Part shown: positions 1-47,079 of the stretch, piece after piece | Numbering within the stretch: the first letter of the stretch is position 1 | Layout: each line of letters opens with the position of its first letter | From: an uncultured Prevotellaceae bacterium | GTDB taxonomy: Bacteria > Bacteroidota > Bacteroidia > Bacteroidales > Bacteroidaceae | Assembly (NCBI GenBank): GCA_946534585.1 | Contig: CAMNCV010000097.1 | Span: forward strand, 1 to 47,079 | Length of the DNA stretch: 47,079 bases | Direction: 5' to 3' | Made by a program: the position numbers and the translations under genes | Notes under the pieces: generated by a model | Told to the model about the DNA's origin: nothing | Seen by the model: the letters and a program-made list of their open reading frames with translations, nothing else | Databases searched by the model: none

Positions 1-126
1 CAGCGTACTGCGAAGCCCCAAGTGGGAGTCGATTACAGAGGACAGAATACGGTCAAATTTGTCCAAAACGAAAAATATTCCGCCAAAAGCACTGATTTTT
101 TCAGATTTTTGTTGTATCTTTGCCAT
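1..126 (-). CDS. IS1380-family-like transposase, N-terminal 42 residues only
   Basis: The frame begins with ATG at 126-124 and stays open for 42 codons to the window edge, starting MAKIQQKSEK and containing FGGIFFVLDKFD and SSVIDSHLGLR. This matches my recollection of the start of Bacteroidetes IS1380-family DDE transposases (MAKIQ-KSEK-FGGIF then a LGLR segment). The catalytic DDE residues lie outside the window. The reading frame is intact here, unlike the right-hand copy. The gene would catalyse cut-and-paste movement of the element. Confidence 0.72.
   Translation of the reverse strand, partial: MAKIQQKSEKISAFGGIFFVLDKFDRILSSVIDSHLGLRSTL
115..122 (+). promoter_or_regulatory. Outward-facing -7 box in left IS end
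   Basis: TATCTTTG fits the Bacteroidetes -7 consensus TAnnTTTG and reads out of the IS into the window, opposite to the transposase it overlaps. Outward promoters at IS1380-family ends are known in Bacteroides. Here the next gene, at 721, also has a closer promoter of its own. Confidence 0.4.
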
Positions 127-293
127 GTCATTGATTATTTTTTGCTTGTCTTGATTTGCAGCACTAAGGTAAGTGAAAAATCTGACATGACAAAATCCTG
201 AGCCGCTCGGCTCTGCCGCTTCGCTCGTCGAAGAACATTTTGTTGCTCAAGAACTTATAAAGAAAGTTAAATTAAAGTGCTGCGGAATATAGG

Positions 294-720
294 GTTAAGA
301 CCAGAGTCTTAGGCAGATCGTTACAATCGGCGGCTGATTACGGCCCGACCGCTTTCCTTGCCTATTGTGAGCAAATAAAACACCTCAGTCGTATCAAGCG
401 CAAACTTATTAATCGGATTACATATCCTCATGCTCGCAGCACAGGGATTACAAATCACAATGAGCGAGAAGCAAAATAGCCACGAGGATGCTTCAAACTA
501 ACAATATGATGGTTCAATTAAACAAAAATGCGAGGGTTACAAGAGAAAAGCGAGCGAAACATTTGCATGAAAACATATTTTTTGCTAACTTTACGGCTGG
601 AAACGTCTTACCGGCACAGCTCTTGCCTTTGCCCCACGCCCTACAGACGACAAACCGGCACAAGGACGAAAGCCACAGACTGGCGAGACGACCGCAGAAA
701 CCTTAAAACCTACCATAATT
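294..720. other. Intergenic region between IS end and LRR gene
   Basis: No credible gene is seen; the short frames here lack family features and overlap the signal peptide start of the next gene. The region holds one isolated copy of the 19-bp palindrome family (323-341, ACAATCGGCGGCTGATTAC) and the promoter of the LRR gene (562-593). The rest shows nothing I can name. Confidence 0.6.
562..593 (+). promoter_or_regulatory. Promoter of the LRR/dockerin gene
   Basis: TTTG at 562-565, then 20 bp, then TAACTTTA at 586-593. Spacing is exactly that of the Bacteroidetes primary promoter; the last base of the -7 box is A rather than G. It would leave a 5' leader of about 120 nt before the ATG at 721. 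Confidence 0.55.
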
Positions 721-3700
721 ATGAAAAAACTACTTTACACGCTATTGCTGCTGTCACTGCAGCTGACCACACAGGCGCAAGATGCCGTGTACCTGATAGG
801 CACCGACGGCACGATGGAGGCCGACCACGCCTCTGCCACTCTACAGAAGGACGAGAACGGTAGCTATACGGGCTATGTCACGTTTCAGAACAATTGGTTT
901 GCCATCACCACGAAGTTAGCCTCCACCTCTGACGGATGGGACGACATAAAGCGCTATCATTTCAGCGCAGATGGCATGGATATCTGCGTAGGCGAGGAGA
1001 AAGGCATCTTCGGGAACTTCAAATACTATCAGGATTTCTTGTTCACAGGTCGACTCTTTTATACATACTGGGTAAAGGTCACGCTGAACAACAATGGCAA
1101 CTATGGCACTATCGCCATATACGAGCAGAAGAATGATGACCCTGAATATGCCGAAGAAGAGCAAAAGACAGAGCTGGCCGACATCGACCTCACCTCCGGC
1201 ACTCACGCCATAGTGAGCGTGCCGGCCGCCGGCATGCTGAAGCAGCGCCTCGCTGCTGCCGCCGAGGCCGGCGACTATGACGTGGTGGACTTCCTTACGG
1301 TAAGGGGCAAGCTGGGCGGTGCAGACCTGGCATACCTGCAGGAGCAGAAAGGCTGGGTGTCGCAGCTGCAATACATAGACCTCTCTGACGTAGAGCTGGT
1401 ATATGACGACGAGCCTTACTACACCTACGTGCGCAACAAGACCAGCGGCACGTTTGGCGGTTTTCAGGTTTATGAATACCACACATATACCCTCTCTGCC
1501 GAGAACGAGGAAGAGGCGGGCGACGGAGGCCGCACCGGCGTAACGTCATACAGCACCATTTTGTATCGCAGGAACGACCTGAGCTATGCCTTCTGCAACA
1601 TGCCGTTGCTAAAGCAGATAAAACTGCCTAAGCAGCTGAAGGGCATCGGCGAGTGCATACTCTCTGGCACACCCGTAGAGAAGGTGGAGTTTCCCACCGC
1701 ACCTGAGTATGTGGGCGACAATGCCTTCTACCTGAGCGACTTTGACTATGAGGGCGGCTGCCGCCTGAAAGGCGTGGCACTGCCGTCCACGGTGACCCGC
1801 CTTGGCAACTACGCCCTGATGGGCATTGGCTTCAGCACAATCGACATAAGCAAGATAACAGAACTGGGAGAGGGATGCCTGCAGGGTACAAACATCTCAA
1901 GCGTAAACCTGAACAGCGGCATAACCTCAATTCCTGCTGGTGCCTTCAGCAACTGCAAGTGGCTGACCTCTGTCACCATACCCGGTACGGTGGAGGTGAT
2001 AGGCAGCAATGCATTCAGCGACTGCGCCATCAAGACGCTGGTAATGCAGGAGGGCATCAGGGTGATAGGCAGCAGAGCATTCAGTGGCAACGACAAACTC
2101 GATGACATTACCGTGCCTAACTCCCTGGAAGAAATCGGAAAGTTCGCCTTCTTCGGTAAACTGGACTATGGCGTAGGTCAGTACCACGTGCCATACATAG
2201 AGAACATGACAGCCGAGGACGGCGTGAAATACATTGGCAAGGTGGCCTACACCTTCACCGGGGGCAGCAGCATAAAGATAAAGGAGGGGACGGTAAGTCT
2301 GGCAGACGGTTTCCTCACCAACCACAATCCCTACGGCAATTCGCACTCGTCAGAGTGGGGAGCCACCGTCACACTGCCCTCAACACTACGCATACTGGGC
2401 AAGGAATGCCTGAAGGACACGCCGGTCAGCAGCATCGAACTGCCCGACAACCTGGAGATAATACGAGAGGGAGCACTGGCCAACAGCAAACTGCGCCGCG
2501 TCACCATACCGAAGAGCGTGGCACTCATTGAGCGTGGGGCATTTGAAGGCTCGTCACTGGTGCGCGTAAACTACAACGCCATTGACGCTGAAGAGAGGTA
2601 TATAGAACGCACCGACGGCTCAAGCGGTTACACAAGAATATTCCCGGAAAGCCTTGTACGCGTCGTGATAGGCGAGGGAGTGAGAAACATACCAGCAAGC
2701 ATGTTTTATGCCTGCGAGAACCTCGCCCGCGTCGAGATGGCAAGCACCGTGGAGACTATCGGTGACCATGCTTTTCAGAATTGCTCGTCGCTTATCCATA
2801 TCGACCTGCCGTCATCACTCAAGCATATCGGCGACAGGGCTCTTGACTGTAGGAATTTACAATATGTGTCGTCCTACATCAGGGAGCCAATGGCTCTGTG
2901 GGTGCTTGGGGCTGAATACATATCAACCAGTGGGTCAGCTGACGTCAATCCCTTTGGCGACATGAGCTACAGTAGCGAGCGCGGCGAGGATGGCAAAGTA
3001 ACCTGGAACTACTACACAAGCAACCAAATTCCGCTGCTGAAGGTGCCCAACGGAACGCTGAGTGCCTACAAGGCCGAGAAGACATGGGCCACGGTATTCT
3101 TACAGACAGAGCAGTTTGACGGAGCGTCTGACGCCAAGGCCGTAAGCCAGACCACGACAATGAGCATGAGCCAGACCGTAACCGAGAGCACTGACCTGAC
3201 AAGCAAGATGCTTGGCAGCGTATATGCCACGCTTGACACGGAGGTGAGCGGCGACGGATACAACGCCTCTGAGGGCTGCCTCATCATCAACTCTACACCA
3301 ACTGTCGACGGCCTCGCCGCAGCCACAGCCAACAACGCCGATGACCTGACGATGAAGAACCAGTTCAACGGCCTCATGGTGAAGGTGCCGGCGGGCAGGG
3401 GCAGCATAACACTCGACTGCCAGACACTGGGCAGCCGCGCCATATACGTAAAGGCGGGGCAGGACGACCCTGAGCAACTGGAGTCCACGAGCCGCAGCCA
3501 ACAAGAGATACCTTATAACGTAAAGAAATCTACGCGCATATTTATATATGGTGCGCCAGTGTCTGGCAGTGCAAGTAGCAAGGCCAGCGCCATGGCCAGC
3601 ACTGACGCTACAGCATACGCCAATGATGATGCCGTGAAGATATACGGCCTCACGGTACGGGTGGACGCGAAGATGCCGCTTGGCGACGTGAATGCCGACA

Positions 3701-3855
3701 GTCACGTCACCATGGCTGATGCCAACATGGTCGTGGGAGCGTTTCTCGGCATGGCAGAGGTTGACATTGACGCTGCCGACGTAAACGGCGACGGCATAAT
3801 AACCATGTCCGATGCCAACGGCATCGTGAACATCTTCCTCAGCAAAGCGCAATAA
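721..3855 (+). CDS. Secreted BspA-like leucine-rich repeat protein with C-terminal dockerin
   Basis: A 1044-residue exported protein, probably acting at or outside the cell surface. A signal peptide is clear (residues 1-20, hydrophobic LLYTLLLLSL, cleavage near AQA/AQD). Residues about 290-720 carry many BspA-type (LRR_5) repeats of the form IPxxVxxIGxxAFxxCxxLxxV, such as LTSVTIPGTVEVIGSNAFSD. Residues about 987-1044 contain two calcium-binding dockerin-like loops, DVNADSHVTMADAN and DVNGDGIITMSDAN, each followed by a short helix. BspA-type LRRs in this group are linked to adhesion and host binding. A dockerin would normally dock on a cohesin, and no cohesin gene is in the window. The region between 720 and 980 is unrecognised. 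It appears monocistronic and is separated from the next gene by a repeat array. Confidence 0.88.
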   Translation: MKKLLYTLLLLSLQLTTQAQDAVYLIGTDGTMEADHASATLQKDENGSYTGYVTFQNNWFAITTKLASTSDGWDDIKRYHFSADGMDICVGEEKGIFGNFKYYQDFLFTGRLFYTYWVKVTLNNNGNYGTIAIYEQKNDDPEYAEEEQKTELADIDLTSGTHAIVSVPAAGMLKQRLAAAAEAGDYDVVDFLTVRGKLGGADLAYLQEQKGWVSQLQYIDLSDVELVYDDEPYYTYVRNKTSGTFGGFQVYEYHTYTLSAENEEEAGDGGRTGVTSYSTILYRRNDLSYAFCNMPLLKQIKLPKQLKGIGECILSGTPVEKVEFPTAPEYVGDNAFYLSDFDYEGGCRLKGVALPSTVTRLGNYALMGIGFSTIDISKITELGEGCLQGTNISSVNLNSGITSIPAGAFSNCKWLTSVTIPGTVEVIGSNAFSDCAIKTLVMQEGIRVIGSRAFSGNDKLDDITVPNSLEEIGKFAFFGKLDYGVGQYHVPYIENMTAEDGVKYIGKVAYTFTGGSSIKIKEGTVSLADGFLTNHNPYGNSHSSEWGATVTLPSTLRILGKECLKDTPVSSIELPDNLEIIREGALANSKLRRVTIPKSVALIERGAFEGSSLVRVNYNAIDAEERYIERTDGSSGYTRIFPESLVRVVIGEGVRNIPASMFYACENLARVEMASTVETIGDHAFQNCSSLIHIDLPSSLKHIGDRALDCRNLQYVSSYIREPMALWVLGAEYISTSGSADVNPFGDMSYSSERGEDGKVTWNYYTSNQIPLLKVPNGTLSAYKAEKTWATVFLQTEQFDGASDAKAVSQTTTMSMSQTVTESTDLTSKMLGSVYATLDTEVSGDGYNASEGCLIINSTPTVDGLAAATANNADDLTMKNQFNGLMVKVPAGRGSITLDCQTLGSRAIYVKAGQDDPEQLESTSRSQQEIPYNVKKSTRIFIYGAPVSGSASSKASAMASTDATAYANDDAVKIYGLTVRVDAKMPLGDVNADSHVTMADANMVVGAFLGMAEVDIDAADVNGDGIITMSDANGIVNIFLSKAQ

Positions 3856-3954
3856 CATAGCGTGCGGGGCTACATAATACGAACAGACGAACTGAAAGTC
3901 ACTGACAGCAAGTGACATACACAGACATACAAGGTTATTGGTAAATAGCCCACT

Positions 3955-4039
3955 GCAATCGCTATCCGATTACCAAGTAATATGATAGCTATTACATCCT
4001 AATCAGCATCTGATTACAACGTAATCGGGTGCTGATTAC
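3955..4039. repeat. 22-bp-period palindrome array A (four units)
   Basis: Four imperfect 19-bp palindromes start at 3955, 3977, 3999 and 4021, separated by the 3-bp spacers CAA, ATC and AAC: GCAATCGCTATCCGATTAC, GTAATATGATAGCTATTAC, CTAATCAGCATCTGATTAC and GTAATCGGGTGCTGATTAC. In unit 3 both arms changed together (AATCAG and CTGATT), which keeps the symmetry. It lies between two co-directional genes. Function unknown. Confidence 0.85.
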
Positions 4040-4074
4040 GCATATAAGTATAACACTCTCTGAAACAGCCTATT

Positions 4075-7000
4075 ATGAATAGCATGGAAATGATAACAGG
4101 CGAACGCCTTTTCGATGACCTGCGACAAGCAGTAAAAACCGCTAACGAGTCAACGGCTACCGCCTACCGACAGCTGCGACGCATCTTCATACGCTGCATC
4201 GACGAGCGCACTAACCGACCGGGACTGCGCTTCGGCGGCACGTTTGCCAAGACCGAATACCTGCTGAAGCACCATAAGGCCGACACGGCACTCATCATCA
4301 GCGTCAACACCGCACGCATAAGGATGCGCCAGAATGTCACGGCGCACACCGCCGTGCTACACTCTGACTTCATGCACGATATGAAGGCCGTATGTCAGTT
4401 CATAGCGTTGGTATATTCCATCGACACTCCTTCCGACCTGACGGCAATCTTTCCTCCTGACGAGAAGAAAGAGGCCAAGCACTTGCTCAGCGAGTATATG
4501 CGCGTAATGGTAAAGAGCGTGGACGATACCTATATATATGCTACTGCTGACAGTGCCACTGCCAGCGAACTGAAAATACACTACTACGGTCGCAATGAAA
4601 ATGCCGCCTACGCAGATTGGGACTGGGCTTATCTGAAAGACATAGTCACAGAGGGCACGCAACTCAACATCATACGACCGCGAGAGGCTGACGGCGTGCT
4701 TTACCCGGAGCTGATAATCGTAGAGCCTGACTATCTGGTTGACATATCGTCTGTAGCTGCCTGTTTCGAGACGTATTCCCACTCGCCGCTAATTCATTTA
4801 CTCAACAGGCTGAAACCTGCTGCGAGTTCTTCGGCTATACTTTTGGGAAACCTTGCCGGACAGTTGCTCGACGAGACCTTACGCCTGCAGCCTGACGACC
4901 GTCCTTATCGCGACAGCGTGGGCGATTTCTTTCGCTCCAACGCACTGACGCTTGCCACTACCGACATGGCTCAGGACTTTCATCAGGAGGCGCAGCGACA
5001 GAAGCAGAACATACGTCGCGCACTTATGGAGACACTACCCGCCGCCCTGCAGGGCAACGGCATCGACAAGTTCGACTCAACGGAAATCATGGTGGAGCCT
5101 TCTTTTTTCTCAGAGATGCTCGGTTTGCAGGGGCGTATGGACTTCTTGCAGATGGATGAGCGCGTACTCATAGAGCAGAAATCGGGCAAGGGCGGCTGGC
5201 CACAGAGCGAGCCCGACACGCCCAGACCGCAGGAGAAGCACTACGTGCAGTTGCTGCTGTATATGCTTTTGCTCAGATACAATAACCGTGAGCAGTATGA
5301 ACGCAACCGCAGAAGTCTGTTCTGCTATCTGTTCTACTCGAAATATGCCAACGGTCTCATCAGCATGGCGTACGCACCACAGCTGGTTTTCGAAGCAGTA
5401 AAAGTGCGCAACGGCATCGCTGCGGCTGAGTTCGGCTACACACGCGATGGTCTCAGCGTACTCAATACGCTCACCGCCGATGCCATCAACGACCTACATT
5501 CTGCCGGAAGATTGTGGGAGGCTTACCAGAAGCCTGAGTTGAATGCCCTCTTACAGCCCATACACGATGCCACGGAACTTGAGCGCACCTACTTCCTGCG
5601 TATGCTAAGGTTTGTGGCTACGGAGCATCTTATGGCTAAAATCGGCAATCAGACGAAGGAGAACTCCGGCTTTGCCGATAAATGGTACAGCACACTTGAT
5701 GACAAACTGCTTGCCGGCAACATCTACTGCGACCTACGACTGCTATCTCCTGCTGCCGATGACCACGGCAACGTGGAGCGCGTGACGCTCGGCTTCGACG
5801 AGCGTCCTGATAACGACATTTCCAACTTCCGTCCCGGCGACATCGTGGTACTGTACCCTTACGATGAGGGTCAGGAGCCTGACGTAAGACGAACGATGGC
5901 GTTTCGCTCCACGATAGAGAAGATAACAGACGACACTATCACGCTATTACTGCGCAGTACGCAGGCTGGTGGCGGCGTGTTCTGGCGCAAAGGAGAGCGG
6001 AAGTGGGCCATCGAACACGATTTCTTTGAGTCCTCTTTCACTTCGCTATACCGCGCTCTGCACGCTTTCTTGCGTGCTCCACAAGAGAGAAGAGACTTGC
6101 TCTTATGCCAGCGCGAGCCTCAGACTGACAGCCATCTGACGCTGACGGGCGACTATGGGGCTTTCAATCCTCTGGCTCTGCGAGTGCGTCAGGCAAAGGA
6201 ACTGTTTCTGATTATCGGCCCACCAGGTACGGGCAAGACCTCGTATGGTATGCTTAACACCGTGCGTGAGGAACTGATGCACGAGGCATCGAGCGTGCTG
6301 CTCATGTCTTACACGAACCGTGCGGTTGACGAGATATGCGGCAAACTCGCCGATGAGGGCATCGACTTCATACGTCTTGGCAACCGTCTGGCCTGCGAGG
6401 AGCGTTTTCGCCCTTATCTGTTAGAGGAGAAGTCGGCTGATTGCAGCAACATACGTGAATTGCGTCAGCTGCTGACAGAGGCACGTGTGATAGTGGGCAC
6501 GACAACATCGCTTAACGCTGCCAGCGCAATCTTCCGCCTGCGCTCTTTCTCCTTGGCTATCATCGACGAGGCTTCGCAGATACTTGAGCCGCATCTCGTA
6601 GGCTTGCTCAGTGCTACTGATGACAAAGGAGACTGCGCCATACGCAAGATTGTGATGATAGGCGACCACAAGCAGCTGCCTGCCGTAGTGCAACAGCGTG
6701 AGGAGGACTCTCGCGTTAACGACCAACTGCTACAATCCATCGGCCTTACCGATTGCCGTCTGTCACTCTTCGAGCGACTGCTCCGCCGCTACTCTGACCG
6801 TCCGGATTGCGTGTATATGCTCACACGCCAGGGACGTATGCACCATGACATAGCACTGTATCCAAGCCGTGCCTTCTATGACGGGCGACTACAGGAAGTG
6901 CCTCTGCCACATCAGACGGAGACGCTCAATGCAGATATCCTCTGCAGCAACGGCATAGAGAAATTGATTGCCACACGACGCACGGCCTTCGTAGATGTGG

Positions 7001-7515
7001 AAAGTCCGGAGAACAGTCCGTCTGACAAGGTCAATCGCTGCGAAGCCGAGGCCATAACAGCCACCATCGTCAGCATATACCGTAAGGAGAAAGAGCATTT
7101 TTCGCCACTGACCACCGTGGGGGTGATAGTGCCTTACCGCAACCAGATTGCCGAGATACGCAAGCATCTGGAGCTGACGGGCATCGAAACACTGCGCAAT
7201 ATCACCATAGATACCGTGGAAAGATACCAAGGTAGCCAACGGGACTATATCCTGTATGGCTTCACCGTACAACGGTATTACCAGCTTGATTTCCTCACAG
7301 CCAACGTGTTTGAAGAGCAAGGACATCTTATTGACCGTAAACTCAACGTAGCAATGACGCGCGCAAGATGTCACTTGTTTATCTTCGGAAATGCCAAACT
7401 GCTCTGTCAAACACCCGTATTCTCTATTCTAATCAAGTATATGCGCACAGAGGAAACATACATCAGCATACCAGTTGCCGATTACGTAAAAGGGAATTTC
7501 TCGCTGCCTGTATAG
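4075..7515 (+). CDS. Dna2-like SF1 helicase fused to a PD-(D/E)XK nuclease domain
   Basis: A 1146-residue cytoplasmic DNA helicase-nuclease. Around residues 345-400 a RecB/Cas4-like nuclease core is visible: GRMDFLQ, then LIEQKSGK, then a helix containing HYVQLLLYMLLL, consistent with the D...ExK metal site and the following QxxxY-type helix. The helicase half has Walker A GPPGTGKT (715-722), Walker B IIDEASQ (D831, E832), motif III GDHKQLP (863-869), motif V VERYQGSQRD (about 1048) and motif VI NVAMTRAR (1091-1098). This order is that of Upf1/Dna2-type SF1B enzymes, which move 5' to 3' and process DNA ends or flaps. The start ATG at 4075 could be replaced by one at 4084. No partner genes adjoin it, so a role in general repair or in defence cannot be separated from sequence alone. 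Confidence 0.85.
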   Translation: MNSMEMITGERLFDDLRQAVKTANESTATAYRQLRRIFIRCIDERTNRPGLRFGGTFAKTEYLLKHHKADTALIISVNTARIRMRQNVTAHTAVLHSDFMHDMKAVCQFIALVYSIDTPSDLTAIFPPDEKKEAKHLLSEYMRVMVKSVDDTYIYATADSATASELKIHYYGRNENAAYADWDWAYLKDIVTEGTQLNIIRPREADGVLYPELIIVEPDYLVDISSVAACFETYSHSPLIHLLNRLKPAASSSAILLGNLAGQLLDETLRLQPDDRPYRDSVGDFFRSNALTLATTDMAQDFHQEAQRQKQNIRRALMETLPAALQGNGIDKFDSTEIMVEPSFFSEMLGLQGRMDFLQMDERVLIEQKSGKGGWPQSEPDTPRPQEKHYVQLLLYMLLLRYNNREQYERNRRSLFCYLFYSKYANGLISMAYAPQLVFEAVKVRNGIAAAEFGYTRDGLSVLNTLTADAINDLHSAGRLWEAYQKPELNALLQPIHDATELERTYFLRMLRFVATEHLMAKIGNQTKENSGFADKWYSTLDDKLLAGNIYCDLRLLSPAADDHGNVERVTLGFDERPDNDISNFRPGDIVVLYPYDEGQEPDVRRTMAFRSTIEKITDDTITLLLRSTQAGGGVFWRKGERKWAIEHDFFESSFTSLYRALHAFLRAPQERRDLLLCQREPQTDSHLTLTGDYGAFNPLALRVRQAKELFLIIGPPGTGKTSYGMLNTVREELMHEASSVLLMSYTNRAVDEICGKLADEGIDFIRLGNRLACEERFRPYLLEEKSADCSNIRELRQLLTEARVIVGTTTSLNAASAIFRLRSFSLAIIDEASQILEPHLVGLLSATDDKGDCAIRKIVMIGDHKQLPAVVQQREEDSRVNDQLLQSIGLTDCRLSLFERLLRRYSDRPDCVYMLTRQGRMHHDIALYPSRAFYDGRLQEVPLPHQTETLNADILCSNGIEKLIATRRTAFVDVESPENSPSDKVNRCEAEAITATIVSIYRKEKEHFSPLTTVGVIVPYRNQIAEIRKHLELTGIETLRNITIDTVERYQGSQRDYILYGFTVQRYYQLDFLTANVFEEQGHLIDRKLNVAMTRARCHLFIFGNAKLLCQTPVFSILIKYMRTEETYISIPVADYVKGNFSLPV

Positions 7516-7557
7516 TTAAATTTAACTAATAAATTTCTGTAAACGAAGAAAAGTGCT

Positions 7558-7565
7558 TACCTTTG
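7558..7565 (+). promoter_or_regulatory. -7 box upstream of the GH3-family gene
   Basis: TACCTTTG fits TAnnTTTG and lies 52 bp before the ATG at 7618. No clear TTTG is seen at the expected -33 distance, so this is a moderate call. It would start the co-directional run that ends at 14048. Confidence 0.45.
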
Positions 7566-7617
7566 CAAGTTGTAAGGGATACTAATAGCCCATAATAACA
7601 GAATAAGAACTCATCCT

Positions 7618-9147
7618 ATGGGAATAACATCTATAGCACGACTGGCGTTTATCAAACGTCAGCACGAATTGGAAAAACACATAACGGTTCCTGCAGAGTT
7701 GCAGCAACGTGTGCTTTCGCATCTCATCAGTAGAGCTGCCGACACCCGATATGGAAGCAACCACGCTTTCTCAAAGATACAATCGTATGAGGATTTCGCC
7801 CGTCTCGTACCTGTCAACACATACGAAGAACTCAAAGCCGACATTGATCTCATGCGCCATGGCGAGCGAGACGTGTTATGGCCCGGACAGGTGAAGTGGT
7901 ATGCAAAGTCTTCCGGCACCACTAATGACAAGTCGAAGTTCATTCCTGTATCAAGCGAAGGGCTCAAACGCATACACTATGCCGGCGGTTCCGACGTGGT
8001 AGCACTGTATCTTAAGAATAATCCCAAAAGCCGATTGTTTGACGGACGTGCACTTATTCTGGGCGGTTCACACGCTCCAAACTATAACGTAGCTAACTCA
8101 CTCGTTGGCGATTTGTCGGCTATTCTGATAGAAAACATCAATCCTGCGGTAAATCTCATACGCGTTCCTGACAAGAATACAGCACTAATCTCTGACTTTG
8201 AGGTAAAGCGTGAGCAGATAGCACGACAGTGTCTGACGAAGAACATCACCAATCTGAGCGGCGTTCCATCGTGGATGATGTCGGTACTGACGCGCGTCAT
8301 GGAGCTTAGCGGCAAGCAACACTTGCAAGAGGTGTGGCCTAATCTTGAGGTATTCTTCCACGGAGGCATTGCCTTCACACCATACCGCAAGCAATATGAG
8401 CATCTTATTACCAAGCCCGACATGCACTATATGGAGACGTACAACGCCTCAGAAGGGTTCTTCGGCATACAGAGCGACCCTCTCGACCCTGCCATGCTCC
8501 TTATGCTTGACTACGATGTATTCTATGAGTTTGCACCGATAGAAGCAATAGATGACAGCGGAAGGCTTACGGATACTACGAAGGTAGTGCCTCTTGAGGG
8601 TGTAGAGATAGGCAAGAACTATGCTATGATTATATCAACCTCTTGCGGATTGTGGCGCTACATGATTGGCGACACGGTGAAGTTCACATCAAAGAAGCCT
8701 TACAAATTCTTCATAACAGGCCGAACCAAGAGTTTTATAAATGCCTTTGGCGAAGAACTTATCGTGGATAATGCCGACCAGGCTCTACACTATGCGTGCG
8801 AGAAAACAGGGGCAGAGGTAAGGGAATACACTGCAGCTCCAGTGCATCGCTCGGAAGGTGTGGTACCGCATCACCAATGGATAGTGGAGTTTTCAAAGCG
8901 TCCTGATGACATAGAGCAGTTTGCTGACATACTCGATGCACGCCTGCAGCAGTTAAACAGCGATTATGAAGCTAAACGCTTCAAGGACATCAACATGGTC
9001 AGACTCGACCTTGTCGTAGCAAACGAAGGCACATTTGAGCAGTGGTTGAAGGGCAAAGGCAAACTGGGAGGACAGAACAAGGTGCCGCGTCTCTCCAACT
9101 CAAGGCAGTATGTGGAGGAGCTTCTCTCGCTCATAGCGAAAGGATAG
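7618..9147 (+). CDS. GH3-family acyl-adenylate/acyl-acid-amido synthetase-like enzyme
   Basis: A 509-residue member of the GH3 (auxin-responsive promoter) family, part of the ANL adenylating superfamily. The ATP-binding loop SSGTTNDKSKF is at residues 98-108. Further family motifs are YNASEGFFG in the middle and GLWRYMIGDTVKF followed by FFITGRTKSFINAFGEEL at the hinge to the C-terminal domain. Plant members conjugate amino acids to acyl acids. The bacterial substrate is not known, and no signal peptide is seen, so it should be cytoplasmic. Length is normal for bacterial members. It opens a run of genes with short gaps (20 bp to the next). Confidence 0.87.
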   Translation: MGITSIARLAFIKRQHELEKHITVPAELQQRVLSHLISRAADTRYGSNHAFSKIQSYEDFARLVPVNTYEELKADIDLMRHGERDVLWPGQVKWYAKSSGTTNDKSKFIPVSSEGLKRIHYAGGSDVVALYLKNNPKSRLFDGRALILGGSHAPNYNVANSLVGDLSAILIENINPAVNLIRVPDKNTALISDFEVKREQIARQCLTKNITNLSGVPSWMMSVLTRVMELSGKQHLQEVWPNLEVFFHGGIAFTPYRKQYEHLITKPDMHYMETYNASEGFFGIQSDPLDPAMLLMLDYDVFYEFAPIEAIDDSGRLTDTTKVVPLEGVEIGKNYAMIISTSCGLWRYMIGDTVKFTSKKPYKFFITGRTKSFINAFGEELIVDNADQALHYACEKTGAEVREYTAAPVHRSEGVVPHHQWIVEFSKRPDDIEQFADILDARLQQLNSDYEAKRFKDINMVRLDLVVANEGTFEQWLKGKGKLGGQNKVPRLSNSRQYVEELLSLIAKG

Positions 9148-9299
9148 TGAAAAACGAATAGTGGAAAGTGAATAATACAAGTTACAAATTGAGTAAGATA
9201 ATAACGACAGGCAATAACATAAAGGATGAAAAGCGAACAGGCAAGACAGTGAGAAACATCGCCAAGGTATTTTTCACTCTTCACTTTTCACTCTTCATA
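9147..9299. repeat. GTGAAAAGTGAAGAG-type simple repeat, two inverted blocks
   Basis: Block 1 (9147-9174) is a degenerate run of GTGAAAAnnGAATAG on the plus strand. Block 2 (9270-9299) is the same motif on the minus strand, reading TTTTTCACTCTTCACTTTTC on plus. The two could pair across about 95 nt. Block 2 lies inside the next gene and encodes FFTLHFSLFI, the hydrophobic core of its signal peptide. Confidence 0.6.
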
Positions 9300-11300
9300 C
9301 TGACAGTCCTACTGTCAGCCTGCGCCCGCATGGGTGCGCCTGACGGAGGCTGGTACGACGAGACCCCGCCGCGGGTCATCGGCGCATCGCCAGAAGACAG
9401 AGAGACAGGCGTAACGCAGAAACACATCTCTATCTACTTCAATGAGTACATAAAGATAGAGAATGTATCAGAAAAGGTTGTAATCTCGCCACCGCAGATG
9501 GAGCAACCAGAGATAAAGACGCAGGGGAAACGCATCACTATCAACCTGATTGACTCGCTCAAGCCCAACACGACCTACACCATAGACTTCTCCGATGCCA
9601 TCAGCGACAATAACGAAGGCAATCCCATGGGCAACTATACTTACAGTTTCTCTACGGGCGAAGATATTGACACCATGGAGTGTTCCGGCTACGTGCTGAA
9701 TGCGGAAGACCTCGAACCAGTGAAGGGAATACTCGTTGGACTTGTGGATACGGCTAAGTCTGACACCGCACAGACGCTGCTCAGGGTATCGCGCACGGAC
9801 TCTCGTGGGCATTTTGTCATACGTGGCATCGCCCCAGGCACATACTGCGTATGCGCAATAGAAGACGTAGATGGCGACTATCGTTTCTCACAACGCAGTG
9901 AGATGATGGCTTTCTCCCACGACAGGATTACGCCATCCCATTTCCTTGACCACCGGCAGGACACGCTGTGGCTTGACGAACTGCACATCAAGGACATAAA
10001 GCGAGTGCCTTATACGCACTTCATGCCCGACAATATCGTGCTGCGAGCATTCATGCATGAACAGACAGACCGTCACTTCATCAAGTTTGACCGCACGGAT
10101 GCCGACCACTTCACGCTATTCTTCTCTGCCCCTATCAGCAGCGATTCCCTAAAGAGGTTTGCCGATTCTGGCATAGCAACGCTACCCTCGCTGAGACTAC
10201 TCGACACCGACGCTACCATTGACCAGCGCGACATCGAGTATTCATCGAAAGGTGATACCATCACCTACTGGCTTCGCGACACGTCTTTAATCAACACTGA
10301 CACGCTCCTTGTGGAGATGGTTACGCTGCAAACGGATACTGCCAACACGCTGCAGATAACCAAAGACACGCTGGAGGTGCTGCCAAAGACCTCTTATGCC
10401 AAGCGAATGAAGAAGTTGAAGGAGGAACAAGATGAATGGAATAAGAACATCGAGAAGAAGCTAAAGGAACGCGAGAAGCAACTTGAGCGTATGCGACGGG
10501 CCGGAGAAGAGGACTTCTCAAGTCTGCCGGAGATTGACACCCTTATGCCACCCGTCAGACTTCTGCCCAAGTATGACATAAAACAGCAAATCTCGCCCGA
10601 TGAGAACATACGCATATCATTCCCCTACCCTATGGCAAGGGTTGACACGTCAGCGGTGCATCTCTACGTAGAGCAAGACTCGATGTGGTTCCGCTCACCA
10701 ATGACACTACACACTACCGACTCGCTGCCTACGCAGCGCAACTGGGAGGTTTACACGGAGTGGATACCAGGAGCAAAATATTCGTTTGAGGTTGACAGTG
10801 CAGCATTTGAGGATATCTACGGTCATGTGGCGGAAGCCTACAAGACCGGTATCGTGGTAGCGAACCTTGAGGACTACGCTTCGCTCTTTGTCAACATCTC
10901 ACCCCTGCCGACTGACAGCAGCGACATAATCGTGCAACTCATAGACAAGGGCGACAAACCCGTTCGCACGGTAGTGGCCAAGGGCGGAACGGCTGAGTTC
11001 TACTACATTGCAGCGGGCAGTTATTATATGCGTGCAATCATCGACCGCAACCACAACGGTGTCTGGGATACAGGTGATTACTACAACGACATACAGCCAG
11101 AGGAGGTATATTACTACAACGAACTTATCGAATGTAAGGCAAAGTGGGACTATACCAAGCAGTGGCAGTTGACATCAAGGCCGTTGTATAAGCAGAAACC
11201 AGAACAGATTACCAAGCAGAAAGGAGAGAAGAAGAAAACCATTAAGAACAGGAATGCTGACCGCGCGAAGGAGTTAGGCGTCACCCCTCCGGAGAAATAA
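9168..11300 (+). CDS. Lipoprotein with N-terminal bacterial Ig-like (Big_5) domain
   Basis: A 710-residue exported lipoprotein. The start is GTG at 9168; no in-frame ATG gives a better signal peptide. The lipobox LLSAC places the lipidated cysteine near residue 51 after the hydrophobic FFTLHFSLFILTVL. Residues about 62-160 form a Big_5-like Ig domain (PPRVIGASPEDRETGV, then ISIYFNEYIKIEN, then LKPNTTYTIDFSDAISD, then YTYSFSTG). A charged, probably coiled-coil stretch lies around 415-450 (KKLKEEQDEWNKNIEKKLKE). The C-terminus is basic. Ig-like proteins of this layout often precede a DUF3108 gene in Bacteroidetes, as here. Precise role unknown. Confidence 0.82.
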   Translation: MNNTSYKLSKIITTGNNIKDEKRTGKTVRNIAKVFFTLHFSLFILTVLLSACARMGAPDGGWYDETPPRVIGASPEDRETGVTQKHISIYFNEYIKIENVSEKVVISPPQMEQPEIKTQGKRITINLIDSLKPNTTYTIDFSDAISDNNEGNPMGNYTYSFSTGEDIDTMECSGYVLNAEDLEPVKGILVGLVDTAKSDTAQTLLRVSRTDSRGHFVIRGIAPGTYCVCAIEDVDGDYRFSQRSEMMAFSHDRITPSHFLDHRQDTLWLDELHIKDIKRVPYTHFMPDNIVLRAFMHEQTDRHFIKFDRTDADHFTLFFSAPISSDSLKRFADSGIATLPSLRLLDTDATIDQRDIEYSSKGDTITYWLRDTSLINTDTLLVEMVTLQTDTANTLQITKDTLEVLPKTSYAKRMKKLKEEQDEWNKNIEKKLKEREKQLERMRRAGEEDFSSLPEIDTLMPPVRLLPKYDIKQQISPDENIRISFPYPMARVDTSAVHLYVEQDSMWFRSPMTLHTTDSLPTQRNWEVYTEWIPGAKYSFEVDSAAFEDIYGHVAEAYKTGIVVANLEDYASLFVNISPLPTDSSDIIVQLIDKGDKPVRTVVAKGGTAEFYYIAAGSYYMRAIIDRNHNGVWDTGDYYNDIQPEEVYYYNELIECKAKWDYTKQWQLTSRPLYKQKPEQITKQKGEKKKTIKNRNADRAKELGVTPPEK

Positions 11301-11335
11301 CGCGCCGGGAAGCAGGAAATCAAAAACCGGAAACT

Positions 11336-12181
11336 ATGATTACACTACATTATGAGAAGATAATCCATGGTGTGACTGACCGCAGAAGAGGCTGTTTACG
11401 CCACGTCTCGTTAATCAGTATGCTGCTTGTGACGCTCTCTCTGCTTTCAGTGCAGCCATCAGCAGCACAGTGTACTTATCATAATCAGGCTTTCTCTGGC
11501 TACGAGGGAATAAACTACAACCTCTACTTCAACTGGCAGTTTGTATGGATTAAGGCCGGAACGGCATCAATGATTACTCAGCCCTTCAACTATAAGGGAA
11601 AGTCGGCTTATCGCACAAGCCTCGTTACGAAGTCTTCAACAAAGGTAGATAGGTACTTCATGATGCGTGATACCATCATGGCTTACTTCTCACCGGAACT
11701 CACTCCTATATATTATCGCAAGGGAGCACGCGAAGGTAAGCGCTACTACGTTGACGAGGTATGGTACACTTACCCCGGAGGCAAATGCAAGACCACGCTG
11801 AAACACCTGCACTCTGACGGCACACGCGATAAGCAGGAGTACACGTACAACACCTGTGTCAGCGACATGATTAACAGTTTTCAGCGCATACGCAACTACA
11901 ATACTGCCAACTGGAAGGTAGGACACGCCGAGAATGTTAGCATAGCAGGAGGTTCGCAGCTTACCAAGGCCCGCATAGTATATAAGGGAAAGAAGCAAGT
12001 AAAGGGCGACAATGGGGTGAAATACCAGTGTCTTGTGCTGTCATATCAGGAACTGGAGAACAAGAAATACAAGGAGATAGTGAAGTTCTTCGTTACCGAC
12101 GACAAGCGCCACATACCCGTAAGGCTCGACCTTAATCTAAGGTTTGGCTCAGCAAAAGCCTTCCTCTGTTCGATAAAGTAA
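11336..12181 (+). CDS. DUF3108-domain exported protein
   Basis: A 281-residue protein with a late signal peptide: a basic N-terminus, then the hydrophobic VSLISMLLVTLSLLSV, then cleavage near SAAQC. The mature part has DUF3108 features: YNLYFNWQFVWIKAGTASM near the start, YRTSLVTKSSTKVDRYFMMRDTIMAYF, and a C-terminal IPVRLDLNLRFGSAKAFL strand. DUF3108 is an envelope domain with a beta-barrel-like fold of unknown function. The next gene starts 21 bp downstream and the preceding gene ends 35 bp upstream, so co-transcription with both is likely. Confidence 0.82.
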   Translation: MITLHYEKIIHGVTDRRRGCLRHVSLISMLLVTLSLLSVQPSAAQCTYHNQAFSGYEGINYNLYFNWQFVWIKAGTASMITQPFNYKGKSAYRTSLVTKSSTKVDRYFMMRDTIMAYFSPELTPIYYRKGAREGKRYYVDEVWYTYPGGKCKTTLKHLHSDGTRDKQEYTYNTCVSDMINSFQRIRNYNTANWKVGHAENVSIAGGSQLTKARIVYKGKKQVKGDNGVKYQCLVLSYQELENKKYKEIVKFFVTDDKRHIPVRLDLNLRFGSAKAFLCSIK

Positions 12182-12202
12182 TCACTATACCTATACGCCC
12201 GA

Positions 12203-13225
12203 ATGAAATCTACGAAGACCATACTGCCACTTATGCACATGATTGTTGATGCATTGTGTATCTGCTGCCTATGTATGCTATCAGAGCGCTATGGTGGTTC
12301 CGGCAACATACTTGGTCTTTACTTTGCATATAACGTCATGGCTTTTCTGACACAGCCACTCACTGGCTGGCTGGCAGACAACTGCCGCGCGGAGAAGTTT
12401 GCACTGCTACACTGCGTATTGCTCACCGCCGTGGTCATAATACTGGCGTGGTCAGGGTTCTGCAACCCACCTATGGATTCCCAAGGCACTATGATGTATG
12501 CCGTAATCGCTCTGCTCGGGCTGGGCAATTCCACCTTCCACGTATGGGCTGGGCGTCTTACGTCACTGCTGACCTGCAACGACATACGATGGCTCGGCGT
12601 ATTCGTATCCACCGGGGCGGTAGGGTTATCGCTCGGTTCGGTGCTCGCTTCCTGGGCTCTTGCATGGATATTGACAATCAGCATCTGCTGGCTTACGCTG
12701 ATATATCTGCGCAGTGAGGATATGAACAAACCGCTCTTTGCCACTGGCGAACCGCTGCATCATGCCATGCGGCGCACTCTCAACGGCGACATCTACACGC
12801 GTATTGACATCTCTGTGGCATTCTCCTGCATTATGGTGATGGCGCTGATGGCCATCGTAATGGTGCGCTCTCATGCTGGTTCTACGCTCAACGGCCAGTT
12901 GCCCCACTCATCAATGATGATACTGGCAGCAGGTATGGTCACCATGGCTGGCAAGATAGCCGGCGGATGGATAGCACAGAGGATAGGACTGGCCACCACT
13001 TTCCTGACGGCAGCCATAGTTACTGCCCTGTGTGCGGCATTGGCAAGCGAAGGAGCGTTTGTGATATTGCTCGGCTTGTTCGCTGTAAACTGCACCATGC
13101 CGCTGACGCTTTACATGATAAACGTAGTGATGCGCGACCGTGAGGGGTTAGCCTTCGGACTGCTTGCAGCCTCGCTCATGCCTACCTACATAGCCATGAT
13201 GATAAGTCAAACTATTTTGGAATAA
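12203..13225 (+). CDS. MFS-like multi-spanning membrane transporter
   Basis: A 340-residue inner-membrane protein with about ten to eleven hydrophobic helices. The loop GWLADNCRAEKFALL after the second helix is the MFS motif-A position (G-x-x-x-D-x-x-x-R/K), and a second half begins with the cytoplasmic segment around TGEPLHHAMRRTLNGD. It is shorter than a typical 12-helix MFS protein of about 400 residues, so it may have lost a helix pair or belong to a shortened branch. Substrate is not predictable. It lies in the GH3 to small-membrane-protein run and is followed after 6 bp by the next gene. Confidence 0.65.
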   Translation: MKSTKTILPLMHMIVDALCICCLCMLSERYGGSGNILGLYFAYNVMAFLTQPLTGWLADNCRAEKFALLHCVLLTAVVIILAWSGFCNPPMDSQGTMMYAVIALLGLGNSTFHVWAGRLTSLLTCNDIRWLGVFVSTGAVGLSLGSVLASWALAWILTISICWLTLIYLRSEDMNKPLFATGEPLHHAMRRTLNGDIYTRIDISVAFSCIMVMALMAIVMVRSHAGSTLNGQLPHSSMMILAAGMVTMAGKIAGGWIAQRIGLATTFLTAAIVTALCAALASEGAFVILLGLFAVNCTMPLTLYMINVVMRDREGLAFGLLAASLMPTYIAMMISQTILE

Positions 13226-13231
13226 CCGCCT

Positions 13232-13558
13232 ATGTCACTGCTCCTGCCACTCATACTGACCATTGCCATAGAGGCTTGTGTGCTGTACGCTCTGCGCGAA
13301 CGACGCAAACAAGTGTATTGGGCATTGGTGGTGATGAACGTCATGACGAACGTTCCGCTCAACCTTTACGTGCAATACGTCAGTTATTCGCTCACGGTGA
13401 TAGTCATAGGCGAGTTACTTGTCATTCTGACCGAAGCACTATGCTACCGAATGGTGACACGCAACTGGCGCCAATCACTGACATACAGCGCGCTATGTAA
13501 TGCCGTAAGCTACTTCATGGGAGCACTTATGCTGAACTTATATCAATTACTAACATAA
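13232..13558 (+). CDS. Small membrane protein, unknown function (108 aa)
   Basis: I do not recognise a family. It has three or four hydrophobic helices: LLLPLILTIAIEACVLYAL, then VYWALVVMNVMTNVPLNLYV, then LTVIVIGELLVILTEAL, and a C-terminal helix ending in LMLNLYQLLT. A basic cluster RERRKQ follows helix 1. The start 6 bp after the MFS-like gene suggests translational coupling, so it may act with that transporter. Confidence 0.7.
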   Translation: MSLLLPLILTIAIEACVLYALRERRKQVYWALVVMNVMTNVPLNLYVQYVSYSLTVIVIGELLVILTEALCYRMVTRNWRQSLTYSALCNAVSYFMGALMLNLYQLLT

Positions 13559-13572
13559 TAACAATTTACACT

Positions 13573-13914
13573 ATGCAGTTACTTGACATAATTGCTCCAT
13601 CACGTCTTGAGATGATTGAGCAGAGCGCCAGACGCAATCAGCGGTTTGATTTTGAAGACTCACCAGAGTACAAGGAAATGGTGCGCCGCGCCACCGACTC
13701 CCTGCAACACATACAGGACTCTATCAGGTCGGCTGTCACTGACAGCGCTCAGGCCATCACCGACACCGTGCAGGCGGCTGTTCCCATTTCCGGCAACTAC
13801 GGCGACGGCACCGGCATGACCCTGCTCACCATCGTTGGCTCGCTCGCAGCCTTGGCTGCGTGTACCTATCTCATTGTAAAATCACGTAAAACTACTACAC
13901 AATGCAACTGTTAG
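13573..13914 (+). CDS. Small membrane-anchored protein with MQLLDI N-terminus (113 aa)
   Basis: Unrecognised. The N-terminus MQLLDIIAP is followed by a polar, probably helical stretch (about residues 12-70) and a C-terminal membrane helix, MTLLTIVGSLAALAACTYLIV, with basic residues after it. The layout is that of a tail-anchored inner-membrane protein with its soluble part in the cytoplasm. Its last 13 bases overlap the next small gene, which begins with nearly the same peptide, MQLLDIVEP. Confidence 0.68.
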   Translation: MQLLDIIAPSRLEMIEQSARRNQRFDFEDSPEYKEMVRRATDSLQHIQDSIRSAVTDSAQAITDTVQAAVPISGNYGDGTGMTLLTIVGSLAALAACTYLIVKSRKTTTQCNC

Positions 13915-14048
13915 ACATTGTAGAACCAGGACTGGAGACCATCTGCCAGGATGATTGTGTAACCGCCGTAATAGCGGCAGCCATCGCGCTCTGCGCACTC
14001 GTAGCGGCTGTATTTTTCTATCGTAATCGTATGAAGAAAAGTGTTTGA
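13902..14048 (+). CDS. 48-aa membrane micro-protein, paralogous N-terminus to the gene before
   Basis: ATG at 13902 opens a 48-codon frame ending with TGA at 14046-14048. It starts MQLLDIVEPGLETI, close to MQLLDIIAPSRLEMI of the preceding gene, then has one membrane helix (AVIAAAIALCALVAAVFFY) and a basic tail RNRMKKSV. The 13-bp overlap and shared first residues suggest a real, translationally coupled gene made by partial duplication. Function unknown. Confidence 0.6.
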   Translation: MQLLDIVEPGLETICQDDCVTAVIAAAIALCALVAAVFFYRNRMKKSV

Positions 14049-14085
14049 TTATCGCCTTGTCATACAACAAGATACAGTGACCACC

Positions 14086-14170
14086 GTAATCGCTATGCTT
14101 TTACACTGTAATTGCATAGCGATTACGGTGTAATATGATAGCGATTACAGAGTAAAAGCATAGCAATTAC
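14086..14170. repeat. 22-bp-period palindrome array B (four units)
   Basis: Units start at 14086, 14108, 14130 and 14152 with spacers ACT, GGT and AGA: GTAATCGCTATGCTTTTAC, GTAATTGCATAGCGATTAC, GTAATATGATAGCGATTAC and GTAAAAGCATAGCAATTAC. Unit 4 is the reverse complement of unit 1 at 18 of 19 positions, so the array could also fold as one long stem. It lies between the micro-protein gene and the S41 protease promoter. Confidence 0.85.
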
Positions 14171-14292
14171 AACGCAGGGGTTACGCTTTGTTTTTTTAAA
14201 GGCCAGAAGCCTTACATCAAGAAAAATTTGGAAAAATGATGAAATAATGCAAAATAAAAAACCAAAACGGTGGTAATGTCAGGGAAAATGAT

Positions 14293-14300
14293 TACTTTTG
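14293..14300 (+). promoter_or_regulatory. -7 box of the S41 protease gene
   Basis: TACTTTTG matches TAnnTTTG and lies 27 bp before the ATG at 14328. The AT-rich run just upstream shows no convincing TTTG at the expected distance. Confidence 0.5.
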
Positions 14301-14327
14301 CATAACGAGAAGACATAAACACTGAAT

Positions 14328-16094
14328 ATGAAATATACGAAGATACTACTGCCACTGCTGCTCATAGCAAGCACTCTGTGCATTGGCGCAAAAGAAAAGG
14401 AGACGAAAAAGGAGGAGAAGAAGAACGACGCATTTGCCGTAGCACGCAATCTGGAGATATTCTCGTCGCTGTATAAGCATCTCGACGTGATGTATGTGGA
14501 TTCGCTTGATGCCGATGTCACCATAGGGGCGGGCATCACAGCCATGCTACGCTCACTCGACCCCTATACGGAGTATTACCCTGCCGAGGAGGTGAAGGAT
14601 TTGAAGACCATGCTCACGGGCAAGTATGCCGGCATTGGGGCTCTGATAAAATACAACGTGAAAGCGGAGCGCGTCATCATCGATGAGCCCTACGAGGGTA
14701 TGCCTGCAGCCGAGGTTGGGCTGAAGAAGGGTGACGCCATACTTGCCGTTGACGACTCAACGATGGTGGGCAAGACGGTGTCATACGTCAGCAGCCATCT
14801 GCGCGGCGAGCCTGGCACCACGTTCGTATTGAAGGTGCTGCGCCCCGTAGCAAAGACTGCCAGCCACAAGGGAAAGACGGAGAAGTATGACAAGGACACT
14901 GACGGCGAGGTATTGAAGTTTAAGATTACCCGCAAGGCAATACAGATGCCCAGCGTGCCTTACTATGGCATCATCAACACGCCCGACACCATGCAGGCTA
15001 CAGGAAAGACAGGCTACTTGTTGCTGACACAGTTTACAGACAACTGCGCACGCGACGTGCGTCGAGCCTTGGTAGATATGCGTCAGCAGGGCATGACGCA
15101 ACTTGTGTTTGACTTGCGCAACAACGGTGGCGGTTCGCTGGCAGAGGCCGTAAAGATAGTCAATATGTTCGTGCCGAAAGGGGTAACGCTCGTTACCACG
15201 AAGGGGCGCATCAAGCGTTCTACCAACGAATACAAGACCGACTCAGAGCCTCTCGACACGCTCATGCCCGTAGTAGTATTGGTCAATGGCAATACGGCAT
15301 CGGCAAGCGAGATAACAAGCGGTTCGCTGCAAGACCTTGACCGTGCCGTAATAATGGGCACGCGCACCTATGGCAAGGGCTTGGTACAACAGCCGGTAGA
15401 GTTGCCGCATGATGCTTCGCTGAAAGTCACCGTATCGAAATACTACATACCAAGCGGACGCTGCATACAAGCCATCAACTACAAGCACACCGGAGGTGGC
15501 TACCGCGAGCACATACCTGACTCTCTGACGCATGAGTTCAAGACGCGTGGAGGGCGCACCGTGCGCGATGGCGGTGGCATTAAGCCTGACGTTGAGGTAA
15601 AGGCAGACTCTATTCCCAACATAGCCGGCTATCTCAACCAGAGCGGTCTCGACTCTACGGAGGTGGCTCTGTATTACATCATGGACTACATAGCCAGTCA
15701 TCCCACCATCGCTGCGGCAGAGGAGTTTCACTTGTCAGACGCTGACTATGCCGACTTTAAGCAGCGCGTAATAGAGAGCGGTTTCAAATATGACCGCGAA
15801 ACGAGCAAGATATATGACGAATTGGTGGAGGTTGCAAAGTTTGAAGGGTACTACAATGATGCCCAAGCTGAGTTTGAAGCCCTGAAATCAAAGTTGAGCC
15901 ATAATCTGTCGCGCGAACTTGACAATAACCGCACCATCATCAGCCGTATGCTTGAGCAGCAGATTATCTCGGCTTACTACTACCAGAGGGGGGGCATAGC
16001 TTGCACACTGAATTACGACCCACAGGTGCAGCAGGCTCTAAAACTACTGAACGACAAGGAGAGATATAATGCAATTCTACAAGTGGAGAATTAA
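14328..16094 (+). CDS. S41-family C-terminal processing protease with PDZ domain
   Basis: A 588-residue periplasmic serine protease. The signal peptide is residues 1-20 (KILLPLLLIASTLCIGA). A PDZ domain lies at about 95-175 (GIGALIKYN, then GLKKGDAILAVDDSTMVG), and the S41 catalytic domain at about 195-400. The Ser/Lys dyad is visible as NGNTASASEI (S325 by spacing to the lysine) and TYGKGLVQ (K350). The C-terminal 150 residues are a helical extension typical of Bacteroidetes Ctp proteins. These enzymes trim the C-termini of periplasmic and envelope proteins. It is monocistronic with its own promoter and ends at a strong convergent terminator. Confidence 0.9.
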   Translation: MKYTKILLPLLLIASTLCIGAKEKETKKEEKKNDAFAVARNLEIFSSLYKHLDVMYVDSLDADVTIGAGITAMLRSLDPYTEYYPAEEVKDLKTMLTGKYAGIGALIKYNVKAERVIIDEPYEGMPAAEVGLKKGDAILAVDDSTMVGKTVSYVSSHLRGEPGTTFVLKVLRPVAKTASHKGKTEKYDKDTDGEVLKFKITRKAIQMPSVPYYGIINTPDTMQATGKTGYLLLTQFTDNCARDVRRALVDMRQQGMTQLVFDLRNNGGGSLAEAVKIVNMFVPKGVTLVTTKGRIKRSTNEYKTDSEPLDTLMPVVVLVNGNTASASEITSGSLQDLDRAVIMGTRTYGKGLVQQPVELPHDASLKVTVSKYYIPSGRCIQAINYKHTGGGYREHIPDSLTHEFKTRGGRTVRDGGGIKPDVEVKADSIPNIAGYLNQSGLDSTEVALYYIMDYIASHPTIAAAEEFHLSDADYADFKQRVIESGFKYDRETSKIYDELVEVAKFEGYYNDAQAEFEALKSKLSHNLSRELDNNRTIISRMLEQQIISAYYYQRGGIACTLNYDPQVQQALKLLNDKERYNAILQVEN

Positions 16095-16120
16095 CAAATA
16101 ATCCAAAAGGAGAACTAAAG

Positions 16121-16179
16121 GTGGGTTCTATTCATAACCACCGTAATGTTAAGGTGGGTTGACGTTTAATCGAACCCGC
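16121..16179. repeat. Short relative of the MITE-like repeat
   Basis: The element begins GTGGGTTCTATT and ends AATCGAACCCGC, a 12-bp inverted pair with two mismatches. Its left 33 bp match the left end of the 27716-27905 element, including ACCACCGTAAT. It looks like an internally deleted copy. Confidence 0.6.
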
Positions 16180-16190
16180 TTAAAAGAATA

Positions 16191-16247
16191 TATAAACAAA
16201 CAACTGCGATACCACATGAACGATGGTATCGCAGCTGTTTGTTTATA
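16191..16247. terminator. Bidirectional terminator between S41 protease and lipoprotein genes
   Basis: A 24-bp inverted repeat (16191-16214 with 16224-16247, one mismatch) around a 9-base loop. The stem has a GC-rich core (CTGCGATACCA) and AT-rich ends that supply T tracts on both strands. It sits between two convergent genes, 9 bp from the lipoprotein stop. Confidence 0.82.
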
Positions 16248-16255
16248 TAGATAAG

Positions 16256-17083
16256 TTATGGTTTTATGGCAATCGCCGTGTAGGTCTTGTTCAGTGGGAA
16301 AGAGCCACTGACGGTATAGACACGGTTGCTGGAAGAGTTGTAATAGCGCACGGTGGCTGTTTCGCTGGCTTCGTTTGAGAATACGTAGAAGGTATCACCC
16401 AAATGTCCTATACCACGACATTCTTCGCCTACAAACACCGCAACAATATCATCATCACTCTTATTAAACAGGCCTTCAACTGCTTCATCTACAAGAAACG
16501 TTGCAGCGTTAGCATACTTGGTACTGCCGCTCAGCATATCAATAGTAAAGTCAGTGTCTGTGCCAAGGATATACTCATTGATGAAATGCCTGTCGGATTG
16601 CGCAAGAGTGAATATCTGATGCAATGCACCACTATAGTAACTGATGCGGAATTCTGATGCTTCTTCCGAGACAGAGCCTCGCACGTTCAACACGAAATAC
16701 ACATCGCCATCGTCAGTCAACTGTCTGGGTGACACGGTGCGGCACTCACCATCTACAAACACCGCTATGACATCATCATCGGTAGAGAATGGCACGAGTT
16801 CCTGCTGCAGTTTCAGCATCATCACAGTGAAACTCTCATAATCAGAGAGGTCAACGATTGTCCATGATGGTTTCTCATCACTCGCTGTCATTGAGGTCTG
16901 CCACAAGGTTTGCCAATCAGGCGCCTTACTGACGTTAGTGTACGATGTAGCGTACGCAGAACCCTCTGCGAGCTTTTCGCCAGTCTGCTCCGAAGAGTCA
17001 GACGAACAACCTGCAATCATCAACAACACTGGCAACATTACCGCATATAGCGGAATAAAGACTTTACTCAAAATCTTATACAT
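16256..17083 (-). CDS. Lipoprotein with two copies of an adhesin-type AFVGEECRG module (275 aa)
   Basis: The N-terminus MYKILSKVFIPLYAVMLPVLLMIAGCSSD is a lipoprotein signal with lipobox MIAGC. Two related segments follow: DDDVIAVFVDGECRTV (about residues 98-113) and DDDIVAVFVGEECRGIG (about 206-222), each followed by beta strands ending in a YY-S-x-x-x-x-x-YT pattern. The same module, with the core DRLGAFDGMGRCLGVGD, is near the C-terminus of the giant protein encoded 26 bp upstream. This module is common in large secreted Bacteroidales proteins. The two genes are probably one operon, with the lipoprotein at the cell surface as an accessory or partner. Function is not established. Confidence 0.8.
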   Translation of the reverse strand: MYKILSKVFIPLYAVMLPVLLMIAGCSSDSSEQTGEKLAEGSAYATSYTNVSKAPDWQTLWQTSMTASDEKPSWTIVDLSDYESFTVMMLKLQQELVPFSTDDDVIAVFVDGECRTVSPRQLTDDGDVYFVLNVRGSVSEEASEFRISYYSGALHQIFTLAQSDRHFINEYILGTDTDFTIDMLSGSTKYANAATFLVDEAVEGLFNKSDDDIVAVFVGEECRGIGHLGDTFYVFSNEASETATVRYYNSSSNRVYTVSGSFPLNKTYTAIAIKP

Positions 17084-17109
17084 TATCTATTTACTATAAT
17101 ATATGTTAA

Positions 17110-20100
17110 TTACTTTATTACTACCTTATGCGTACCTCGCACATACACGCCTGCCTTGGCAGGACGACCACCCAACTTACGTCCGTCAGTACTATACCAG
17201 TCGTCATCAGCACTGACTGGCTCACAACGCGTAAACTCTATTTGCGTAGGCTCTGATGGACTGCCGCTGACAGCGTTGGCTTCATACTGCAACTGTGTCT
17301 GCGACTTGGCTATGATTTCGCCTTCGCGCTCTATGGCAAACGTGATTGTGGCCTTTGCCTCGCCAGCAATGCTCATATAGAATACAGAATCTATCTCTGT
17401 TGCCACACCACGCACGGTTCCCATATCTGTCATTGCCAAGAGTAGGTCGCCCTCCTCCGTTTCTATACCCGTGACGGCTGCAGCAAGCGACATATTCGTG
17501 GGCTGCTCATCGTAATCTTCCATCATGAACAGAGAAGCGCGCTTGGCGTCAGTGACGGTTTTCTCAAAGAACGTGCTGCCCGGTTCATAGTACGGATATT
17601 TGAACTCCACATCTGTATTTCCATGGCGGTAGAGCATATACCCCTCGCCTGGCTTCATATACTTCAGGTCACCCGACCAATATCCACTACCTTGCTTCGT
17701 AGAGGTGAAGATAGCGAATGACTCACGGTTCTTAACGACATCACGGTCAGAAGCCCACGTACTGTAATCCGTAAGTGCGGTAGATACCGGCAGGTTGATA
17801 GCTGGCGTATAGCCTATGCTGTTCCAACCCTTAGAGACAGGCACCGTGCGCAGGTCTTCGCGCTCAAGCTTGTCGCCTACAACTTCTATTTCAGTGAAAT
17901 TGTGACGATACACTCGATAGCTGTACTGCGGACGCAGGCGAAGCGTCTTCACTTGTTCATCGGTCTGGTTTGTCAGCCAAGCATTCAGACGCGAGTTATA
18001 TACCATGGTGAGTTTGTCACGGTCGCTAACGAAAATATCACCGTTATCCCACTTGTAGTTATTTAGTATATTCATAACATTGCGGAAGTCATCATTGTTG
18101 ACATTAAGTGATAACCAGTTCCAACCATAGTCAAGACAAACCGTCTGCACGTACTGGTCGGTGGCATAGAATATTACAGGCTCCTTCACCGAACCTACTA
18201 TCTGACTCGGCACGAACGACACCTCCTTGTCTGGTTGCAGCATTATTACCTTGCCCGTACGGTTATGCCAAAGTTTGAAGAACAGTGGTTTATTGGTCAC
18301 GGTGCTGTCAAATACCGTGAGGAACACGAGGCTCACGCCATACTGCTCGTCGTATGTTATATCGCCAACGCCAAGACACCTTCCCATGCCATCAAAGGCT
18401 CCAAGGCGGTCGTTGGTATCAGTAACGATAGCGTCACCTATCTTCACTCTTCCTACAAGACTCATAGAATAGCGTTTCATGTTGTCAGTCGGATACCAGT
18501 TGCCTGGCATCATTCCTTCCTTCTTCACGTTGAGCACAAGCGGTTCCGACATTCCATTTTCATCAACAAGATAGATAGTCTCATCATAAGTACCTACGTT
18601 GAGGTCACCGCTAATCTCAAACATTACCTCTTGTTCTTCCTTCGCATCCACGATATTGACACTGTGATCTACCGTGAGCCAGTTAGGAAGGTTCTCTATG
18701 GAATACACATGTGACATTCCACTTTCATTCCTGATGCTTACGCTAAAGGAGGTTCCGAGATCTGAAATTATATTACTTTGCACCATCTTCGTGCTCCATC
18801 GCAATGGATTACGATCTACATAGAACACTCCAGTATAAGGCGATGCCATATAGTTGCCGTTCATATCAGGTATGTCATAGACCGTAACGTAAAGATTACG
18901 CTTATTGATGCGTGAATCCAGTTCGTCGATATTCACAAGCAGTTGGTTATCTTTACCCACAAAACTGAAGTTAAGGTTTTTCAACACAAGATTTGCCTGC
19001 ACAGGTGCAGAGACTTCATTATCAATATGCTTGATAACATAAGACAATGGTTCTGCAAAGACTGAATCCGTTGAAGCCTTCTCTATATTATTTATGTAAT
19101 CCTTCTCTATCACCTGATTGAGTGCATAAGGTCTGAATACCAGTTCATTGTTTTCGGCACGCACTTGTTTGCTAAACGAGATATAAGTAATCAGTCCTTT
19201 TTCCTTACCAGAAGGGCTCTTCGTGCAGTAGTGCTTAATGAGCGTAGGCGGCAGTGCCTGTTCAAAGAGACATAGCTCGTCGATATATCCAGTAAGAGCA
19301 TTTGCCTGATGCAACTTGTCAACATTGGCGCCTGCCTCACGCCATACCATGTTACCGACATAGAACTCCTCACTATCCATACCTCCGAGAGTATCGGCAG
19401 GCACACTCGCTGTCAAAACACGGTCAACGTAGAAGTTCGCAACTTTATGCGCACGACTCACTGTCATAGCATAGTGGTGCCATCCGTTATCTGCCAATCC
19501 TTTACCCAGATTGAGCGTCATGCCATTAGAACGATAAAGCAGTTCGTCACCTTCAAAGCCGATAAAGAAGCGGTCTTGCGGATTAACGTCTGTGCTCCTG
19601 CCAGAGCCATTGCTGACGAGTGCGCCCTTACCCCGTTCTGTGGTCTTAAACCAGAACATGAGAGTGTAGTCCTGTTCCTCACTGCGCCTCATGCGGTCAG
19701 TAAGCAGATGCATACCCTTCACTTCCTTTTCTTCTGACCAATCAAGCCTCAGCGACATACCACGTGGCAATGCCCACGAAACATTCGTTATCTGAGCATC
19801 AGCGCCCTGCGCTTTATCTACGATGTAATTGCCCTCGCCTTCGTTCATCTGGTAATAGTCCACCAATCCCATCTCGTAGCCTGTAAGCTGATAGCCGCCA
19901 TAGCTACGCATCAATGCCTCAGTCATGGTGCGGTTCCATACACGCGCCTCAAGCATACGTCCTGCATAGTGCGAACGTTCTGTGACATCGCTCTCGTTGG
20001 TCGCTCCGAACACTAACGGTCCGTAACCTCTGTACTTCACCTTATCGAAAGTGCCAATCACCGAGTCGTTGAATAGTTGCAACGTCTTATCAGTGATGTT

Positions 20101-23100
20101 ATACATCAATGCTACGTGTTGTAGTTTTCCTGTATCTACTACCTCTGTGCTGACATACTCCATACTGTCAACAACTGCTTTGAGTTTCCAATCTTCTGTA
20201 AGCCATAACTGCAGGCGACTGCCATCGATGCCATGAGAGAAGATTGGCATAGGCTTACCCGTCTTCTCTGGTCTTACCATAATATCTATAGCGAAACTCT
20301 TTTCTGCGAAGTTGCGGCGCGCATCAGTCTCCACATAGCCCTTACCGTCAGCAGTGAAGAGCAATGCCGGTTCCTCCTGCAACACTGTCTCGTTGGTCTC
20401 GCCCATCACCTCAAAGTTCGTCTCCTCACGCAGATAGTTGTGTTCTATAGGCTCAGAGAAGTTGAAGATGATGTTTTCGCCTGTTTCGATGATACCATCC
20501 TTAGGTTCCGGACTACCAAACAAGCGTGGTCTGCGAGTATCCTTGATACCTGTGAGCACTGGTGAAGAGTTGGTCAGGTAGCTATTGCCGTTACGACAGA
20601 AGAGCACTGCACGCAGGTCGTATGCCTTTTCCATAACCTGTCCCTCACCATAGAACTTCGTATTGATAAATCCGTTCTCTGGCATCATCTCACGTGTTCC
20701 ACTTGCCTGACGGTAATACGTAGAGTCAGCGTAGAACGAGCAGAGGTTTGTCCAGTAGTCGTCACCACGCGTCGTTTCCTTGTATTGGAACTCTATGTGG
20801 TCGAAATTCTTCTGGTTGCGGTCATATCCGCTTATGACAACCGGCATGTACCATCCGCGTAATGAGTCAAACGGTGCGTCGGTATTCATTATCCACTTAT
20901 TGCCAGGGTTAGATATGCTCACGCTGCCTGCCGTGCGCAGATAGTGAACAGAGAATGCAGCCTGATCAACACACTGCACGTCACCCGGAGAGATAATGCC
21001 GATTCTTAGGTTTTCATAGTCAAAAGCCTCTCCTGCATACACGTCAAGAGATTTTGTGGTCACCTCACCGGGCAGTGCCATCACAGTCATGCCGTCAGCT
21101 GTCAGTGGCATACCATCCACAAACATCTTTGCGCCGTCAGGATTTGCCTTTGAGTCAGCATAGAGCGTATAGAATCTCAGTACACCGCCAATGGCATCAG
21201 GTTCCTCACTTTCGTTGGTAAGATATACCTTAAAGCGTGCCGGCTCGCCGTAGGGCACTCCGCTCACGCTCTGCTTGTCAAGCTTGATGATGGGGTTCTC
21301 TATCTTCTTCGTGCGCTCGTCTAGCACCGTTCCTCTGTTATAGAACAGAGTCTTGCGCTCGTCCTCCCATGTGCGCACTGTTGCTCCACCACGGGTGCGG
21401 TAAACGAAACTCTTCGGGTATTCAAACGTGGCCTTGTCGTATAGACCGAACTTGCGGTCAAGGAAGTTCTTGACATACTCCACGTTACGCAAGAAGTTTG
21501 TTTCTACGAATATATCGCGGTCGCCCTCAAGGTTGCCCGTCACGGTTGGGTTTTCCTTGTTGTCGTCTATTGTATTCACACGATACACGTCAAACTGCAG
21601 ATGGCTCTTCTTATCCATCTTGATGGTGAACGACTCCTTGCGGTTGTACTTCGTGCCGGTAGTCTGCTTAGGTGTCATGTCGTATGAGATGACAGGATTC
21701 AAACCGAACTTCCATTTTAATCCTACGAACTCCAGATTAGTATAGTTCAGGTAGTGCGTTACATCATCATCGTCTTTGTATCCTATATTATTTTTAGATG
21801 TTCCGCTTATATCACTACTGCCTAGAGAGCCTTGTGCAATGCTCCCAATAAACTGTGCTGCTGTCTTGCCAAGCAAGGCTGCTATTCCAGAGAATACAGT
21901 TGCTGTCGTAGTTGCCGCACTTGTATGGTTGTTTACATCATCCCACTCAAAATAGTTGTTCATCCATGTGGTGAAAGGTTGTTTGAAGGTATGACTATTG
22001 TTATACTCCGTACTGAAGTCCTCACTGTATGAGATGCCTGCACCACCGTCCACGTCGAAGTGCTTCACGAGGTCTGTGGCCTCCAGCTTCTGCTGCTCGT
22101 TCATGGCAATAAGGTTGGTCCAACCAAGGATGAGCTGAGCGTAGTTATACACCTCGTCGTTCTGCGTAGTACCGTTGTCGGTGCTTGGCAGTACTATGAG
22201 GTAGTTCATCTTCGACTGATCAATGTTATTGCGTGTACGTGTGGTGTTATACACGTAGTTGCCCGTCACTGAGTCAGTATTGAGTATTCCGAAGCGGTCG
22301 TCATCCTTGCTACGCAACGAGAGATATACTGGTTTGCCAGTGCTGTTGGCCAATGACTGCGCCTGACTCTCGGTACCGATATACATCAGCGACAGAGCCT
22401 GGTTGGCAAGGTCGGGTATGAGTTGCTCGATGATATACGTCTGCGAGTGGGCGAAGTCGGCAGTTATGCGTTGTCCGTAACCTATCGCCTCGTCGCGCAC
22501 CAAGTGGAACAGTCCGCCATCGTCGCCATAGCCCTTTGCTATCTCCACCATGCGTCCTGCTGCCAGTTCGCCAATCTTATGCTGGAAGGTGCTGTCAGGT
22601 ATAGCGCGTATCATCACTGTAGGCCTAAGATATACATCGGTCACGAGACCCATATACACGTCGGCATCAGCACCCACCATTGTCGCACCTGCATCTGTGG
22701 ATATATCCTCATTGGCTGTCATGGTGTAAGAGAAGGCACGCTGGCCTGAACCTGAGAATATGAGATCAAATGAGGTCTTGAATACAGTCTTTGCCGTGTT
22801 GATGAAACCAGACTCAAAGCCCAGTCCTCCTATACCTGTATAATAGTCAGTACCGCTGCCTGCCTGTACTCCCAACTGTAGTCCGCCTGCCCACGACATA
22901 TCCATCTGGTATGCCATCTTCAGCGTGGAACCCTTGCTCAGCTTTGCCGACGAACCACTGCCTGGTGGGTCGCGCAGCACGTCAACGAGCAACGGTACGC
23001 TTACACTGAGATAATCCTTTGTTCCAGGGCGTGAGTATTGGTTCAGGGTATAGGCTTTGAGTGGTGTTGCCTCGTATGTCACACCGTCCTTAAGTAACGT

Positions 23101-26100
23101 CATGCTGACGGTGTAGAGCGCGTCCTTGCCTGTAACAAGATACGGACGCTGGGCTGCCTGCATAACATAATAGGCCTCGCCGTTCTCGTCGAGCGTCACA
23201 GTCTCCTTATGCAAACCGCTCACCATGCCGTTACGTATGGTCACCTCACCGCCGTTAACGCTTACGATGTCAACGGTGTCGCTCTTGGTATTATTGTTGA
23301 AGTAATATTTCTCAACCGCAGAAATCACGAACGGATACTGACGGTCGATGTTGAATACAGGATAACCGAAGGTATATTTCACAGAGTCGTTCTCCTGATA
23401 TACCAGCGGCACCTTTACCTTGTCGCCTACCAGCGACTGTGCGGTGTATATGCGGTCGCCGAAGTAGTCAAACTTATCATAGCCCGCCTGCTTGTACTCT
23501 ATCTGTATCGGCGAGCGATATATGCGGTTGTACTTTGCATAGTACTTCACGTCAACATCGCGTATGGTGTCACCATTTCCTACGCTCCACGCACCGTGAT
23601 ATGTGTCGGTGTGCTCTGTAAGCGAGTCTGTAAGGTCTATCACGTCACTTGTCTTGCCGTCCTGGAAGAGCGTAGAATAGCCCAGTGCAGTAATCTGCTG
23701 TATCTTCCACTTCACCGGTGGCAGTAGCAGTTCATACTCGCCTGTGTTGACATCGGGTGTTATCTCTATGCGGTGACGGTTGGTGTGTACCTTGGTCTGA
23801 TATACTTTATTGTCACTCTTGCTGAGTTTGGTGTGTATATATGTAGTGTCACGCTCAGTGATGCTACGGTCGGTATTTTCAAACACCAGCCACGAAGCAT
23901 TATCTCCCTCAAGCGTCATCACCATCTTAAGGTCTTTACCCAGATTGTTGCGCGACAGTGAGTTGCCGAGCGGTATGTCGCCCTGCTGCTTACCTCCGGC
24001 TATACGACCGATAAGCTTCACCTTGGTATCATCATAGAAATAGATGCTTGCCTTGTCTGTAGAGAACTCTACGAACGTCTCTCCGCTTTCATCAGTATAG
24101 TAACCACCCTGCCAGAACTTATGTCCATCTTTCACTGCCTGAATGGTGTGCTTGCCTGGCAGCATGCAGAAAGAGAAGTGTCCTTCAAAGTCTGAGGTCA
24201 CTGCTCCTGAGCCTGAGCGCACAGGTTTTCCGTCAACCATGAAGCTGACGCCCTGCACTGGTATGCTGGTATGGTGATAGAGCACGGTGCCCGTGAAGCG
24301 TACTCCGGTGGTAACGGTGAATATGCGGTTCTGGTACAGGTTGCTCTCGCTGTTGAATGTCACGCTCAGTCCTCCCCTACTCTCTGCCGTAAGGTCATTA
24401 CTGCTTACGTTTGGCATGATGAGATATTTGCCAGTCTGACCTTGCCAGTAGGGCAGACTGTCCACACGGAAGTATCCTGCCGCATCGGTAGTGGCGTGCC
24501 ACGTCTGCGAACTGGCTCCCTCGCCTTGCTGCGACACGCTGATTGAAACATCGGGTATGCCCGAACCGTCAGAGAAGCGCACATAGCCCTCTATGCGTCC
24601 ATGCTGCACGCAGTTGCCTATGACAGAGTCGGTATATACCCTCTGCTCCCCTTCGCAACTAACGAGTGATGCTACCTTGTAATAGTATTGGAATACAGGT
24701 TTTACGGTCTTATCCTCATACTCCATCTGTGTGATGTTAGAGGCTATCTTCTCCCATGCCGCACCATTGTCGGTCTTACGGCGGTATATCTCGTAAGAGT
24801 CAATTGCACCGCCGTCGCTCTGCCATGTCAGCGTAACCGACGTCTGGTGTGTTTCTGCCTTAAGCGAATCTTTCAACACCTGACCAGAGTTCTCGTAGTA
24901 GAACCTTTGATATTTTGTCTGTAGTACTTGGAAGTATTTCGTAAAGTCTTTTGTAGGAGTGCTAAAATTATAGTGACTGACGGCAGGTACATCACTATTC
25001 CATAGATAGTTTCTTGGAGCAGTGGAAGAGTGTGAACCCTGAAGAGTGCCAAACTCTGTCTTATACAAACAATCCATGATAGCTGGTGCCAAAAGGCAGT
25101 CGTTGTCATAGTAGTTAGCAAAGGTGTGTGTGCCCCAGAAACCATCCTTGTAATCAATTCTCGTTGGAACGAAATAGCTATTGCTAACCAGCGTGAAGGC
25201 TGAATTGTCGTTGAAACCTACAAATCCTCCATAGCCAGAATTGTTTATATAGTTGTTGGTGAATGAGCCGTTGAACAGACTGTTTGATATAAATAGACTG
25301 GCACTGTTATTTACTGTGCCTACAAGTCCTCCGTTTGAAGTATTTGCATACCAGGCATTAATTTCTTGATGAACGTCTATGTTGGAAGTGCAATTTTCAA
25401 TGGAAACCACTCCTTCGTCCACAATTGAGGCGATACCTGCCGCATTTTGAACATTTGAACTGGTTTTGCCTGAAAATGTAGTATTGCATATCACTGCCCC
25501 GTCGGCAAGAAATGCGAATGGTGAAAGGGCTCCTCGGGAAACAAAAAAGTTATAACTTAACTTATAGCCATTGCCATTGAATACTCCTTTATAATATGCT
25601 ATAGGCTCAGTAATGCTTATGTCGCCAAATAATATGGCGTTCAGCTGTAACTCACCGAAGTTTACACGCTTTGCAAAGGCACTCCAGTCATCGGAAGTCT
25701 TCAGCTGCACGAAGATGTTTCCCGTGCCATTGCCTATCGGCGATGTGCCTGGCACTGTCTCTATCCTGAACTCATAATACACACATGAGCGGTTGAGTTG
25801 CATGATGGCAGTCTTCTTTTCTGCTTCTTCCTTCGTGACTATATGCTCCACTGTACCAACCTCTTTGTTATCGCGGTTATACATGGTGTATATAACCTTT
25901 ATCTGTGCACGGTCGTCCCATACACGCAGGCGGTCTGAGCTGTTTTCATCAGTATATCTCCATGTGGCCTTTACTTTACGCTCCTCTTCGTCAGCCCATT
26001 CCACTTCTATATAATCCACCTTATGCAGGTCAAGCGTAGGCATTTGTGGCATTGTGTACGCCACGGTGGGATTATGCTCCATTCCCCACAGTGCTGACGT

Positions 26101-27327
26101 TGCAGCACGGAACACACGGTAGCGCACCAGCGGTATGCCCAGAGCCTTATCTATCAGTGTGGTGTCAAGCGCACTAATGAGCGTAGTGTCGAGATATTCA
26201 TAGTTCAGAGAGTCCTTGTCAAACTGCACCAAGGCTATGTCCTTATAGTCCTCAATTCTGCCTGTCAACGAGCGTTGTACCTGAAACATATCACCTTCCA
26301 GAATATCATCCTTGCCTACGTCTCCTATTTGCCACTGCAATTTTACGGCACCTGTATGCAGAATGTCGCTGCTGTCTCTTAGCATCTCTGATTTCAGCAA
26401 CCTCACGCCATGAATAGTCTGTACGGCTCCTGTAATCTTTGTTACTGCACCTTCAAGACTCTTAGGCGCATTGCCCGTAACGTCGGTCCATGATGCTGAA
26501 GTCACGTTGAAAACCGTCTTTACGCTGTCTATCGCCTCGTATGAGGGTAGCTTGATAAAGCCGCTGTAGGCCTTTGAATCAAAAGTAGTGCGACCGATGT
26601 CGCGCCAGCCCTTGGCCGTCTTGATGCTCACGTCGGCATAATTCATCACTCGGTCACATGATACGGGTATGCGCAACGAGCCTTTGTTCTCGTCCTCCGT
26701 GCCAGGTATGGCATCGTAGGTGTCCAAGTTTATCTCGTCAAACTCCATCGTGGCGAAGTTCTTCTTTTCGTATTTAGCATAGCCAGTGCCATCAAGCCAG
26801 ATACTTGCGTCACCTACCACAGATACTTGAAATTTGCGTCCAGCGAAGCGTACAGGGAAATACCAGTCAAACTCCAGATAGGTGTCAGCATACGTGCCGC
26901 TTCCGCTGGCTGTTATCTGGTACTTTGTCTGCTCTGCAGGCAGATATACCTTCTGACCGTTCTTGTTCCTCACATTAGTAATAAAAACATGCGATTCGTC
27001 TGCCAAATAGTTTTTAATTGACATCTCGATATAGCCGTCGTAACCACTGTTTATTTCGTTGATGAAAAAGCACTTTATCTCCTCACCGGTCTTTACGTCG
27101 GTTAATACTACGTCACCATTATGGAATGTGCGCTTCGGACTGTTATTACACAACTTCCACGCCACGTGCATACAACCCGGTCCCTTGGAGTACCATGAGA
27201 AAGCCCGCTCAGGCGTGTCAAACTCTCCGTTTTCGGCAAATGCCACGGCATTAACACACAACAACACTGCTGCAAGCGCCACGGCACGCAGCGTAGATAT
27301 AACAGATTTCATGCCTATCTTTTCCAT
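17110..27327 (-). CDS. Giant secreted multidomain LamG/Ig/FN3 adhesin-like protein (3405 aa)
   Basis: A single open frame of 3405 codons. A signal peptide spans about 1-31 (ALAAVLLCVNAVAFA). Domains seen in order: a GLUG-like beta-helix stretch (about 545-810); an FN3-like domain (about 819-896); two carboxypeptidase-regulatory-like domains (about 907-990 and 1008-1075); a long unassigned centre with an Ala/Gly/Thr-rich segment near 1806; a Big_5-like strand region (about 2266-2293, RPRLFGSPEPKDG); two LamG jelly-roll domains (about 2329-2480 and 2522-2720); an Ig-like domain (about 2841-2940); and the CLGVGD module (about 2947-3060) shared with the downstream lipoprotein. The C-terminus, DGRKLGGRPAKAGVYVR then KVVIK, resembles the C-terminal tail of many secreted Prevotella proteins and the type A sorting domain of T9SS cargo. 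A glycan- or matrix-binding surface role is likely but not proven. Confidence 0.85.
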   Translation of the reverse strand: MEKIGMKSVISTLRAVALAAVLLCVNAVAFAENGEFDTPERAFSWYSKGPGCMHVAWKLCNNSPKRTFHNGDVVLTDVKTGEEIKCFFINEINSGYDGYIEMSIKNYLADESHVFITNVRNKNGQKVYLPAEQTKYQITASGSGTYADTYLEFDWYFPVRFAGRKFQVSVVGDASIWLDGTGYAKYEKKNFATMEFDEINLDTYDAIPGTEDENKGSLRIPVSCDRVMNYADVSIKTAKGWRDIGRTTFDSKAYSGFIKLPSYEAIDSVKTVFNVTSASWTDVTGNAPKSLEGAVTKITGAVQTIHGVRLLKSEMLRDSSDILHTGAVKLQWQIGDVGKDDILEGDMFQVQRSLTGRIEDYKDIALVQFDKDSLNYEYLDTTLISALDTTLIDKALGIPLVRYRVFRAATSALWGMEHNPTVAYTMPQMPTLDLHKVDYIEVEWADEEERKVKATWRYTDENSSDRLRVWDDRAQIKVIYTMYNRDNKEVGTVEHIVTKEEAEKKTAIMQLNRSCVYYEFRIETVPGTSPIGNGTGNIFVQLKTSDDWSAFAKRVNFGELQLNAILFGDISITEPIAYYKGVFNGNGYKLSYNFFVSRGALSPFAFLADGAVICNTTFSGKTSSNVQNAAGIASIVDEGVVSIENCTSNIDVHQEINAWYANTSNGGLVGTVNNSASLFISNSLFNGSFTNNYINNSGYGGFVGFNDNSAFTLVSNSYFVPTRIDYKDGFWGTHTFANYYDNDCLLAPAIMDCLYKTEFGTLQGSHSSTAPRNYLWNSDVPAVSHYNFSTPTKDFTKYFQVLQTKYQRFYYENSGQVLKDSLKAETHQTSVTLTWQSDGGAIDSYEIYRRKTDNGAAWEKIASNITQMEYEDKTVKPVFQYYYKVASLVSCEGEQRVYTDSVIGNCVQHGRIEGYVRFSDGSGIPDVSISVSQQGEGASSQTWHATTDAAGYFRVDSLPYWQGQTGKYLIMPNVSSNDLTAESRGGLSVTFNSESNLYQNRIFTVTTGVRFTGTVLYHHTSIPVQGVSFMVDGKPVRSGSGAVTSDFEGHFSFCMLPGKHTIQAVKDGHKFWQGGYYTDESGETFVEFSTDKASIYFYDDTKVKLIGRIAGGKQQGDIPLGNSLSRNNLGKDLKMVMTLEGDNASWLVFENTDRSITERDTTYIHTKLSKSDNKVYQTKVHTNRHRIEITPDVNTGEYELLLPPVKWKIQQITALGYSTLFQDGKTSDVIDLTDSLTEHTDTYHGAWSVGNGDTIRDVDVKYYAKYNRIYRSPIQIEYKQAGYDKFDYFGDRIYTAQSLVGDKVKVPLVYQENDSVKYTFGYPVFNIDRQYPFVISAVEKYYFNNNTKSDTVDIVSVNGGEVTIRNGMVSGLHKETVTLDENGEAYYVMQAAQRPYLVTGKDALYTVSMTLLKDGVTYEATPLKAYTLNQYSRPGTKDYLSVSVPLLVDVLRDPPGSGSSAKLSKGSTLKMAYQMDMSWAGGLQLGVQAGSGTDYYTGIGGLGFESGFINTAKTVFKTSFDLIFSGSGQRAFSYTMTANEDISTDAGATMVGADADVYMGLVTDVYLRPTVMIRAIPDSTFQHKIGELAAGRMVEIAKGYGDDGGLFHLVRDEAIGYGQRITADFAHSQTYIIEQLIPDLANQALSLMYIGTESQAQSLANSTGKPVYLSLRSKDDDRFGILNTDSVTGNYVYNTTRTRNNIDQSKMNYLIVLPSTDNGTTQNDEVYNYAQLILGWTNLIAMNEQQKLEATDLVKHFDVDGGAGISYSEDFSTEYNNSHTFKQPFTTWMNNYFEWDDVNNHTSAATTTATVFSGIAALLGKTAAQFIGSIAQGSLGSSDISGTSKNNIGYKDDDDVTHYLNYTNLEFVGLKWKFGLNPVISYDMTPKQTTGTKYNRKESFTIKMDKKSHLQFDVYRVNTIDDNKENPTVTGNLEGDRDIFVETNFLRNVEYVKNFLDRKFGLYDKATFEYPKSFVYRTRGGATVRTWEDERKTLFYNRGTVLDERTKKIENPIIKLDKQSVSGVPYGEPARFKVYLTNESEEPDAIGGVLRFYTLYADSKANPDGAKMFVDGMPLTADGMTVMALPGEVTTKSLDVYAGEAFDYENLRIGIISPGDVQCVDQAAFSVHYLRTAGSVSISNPGNKWIMNTDAPFDSLRGWYMPVVISGYDRNQKNFDHIEFQYKETTRGDDYWTNLCSFYADSTYYRQASGTREMMPENGFINTKFYGEGQVMEKAYDLRAVLFCRNGNSYLTNSSPVLTGIKDTRRPRLFGSPEPKDGIIETGENIIFNFSEPIEHNYLREETNFEVMGETNETVLQEEPALLFTADGKGYVETDARRNFAEKSFAIDIMVRPEKTGKPMPIFSHGIDGSRLQLWLTEDWKLKAVVDSMEYVSTEVVDTGKLQHVALMYNITDKTLQLFNDSVIGTFDKVKYRGYGPLVFGATNESDVTERSHYAGRMLEARVWNRTMTEALMRSYGGYQLTGYEMGLVDYYQMNEGEGNYIVDKAQGADAQITNVSWALPRGMSLRLDWSEEKEVKGMHLLTDRMRRSEEQDYTLMFWFKTTERGKGALVSNGSGRSTDVNPQDRFFIGFEGDELLYRSNGMTLNLGKGLADNGWHHYAMTVSRAHKVANFYVDRVLTASVPADTLGGMDSEEFYVGNMVWREAGANVDKLHQANALTGYIDELCLFEQALPPTLIKHYCTKSPSGKEKGLITYISFSKQVRAENNELVFRPYALNQVIEKDYINNIEKASTDSVFAEPLSYVIKHIDNEVSAPVQANLVLKNLNFSFVGKDNQLLVNIDELDSRINKRNLYVTVYDIPDMNGNYMASPYTGVFYVDRNPLRWSTKMVQSNIISDLGTSFSVSIRNESGMSHVYSIENLPNWLTVDHSVNIVDAKEEQEVMFEISGDLNVGTYDETIYLVDENGMSEPLVLNVKKEGMMPGNWYPTDNMKRYSMSLVGRVKIGDAIVTDTNDRLGAFDGMGRCLGVGDITYDEQYGVSLVFLTVFDSTVTNKPLFFKLWHNRTGKVIMLQPDKEVSFVPSQIVGSVKEPVIFYATDQYVQTVCLDYGWNWLSLNVNNDDFRNVMNILNNYKWDNGDIFVSDRDKLTMVYNSRLNAWLTNQTDEQVKTLRLRPQYSYRVYRHNFTEIEVVGDKLEREDLRTVPVSKGWNSIGYTPAINLPVSTALTDYSTWASDRDVVKNRESFAIFTSTKQGSGYWSGDLKYMKPGEGYMLYRHGNTDVEFKYPYYEPGSTFFEKTVTDAKRASLFMMEDYDEQPTNMSLAAAVTGIETEEGDLLLAMTDMGTVRGVATEIDSVFYMSIAGEAKATITFAIEREGEIIAKSQTQLQYEANAVSGSPSEPTQIEFTRCEPVSADDDWYSTDGRKLGGRPAKAGVYVRGTHKVVIK

Positions 27328-27379
27328 TATTATTATATATAATATAAATAGGTTTTTATGTTTTTCGTGATATTCTCTT

Positions 27380-27427
27380 TCTGAAACAAATTCTAAATCT
27401 GACAGCGCTAACTAATAGAACGCACCT
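27380..27427. repeat. Solo right end of the MITE-like repeat
   Basis: The segment reads AAATCTGACAGCGCTAACTA then ATAGAACGCAC and aligns with the right end of the 27716-27905 element with a few substitutions and one gap. No matching left end is seen. It lies in the leader of the giant gene. Confidence 0.55.
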
Positions 27428-27456
27428 TTACATTTGTTTCTTACCAAAAGTAAATG

Positions 27457-27490
27457 CAAAATTAGTACATAAATATATGATATGCAAAAG
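27457..27490 (-). promoter_or_regulatory. Promoter of the giant-protein operon
   Basis: On the minus strand, CTTTTG (27490-27485) is followed after 20 bp by TAATTTTG (27464-27457), a full match to TTTG-N20-TAnnTTTG. The leader to the ATG at 27327 is about 125 nt and contains the solo repeat end. Confidence 0.68.
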
Positions 27491-27529
27491 TTTCCGTGTT
27501 AATTTTTCTTAACCCAACGCATTTCCTTC

Positions 27530-27614
27530 CTAATTGCTATGCTATTACCCTCCAATCACTATGCGATAACCACACAATCGCTAAGTGATTACCCTCCAAT
27601 CGCTATGCGATTAC
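27530..27614. repeat. 22-bp-period palindrome array C (four units)
   Basis: Units start at 27530, 27552, 27574 and 27596 with spacers CCT, CAC and CCT: CTAATTGCTATGCTATTAC, CCAATCACTATGCGATAAC, ACAATCGCTAAGTGATTAC and CCAATCGCTATGCGATTAC. The array lies about 40 bp upstream of the giant-gene promoter, between divergent genes, so it cannot be a terminator for either. Confidence 0.85.
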
Positions 27615-27715
27615 TTTACCGTCGTTCTCGCCCGAAAAATCAAGGTCTGTCATGTTATTCTTCCATGCCTTATTCACGTTATGTTTATTACGCAAAGCGC
27701 GTATAGAAATTTATA

Positions 27716-27905
27716 GTGGGTTCTATTAATTACCACCGTAATATTAAACTTAAATTGAGGGTTGGCGTTTTGTCATCTTTTCACTTTCTTTCGGTGCATA
27801 CTATCAGCATCCTCGGTCACATAGCCCGCTATGCTCCCTCATCTGCTGACACTCTGCCCTCGATACAAACTCGAAAATCTGACAAAGCTAATTAATTGAA
27901 CCCAC
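27716..27905. mobile_element. MITE-like 190-bp element with 17-bp terminal inverted repeats
   Basis: Left end GTGGGTTCTATTAATTA (27716-27732) and right end TAATTAATTGAACCCAC (27889-27905) are inverted copies with one mismatch. The interior has no open frame of note. Related ends occur at 16121-16179 and 27380-27427, which makes a mobile or formerly mobile family likely. No clear target-site duplication is seen; the flanks are TTATA on the left and TTTAT on the right. Confidence 0.65.
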
Positions 27906-27974
27906 TTTATCAACTTTCATAAAGAAAGGTGTGTTAATTTATCTTAACTTCCCGTAATTTCCATATAAAAAGTG

Positions 27975-27982
27975 TAACTTTG
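27975..27982 (+). promoter_or_regulatory. -7 box of argS
   Basis: TAACTTTG matches TAnnTTTG, 23 bp before the ATG at 28006, giving a very short leader. A -33 TTTG at the usual distance is not evident. Confidence 0.55.
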
Positions 27983-28005
27983 CACATTAAAACGACAATC
28001 ATATA

Positions 28006-29787
28006 ATGGAAAAGACTATTCAATCATCAGTACTGAGTGCCGTCAAGGAACTGTACGGGCAGGAAGTGCCCGAGAAAATGGCACAGCTGCAGAAAACACG
28101 CAGCGAGTTTGAAGGCAATCTCACCCTCGTGGTGTTCCCCTTCGTCAAGATGGCAAAGAAGAAGCCAGAAGACGTGGCGCAGGAAATAGGCGAGTGGCTG
28201 AAAGAGAAATGCCCAATAATCAGCGATTTCAACGTAGTGAAGGGGTTCCTCAACCTCAGCATCGCACCAACAGCATGGACTGACCTGCTCTGCCGCATGG
28301 ATGCCGACGAACACTACGGCGAGAAGCAAGCCACTGACAATAGTCCGCTGGTGATGATTGAGTATTCTTCGCCTAACACCAACAAGCCACTGCATCTGGG
28401 TCACGTAAGAAACAATCTGCTGGGATGGTCACTGGCACAAATCATGCAGGCCAACGGCAACAAGGTGGTGAAGACCAACATAGTAAACGACCGCGGCATA
28501 CATATCTGCAAGTCGATGCTGGCATGGCTGAAATGGGGCAACGGTGAGACACCTGAGTCTTCTGGCAAGAAGGGAGACCACCTCATTGGCGATTACTACG
28601 TGGCTTTCGACAAGCATTACCGCGAGGAAGTGAAGCAGCTCGTGGCCGATGGAATGGAGGAAGAGAAGGCGAAGCAAGAGGCTCCACTGATAAAGGAAGC
28701 CCACGAGATGCTGGTGAAATGGGAGAATAATGACCCGGAGGTTCGCGCGCTTTGGAAAAAGATGAACGACTGGGTATATGCAGGTTTCGACGAGACGTAT
28801 AAGGCCTTGGGCGTAAGTTTCGACAAGATTTACTACGAAAGCGACACCTATCTTGAGGGTAAGGAGAAGGTAGAGGAAGGACTTGAGAAAGGGTTCTTCT
28901 ACCGCAGGGAGGACAATTCAGTATGGGCTGACCTCACCAAGGAGGGACTTGACGAGAAGTTGCTGCTGCGCTCTGACGGCACGTCGGTATATATGACGCA
29001 GGACATCGGCACAGCCAAACTCCGTTTCCAGGACTTCCCTATTGACCAGATGATTTACGTAGTGGGCAACGAGCAGGAGTATCACTTCCAGGTACTGTCG
29101 ATATTGCTTGACAAACTGGGCTTTAAATGGGGCAAGGACTTAGTCCATTTCTCCTACGGCATGGTGGAGTTACCTAACGGAAAGATGAAAAGCCGCGAAG
29201 GCACCGTGGTCGATGCCGACGATTTAATCGCCGCAATGATAGCAGATGCACGCAAGACGAGCGATGAATTGGGCAAAAACAACGACATGGACGAGAAGGA
29301 GAAGCAGGAGATAGCACGCATCGTAGGCATGGGCGCACTGAAATATTTCATACTGAAGGTTGATGCAAGAAAGAATATGTTGTTCAATCCTGAGGAATCT
29401 ATCGATTTCAACGGAAACACAGGTCCTTTCATTCAATATACCTACGCACGCATACGCTCTATCATGCGCAAGGCTGCATCCGAGGGCATCAACGCTGCTA
29501 TTGCCAGTGGGTTCGCTCCTGAGCAGAAGGAAATCGAACTGATACAGAAGATTAGCGAATACGGTGCTGCAGTGGCACAGGCCGGCAAAGACTATAGTCC
29601 GTCGGGCATTGCCAACTACTGTTACGAGCTCACGAAGGCCTTCAACCAGTTCTACCACGACTACTCAATCCTCAGCGCCGATACCATGGAGCAGAAGCAG
29701 TTCCGCTTGATGCTTGCCCGGAATGTTGCAAAGACCATAAAGAACGCTATGGCACTGCTCGGCATTGAAGTACCAGAGAGAATGTAA
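28006..29787 (+). CDS. argS: Arginyl-tRNA synthetase
   Basis: A 593-residue class I tRNA synthetase that charges tRNA-Arg with arginine in the cytoplasm. The N-terminal additional domain for the tRNA D-loop (residues about 1-110) precedes the Rossmann core. The HIGH motif is HLGH (130-133, in SPNTNKPLHLGHVRNN), and the KMSKS equivalent is KMKS (393-396, in NGKMKSREGTVVDADDL). The C-terminal helical anticodon-binding domain ends in MALLGIEVPERM, the usual ArgRS terminus. Length is normal. It shares a transcript with the RNase H-like gene, 4 bp downstream. It is a good core-genome anchor in an otherwise accessory-rich window. Confidence 0.97.
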   Translation: MEKTIQSSVLSAVKELYGQEVPEKMAQLQKTRSEFEGNLTLVVFPFVKMAKKKPEDVAQEIGEWLKEKCPIISDFNVVKGFLNLSIAPTAWTDLLCRMDADEHYGEKQATDNSPLVMIEYSSPNTNKPLHLGHVRNNLLGWSLAQIMQANGNKVVKTNIVNDRGIHICKSMLAWLKWGNGETPESSGKKGDHLIGDYYVAFDKHYREEVKQLVADGMEEEKAKQEAPLIKEAHEMLVKWENNDPEVRALWKKMNDWVYAGFDETYKALGVSFDKIYYESDTYLEGKEKVEEGLEKGFFYRREDNSVWADLTKEGLDEKLLLRSDGTSVYMTQDIGTAKLRFQDFPIDQMIYVVGNEQEYHFQVLSILLDKLGFKWGKDLVHFSYGMVELPNGKMKSREGTVVDADDLIAAMIADARKTSDELGKNNDMDEKEKQEIARIVGMGALKYFILKVDARKNMLFNPEESIDFNGNTGPFIQYTYARIRSIMRKAASEGINAAIASGFAPEQKEIELIQKISEYGAAVAQAGKDYSPSGIANYCYELTKAFNQFYHDYSILSADTMEQKQFRLMLARNVAKTIKNAMALLGIEVPERM

Positions 29788-29791
29788 GGCC

Positions 29792-30205
29792 ATGAATCCA
29801 GAACTGACTCACGCATGGGCGGTGGATGCTTCTTGTCTGGGTAACCCCGGACCGATGGAGTATCGCGGCGTTGACCTTGCCACTGGTCGCCAAATGTTTC
29901 ACTTCGGGCCAATCCAAGGCACTAACAATATTGGCGAGTTTCTCGCTATAGTCCACGCTCTGGCACTCATGGAGCAGTACGGCTTTACGGGTTATACCAT
30001 ATATAGCGACTCGATAAGCGCACAGTCCTGGGTAAGCAAGTGTACGTGCAAAACGAAGTTAACGAGAACACCCGAGACAGAGAAGGCTCTTGAGCTCGTA
30101 GGCAGAGCAGAGCAATGGCTACGCAAGCATGACTACCGCACACCTATCGTTAAGTGGAACACGAAAGAATGGGGCGAAATACCCGCTGACTTCGGAAGAA
30201 AATAA
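29792..30205 (+). CDS. RNase H-like protein (137 aa)
   Basis: A small RNase HI-fold nuclease, expected to cut the RNA strand of RNA/DNA hybrids. The acidic catalytic set is visible as D12 (AWAVDASCLGNPGP), E49 (TNNIGEF), D73 (IYSDSISAQSW) and D133 (EIPADFGRK). The first ATG of the open frame, 27 bp upstream at 29765, lies inside argS; the ATG at 29792, 4 bp after the argS stop, fits the fold start better. It lacks the N-terminal viroplasmin (RNA-binding) domain of many Bacteroidetes RNase H proteins. It ends before a strong convergent hairpin. Confidence 0.85.
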   Translation: MNPELTHAWAVDASCLGNPGPMEYRGVDLATGRQMFHFGPIQGTNNIGEFLAIVHALALMEQYGFTGYTIYSDSISAQSWVSKCTCKTKLTRTPETEKALELVGRAEQWLRKHDYRTPIVKWNTKEWGEIPADFGRK

Positions 30206-30264
30206 TCCTCCCGTGGGTGCAGTTTGAAAACAAACTGATACAAACGCAAAACTTAACAAGAAAC

Positions 30265-30324
30265 GAATTGCCACGAATTGTATCTTAATTTGCAGAAAAA
30301 TTAAAACACAATTCGTGGCAATTC
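30265..30324. terminator. Bidirectional terminator between RNase H and PAP2 genes
   Basis: A perfect 17-bp inverted repeat, GAATTGCCACGAATTGT (30265-30281) with ACAATTCGTGGCAATTC (30308-30324), around a 26-base loop. T-rich sequence follows on plus (TTTATTTC). The left arm itself contains a CGAATTG direct repeat; this CCACGAATT motif recurs in Bacteroidetes intergenic DNA as I recall. It lies between convergent genes. Confidence 0.8.
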
Positions 30325-30330
30325 TTTATT

Positions 30331-31278
30331 TCATTTCGCCGAGCTGGCAAGTTTCCCGCCGCCAAAGATATAGAAAAGTGCGATTCCAACGAAGAAACCT
30401 GCTATAGAATCCACGGCATAATGAGCATATATATATACGGTGGAGAAACACAGGAACACATAAGGCACTAAAAGAAACAGCGCCAATATCCTCAATCTCA
30501 TCTTTAGACAAATCATCATAACGAGTGTTGCAATGGCCACATGGCTCGACGGAAACGCAGCCGTAGGACGCTCACCTGCCTGGTGTGCCATCTGGCAAAA
30601 CTGATAAAACAGTCCGTCTTGCCATCCTGGAGACTTCAAGCACTCGGTGGAATGGGTGAAAAAGTGGTTTATATCAGGGAAGTTGCCTTGCATTATATTA
30701 TCCATACCAACCGCAAGGTAATAGTATTGCGGTCCTGTTACAGGTAACAAGTCATACACCACATAGCACAGGAAGAAGCCTCCGAATACAATCAGCATTA
30801 CGCGGTCTAACTGCTTATAATCCTTAAAAAACACCCATCCTATCGTCAATATGAAGAAAAGATAATAGGACACGTAGCCCATATACATCAATTCAGACAC
30901 AATGGGCGAAGAGAATGTCTGCGAAAACATAGCAGCAGGCTGAAAGCCAAAAAGCGTTTGATCTGCCGAAGCAAACAGATGGTCGTAGCTTCCAAACTGA
31001 TGATTTAATTCGTAAGTATCGGGATACCATACTCCAAGCAAGAAAAGCATGTAAGCCACCCTACAGAGCATCACTGCCTTGACCGGCCACAACTGATACA
31101 CAAGCCACAGGAGAAGCGTACCACCGAGAGCCATCGCCCTTGTCAGCAATAATGACGCTGCATCGCCTACGTTCGACCACGTAAACAATATCAAAAGAAC
31201 AGTGAACGCTGCATAGATGAACTGAGCCACTTCAGCAGCGGTAAATCCGTGGAGTATTATTTTTTTCTTATTACTCAT
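30331..31278 (-). CDS. PAP2-superfamily multi-spanning membrane phosphatase/transferase (Aur1-like)
   Basis: A 315-residue inner-membrane protein with several helices. The PAP2 catalytic segments are near the C-terminus: AAFPSSHVAIATLV (PSSH near residue 242) and STVYIYAHYAVDSIAGF (H and D of motif C3). The topology, with a lumenal PSSH and a following HxxxD, is that of lipid phosphatases and of Aur1/inositol-phosphotransferase-like enzymes, which move phospho-headgroups between lipids. The start is placed at ATG 31278, one base after the epimerase stop. A longer frame from 31368 would overlap the epimerase by about 90 bp and lacks support. It is the last gene of a three-gene operon with the epimerase and the fused sugar transferase, so a role in undecaprenyl-phosphate recycling or in glycolipid/sphingolipid headgroup transfer is plausible. 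Confidence 0.8.
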   Translation of the reverse strand: MSNKKKIILHGFTAAEVAQFIYAAFTVLLILFTWSNVGDAASLLLTRAMALGGTLLLWLVYQLWPVKAVMLCRVAYMLFLLGVWYPDTYELNHQFGSYDHLFASADQTLFGFQPAAMFSQTFSSPIVSELMYMGYVSYYLFFILTIGWVFFKDYKQLDRVMLIVFGGFFLCYVVYDLLPVTGPQYYYLAVGMDNIMQGNFPDINHFFTHSTECLKSPGWQDGLFYQFCQMAHQAGERPTAAFPSSHVAIATLVMMICLKMRLRILALFLLVPYVFLCFSTVYIYAHYAVDSIAGFFVGIALFYIFGGGKLASSAK

Positions 31279-31279
31279 A

Positions 31280-32263
31280 TCACCTTTCATACAACATAGA
31301 ATGTACGCCTTGCCGCAAAGACCACTGCGGAGAATAGCCAAAATCTCGTTGCGACGGCATGATGTCACACCGCCAGTTGCGTTGACTAAGCATATTATAA
31401 TGGTCGTTATTGAGCGTTGAGAGTTTGCCTGTCAAGTGCATCCAGCAATCACTCACTGCGCAAACGCATCGCAGTAGCCACAACGGCAGCGTAAGGCGCA
31501 AGACATACTTTTTCTCCAATTCATCGATAATCAAATCACTGAAATCGCGCGAACTATATACCTTGCCATCACTCAGGAAATATGACTTGCATATTGTTTT
31601 CTCCGATTTCATCGATTGCAACACGGCACGTACGAGGTCTTTAACAAATATGAATGTCAAGTCCTGACGTTTATATCCCACCGCAGTATCTATTCCCTTG
31701 CGTATCGTGTCTGCCATCAACATATAATCTTTCTCGCGCGGGCCATACACACCAGTAGGACGCAGTATGGTAAACGGCAGTTTACACTGTTCATGCAACC
31801 ATTCTTCCGCTGCGAGTTTGCTCCGTGCATAGTTGGTATTGGGCTGCGGCATATCGCTATCAAGTATATCCGTATGCGGTTCTGCCTCACGCACAGCTCC
31901 CATCACGCTAAGGCTACTTATAAAAACAAACCGTTTCATCGAATGTTGCGTCTGTTGCAGAGCCTCAACAATATTCCTCGTGCCTTTGGTGTTCACAGCA
32001 TAGAAATCCTCGCGGCGCAAGGCTTTTGTTGCTCCTGCAGCGTGTACTACATAATCAAACTGCACATCGCAGAGCATACGTACCATCTGCTCCTTATCAG
32101 CGAGATTAAGTTCCACCATGTTTATACGTTCATCCTGAAGATAGCGCAGACTACTGCCCTGCCTCACGGCCGCCCATACCTCCATACCTTTGCGCAGAGC
32201 CTCCTCCACGATGAATGAGCCTATAAATCCCGATGCACCGGTTATTAGTATCTTTTCCGCCAT
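31280..32263 (-). CDS. NAD-dependent epimerase/dehydratase (extended SDR)
   Basis: A 327-residue extended short-chain dehydrogenase, probably acting on a nucleotide sugar or lipid-linked sugar in the cytoplasm. The Rossmann motif GASGFIGSF is at 9-17, the active-site serines in FISSLSVMG (about 115-122) and the catalytic pair in NYARSK (Y145, K149). The substrate-binding half is divergent, so the reaction (epimerase, dehydratase or reductase) cannot be fixed. It lies 11 bp after the fused sugar transferase and 1 bp before the PAP2 gene, which points to sugar supply or modification in the same envelope pathway. Confidence 0.87.
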   Translation of the reverse strand: MAEKILITGASGFIGSFIVEEALRKGMEVWAAVRQGSSLRYLQDERINMVELNLADKEQMVRMLCDVQFDYVVHAAGATKALRREDFYAVNTKGTRNIVEALQQTQHSMKRFVFISSLSVMGAVREAEPHTDILDSDMPQPNTNYARSKLAAEEWLHEQCKLPFTILRPTGVYGPREKDYMLMADTIRKGIDTAVGYKRQDLTFIFVKDLVRAVLQSMKSEKTICKSYFLSDGKVYSSRDFSDLIIDELEKKYVLRLTLPLWLLRCVCAVSDCWMHLTGKLSTLNNDHYNMLSQRNWRCDIMPSQRDFGYSPQWSLRQGVHSMLYER

Positions 32264-32274
32264 AGCATTTGCCG

Positions 32275-34125
32275 TCAGAACTTCTTACCAAACACGATGC
32301 TGCCAAAGGTCAGTACCAGCACCTTTATATCAAACCAGAAAGAACGATGCCTCAGATAATAGAGGTCGAGTTCAAGCCGACGCAACATCTTCTCCATGGT
32401 ATCTGTGTAGCCATTGTAGAGTGTGGCATACGACGTAACACCCGGACGTATCTGATACAGGAAAGCATATCGAGGGTCGTGCTGCATTATTTGGTCAATG
32501 AAGAACTTACGCTCTGGCCTATAGCCCACAAATGCCATATCACCACACAGGACATTCCACAACTGTGGAAGTTCGTCAAGGTGATGCCTGCGCAGGAAAC
32601 GTCCTATCTTCGTCAGTCGCGGGTCATCATCGCCACCCTTATGGCTGAGCTGCGGTCCCATAGCCTCAGCATCAAGACGCATACTGCGGTACTTATATAT
32701 ACGGAAAGGACGACCAAATCTGCCTATTCGCTCCTGCGAATAGATGGCAGGGCCTCCGTCATCCATCTTTATCAGTATATAGCTGAGCAGGAAAAGCGGT
32801 GAGAACACGATGATACATAACGCTGAAATCAGCATATCCACACCACGTTTCAGTCCTCTTTCCAACGCTGTCATACCATCAGGAATAAAAGCCATAGCAT
32901 CCCTCTCCACCATATTAGAAGGCAGGCCCATAGTGCCGAAGGTGCGTATCTTCTTTTCCAGCACTTCACGCGGCACGGCTGCATTCCATGCTTCTTCACC
33001 ATACTCCTTGTTCCATGCAAGCCGATGACTGCTTGACTCATATGCGCGTATGCGCCAGTTGAGCACCCAGTGTATCACAAACCACAGCAATATATCAGCT
33101 ACGAATATCAGCGTAGGCGCAACACCGAGATTCACCAACGTATAAGTCATCAATGCGAATATCAGCGGAATGATGGCAAGCGACGCGGCTACGCCATAAC
33201 GTGTAATGCCCGTACGGTAGAGTTTGTTGTTGATTTGGTTGCGGTCTTGCGTAAAGACCTCACGTCCGTCACGCAATCGGCTACCAAGCACCCTGACTAT
33301 ATCGAGCACAGGGAACAAGAGCACCGACAATGCCACCATCATGGCTCCAGGCTTATATTCTCCACCTGAACCACGGCAGATAACAATGAATACATAAGCC
33401 ACGAAAAATCCAAGTATGTAACTGCCTGAGTTACCCATAGAGCAATGCTCCCAACGCTTCCAGAATGTCTTTATCACCCAATAAGGCGTAATCACTCCAA
33501 GCAACGCAGCCATGATAAGCATAGGGGTAATGCGGTTGGAACAAGTGACGATGGGGATGAACAGAAGCAGCGTGATAAGTCCCACTGCGCTGACAAGGCT
33601 GTCAAATCCATCAAGCAAACGAAACACGCCTATGATTACAAACGCCGTAAACACCGTAAGCGGTGCTGCCGCCCACATCGGTATCTCATACAGTCCGAAG
33701 AGTCCGTGAAGGTTTTTTATCGACATATCCGACACGGCAAAGACGCACGATGCAAGAAGAATAGCCGTCATGCGTATGCCCAAGGATGCACCGTGGATAT
33801 CGAATTTCAACCCCACAAGGTATAATATTAAAGCCCCTGTGATTAGAGAGAACACACGCGGCACCATTGAAATGCATGACTTTGCCGCCAACGGCCACGG
33901 CATCACCATTGGTATCAGTAATGACGCACACAACGCCAGCAGTACTATCGGCAATACCGACAATCCTGCTATCTGATATATGCGAACACCCTGCTTATCA
34001 AGTTCGTCGCCTTTACGATCCCATGTATTCTTCACGCTTACCACCATCATACGCGGCAATATATATATGCTCAGTACTAATGCTATGGCAAACGCCAGAG
34101 AGGGTATTATTAGTGTTTGTATCAT
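32275..34125 (-). CDS. Fusion of a degenerate WecA/MraY-like membrane domain and a bacterial sugar transferase (616 aa)
   Basis: The N-terminal 385 or so residues form about ten helices with the layout of WecA/MraY-type phospho-GlcNAc transferases. Recognisable landmarks are VGLKFDIHG (near 103, where the family has a DD pair), FRLLDGFDSL (near 168, NxxDGxDGL), SMGNSGSYILGF (near 228, GDxGS) and DRNQINNKLYRTGI (near 295, the H-rich loop). Key acidic and histidine residues are altered. From residue 417 a PglC/WcaJ-type phosphoglycosyl transferase follows: KRGVDMLISALCI re-entrant helix, DGGPAIYSQERIG, FRIYKYRSM, the catalytic pair in HHLDELPQLWNV, and DMAFVGYRPE. The C-terminal half looks active and should start glycan synthesis by moving a sugar-1-phosphate onto undecaprenyl phosphate. 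Start and operon order (first of three) agree with the promoter at 34148-34179. Confidence 0.88.
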   Translation of the reverse strand: MIQTLIIPSLAFAIALVLSIYILPRMMVVSVKNTWDRKGDELDKQGVRIYQIAGLSVLPIVLLALCASLLIPMVMPWPLAAKSCISMVPRVFSLITGALILYLVGLKFDIHGASLGIRMTAILLASCVFAVSDMSIKNLHGLFGLYEIPMWAAAPLTVFTAFVIIGVFRLLDGFDSLVSAVGLITLLLFIPIVTCSNRITPMLIMAALLGVITPYWVIKTFWKRWEHCSMGNSGSYILGFFVAYVFIVICRGSGGEYKPGAMMVALSVLLFPVLDIVRVLGSRLRDGREVFTQDRNQINNKLYRTGITRYGVAASLAIIPLIFALMTYTLVNLGVAPTLIFVADILLWFVIHWVLNWRIRAYESSSHRLAWNKEYGEEAWNAAVPREVLEKKIRTFGTMGLPSNMVERDAMAFIPDGMTALERGLKRGVDMLISALCIIVFSPLFLLSYILIKMDDGGPAIYSQERIGRFGRPFRIYKYRSMRLDAEAMGPQLSHKGGDDDPRLTKIGRFLRRHHLDELPQLWNVLCGDMAFVGYRPERKFFIDQIMQHDPRYAFLYQIRPGVTSYATLYNGYTDTMEKMLRRLELDLYYLRHRSFWFDIKVLVLTFGSIVFGKKF

Positions 34126-34147
34126 TTACGGTTATCGCATTTGACTG

Positions 34148-34179
34148 CAAAGTTACTAAACTTTTCCCATTCCGCCAAA
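34148..34179 (-). promoter_or_regulatory. Promoter of the fused sugar-transferase operon
   Basis: On minus, TTTG (34179-34176), then exactly 20 bp, then TAACTTTG (34155-34148), 22 bp before the ATG at 34125. This is a full match to the Bacteroidetes promoter. Confidence 0.75.
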
Positions 34180-34326
34180 TATCAAGAAAAGAAAAAGGAT
34201 TGGAAGTTGAGAATTTCTAATACTTAACAAACAGATATTCACCTTTTCTCTTTGCTGTATTGCGTTTTTCTCGTAATTTTGGCTTCACCGAACTTACTAT
34301 GCACTCGGGAACACAAAAGAAAAATG

Positions 34327-34770
34327 TCAATAGCAACCAGGCACTTCAACTTTCGATGATAGAAAAGCGTATGAATTGCGTAGCACTACATCTGGCTCCA
34401 TGTAGGTTGGAGTCACTTTCTCAAGAGTCTTCACTATCTCATCTTCGGGTTTTACAGCTATCAGAGAACGTTCATATGCCATCTCATCCTGTTTATCTCG
34501 TAACTGCCTGACACTCCAATGCTCAGCAATGCCCATCTATTGATAGAACAATCGCTTGTTATTATCTTCTATGGTAACGAGTTCCAAAAAATGACTCCAC
34601 GTTAATGTTTGCGACAGTGTCGCAAGAATTTTGCTGCCATAGGCAGAATACTGCTTGTAGCCCATATCCTCATTGATATAATGGCCTATATGCCAGAACA
34701 TCAAGTCAGAATGTTTGTTTACATATACGACAACCTCTTACCGTGCATTGTCAATAATGTCGGATACTCC
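34327..34770 (-). pseudogene. Broken DUF1016 (YhcG-type PDDEXK nuclease) gene
   Basis: One reading frame on minus carries successive blocks of the DUF1016 N-terminal domain: DIIDNAR, then KHSDLMFWHIGHYINEDM, then SAYGSKILATLSQTLTWSHF, then ELVTIEDNNKRLFYQ, then HWSVRQLRDKQDEMAYERSL. It is interrupted by TAA at 34740-34738 and TAG at 34539-34537, both in frame (67 codons apart). The C-terminal nuclease half is missing after residue block YAFLSSKVEVPGCY. DUF1016 genes often sit inside type I restriction loci. Here it lies just downstream of a restriction-like island. The family call is from motif memory. Confidence 0.72.
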
Positions 34771-34870
34771 CTTATACAATCAGCCAGGCGTAGCCAATCA
34801 TATAGAGGACGAAGAATAGAACAATGATAGTGATATCAGTCTTATATAACAAACGCGGTTGCTTCACTAC

Positions 34871-35125
34871 CTATATCTTGTGAATATAATCAGCAACTTC
34901 CTCATTCCATTGTATTTCCAATTGCCCGTTCTTTATAGAAGGATAGAAATAAATAGAGTCTTTATCTGGTGATAGATGTTTGGCTTCAATTTGATAACTT
35001 GAGGTCTCGCCATTATAGGTTATGTTTAATTGCAATATGTTGAATCTGATAGGCTTGCCGTATTTGCATCTACATTTCTCGCTTTTGGCGATGTTTCGAT
35101 TTACTGTTTTAATTTGAGATTCCAT
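34871..35125 (-). CDS. Hypothetical 84-aa protein
   Basis: I do not recognise a family. The start is taken at the ATG 35125 (MESQIKTVNR) rather than 35176, which lies inside the terminator of the gene upstream. The protein has a Cys pair in EKCRCKYGKP and an alternating hydrophobic pattern (FNILQLNITYNG, IYFYPSIKNGQLEIQW) suggesting a small beta-rich fold. It lies between the GIY-YIG gene and the broken DUF1016 gene and shares their AT-rich composition. Confidence 0.55.
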   Translation of the reverse strand: MESQIKTVNRNIAKSEKCRCKYGKPIRFNILQLNITYNGETSSYQIEAKHLSPDKDSIYFYPSIKNGQLEIQWNEEVADYIHKI

Positions 35126-35150
35126 ATTAATAAGTAATTTTGTTAGAATA

Positions 35151-35180
35151 GGGAATGGTAGCAATGATACTACCATTCCC
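35151..35180 (-). terminator. Hairpin after the GIY-YIG gene
   Basis: A perfect 11-bp stem, GGGAATGGTAG (35151-35161) with CTACCATTCCC (35170-35180), around an 8-base loop. It starts 8 bp past the GIY-YIG stop. The T tract that follows on minus is weak (TATTCTA), so termination may be partial, leaving some transcription of the 84-aa gene. Confidence 0.65.
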
Positions 35181-35187
35181 CTGAAAA

Positions 35188-35685
35188 TTAGTCCATCAAG
35201 TTTGCAAAAGGTCTTTTACCTGCATGAGCAGCTTTAAAATCCGTAATCATTTGGCGTTCCACCTCTCTTGGATCGTCATCTGTTAACGTTTTCCAGCATA
35301 CGACTAAATTTCTTGAGTCGGCCAACTGCCAAATGTAACGTCCTCCCCAATGGCCTACATTGGCTCCCTGCCCGAAACGTAAATATTGTCCTAAACGTTT
35401 ATTGAGCGTAGCGGTACTACCTGCTCCACCAGCCTTACCTATGTAAACAACAGGTGTACCTTCCACCCAATTATCTTTCAACTCTGACAAAGACACATTT
35501 GGATCTTGGCCTTTAAAGTGCCCTCCTGAACCCTCTGACAAGAACTGTGGCTCCGACTTGCTTTCCCGAAGCACAACATAAACGCCCATCTGTGCAGGGA
35601 TCCGTGCCCTTGCTCCATCCATCAACTCGCCCACAGTCTTGAATCCCTCGAAGCCTTGGGCCTGTAAAAATTCTCTGTTCGTCAT
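35188..35685 (-). CDS. GIY-YIG nuclease-domain protein (165 aa)
   Basis: A small single-domain protein of the GIY-YIG nuclease fold. The two family strands are GVYVVL (34-39) and VVYIGKA (79-85), with a conserved arginine helix KRLGQYLRFG (R97), the metal-binding glutamate in REVERQMI (E143) and a C-terminal asparagine in RPFANLMD (N162). These are the expected Y, Y, R, E and N positions, so it should be catalytically competent as a DNA endonuclease. The central GHWGGRYIWQL segment is seen in stand-alone bacterial members. It starts 12 bp after the HsdM/HsdS-like gene, making it the likely effector of this operon. Confidence 0.8.
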   Translation of the reverse strand: MTNREFLQAQGFEGFKTVGELMDGARARIPAQMGVYVVLRESKSEPQFLSEGSGGHFKGQDPNVSLSELKDNWVEGTPVVYIGKAGGAGSTATLNKRLGQYLRFGQGANVGHWGGRYIWQLADSRNLVVCWKTLTDDDPREVERQMITDFKAAHAGKRPFANLMD

Positions 35686-35697
35686 AATGCAAATATT

Positions 35698-37200
35698 TTA
35701 TCTTGTTTTGTTTTCAAATTGCTTACACCACACAATGACATTAAACAAGTCATAGACCAGTGAAGTTGTGAGGTAAGGACATAATCCTTCTCGAATAGCT
35801 TTCTGAGTTTCTGTATCATAATTATCGTGAGAGCCTTCCTGAAGTAGTTCGGAAAAAGTATGAAAGCAACGTTTAATATATTCAGGCGTGTCTTCTTTTT
35901 GAGACAGCGCAAGGCTATATCCACTAATATTAGTTTTAAGATTTGGCACATTGCCGTTCCTGTCCTTTGGGGGCCTAACACCATTTTTGCACAATAACGG
36001 TAAAACATAATTTTCCATTACATTCCTTATCGTATGAGGCACACTTGAATCATTCTTTATGTCCTCTATTCCAAGTTTCGCCATTAGATTAAGTAAATCT
36101 GGATATTTACAGTATTCGCAGACATCATGAAACTTACTTTGTACAAAAGACTCTCTTTGCAATTCTATTGATGTTTTACCATCTGTACTATCTGGTATAT
36201 AAATGCGAATGAAAGAGACAAGTCCACGTTGCCATTTATTTCGTTGCCATTCAACATACGGCTTTCGCAATTCGCAAATAGCATAATCATATAGCCACTT
36301 GTCATTATCAACAGTGATTGCAATGATTTCTTTACAAGGAGCATAAACGGTATAACCTTTTGTGTTTATATACGTCGGACGTAATTTGCCTGTTTTTGCG
36401 ACAAGTATATACTGACCATTAAGGACATAGTAATCGCTATTCCCTTCAGAAGACTCTATTAATGATACTTCTATTTCATAATGAGATGCAGAATCTTTCA
36501 AGTCATATTCATGGAGGATTATTCCTTTAGCATTACTTACTGTTTTATCTACGGTATCCCACAACTCACATAAATAGTGTCCATTATAATGAGGAACGCG
36601 CTTTATGTAATGGGCTGGATTCAAAGAACAACCTGTTTCCTTAATTTCGTAGTGTCCTGCTACATAAACAAATTCATTAAAATAGTCTTGGAGTAAATCC
36701 ATTTGATCTTCATCTATTCCCCCAAGCAAGTTATTACAGTCTGGAAAAGCATCATAGAAGATAAGATTAGCAACACTCCACCCATTTGGGGCAATATCGC
36801 TTCCACTATCATAAGTTATATCAATGAGCTTAACAACACCCTTCTGGCGATTATTGTTGTTCAGATAAAGTAAAACTATGTCTTTGCTCACATTATCTAA
36901 CCAGCCTGAGGGAATAGGTACGACTGTATCGAGCAAATCTCTATCTATAAGTCCTTGCCTAATACCCTTTGTTTTTTCTTCAGACAGGAAAGAACTTGGT
37001 AACACATATACCACAGAAATGTTTCCTTCATCTTCGGCATTTAGTAAAGTTGACAAAGATAAATGCTCATTAGAAGCAGACGTTTCTATCTGCACCATTG
37101 ACTTTGTTCTTTTCACTTTTCTATTAAGAAATAAAGATTCTATTGCAATAAGGAGATTCGTATTTCCTTCGAATCTCTTTTCAAATTCTGTAATCTTCAT
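35698..37200 (-). CDS. HsdM/HsdS-like protein lacking the methyltransferase core (500 aa)
   Basis: Residues 60-128 match the C-terminal part of N6-adenine methylases of type I restriction systems: ISVVYVLPSSFLSEEKTKGI, then LLDTVVPIPSGWL, then VSKDIVLLYLN. The SAM-binding motif I and the NPPY catalytic motif that should precede this are absent; only about 60 residues lie before it. Residues about 195-380 resemble a specificity-subunit recognition domain (LNPAHYIKRVP, then GQYILVAKTGKLRPTYINTK, then WQRGLVSFIRIYIP). The last 115 residues are a helical domain with an RNVMENYVLPLL helix and an EGSHDN turn, possibly HEPN-like. The start is taken at 37200 (MKITEF), 13 bp after the WYL stop. It probably binds DNA without modifying it. 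Whether it is a designed recognition protein or a decayed fusion is open. Confidence 0.68.
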   Translation of the reverse strand: MKITEFEKRFEGNTNLLIAIESLFLNRKVKRTKSMVQIETSASNEHLSLSTLLNAEDEGNISVVYVLPSSFLSEEKTKGIRQGLIDRDLLDTVVPIPSGWLDNVSKDIVLLYLNNNNRQKGVVKLIDITYDSGSDIAPNGWSVANLIFYDAFPDCNNLLGGIDEDQMDLLQDYFNEFVYVAGHYEIKETGCSLNPAHYIKRVPHYNGHYLCELWDTVDKTVSNAKGIILHEYDLKDSASHYEIEVSLIESSEGNSDYYVLNGQYILVAKTGKLRPTYINTKGYTVYAPCKEIIAITVDNDKWLYDYAICELRKPYVEWQRNKWQRGLVSFIRIYIPDSTDGKTSIELQRESFVQSKFHDVCEYCKYPDLLNLMAKLGIEDIKNDSSVPHTIRNVMENYVLPLLCKNGVRPPKDRNGNVPNLKTNISGYSLALSQKEDTPEYIKRCFHTFSELLQEGSHDNYDTETQKAIREGLCPYLTTSLVYDLFNVIVWCKQFENKTR

Positions 37201-37213
37201 ATTATTGTTTTTT

Positions 37214-38260
37214 TTATCGAGTGCAAAGGTAGGAATCATCTGTGCGGTCTTTCTGCATAGACAAATATTTTTTTAAGTTTTCCTCGATTTTTTCCATTAT
37301 TCGCTGCCTGTACCACTCAGGATAGAGCACTTCAACGTCAGGAATGAAGGAAAATAGCTGTTGGTCAAGTTCCCTTGTGGGACGAACTTCAATTTCCACT
37401 ACGCAGTTTGATTCATCAACGACTTTCTGTGACTTGTGAATAGGCTTGGACACAACGTAAGGATAGCGATTGGCAGAGAATTGCAAACCAATGGTCTCTT
37501 TCGCCACATCTTCGCTTGGTATGGTGGCTCCCATGACATCATCGAAATATGTAGAGAAATCAATTTGCTCGTTCTTCTTAAAAGGTATCTCCGACATCTT
37601 GTAACTCTGAATCCTGTCGAGTGCCAGATTGCTGATTTCATTACGTTCATCATTCAGCCCATACAGAAACCAGCGACCATTATACTGCTTGACATAATAT
37701 GGATGGATGGTCATCTGTATCTCTTTGCCTCTGAAAGTCAGATAGACAATTTCCTGTGTCTGATGGTTTATTGTTGCATCAATGATGTCAGCCAAGTGCT
37801 CAATACCCTTCAGTTGCTCATTCTGCTCGAAGGATACAAGATGTTCTGCATTTGCCTTCAGACCAAAACGGTATTCTAAATTGGATATGACTTCTTCAAG
37901 CCAGACATTGGAGGTAATGCCCCTGAAACGGGTTAACATGTCTATCGTGGACTGTAGTTTGTTGAGGTCTGCTACAGACAACTCGTTGTTGTAGATGGAG
38001 AAATTTCGGTCAGAATAGCGATAATAGCACTTCTTGCCATCGTAAGGATAGGCAACAATGGGAGCATTGAATGAAACGCGGTCACGCATGTACTTTATAT
38101 CTTCACGTATCTGGCGAGTGCTTACTGTAGTGCCAAATATGTCAAGCAAATGTTCGTTGACTTCATCCAGCAAATCATCTATCTCGTATCGTTTCTGGAA
38201 ATTACTGAAGCATCTATCCAGTATCTGATACCGTAATTGTGCGTTTTTATTTGTAGCCAT
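37214..38260 (-). CDS. WYL-domain transcriptional regulator
   Basis: A 348-residue regulator. The N-terminal part is a winged-helix-like segment (about 1-65, with VSTRQIREDIKYMRD). The WYL domain follows at about 150-220 (IVYLTFRGKEIQMTIHPYYVKQYNGRWFLYGLNDERNEISNLALDRIQ). A WYL C-terminal extension ends the protein. WYL proteins sense nucleic acid or nucleotide ligands and are common repressors of phage-defence islands (BrxR, CapW). Its start overlaps the XRE gene by 14 bp, so the two are translationally coupled and probably control the operon together. Confidence 0.88.
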   Translation of the reverse strand: MATNKNAQLRYQILDRCFSNFQKRYEIDDLLDEVNEHLLDIFGTTVSTRQIREDIKYMRDRVSFNAPIVAYPYDGKKCYYRYSDRNFSIYNNELSVADLNKLQSTIDMLTRFRGITSNVWLEEVISNLEYRFGLKANAEHLVSFEQNEQLKGIEHLADIIDATINHQTQEIVYLTFRGKEIQMTIHPYYVKQYNGRWFLYGLNDERNEISNLALDRIQSYKMSEIPFKKNEQIDFSTYFDDVMGATIPSEDVAKETIGLQFSANRYPYVVSKPIHKSQKVVDESNCVVEIEVRPTRELDQQLFSFIPDVEVLYPEWYRQRIMEKIEENLKKYLSMQKDRTDDSYLCTR

Positions 38261-38477
38261 ACCTTTTTACTATTGATGCCACCAACAATTCTCTCACATC
38301 CACATCAAGATGTTTAGCAATCTCATAAAGTTGTTCAATCGACGGCTGTACCTTGTTTGTCATCCATCGTGAGACAGTACCAAAGTTTCGTCCCATCTGT
38401 TCGGATAGCCACGTTCCGGTCTTATTTTTCTCTGCCAAGACTGACTTGATGCGGTTATAATGGGTATATTCCTTCAT
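38247..38477 (-). CDS. XRE-family helix-turn-helix regulator (76 aa)
   Basis: A compact Cro/cI-type DNA-binding protein: helices around NRIKSVLAEKN, then GTWLSEQMGRNFGTVSRWM (the helix-turn-helix, about residues 20-40), then IEQLYEIAKHLDVDVRELL. It is first in the operon and likely represses it. An inverted repeat ATTCCT (38468-38473) / AGGAAT (38483-38488) straddles its start codon and is a possible, unproven operator. Confidence 0.85.
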   Translation of the reverse strand: MKEYTHYNRIKSVLAEKNKTGTWLSEQMGRNFGTVSRWMTNKVQPSIEQLYEIAKHLDVDVRELLVASIVKRYGYK

Positions 38478-38511
38478 TTAGTAGGAATCTTTTTTATAGG
38501 CGTTTCGTGTG

Positions 38512-38543
38512 CAAATATAGTAAATTAGTATTAAGAAAACAAA
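38512..38543 (-). promoter_or_regulatory. Promoter of the XRE/WYL/HsdMS-like/GIY-YIG operon
   Basis: On minus, TTTG (38543-38540), then exactly 20 bp, then TATATTTG (38519-38512), 34 bp before the XRE start codon. It matches the Bacteroidetes consensus fully. Confidence 0.75.
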
Positions 38544-38820
38544 TGTTTTCATATAAATCAACGTAAAATGCAAAAAAGGACAAGGAATTTGGTCTCGTCC
38601 TTTCAAAATTGCAATAAGGCTTATACATTGTTATCTGTGTCTTCTCGCTAAAGTAGTCGAACTCATATTTTTGCGACCATCGGGAGCGGATTCCCCTCCA
38701 TGTGACTCTTTGAAGTGTGGAGTAAGGAAGTTTTCGGGTTACGAAAACACAACCTTGCTTCCACTCCAAACAACGTTTTCCGTGGCTCATCTCTTTCTGT
38801 GTTGAAATCACTCTTGTCGC

Positions 38821-38892
38821 TCATAAGTCTGGTCTTATCTTCTCCTTACCTCTGTTCACGTAGAACAGTACTGAAAATGTGCTTCTGCTCAT
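38821..38892 (-). pseudogene. Remnant of a tyrosine recombinase (integrase) N-terminus
   Basis: ATG at 38892 opens MSRSTFSVLFYVNRGKEK and stops after 23 codons at 38821. The peptide matches the start of Bacteroidales tyrosine integrases (MxSTFxVLFYLxxxKxxK...). The rest of the gene is missing. The stop overlaps an ATG (ATGA) that opens a 53-codon frame to 38663, which has no integrase similarity. This suggests that the adjacent island once arrived on an integrative element. Confidence 0.5.
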
Positions 38893-39068
38893 GTTTCTTA
38901 CTCTTTTTTAATTCCAGCTGCAAAACTACTATCTTTTGTTGGTTCCATCGCTATGCAAAATATATCAGTTCGCGGAATCAGAAACGGGTGGTGAGAGGTT
39001 CTTCGTTATGCCCCATATTGCCTATCCGATTAACGAAGTTTAACTGGCTCCAAAGACCGTCTCACGGG

Positions 39069-39098
39069 TTCTTCGACGAGCGAAGCGGCAAAGCCGAG
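39069..39098. repeat. Hairpin core shared with both IS ends
   Basis: TTCTTCGACGAGCGAAGCGG and the following CAAAGCCGAG match the GC-rich hairpin core at 200-229 (inverted) and 46940-46969 except for one base. CTTCG/CGAAG form a small stem. It is either a decayed IS end or a hairpin used by several elements. Confidence 0.55.
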
Positions 39099-39249
39099 TC
39101 CGGATAAGAAACCTAACTACTTCTTTATTCCTCCCAAATTTGCATTCAGCCTAAAACTGAACTTCCTCGATTTTCCCCGTCTTGCCATTTATTTACGCGC
39201 TTTCTGCGTTAATTCTCCAAAATCCGTCTTTCGTTACAGACTTTTTTCG

Positions 39250-39257
39250 TAACTTTG
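39250..39257 (+). promoter_or_regulatory. -7 box of the YARHG gene
   Basis: TAACTTTG matches TAnnTTTG, 49 bp before the ATG at 39306. The -33 position shows only a partial match (TTTCG). Confidence 0.5.
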
Positions 39258-39305
39258 CAGAGGATTATCTAATTTCTCTACAAGAATTGTTAATAACGCA
39301 TTAAA

Positions 39306-39968
39306 ATGAAGAATTTACTCACTATCATTGCATTGCTTGCCTGCGTGGTATGCGGTGCGAAAGCCCAGACGATAAAGGTGGGCGACAAGTTTTTTGATGG
39401 CTATACGCTTTACACCGTGCAGGATGTACGTATGGACAAGTATGTATATATGACCGACGACGATGACAAAGAGGTCACGCTTGAGAAGGTCAGCGGCAAA
39501 CCCGGTATGTACAAGCTGACACCAAGCCGTCAAGCAGATGATGCTCCGTTTGGCGCACAGTATGATTGGAAGGTGCAGTACATACGTCAGGATGGTATGA
39601 ACTTCCTCGCAGTGAGGAAACCAAGTGGCGACATAATGTGGACTCTTGTGCTGACGCCTCACGACAAGGGTACCTGCGAGGAACTGCAGTATCAGATGAC
39701 ACAGGATTTGCCCAGCGAGATAACATCCATCGCATTGCTCAATCGTGCGTATCTGTCGGGAATTCCTAATAAGCATGAGTTACGACTGATGCGCAACGAG
39801 ATTCTGGCACGCCACGGCTATCGCTTTAAGTCAAAGGATTTGCAGGAGTGGTTTGGCCAGCAACATTGGTATCGTCCTGGCAAAGACAACAATGCCATTA
39901 AATTGAGTTTGATTGAGGAAACCAACGTACAGCTTATAAAGAGTGAGGAGGAATCACGCAACGAGTAA
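39306..39968 (+). CDS. Exported YARHG-domain protein (220 aa)
   Basis: A signal peptide (KNLLTIIALLACVVCGAKAQT, cleavage after AKA) shows that the protein is periplasmic or secreted. The C-terminal third (about residues 150-215) is a YARHG domain: MRNEILARHGYRFKSKDLQE, then WFGQQHWYRP, then LIEETNVQLIK. The N-terminal half, with VGDKFFDGYTLYTVQDV, is an unassigned beta-rich region. YARHG is a short extracellular domain of unknown function that often ends envelope proteins. The gene stands alone, facing the polysaccharide operon across a strong terminator. Confidence 0.85.
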   Translation: MKNLLTIIALLACVVCGAKAQTIKVGDKFFDGYTLYTVQDVRMDKYVYMTDDDDKEVTLEKVSGKPGMYKLTPSRQADDAPFGAQYDWKVQYIRQDGMNFLAVRKPSGDIMWTLVLTPHDKGTCEELQYQMTQDLPSEITSIALLNRAYLSGIPNKHELRLMRNEILARHGYRFKSKDLQEWFGQQHWYRPGKDNNAIKLSLIEETNVQLIKSEEESRNE

Positions 39969-40092
39969 TCATCGGCTCTACTGCTGACATTAAGCAAGAG
40001 GCAAAAGATTTGGAGGCCGAGGCTCTTGCCTTTATAAAGGCTGTGTATGCGTGCCGACGGCGACAAACGCAGGCACGATGCTTAGGCAGAAA

Positions 40093-40134
40093 CAATTAAG
40101 GCATGTTCTAAATGATTAGAACATGCCTTAATTG
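40093..40134. terminator. Bidirectional terminator, 19-bp perfect stem
   Basis: CAATTAAGGCATGTTCTAA (40093-40111) pairs perfectly with TTAGAACATGCCTTAATTG (40116-40134) around the 4-base loop ATGA. It lies between the YARHG gene (plus) and the last gene of the polysaccharide operon (minus). The AT-rich stem base supplies short T tracts both ways. Confidence 0.82.
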
Positions 40135-40188
40135 TCATTGCCCTTGCCTTGTCAGCGCAGGCTTTACAAATTTTTCTGCCACTTCACC

Positions 40189-40950
40189 TCATCTTAGTCC
40201 GAGCCTATCCAGAACCTTCGGCACAAGGCGTTTCAAAGGATACAGCCAACTGACCCTGACACCATTCTTGCGGAAGGCACGCATGATATTCTTGTTTCCA
40301 CGTATTACGTTGCGCAGCGTACCGTTGCTCTCACCGCCCTCGCGCATACGCACCATGCAGTGAGGCAGATAACAAGTACGGATATGGTGGTGCTCAATAA
40401 GGCGCAGCATCAATTCAAAATCGGCAGACACGGCAAACGTAGTATCGAAGGCACCATACTCCGTAAGACATTCACGTCTTACGTAGAAAGTAGGGTGAGC
40501 AGGATGCCAGCCCTTGACGAAGGCTCCTTCTTCGTATGGGCTCCCTTTCCATCGTCGTACCACTTGCGTGGTATCGTTGGCGCTGACATATACGAGGTCG
40601 GCAAAGGTGCAGTCTGTATTGCCCTGCTCAAAGGCCTCGTTTATCCATTCAAGCACATGGTCATCAGCATAGAAATCGTCGGAGTTTAGTATGCCTACCA
40701 CATCACCTGTTGCGTGAACGATGCCGCGGTTCATGGCATCATACAGTCCGTTATCTTTCTCTGAGAATATACGCATACGTCCGCTGAAGCGTGGCTCGTA
40801 GTCGCGAGCTATCTCCAGCGTATCGTCACGCGACAGACCGTCCTGTATTATGACTTCGTAGTCATGGTGTGTCTGTCTGAGGATACTTTCCAGCGTATCA
40901 CGCAGTGTCCGTGCGCTGTTGTATGTGGCAGTGATTATAGAAATCTTCAT
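40189..40950 (-). CDS. Glycosyltransferase family 2 (253 aa)
   Basis: A GT-A fold inverting glycosyltransferase that adds a sugar from a nucleotide donor during polysaccharide assembly at the cytoplasmic membrane face. ISIITATYNSARTL starts the Rossmann-like fold, IIQDGLSRDDTLE holds the nucleotide-binding acidic residue, LNSDDFY is the DXD-type metal site and SADFELMLRL the acceptor-site region with the catalytic base. Length fits the WcaA-like group. It is the last gene of the operon, 47 bp after the nucleotidyltransferase gene. Confidence 0.88.
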   Translation of the reverse strand: MKISIITATYNSARTLRDTLESILRQTHHDYEVIIQDGLSRDDTLEIARDYEPRFSGRMRIFSEKDNGLYDAMNRGIVHATGDVVGILNSDDFYADDHVLEWINEAFEQGNTDCTFADLVYVSANDTTQVVRRWKGSPYEEGAFVKGWHPAHPTFYVRRECLTEYGAFDTTFAVSADFELMLRLIEHHHIRTCYLPHCMVRMREGGESNGTLRNVIRGNKNIMRAFRKNGVRVSWLYPLKRLVPKVLDRLGLR

Positions 40951-40997
40951 CCTTGTTCGTACTGTCTGGATAAGTGTTTACCACAATTCATGATTTA

Positions 40998-42083
40998 TTA
41001 CGAACTGCGCTCCGCCTTCAATCCATATAATATGGTTGAGGGTTTCAGCAGATGGCTCCACATTTGGGATATGAATGAGCCAATAAGGCTTTCGTTGGCA
41101 TATACCATATCGTGTTTCCACCGGTTTTTATTCCATCGGCGTAGTTTATAACGTATCTCGCTTGGTATGCTCGAAGGATGTTCTTCGTTGAATTCCGGCT
41201 CTATTATGTCAGCCGCAGCTCTGATGAGCGTCTCACGTTCAGTATTAAGTGGCGGAAACAGGCTGTCGCTAAATCCGAGATACTCCGTACAGATGAAGGT
41301 TACAGTGTCCATGTAGCCTATCATACCTGCTTCTTCAGCTGATTCCTTTAGTATGCCGCAATCAATAAAGTCCTGATACCTCTGGGCATAGAGTCCGCAG
41401 TCAAGTACCTGCCTCAGTGTTGCCTGCGAAGCCGTGAAGTTTTCTGCCGAATGTCGTATCAGATAAAGCAGTATGGCTGTATGTGAATCCAGATTGTCTT
41501 CAATCCACTGCTCAACGAGCCTGCTTGACGGATGTGCATGCACATTTAGGAATGAGTGATGGTTTTCAATCGCTATACCGTTGATGCTGAATGTGGAGTG
41601 CTTGTGTTCGCTGTAGTCAACCTTCACTCCCTTCTGCTCCATCAGTTCGTTTGAGCGTTTATAGTCTTTTCCGCAGTAAATATCAATATCGCTTGACGTA
41701 CGCAGTTCCGGATCCGGATAGCATAACGACAAGGGATAACCCTTTATTGCGTGTACCTTTATGCCGTGGTTTTCGTAGAATGTCGTTATCTTTTGCAGTA
41801 CCTTCAGTTGATGTTGGTAATTCTTTCGCTGTGGTATTTCCAGTCCCATCCACGTCAACTTTAGGCGCCTCAAATCCTTGCCGTTGAGTTTGCAGTTATG
41901 GTCATCGTTCAGTCCGCTCTTTACATATCCCGTGAAAGCCAAAGGTGCTACGCCATTCCTTACTGCCGCGCGAATAAGCATATCCCAGTCCGTTTCATAT
42001 ATCTCATCGGGCAAAGGCTTGGAAAATCCAACAGCATGACTAACGAGACAAAGCAGGGTATTTTGCGTAAGAGTGAGCTTCAT
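40998..42083 (-). CDS. Nucleotidyltransferase-fold protein (NTP_transf_5-like, 361 aa)
   Basis: A protein of the uncharacterised nucleotidyltransferase group found in polysaccharide clusters. The core motif HAIKGYPLSLCYPDPELRTSSDIDIY has the conserved K-G, R and DxD (SSDIDIY) of the pol-beta-like fold. A downstream ENHHSFLNVH gives the expected histidines. The C-terminal half is helical. Its substrate is unknown; a role in adding a nucleotidyl or phospho group during glycan assembly is inferred from location. Its ATG overlaps the stop of the preceding glycosyltransferase by one base (TAATG), so it is translationally coupled. Confidence 0.75.
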   Translation of the reverse strand: MKLTLTQNTLLCLVSHAVGFSKPLPDEIYETDWDMLIRAAVRNGVAPLAFTGYVKSGLNDDHNCKLNGKDLRRLKLTWMGLEIPQRKNYQHQLKVLQKITTFYENHGIKVHAIKGYPLSLCYPDPELRTSSDIDIYCGKDYKRSNELMEQKGVKVDYSEHKHSTFSINGIAIENHHSFLNVHAHPSSRLVEQWIEDNLDSHTAILLYLIRHSAENFTASQATLRQVLDCGLYAQRYQDFIDCGILKESAEEAGMIGYMDTVTFICTEYLGFSDSLFPPLNTERETLIRAAADIIEPEFNEEHPSSIPSEIRYKLRRWNKNRWKHDMVYANESLIGSFISQMWSHLLKPSTILYGLKAERSS

Positions 42084-42925
42084 TACTTGTTGTTATTTTT
42101 GAGGTTATGCTCATAGAGTTTCGCATCGACCAGTGTGCGGTACCAATAAGCCTGCATGAAGGCAAAAATATAGCCTGGTGTTCCGTCAAGGAAACCGAGC
42201 CTCAGATAGTATCTATACCAAAAGAACAGTCTGGCACGCAAGAACATCGGCAGTCGGTAGTACAAGCCGTCACGCAGTTTCTTCGCTTTCTCTGGCTGAC
42301 CGTCAAGCAGTGCATTCTCACGACCTGAGCGTACGTCGAAATAGTCCTGCACTTCACGCGTTGCATACCAGTTATGCTTGTTTATATATAAGTCTAACGT
42401 CTTCAGTGTATGATGTATAGCGTCATTCTTCAAATCCATACATCTACCCTCCGACAATACGATATGCTCGCCCATGGCACGTTCTTCAAACCTGCCCTTG
42501 CCATACTTGAAGATGGTTATCTTTTGGAAAGGATAGAAACCTCCATGCATAAGGTATCTGCCCATGAACTCTACCTTGTAACGCATCATGAAGCCTGACA
42601 CATCATCTGTAGCATGATGTTCCAGTTCCTTCTCAAGTTCCTTGCGCAACTCTGGCGTAACCACCTCGTCAGCATCCAGTCGAAATACCCAAGTGGTCTT
42701 TATTCTCAGATTATCAATAGCCCAGTTAAACTGCCTGCCGTAATCAACGAATGGTTCATGCCTTACTATCTCCACCCCAAGTCTTTCCGCAATCTCAACG
42801 GTTCGGTCAGTACTGCCGCTGTCAACAATGACAATGCGTTTCACCCAACCTTCTACGGAGCGGATGCAACGTTCTATGTCTGTTTCCTCATTCTTAGTGA
42901 GGATTATTACGGTAGTATCTGTCAT
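42083..42925 (-). CDS. Glycosyltransferase family 2, WaaE/KdtX-like (280 aa)
   Basis: A GT-A fold transferase: VIILTKNEETDIERCIRSV, then IVIVDSGSTDRTVEIAE, then the metal site FRLDADEVV, followed by FMGRYLMHGGFYP and the C-terminal amphipathic segment RLPMFLRARLFFWYRYYLRLG. This set of motifs is that of WaaE/KdtX-like glucosyltransferases, which act on lipid-linked or LPS-core acceptors. The donor sugar cannot be told. It lies in mid-operon, 30 bp after the upstream GT4 gene. Confidence 0.87.
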   Translation of the reverse strand: MTDTTVIILTKNEETDIERCIRSVEGWVKRIVIVDSGSTDRTVEIAERLGVEIVRHEPFVDYGRQFNWAIDNLRIKTTWVFRLDADEVVTPELRKELEKELEHHATDDVSGFMMRYKVEFMGRYLMHGGFYPFQKITIFKYGKGRFEERAMGEHIVLSEGRCMDLKNDAIHHTLKTLDLYINKHNWYATREVQDYFDVRSGRENALLDGQPEKAKKLRDGLYYRLPMFLRARLFFWYRYYLRLGFLDGTPGYIFAFMQAYWYRTLVDAKLYEHNLKNNNK

Positions 42926-42955
42926 CGTTTATCTTAAGATTATTAAATAACCTTG

Positions 42956-44152
42956 CTATTTCGCAAGAAGAGATTCATACAACTCTATGTATTCCCTGAA
43001 ACGTGTCAATTGGTTATGATTCTCTACAGCATGCCTACGGCAAGCTTCACGGGTTATATTCGTAGTGCCGCTTCGCATCTTTATTATTGCTTCAGCTAGT
43101 GCTTCGACATTACCCTTATCTACCACCACTCCAGTTTCGTCAGTGATTGACTCCGGACTTCCCCCCGTGCGATAAGTAATGACAGGCGTTCCGCATGCCA
43201 ATGCCTCAAGATTTACTGTCGGATAGTTGTCTTCATAGGTCGGGTTTACCAAGACATCCGCTTCACTATAGAAGCGTGCCAACTCAGCAATGCTCTCCGT
43301 ACGTTGCACGCCGGTTATTCCGTAAGGCAGGTGCTTTATTTCTTCACTCGTGGTTCCAATGAGCGTTATGTGGCAGTCGTCAGGCAACAACTCACGCAGG
43401 CGAATGAAATCGGGCAAACCTTTTCTCATCTTCCAGTTACTTGCTATACCGAGTATGTTGTAGCCGTGATGTTCTCTGACTGGCATAGGGGAAAACACGT
43501 CCGTATCAATGCCGTTATGTATCACCCTTACAGGATAGTCACGCAGGAACGACTCTTCTACGTATCCACGAAGCCAGTCGGAAACCGGCACCAGCGTCAT
43601 ATCGTCCAGTCCTGTGAAACTGTCTTTCTTGATTTTATAGTTCCTGCTGCTCCTGTCTATGAACAGACTTTTGGGATAAGCCGTTCTGTTTATACAGTCG
43701 TGGCATTGCTCTTTCCACTTGAAGCAACCGTCATATTCGAAATGCGTACAGTGTCCCGTAAACGGCCAACAGTCGTGCAGCGTCCATACCACGGGCTTAT
43801 GATATTCCTTCAGAAATTCAAACAGAATCTTGTAGTTCAGATAATACCCATGTATATTGTGCAGATGAATAATGTCGGGCTCAACTATTCTTATATTCCT
43901 TATCAGTTGTTTTGTTGCCTGTCGTGATGCCAGTCCGTGATTATCGAGTAGCATCGACTCTGCTGCATGTTCTTTTACGTCATAGTCACAGCCTATGCGT
44001 ATATTCTTCAGTAGTGATTCGTCATGCTGTCGTCCGTAAGCCATAAACACTTCCCACCCACGGTGCATAGCCTGTTGTCCTATCTGCTCTGCAATCTTTC
44101 CGTGCGAGCCCCAGTTGGCACTTACGTTTATCTGAAACAGTTTCGGCATCAT
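42956..44152 (-). CDS. Glycosyltransferase family 4, colanic-acid WcaC-like (398 aa)
   Basis: A GT-B fold retaining transferase. The N-terminal acceptor domain contains HLHNIHGYYLNY and TLHDCWPFTGHC, with a cysteine cluster (CFKWKEQCHDC) typical of this subgroup. The C-terminal donor domain contains IGTTSEEI, then the E-x7-E signature EDNYPTVNLEALACGTPVIT. The start is ATG 44152, which overlaps the upstream stop by four bases (ATGA); the longer frame from 44194 would overlap by 46 bp. It transfers a sugar with retention of configuration during repeat-unit assembly. Confidence 0.88.
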   Translation of the reverse strand: MMPKLFQINVSANWGSHGKIAEQIGQQAMHRGWEVFMAYGRQHDESLLKNIRIGCDYDVKEHAAESMLLDNHGLASRQATKQLIRNIRIVEPDIIHLHNIHGYYLNYKILFEFLKEYHKPVVWTLHDCWPFTGHCTHFEYDGCFKWKEQCHDCINRTAYPKSLFIDRSSRNYKIKKDSFTGLDDMTLVPVSDWLRGYVEESFLRDYPVRVIHNGIDTDVFSPMPVREHHGYNILGIASNWKMRKGLPDFIRLRELLPDDCHITLIGTTSEEIKHLPYGITGVQRTESIAELARFYSEADVLVNPTYEDNYPTVNLEALACGTPVITYRTGGSPESITDETGVVVDKGNVEALAEAIIKMRSGTTNITREACRRHAVENHNQLTRFREYIELYESLLAK

Positions 44153-45252
44153 ATTATTCTCTTTAATACGGAAATCTGGTTCTGTATATTCCATTTCCCG
44201 TCTATCTCTTGATAAGCTTGCTGCCTAACTGTTTTACGCTGCTCACTCGTCAACTTCAACCATGGTTTCACAACCTCGACAAGGCTTTCTACTGAGTCTT
44301 CCTTGAAGAAATCTCCCGTCACTCCAGAGCGTATCGCTTCAAACTCTGGCATTTGATTGGGGATATTGTCATGTGTTACCACAGGACAACCGTATGTAAG
44401 GGCATGAATAGCTGTCAGTCCGACGTTACCAGGCGAAACACATACTGCTGCATTATAAAACAATTCTCCCAACTTTTCTTCATCATAACACGGACCATAG
44501 AACCATATTCTGTCTTGTATCCCAAGTTGTTCGACAATGGTTGCCATGTCAACCCCGTCTGTTTGCTTGCCTATAAGCACAGCGTTCACATCTATACCCT
44601 CACTCTTCAACTGTGCCACAGCCTCAACCAGCAGATGTATTTTCTTTGACTGTTGTATCCTCCCGCAATATATAATAACGGGATTATCATTGCCAAAATG
44701 CAAACGATATATTTCAGTAGGAACCAATTCGTTTCTTATCTGTCGTTGTCTTTCAGAATCCAGAGAGTTGTATATCGTGCATACTTTCTCTGCCTTTATT
44801 CCCTGTTCTACCAATAGTCGTGCCCCGTACTCATTATAGCAAATACATTTGGTATGAAGATGGAAATAGAGTTTCTTAATCCATTTCTTTACTCCTTGCT
44901 CGCGTCCGTACCATCCGTGAGTCCATGATATCGTTTCCTTACCAAATAACTTGGCAAGAATCAGCACTACCCAGTTACTCAGACATAGCGGTTCGCCCGT
45001 AAGTACATATTTCCCATAATCCTTGAATATCGTGCTTACGGAGCCACACATCCAGTAAAAACCACCAGGCAGATTATGTCTTATCATAGCCCGCTGAAAG
45101 CCAGGCAAGGAAGCGTAATCGAACCCTTTTAGTTCCGTTCCGTCACTATTTCCGATATAGAAATGAGAGCCAAACACCTCATTTATCTTTTTGTATATCG
45201 GGAACCGATAATGAGGACCGAAATTTAGTATGAAACAAGCACTCTTCTGCAT
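44149..45252 (-). CDS. Glycosyltransferase family 4 (367 aa)
   Basis: A GT-B fold transferase: ACFILNFGPHYRFPIYKKI at the start, YNSLDSERQRQ in the linker, IYCGRIQQSKKIHLLVEA at the donor domain start, and NVGLTAIHALTYGCPVVTHDN in place of the usual E-x7-E block. The first glutamate of that block is replaced (PGNVGLTAIHAL), as in some active members. The start at 45252 is 13 bp after the GT14 fragment's stop. Its stop overlaps the next gene by four bases. Confidence 0.85.
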   Translation of the reverse strand: MQKSACFILNFGPHYRFPIYKKINEVFGSHFYIGNSDGTELKGFDYASLPGFQRAMIRHNLPGGFYWMCGSVSTIFKDYGKYVLTGEPLCLSNWVVLILAKLFGKETISWTHGWYGREQGVKKWIKKLYFHLHTKCICYNEYGARLLVEQGIKAEKVCTIYNSLDSERQRQIRNELVPTEIYRLHFGNDNPVIIYCGRIQQSKKIHLLVEAVAQLKSEGIDVNAVLIGKQTDGVDMATIVEQLGIQDRIWFYGPCYDEEKLGELFYNAAVCVSPGNVGLTAIHALTYGCPVVTHDNIPNQMPEFEAIRSGVTGDFFKEDSVESLVEVVKPWLKLTSEQRKTVRQQAYQEIDGKWNIQNQISVLKRII

Positions 45253-45265
45253 CCGATACAGCCTT

Positions 45266-45682
45266 TCAGTTATGTCTCTGTATTAGGTTTACCAGTTTAT
45301 CACTCTTACCCGTAACAACTTTGCGTGCAAACATTTTACCACTATTCTTCAAAGTTTCATAGTCACTTTCATCAAGGACCTTTATCTCTGAACCTTGCCA
45401 AGCAACCCACGTCAAAGGAGTTAAGGCCGGGAGATTACAATTATCCTTATCCGTAAACTCTATGCACCTCTCTCTCCACTCTTCACTATTGAACGCCACA
45501 GTCTGCGCAAATAATTCAGCAGGACACAAAGCCGTACGCATGTACTTTCTCAGTTCAGTATTCTCATCCCATTCATGTAGTATATAGGAAGCCAACTGTG
45601 GACTTATTGCCCACCAAGCGGCACCTTTCCACAAATTAAGTGATTTAAAATAGTTATAATACCTGACACATAACCGAAACCA
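45266..45682 (-). pseudogene. C-terminal fragment of a GT14 (Branch-type) glycosyltransferase
   Basis: The frame is open from 45682, just after an in-frame TAA, to a stop at 45266 and has no usable ATG near its beginning; a TTG at 45634 is the only candidate. It encodes LWKGAAWWAISPQLASYIL, then AELFAQTVAFNS, then LTPLTWVAWQG, then SGKMFARKVV, the successive C-terminal motifs of core-2/I-branching beta-1,6-N-acetylglucosaminyltransferases. The N-terminal half, about 150-170 residues, is missing, replaced by the upstream GT4 gene 8 bp away. It is probably not functional. Confidence 0.72.
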
Positions 45683-45689
45683 TTATCCT

Positions 45690-46868
45690 TCACTCTATAA
45701 TCCTTTTTATGTCACTGGTTTCAATAGCATTTGCATTTTTCCAGCTGAAATCATCTTTCAACTGAAATTCTGTATCAGGCCTGTTGGTCTTGCTCAATTC
45801 TATCACTTTCTCTGCGAATTTCTCCACAAAATCATCTGCCGGATAGTCCAACACATTTTTCTCTCCTATCACCTCTTTTATACCTCCTACATTTGAACCG
45901 ACAGCCCTACATCCACAATTCATAGCCTCAACGAGGATAAGCGGCAATCCCTCATTCTTACTTGGCAACACGACCACATCTGTGCAGTTAAGAAAATCCG
46001 GCATCATTTCCACAGGTTGGTTTCCCCAATATTGTACAGGAACATCAACAGATGCCTTCTCCATCTGTCCACGAAGTTTGCCATCGCCGATTACCCAGAA
46101 CGTAGCATTAGGCACCTCCCTATGTACTAATTTGAAAATCTCAGGTAATAAAAGCGGATTCTTTATATCGATAAGGTTTCCTGCAAACGTAATGACCTTC
46201 TTCCCTTTGACACAAAACTTTTTTCGCAGTTCTTCACACCTTGCTTCATCATATTTACGAAATCTGCTGTCACACCCGTTATGCAGAACTTTCTTCACTC
46301 CCCTTGTCGTTAATTTATCAGAACGCTCCATCAATGCCTTACTGACAAAATAATTCACATCTGCTTTTTCGATAATCTCCCTTATAACCCTTCCCTCACT
46401 CGGATTGTCCCAAGGCGCAACGTTGATGTCAGAGCCATGCCAAGTGATGCTATACGGAATATTCCATTCTTTTTTTGCATACAATGCCGTCTTACCAGCA
46501 TCTAACGAATGTGCTATGATAAAATCATAATACTTAAAATGGTCATGTAAATTCTTTGTAAATCTTTCTCTGAAGAAACCTCGCCCATGCAACCTTATTC
46601 GGCTTATGTAATCAACTATAGAATAATTAAACCACAATACATGCACATTGACACCATCAAGTGTCATCAGCTTCTTTTTCTCACGCTTAGGTGTCCTACG
46701 CAGCAGTCTTACATACCATGGTTCGTATTCAGAAATCATATAGCAATTCACATCATAATCCTCCGTGTTGATAAGCAGACGTGCCCTACCTAACATGGCA
46801 TTTGTAAGCCCCTTCCTGTCATACGGATCTGACCAACAGATTATTGCTATTTTTTTTTTCTTTGACAT
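45690..46868 (-). CDS. Glycosyltransferase family 4, first gene of the polysaccharide operon (392 aa)
   Basis: A GT-B fold retaining transferase: IAIICWSDPYDRKGLTNAML at the start, an acceptor-site ITWHGSDINVAPWDN, then VITFAGNLIDIKNPLLLPEI opening the donor domain, and the E-x7-E block NEGLPLILVEAMNCGCRAVG. Both glutamates are present. The gene looks complete, but an IS1380-like element lies only 12 bp upstream of its ATG, so its native promoter has been displaced. Base composition is AT-richer than the genes downstream. Confidence 0.88.
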   Translation of the reverse strand: MSKKKKIAIICWSDPYDRKGLTNAMLGRARLLINTEDYDVNCYMISEYEPWYVRLLRRTPKREKKKLMTLDGVNVHVLWFNYSIVDYISRIRLHGRGFFRERFTKNLHDHFKYYDFIIAHSLDAGKTALYAKKEWNIPYSITWHGSDINVAPWDNPSEGRVIREIIEKADVNYFVSKALMERSDKLTTRGVKKVLHNGCDSRFRKYDEARCEELRKKFCVKGKKVITFAGNLIDIKNPLLLPEIFKLVHREVPNATFWVIGDGKLRGQMEKASVDVPVQYWGNQPVEMMPDFLNCTDVVVLPSKNEGLPLILVEAMNCGCRAVGSNVGGIKEVIGEKNVLDYPADDFVEKFAEKVIELSKTNRPDTEFQLKDDFSWKNANAIETSDIKRIIE

Positions 46869-47047
46869 ATGTGTACTTATCCTAAATTTCGCAGCTCTTT
46901 AGTTTAATATTTTTTATAAGTACCTGGGCAACAAAATGTTCTTCGACGAGCGAAGCGGCAGAGCCGAGCGGCTCAGGATTTGGTCATGCCAGATTTTTCA
47001 CTTACCTTAGTGCTGCAAAATCAAGACAAGCAAAATCATCAATGACA

Positions 47048-47079
47048 TGGCAAAGGTACAACAAAATCTGAGAAAATCA
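47048..47079 (+). pseudogene. Transposase start, frameshifted, cut by window edge
   Basis: ATG at 47048 begins MAKVQQ, like MAKIQQ in the left copy, but one A is missing from the following A-run, which shifts the frame and gives NLRKS in place of KSEKI. Either the gene is inactive or the base is a sequencing or assembly error at the contig end. Confidence 0.5.
47052..47059 (-). promoter_or_regulatory. Outward -7 box in right IS end, facing the polysaccharide operon
   Basis: TACCTTTG on minus fits TAnnTTTG and would give a leader of about 180 nt to the GT4 gene at 46868. No other -7 box is apparent between the IS boundary and that gene. The leader would include the IS hairpins, which could lower read-through. 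Confidence 0.45.

Follow-up and report, generated by a model that had tools for sequence, protein, structure and literature searches.

An uncultured Prevotellaceae bacterium carries a class of intergenic repeat arrays in which 19-bp units with inverted half-sites follow one another at exactly 22 bp, and these arrays are evenly spaced along the genome and stand in rotational register with an ~11-bp AA/TT rhythm that runs through the neighboring genes. The even spacing and the register together make the arrays likely anchor points that help to fold the chromosome. On this sequence-based reading, to which we assign a probability of roughly one half, the arrays would be anchor sites of helically phased chromosome folding and would likely seat a predicted dimeric nucleoid protein. 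The window analyzed here is the whole stretch of 47,079 nucleotides (contig CAMNCV010000097.1); G000 denotes the genome of the window, the other G-numbers denote other genomes, and the L-numbers denote loci that were read.

The arrays of the window

The window contains the following features, none of which is assigned to a strand:

3955..4039, array 1, four units of 19 bp repeated at 22 bp
14086..14170, array 2, four units, 5' of an S41 peptidase gene
27530..27614, array 3, four units, between the divergently oriented genes of a 3405-aa protein and argS
1..47079, a weak AA/TT rhythm at 10.99 bp; no other peak in the 8.5-14 bp range of the window's own spectrum is as tall (1.9 times the median)

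The three arrays, each consisting of four 19-bp units with 3-bp spacers at an exact 22-bp period, were found where an earlier note on this DNA had placed them, and 12 of the 12 units have AA at positions 3-4 and end in C, the two features that it had called invariant. Its description of all twelve units as fitting one consensus is loose, as GTAATCGCTATGCGATTAC is matched at just 12 to 17 of 19 positions. Array 1 is located 99 bp 3' of a gene for a dockerin/BspA-type LRR protein and 35 bp 5' of a Dna2-like helicase-nuclease gene, while the full 85 bp of array 2 doubles as an inverted repeat whose 30-bp arms are 90% complementary. The genes flanking the three arrays have no relation to one another. 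The 3405-aa open frame (17110-27327) has a carboxypeptidase-regulatory-like domain as its sole Pfam match. No curated Rfam family matched the window at its gathering score (0 matches), and no counterpart of the arrays was found in the open-licence literature. The observation of a new-looking repeat class is confirmed, and the class is larger than the earlier note saw.

A model built from the three arrays gave at least 207 matches in G000 at E up to 1, both strands counted. Of 674 candidates 150 were scored, 98 distinct sites were listed and 89 were fetched (L013, a duplicate of L001, was left out); chained at 22 bp, these 89 arrays comprised 49 with four units, 35 with five and 5 with six. To avoid the detection bias of the model search, we added a direct scan of 774,795 bp of G000 contigs, which yielded 49 arrays (22 with four units, 26 with five and one with six), and all 49 were intergenic according to gene calls made with our own hexamer script. 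The claim that no array extends to a fifth unit stands for the three arrays of the window, where the neighboring registers fail to qualify, but not genome-wide, since five or six units were counted in 40 of the 89 model-fetched and 27 of the 49 direct-scan arrays.

The chain detection of arrays presumes 22 bp, and the detection thresholds in the scans of G000, G198, G010, G061 and G103 were our own choice; separate period-free checks were run. Over 421,794 bp of G000, 22 four- or five-unit chains were found versus none in Markov sequence, and the distances between strong matches up to 140 bp were all multiples of 22. Lone units stayed at background (18 single-unit matches versus 14 in Markov sequence), triples were absent, and both doubles belonged to one five-unit array with a weak middle. 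Because singles are near background and triples do not occur, the architecture in G000 is fixed at 22 bp and at least four units. A consensus-free test, which asks for AA-N11-TT in four units at 15 or more of 16 positions, returned 84 matches at period 22 in the 774,795 bp of G000 and 0 to 4 at each period of 18-21 and 23-26. The same test at period 22 gave 115 matches in G198, 25 in G010, 21 in G061 and 8 in G103, again with 0-4 at each of the other periods from 18 to 26, so that 22 is the one period with clear enrichment in all five scanned genomes. Unit number and period varying freely elsewhere, which the earlier note had named as counting against the class, did not occur; the number is mostly 4 or 5.

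Across G000 units, AA (3-4) and TT (16-17) are conserved at 98-99%; the units are poor in AA, and G1 and C19 are retained at 84%. The half-sites fall into few classes, namely GTAA then TCGC, TCAG, AAGC or TAGC, and fewer others. The earlier note had proposed that symmetry is under selection. In the test of arm covariation the two halves of a unit matched less than chance: identical half-site cores made up 8.5% of 401 units in G000 versus 18.5% in shuffles (0 of 500 as low) and 8.5% of 236 units in G198 versus 20.8% (0 of 1000 as low; arrays of 3, 6 or 10 units left out). Selection for symmetry is therefore unsupported. Meanwhile, left halves 22 and 44 bp apart in G000 are more alike than expected.

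The layout in other species

Judged by their sequences, other species of the genus keep the 22-bp, about-four-unit layout while the sequence of the unit changes. A second species, G198, has 62 arrays in 400 kb, of which 59 contain exactly four units (consensus GTAAAAGCAATGCTTTTAC). A third, G061, has 19 arrays in 400 kb, 18 of them with four units (consensus GCAAATTCGCCGAATTTGC), and 8 of the 15 arrays in G010 are four-unit arrays (consensus GTAAAAGATCATCTTTTAC). G103 is array-poor, with 4 array-like chains in 400 kb. Extrapolated totals are ~180 arrays in G000 (from 49 in 774,795 bp) and ~420 in G198 (from 62 in 400 kb). The 22-bp period also occurs in the 20 loci read from G001, G012, G039, G021, G076 and G046. 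Base preferences beyond AA/TT differ among species, which fits a protein with changing specificity. The model searches found arrays in 10 of 100 genomes in the first search and 18 of 199 in the second. These prevalences include false positives (the G109 and G106 loci are other repeats) and are lower bounds, because G061, which we had chosen as a 'no-array' control since model R2 listed no match there, carries its 19 arrays.

Among 80 named helicase loci (1.43 Mb), the consensus-free test flagged L211, L214 and L216, of which L216 was rejected as another AT-rich repeat. Tandem Repeats Finder reported 13 repeats at period 22 in the helicase loci and 0, 0, 2 and 0 at periods 19, 20, 23 and 25; multiples of three were common too, with 13 at period 18. 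In L211, from another Prevotella, the array (9659-9790) lies ~100 bp 5' of an orthologue of the helicase (55% identical), possibly by chance. L217, from an uncultured Prevotella, contains two four-unit 22-bp arrays of an ACTAC...GTAGT palindrome, which are directly adjoined by a second 22-bp-period repeat (around GCGATTTGCCGCAAAC; 17114-17183 and 1500-1680). L093 and L096 of G001 have arrays with common flanks and a downstream terminator-like hairpin, a duplicated segment that includes the array. In G291, G141 and G230 (L141, L146 and L147; each genome has two array matches, at one place) the array adjoins a common AAA-type ATPase gene, and in G132, of another genus, the array (L152:1479-1566) is near a transposase-like gene, with an HU-like gene ~1 kb off, according to our own reading of the translations. 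The neighbors of these solitary arrays suggest no DNA-binding regulator, as an auto-regulated gene beside the array would be.

Spacing and genomic position

The intervals between arrays in G000 (n = 37, mean 15.3 kb) have a coefficient of variation (CV) of 0.39 versus 0.90 for random intergenic sites, a regularity reached in 0 of 5000 simulations in which sites were drawn from intergenic regions of at least 100 bp. The minimum distance of 6,359 bp was likewise reached in 0 of 5000 random sets. The regularity was replicated, the CV being 0.39 for the first 18 intervals and 0.23 for the 19 intervals of the later-fetched contigs. Minimum distances in G010 (13.9 kb) and G061 (8.2 kb) were each reached in 0 of 5000 random sets, and the CVs were 0.56 (62 of 5000) and 0.79 (921 of 5000), respectively. 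In G198, with one array per 6.5 kb, the spacing is near random (376 of 5000 random sets).

The gaps that hold the 49 G000 arrays are codirectional in 34 cases, divergent in 7 and convergent in 8. Arrays in codirectional gaps are often closer to the stop than to the start codon (24 of 35 in G198, 9 of 15 in G000), and in G000 the median distance is 34 bp to flanking stop codons versus 150 bp to start codons (23 ends each). In comparisons of six species pairs, 6 gene ends had an array in both species versus ~4 expected. That array positions are not conserved between species argues against gene-specific regulation.

Register of the arrays with a 10.98-bp rhythm

The AA/TT/TA-minus-GC/CG signal of G000 peaks at 10.988 bp (3.0 times the median), and the remark in the earlier note that 22 bp is close to two helical turns is borne out by the genome's own period, as 22/10.98 = 2.00. 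We took the period of 10.98 bp from G198 and then tested it in G000, where the 89 arrays are in register with their flanks at 350-2500 bp (R = 0.58, phase 2.7 bp, Rayleigh p ~1e-13; the Rayleigh p-values assume independent arrays). Among 16 periods tried, the register peaks solely at 10.98 (0.34 at 10.94 and at most 0.16 at the other 14), and jittered controls gave R of at most 0.246 in 200. The phase is likewise 2.7 bp when coding sequence alone is used (R = 0.53 and p 1.1e-6 for 49 arrays), against ~3 bp predicted from the AA/TT of the array itself. With distance from the array, R declines from 0.36-0.47 within 1.65 kb to 0.25 at 1.65-2.65 kb, 0.18 at 2.65-3.65 kb and 0.07 beyond; the register with coding DNA thus reaches to ~3 kb and has faded by ~3.6 kb. 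Phase-blind power at 10.985 bp is 3.0-3.4 within 3 kb of an array and 1.5 beyond 8 kb, with ~1.3 at control periods. Since register and power both fall off with distance, the arrays mark the centers of phased domains of ~5-7 kb in G000. Taken singly, the three arrays of the window are noisy, with phases of 5.7, 0.2 and 1.8 bp versus the ~3 bp predicted.

In G198 the spectrum peaks at 10.983 bp (23.7 times the median), in G061 at 10.988 bp (4.0) and in G010 at 11.008 bp (2.4); the array-poor G103 has no 10.98-bp peak, its top being 10.79 bp at 1.28 times the median. Beside G198 arrays, TT stays in the 22-bp register beyond 1 kb, being the top-ranked of 22 phases in all eight 132-bp bins. At lags of 16-32 kb the autocorrelation of the 10.98-bp wave of the 400 kb is still ~10 times the median. 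AA and TT share one phase, from which GC is displaced by 5.46 bp, or half a turn (coherence 0.87). The wave has 15.5 times the power of noise in coding DNA, and coding sequence 350-3000 bp off keeps register with the arrays (R = 0.755, n = 62, p ~5e-16) at a phase of 3.05 bp, where ~3 was predicted. Furthermore, G198 arrays less than 6 kb apart share a 21.97-bp lattice (R = 0.686, n = 46, null 95% 0.31; the 10-unit array left out). Farther out, R drops to 0.495 at 6-12 kb and loses significance at 12-20 kb (0.228 versus a null of 0.247), but is significant again at 20-40 kb (0.29).

Measured from coding DNA, register is present in G000, G198 and G061, and not in G010. In G061, R is 0.61 at the preset 10.98 bp (n = 19, p 9e-4; no longer significant, p 0.2, when 80 periods are allowed for). 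G010 has arrays and a weak wave, yet no register (R = 0.17, n = 15). Periodicity is stronger near arrays in G000 and G198, with almost no power gradient around those of G061 and no rise near those of G010 (1.8 near, 2.7 far). Smaller samples were off phase (G012, n = 6, 6.8 bp; G039, n = 3, 7.9 bp) or without register (G001, n = 6), and 29 arrays of other species pooled gave R = 0.30 (p 0.07). Eleven loci of mixed species do show register (R = 0.63, p 0.013), and so does L211 (n = 3, R = 0.99). A GC-rich (57%) Prevotella contig, L244:1-10064, shows a strong wave of 10.96 bp, to which GC dinucleotides contribute most, and despite this wave no AA/TT array was found within its 10 kb.

Discussion

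We favor chromosome geometry over gene regulation or mobility because the arrays combine even spacing with turnover of position, keep 22 bp fixed while their sequence changes, and stand in rotational register with neighboring codons. We infer protein binding by a dimer with 11 bp per subunit, spreading from the array and folding of the chromosome. A predicted dimeric nucleoid protein would seat one dimer per 22 bp on the array, which would offer it eight or more half-sites, one per helical turn; one dimer per unit on one face of the DNA is a plausible, putative layout. The seated protein would then nucleate helically phased folding of the flanking few kilobases, and the AA/TT and GC bias of the flanks may represent weak sites along which the complex extends. 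In a more elaborate form, which we hold only tentatively, a nucleosome-like rotational code would run across the genes with the arrays as its dedicated nucleation sites. A fast-evolving dimeric protein would bind there as about four dimers (eight turns) every 6 to 18 kb and extend through coding DNA in a single 10.98-bp register, which in G198 would be a lattice over tens of kilobases. For the binding protein, the presence of HU/IHF-fold (8 of 8 genomes), HU-HIG (8 of 8) or H-NS (0 of 8) genes does not discriminate the array-bearing genomes, and no trans factor emerged from HU, HU-HIG and H-NS among these eight genomes. The array-poor and wave-less G103 has the most HU-fold matches of the eight (16 PF00216, 19 HU-HIG).

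The main and nearest rival to the protein anchor, unlikely as we consider it, is that the arrays act as bare DNA: eight helically phased bends in 85 bp would set where a negatively supercoiled loop has its tip, weak matching bends would lie in its arms, and no dedicated protein would take part. A period of 10.98 bp corresponds to DNA underwound by ~4.4% (arithmetic from 10.5 bp), and the bend predicted by a wedge model with provisional parameters is largest at 10.98 bp of the four periods tried. With the same provisional parameters, the predicted bend per 85 bp is 73 degrees in G000 and 92 in G198 versus ~31-39 for shuffled sequence and 42-48 for other intergenic DNA, so that the mean is about twice that of shuffled arrays. 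The avoidance of perfect palindromes would also suit a site where cruciforms would extrude. According to the accessible part of one study, plectonemes are pinned in vitro by a curved insert of 75 bp, the modeled tip being ~73 bp, and sequence-encoded pins of ~75 bp of curved DNA position supercoil tips upstream of promoters (PMC6301789); those pins are not a repeat family, and no long-range register is described for them there. However, the predicted bend (provisional wedge parameters) exceeds the intergenic 95th percentile in just 30 of the 89 G000 arrays and 26 of the 59 G198 arrays, the AA-poor G000 units keep G1 and C19 more strictly than bending needs, and bending alone leaves the species-specific consensus unexplained. 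Preferred sites of DNA gyrase, wrapping DNA right-handed at regular distances, are an improbable explanation. A right-handed wrap goes well with a period longer than 10.5 bp, E. coli BIMEs are gyrase sites, and the arrays are intergenic and often nearer to a stop than to a start codon; but G198 arrays lack a distinct central cleavage motif between units 2 and 3, and turnover of the consensus among congeners would be odd for a conserved enzyme.

We regard it as very improbable that the arrays work as RNA, be it as 3' hairpins, terminators or processing signals, or that they are the operators of a large regulon. Because the half-sites are inverted, the predicted RNA folds greatly exceed dinucleotide shuffles in stability (mean z -5.7, with 87% of 178 strands below -2), and the proximity to stop codons in G000 would suit such a role. 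Against it, the arrays occupy codirectional, divergent and convergent gaps alike, perfect stems within a unit (identical half-sites) are avoided, and it is hard to see what an RNA would gain from the exact helical register, the even spacing and the long-range phase; operators of a regulon are at odds with the unrelated genes flanking the arrays of the window and with positions that differ between species. Least probable of all is a dispersed mobile repeat akin to REP/REPIN or MITE elements, which a transposase would move and whose spacing would stem from target immunity. Many intergenic copies at unconserved positions, a minimum distance of several kilobases in 3 of 4 species and a slight excess of 3-bp direct repeats at array ends (5 of 89 versus 2.0 expected) would agree with it. 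However, the ends of the 89 G000 arrays have no direct repeats of 4 bp or more (0 of 89), the flanks share no end sequence (at most 0.38 bits of information per position), the copies are diverged, and insertion cannot set an array in register with codons 1-3 kb off. Genes for the Y1 transposase (PF01797), present in 11 of 20 genomes, gave no match in 4 of the 8 with model-R1 arrays, namely G012, G021, G039 and G046 (G021 and G039 being incomplete); since they do not track the arrays, RAYT/REPIN was rejected.

Comparison with known repeats also sets the arrays apart. REP, BIME and REPIN elements are short, imperfect intergenic palindromes in many copies, and we know of no fixed 22-bp tandem layout among them. 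Such palindromes in many copies are described in the accessible part of PMC3733652. Their linked RAYT/Y1 transposase does not track the present arrays. The BrickBuilt minisatellite-MITE of Porphyromonas gingivalis resembles the arrays in its Bacteroidales host and its short tandem units, which are 23 nt long (PMC4596501). As far as that source was available, its unit, AGAYCATARTATCCTCTCRTRTG, is unrelated, a single element holds 18 full repeats, and leader and tail segments and terminal inverted repeats are present; the present arrays have none of its ends and, in 89 cases, no flanking direct repeat of at least 4 bp. BrickBuilt and the other P. gingivalis repeats covered there were rejected, as unit, period and ends differ.

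The ~11-bp dinucleotide (A-tract) periodicity of bacterial chromosomes, in both coding and non-coding DNA, is described in the accessible parts of several sources (PMC7537859, PMC4132750, PMC3431218, PMC3940949, PMC1242344). The rhythm seen here belongs to it, as an AA/TT excess at 10-11 bp was found in G000, G198, G061 and G010 and is carried in coding sequence. In the portions available to us, the ~11-bp rhythm is described as widespread and held under selection, with a role still called unclear and 'a binding partner likely' (PMC7537859), a persistent signal of 10.9 bp is given for Mycoplasma hyopneumoniae (PMC3431218), and helically phased AT-tracts are reported in plectoneme loops (PMC4132750). 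In these excerpts the signal is diffuse, with E. coli regions of 'at least a kilobase', whereas here it is accompanied by discrete arrays of mostly 4-6 units, which are in register with the rhythm in 3 of the 4 species tested, are evenly spaced in G000 and mark its local maximum in 2 of the 4 species. Searches of the open-licence literature yielded no account of separate tandem arrays that keep register with the ~11-bp rhythm. A parallel for nucleation followed by extension is HTa of Thermoplasma, an HU-family histone analogue for which the part of the source at hand gives modal fragments of ~50 and 85 bp, a GpC preference and a WW/SS pattern (PMC6877293). HTa is archaeal and, in that part, has no dedicated repeat-array nucleator, whereas the protein here is predicted only.

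If the anchor reading is true, the arrays would be discrete landmarks of the phase of the ~11-bp rhythm, giving its anchor place, its rotational setting and its reach, and the role of this rhythm would become testable. Gene sequence in some bacteria would then be shaped by a DNA geometry that is anchored kilobases off.
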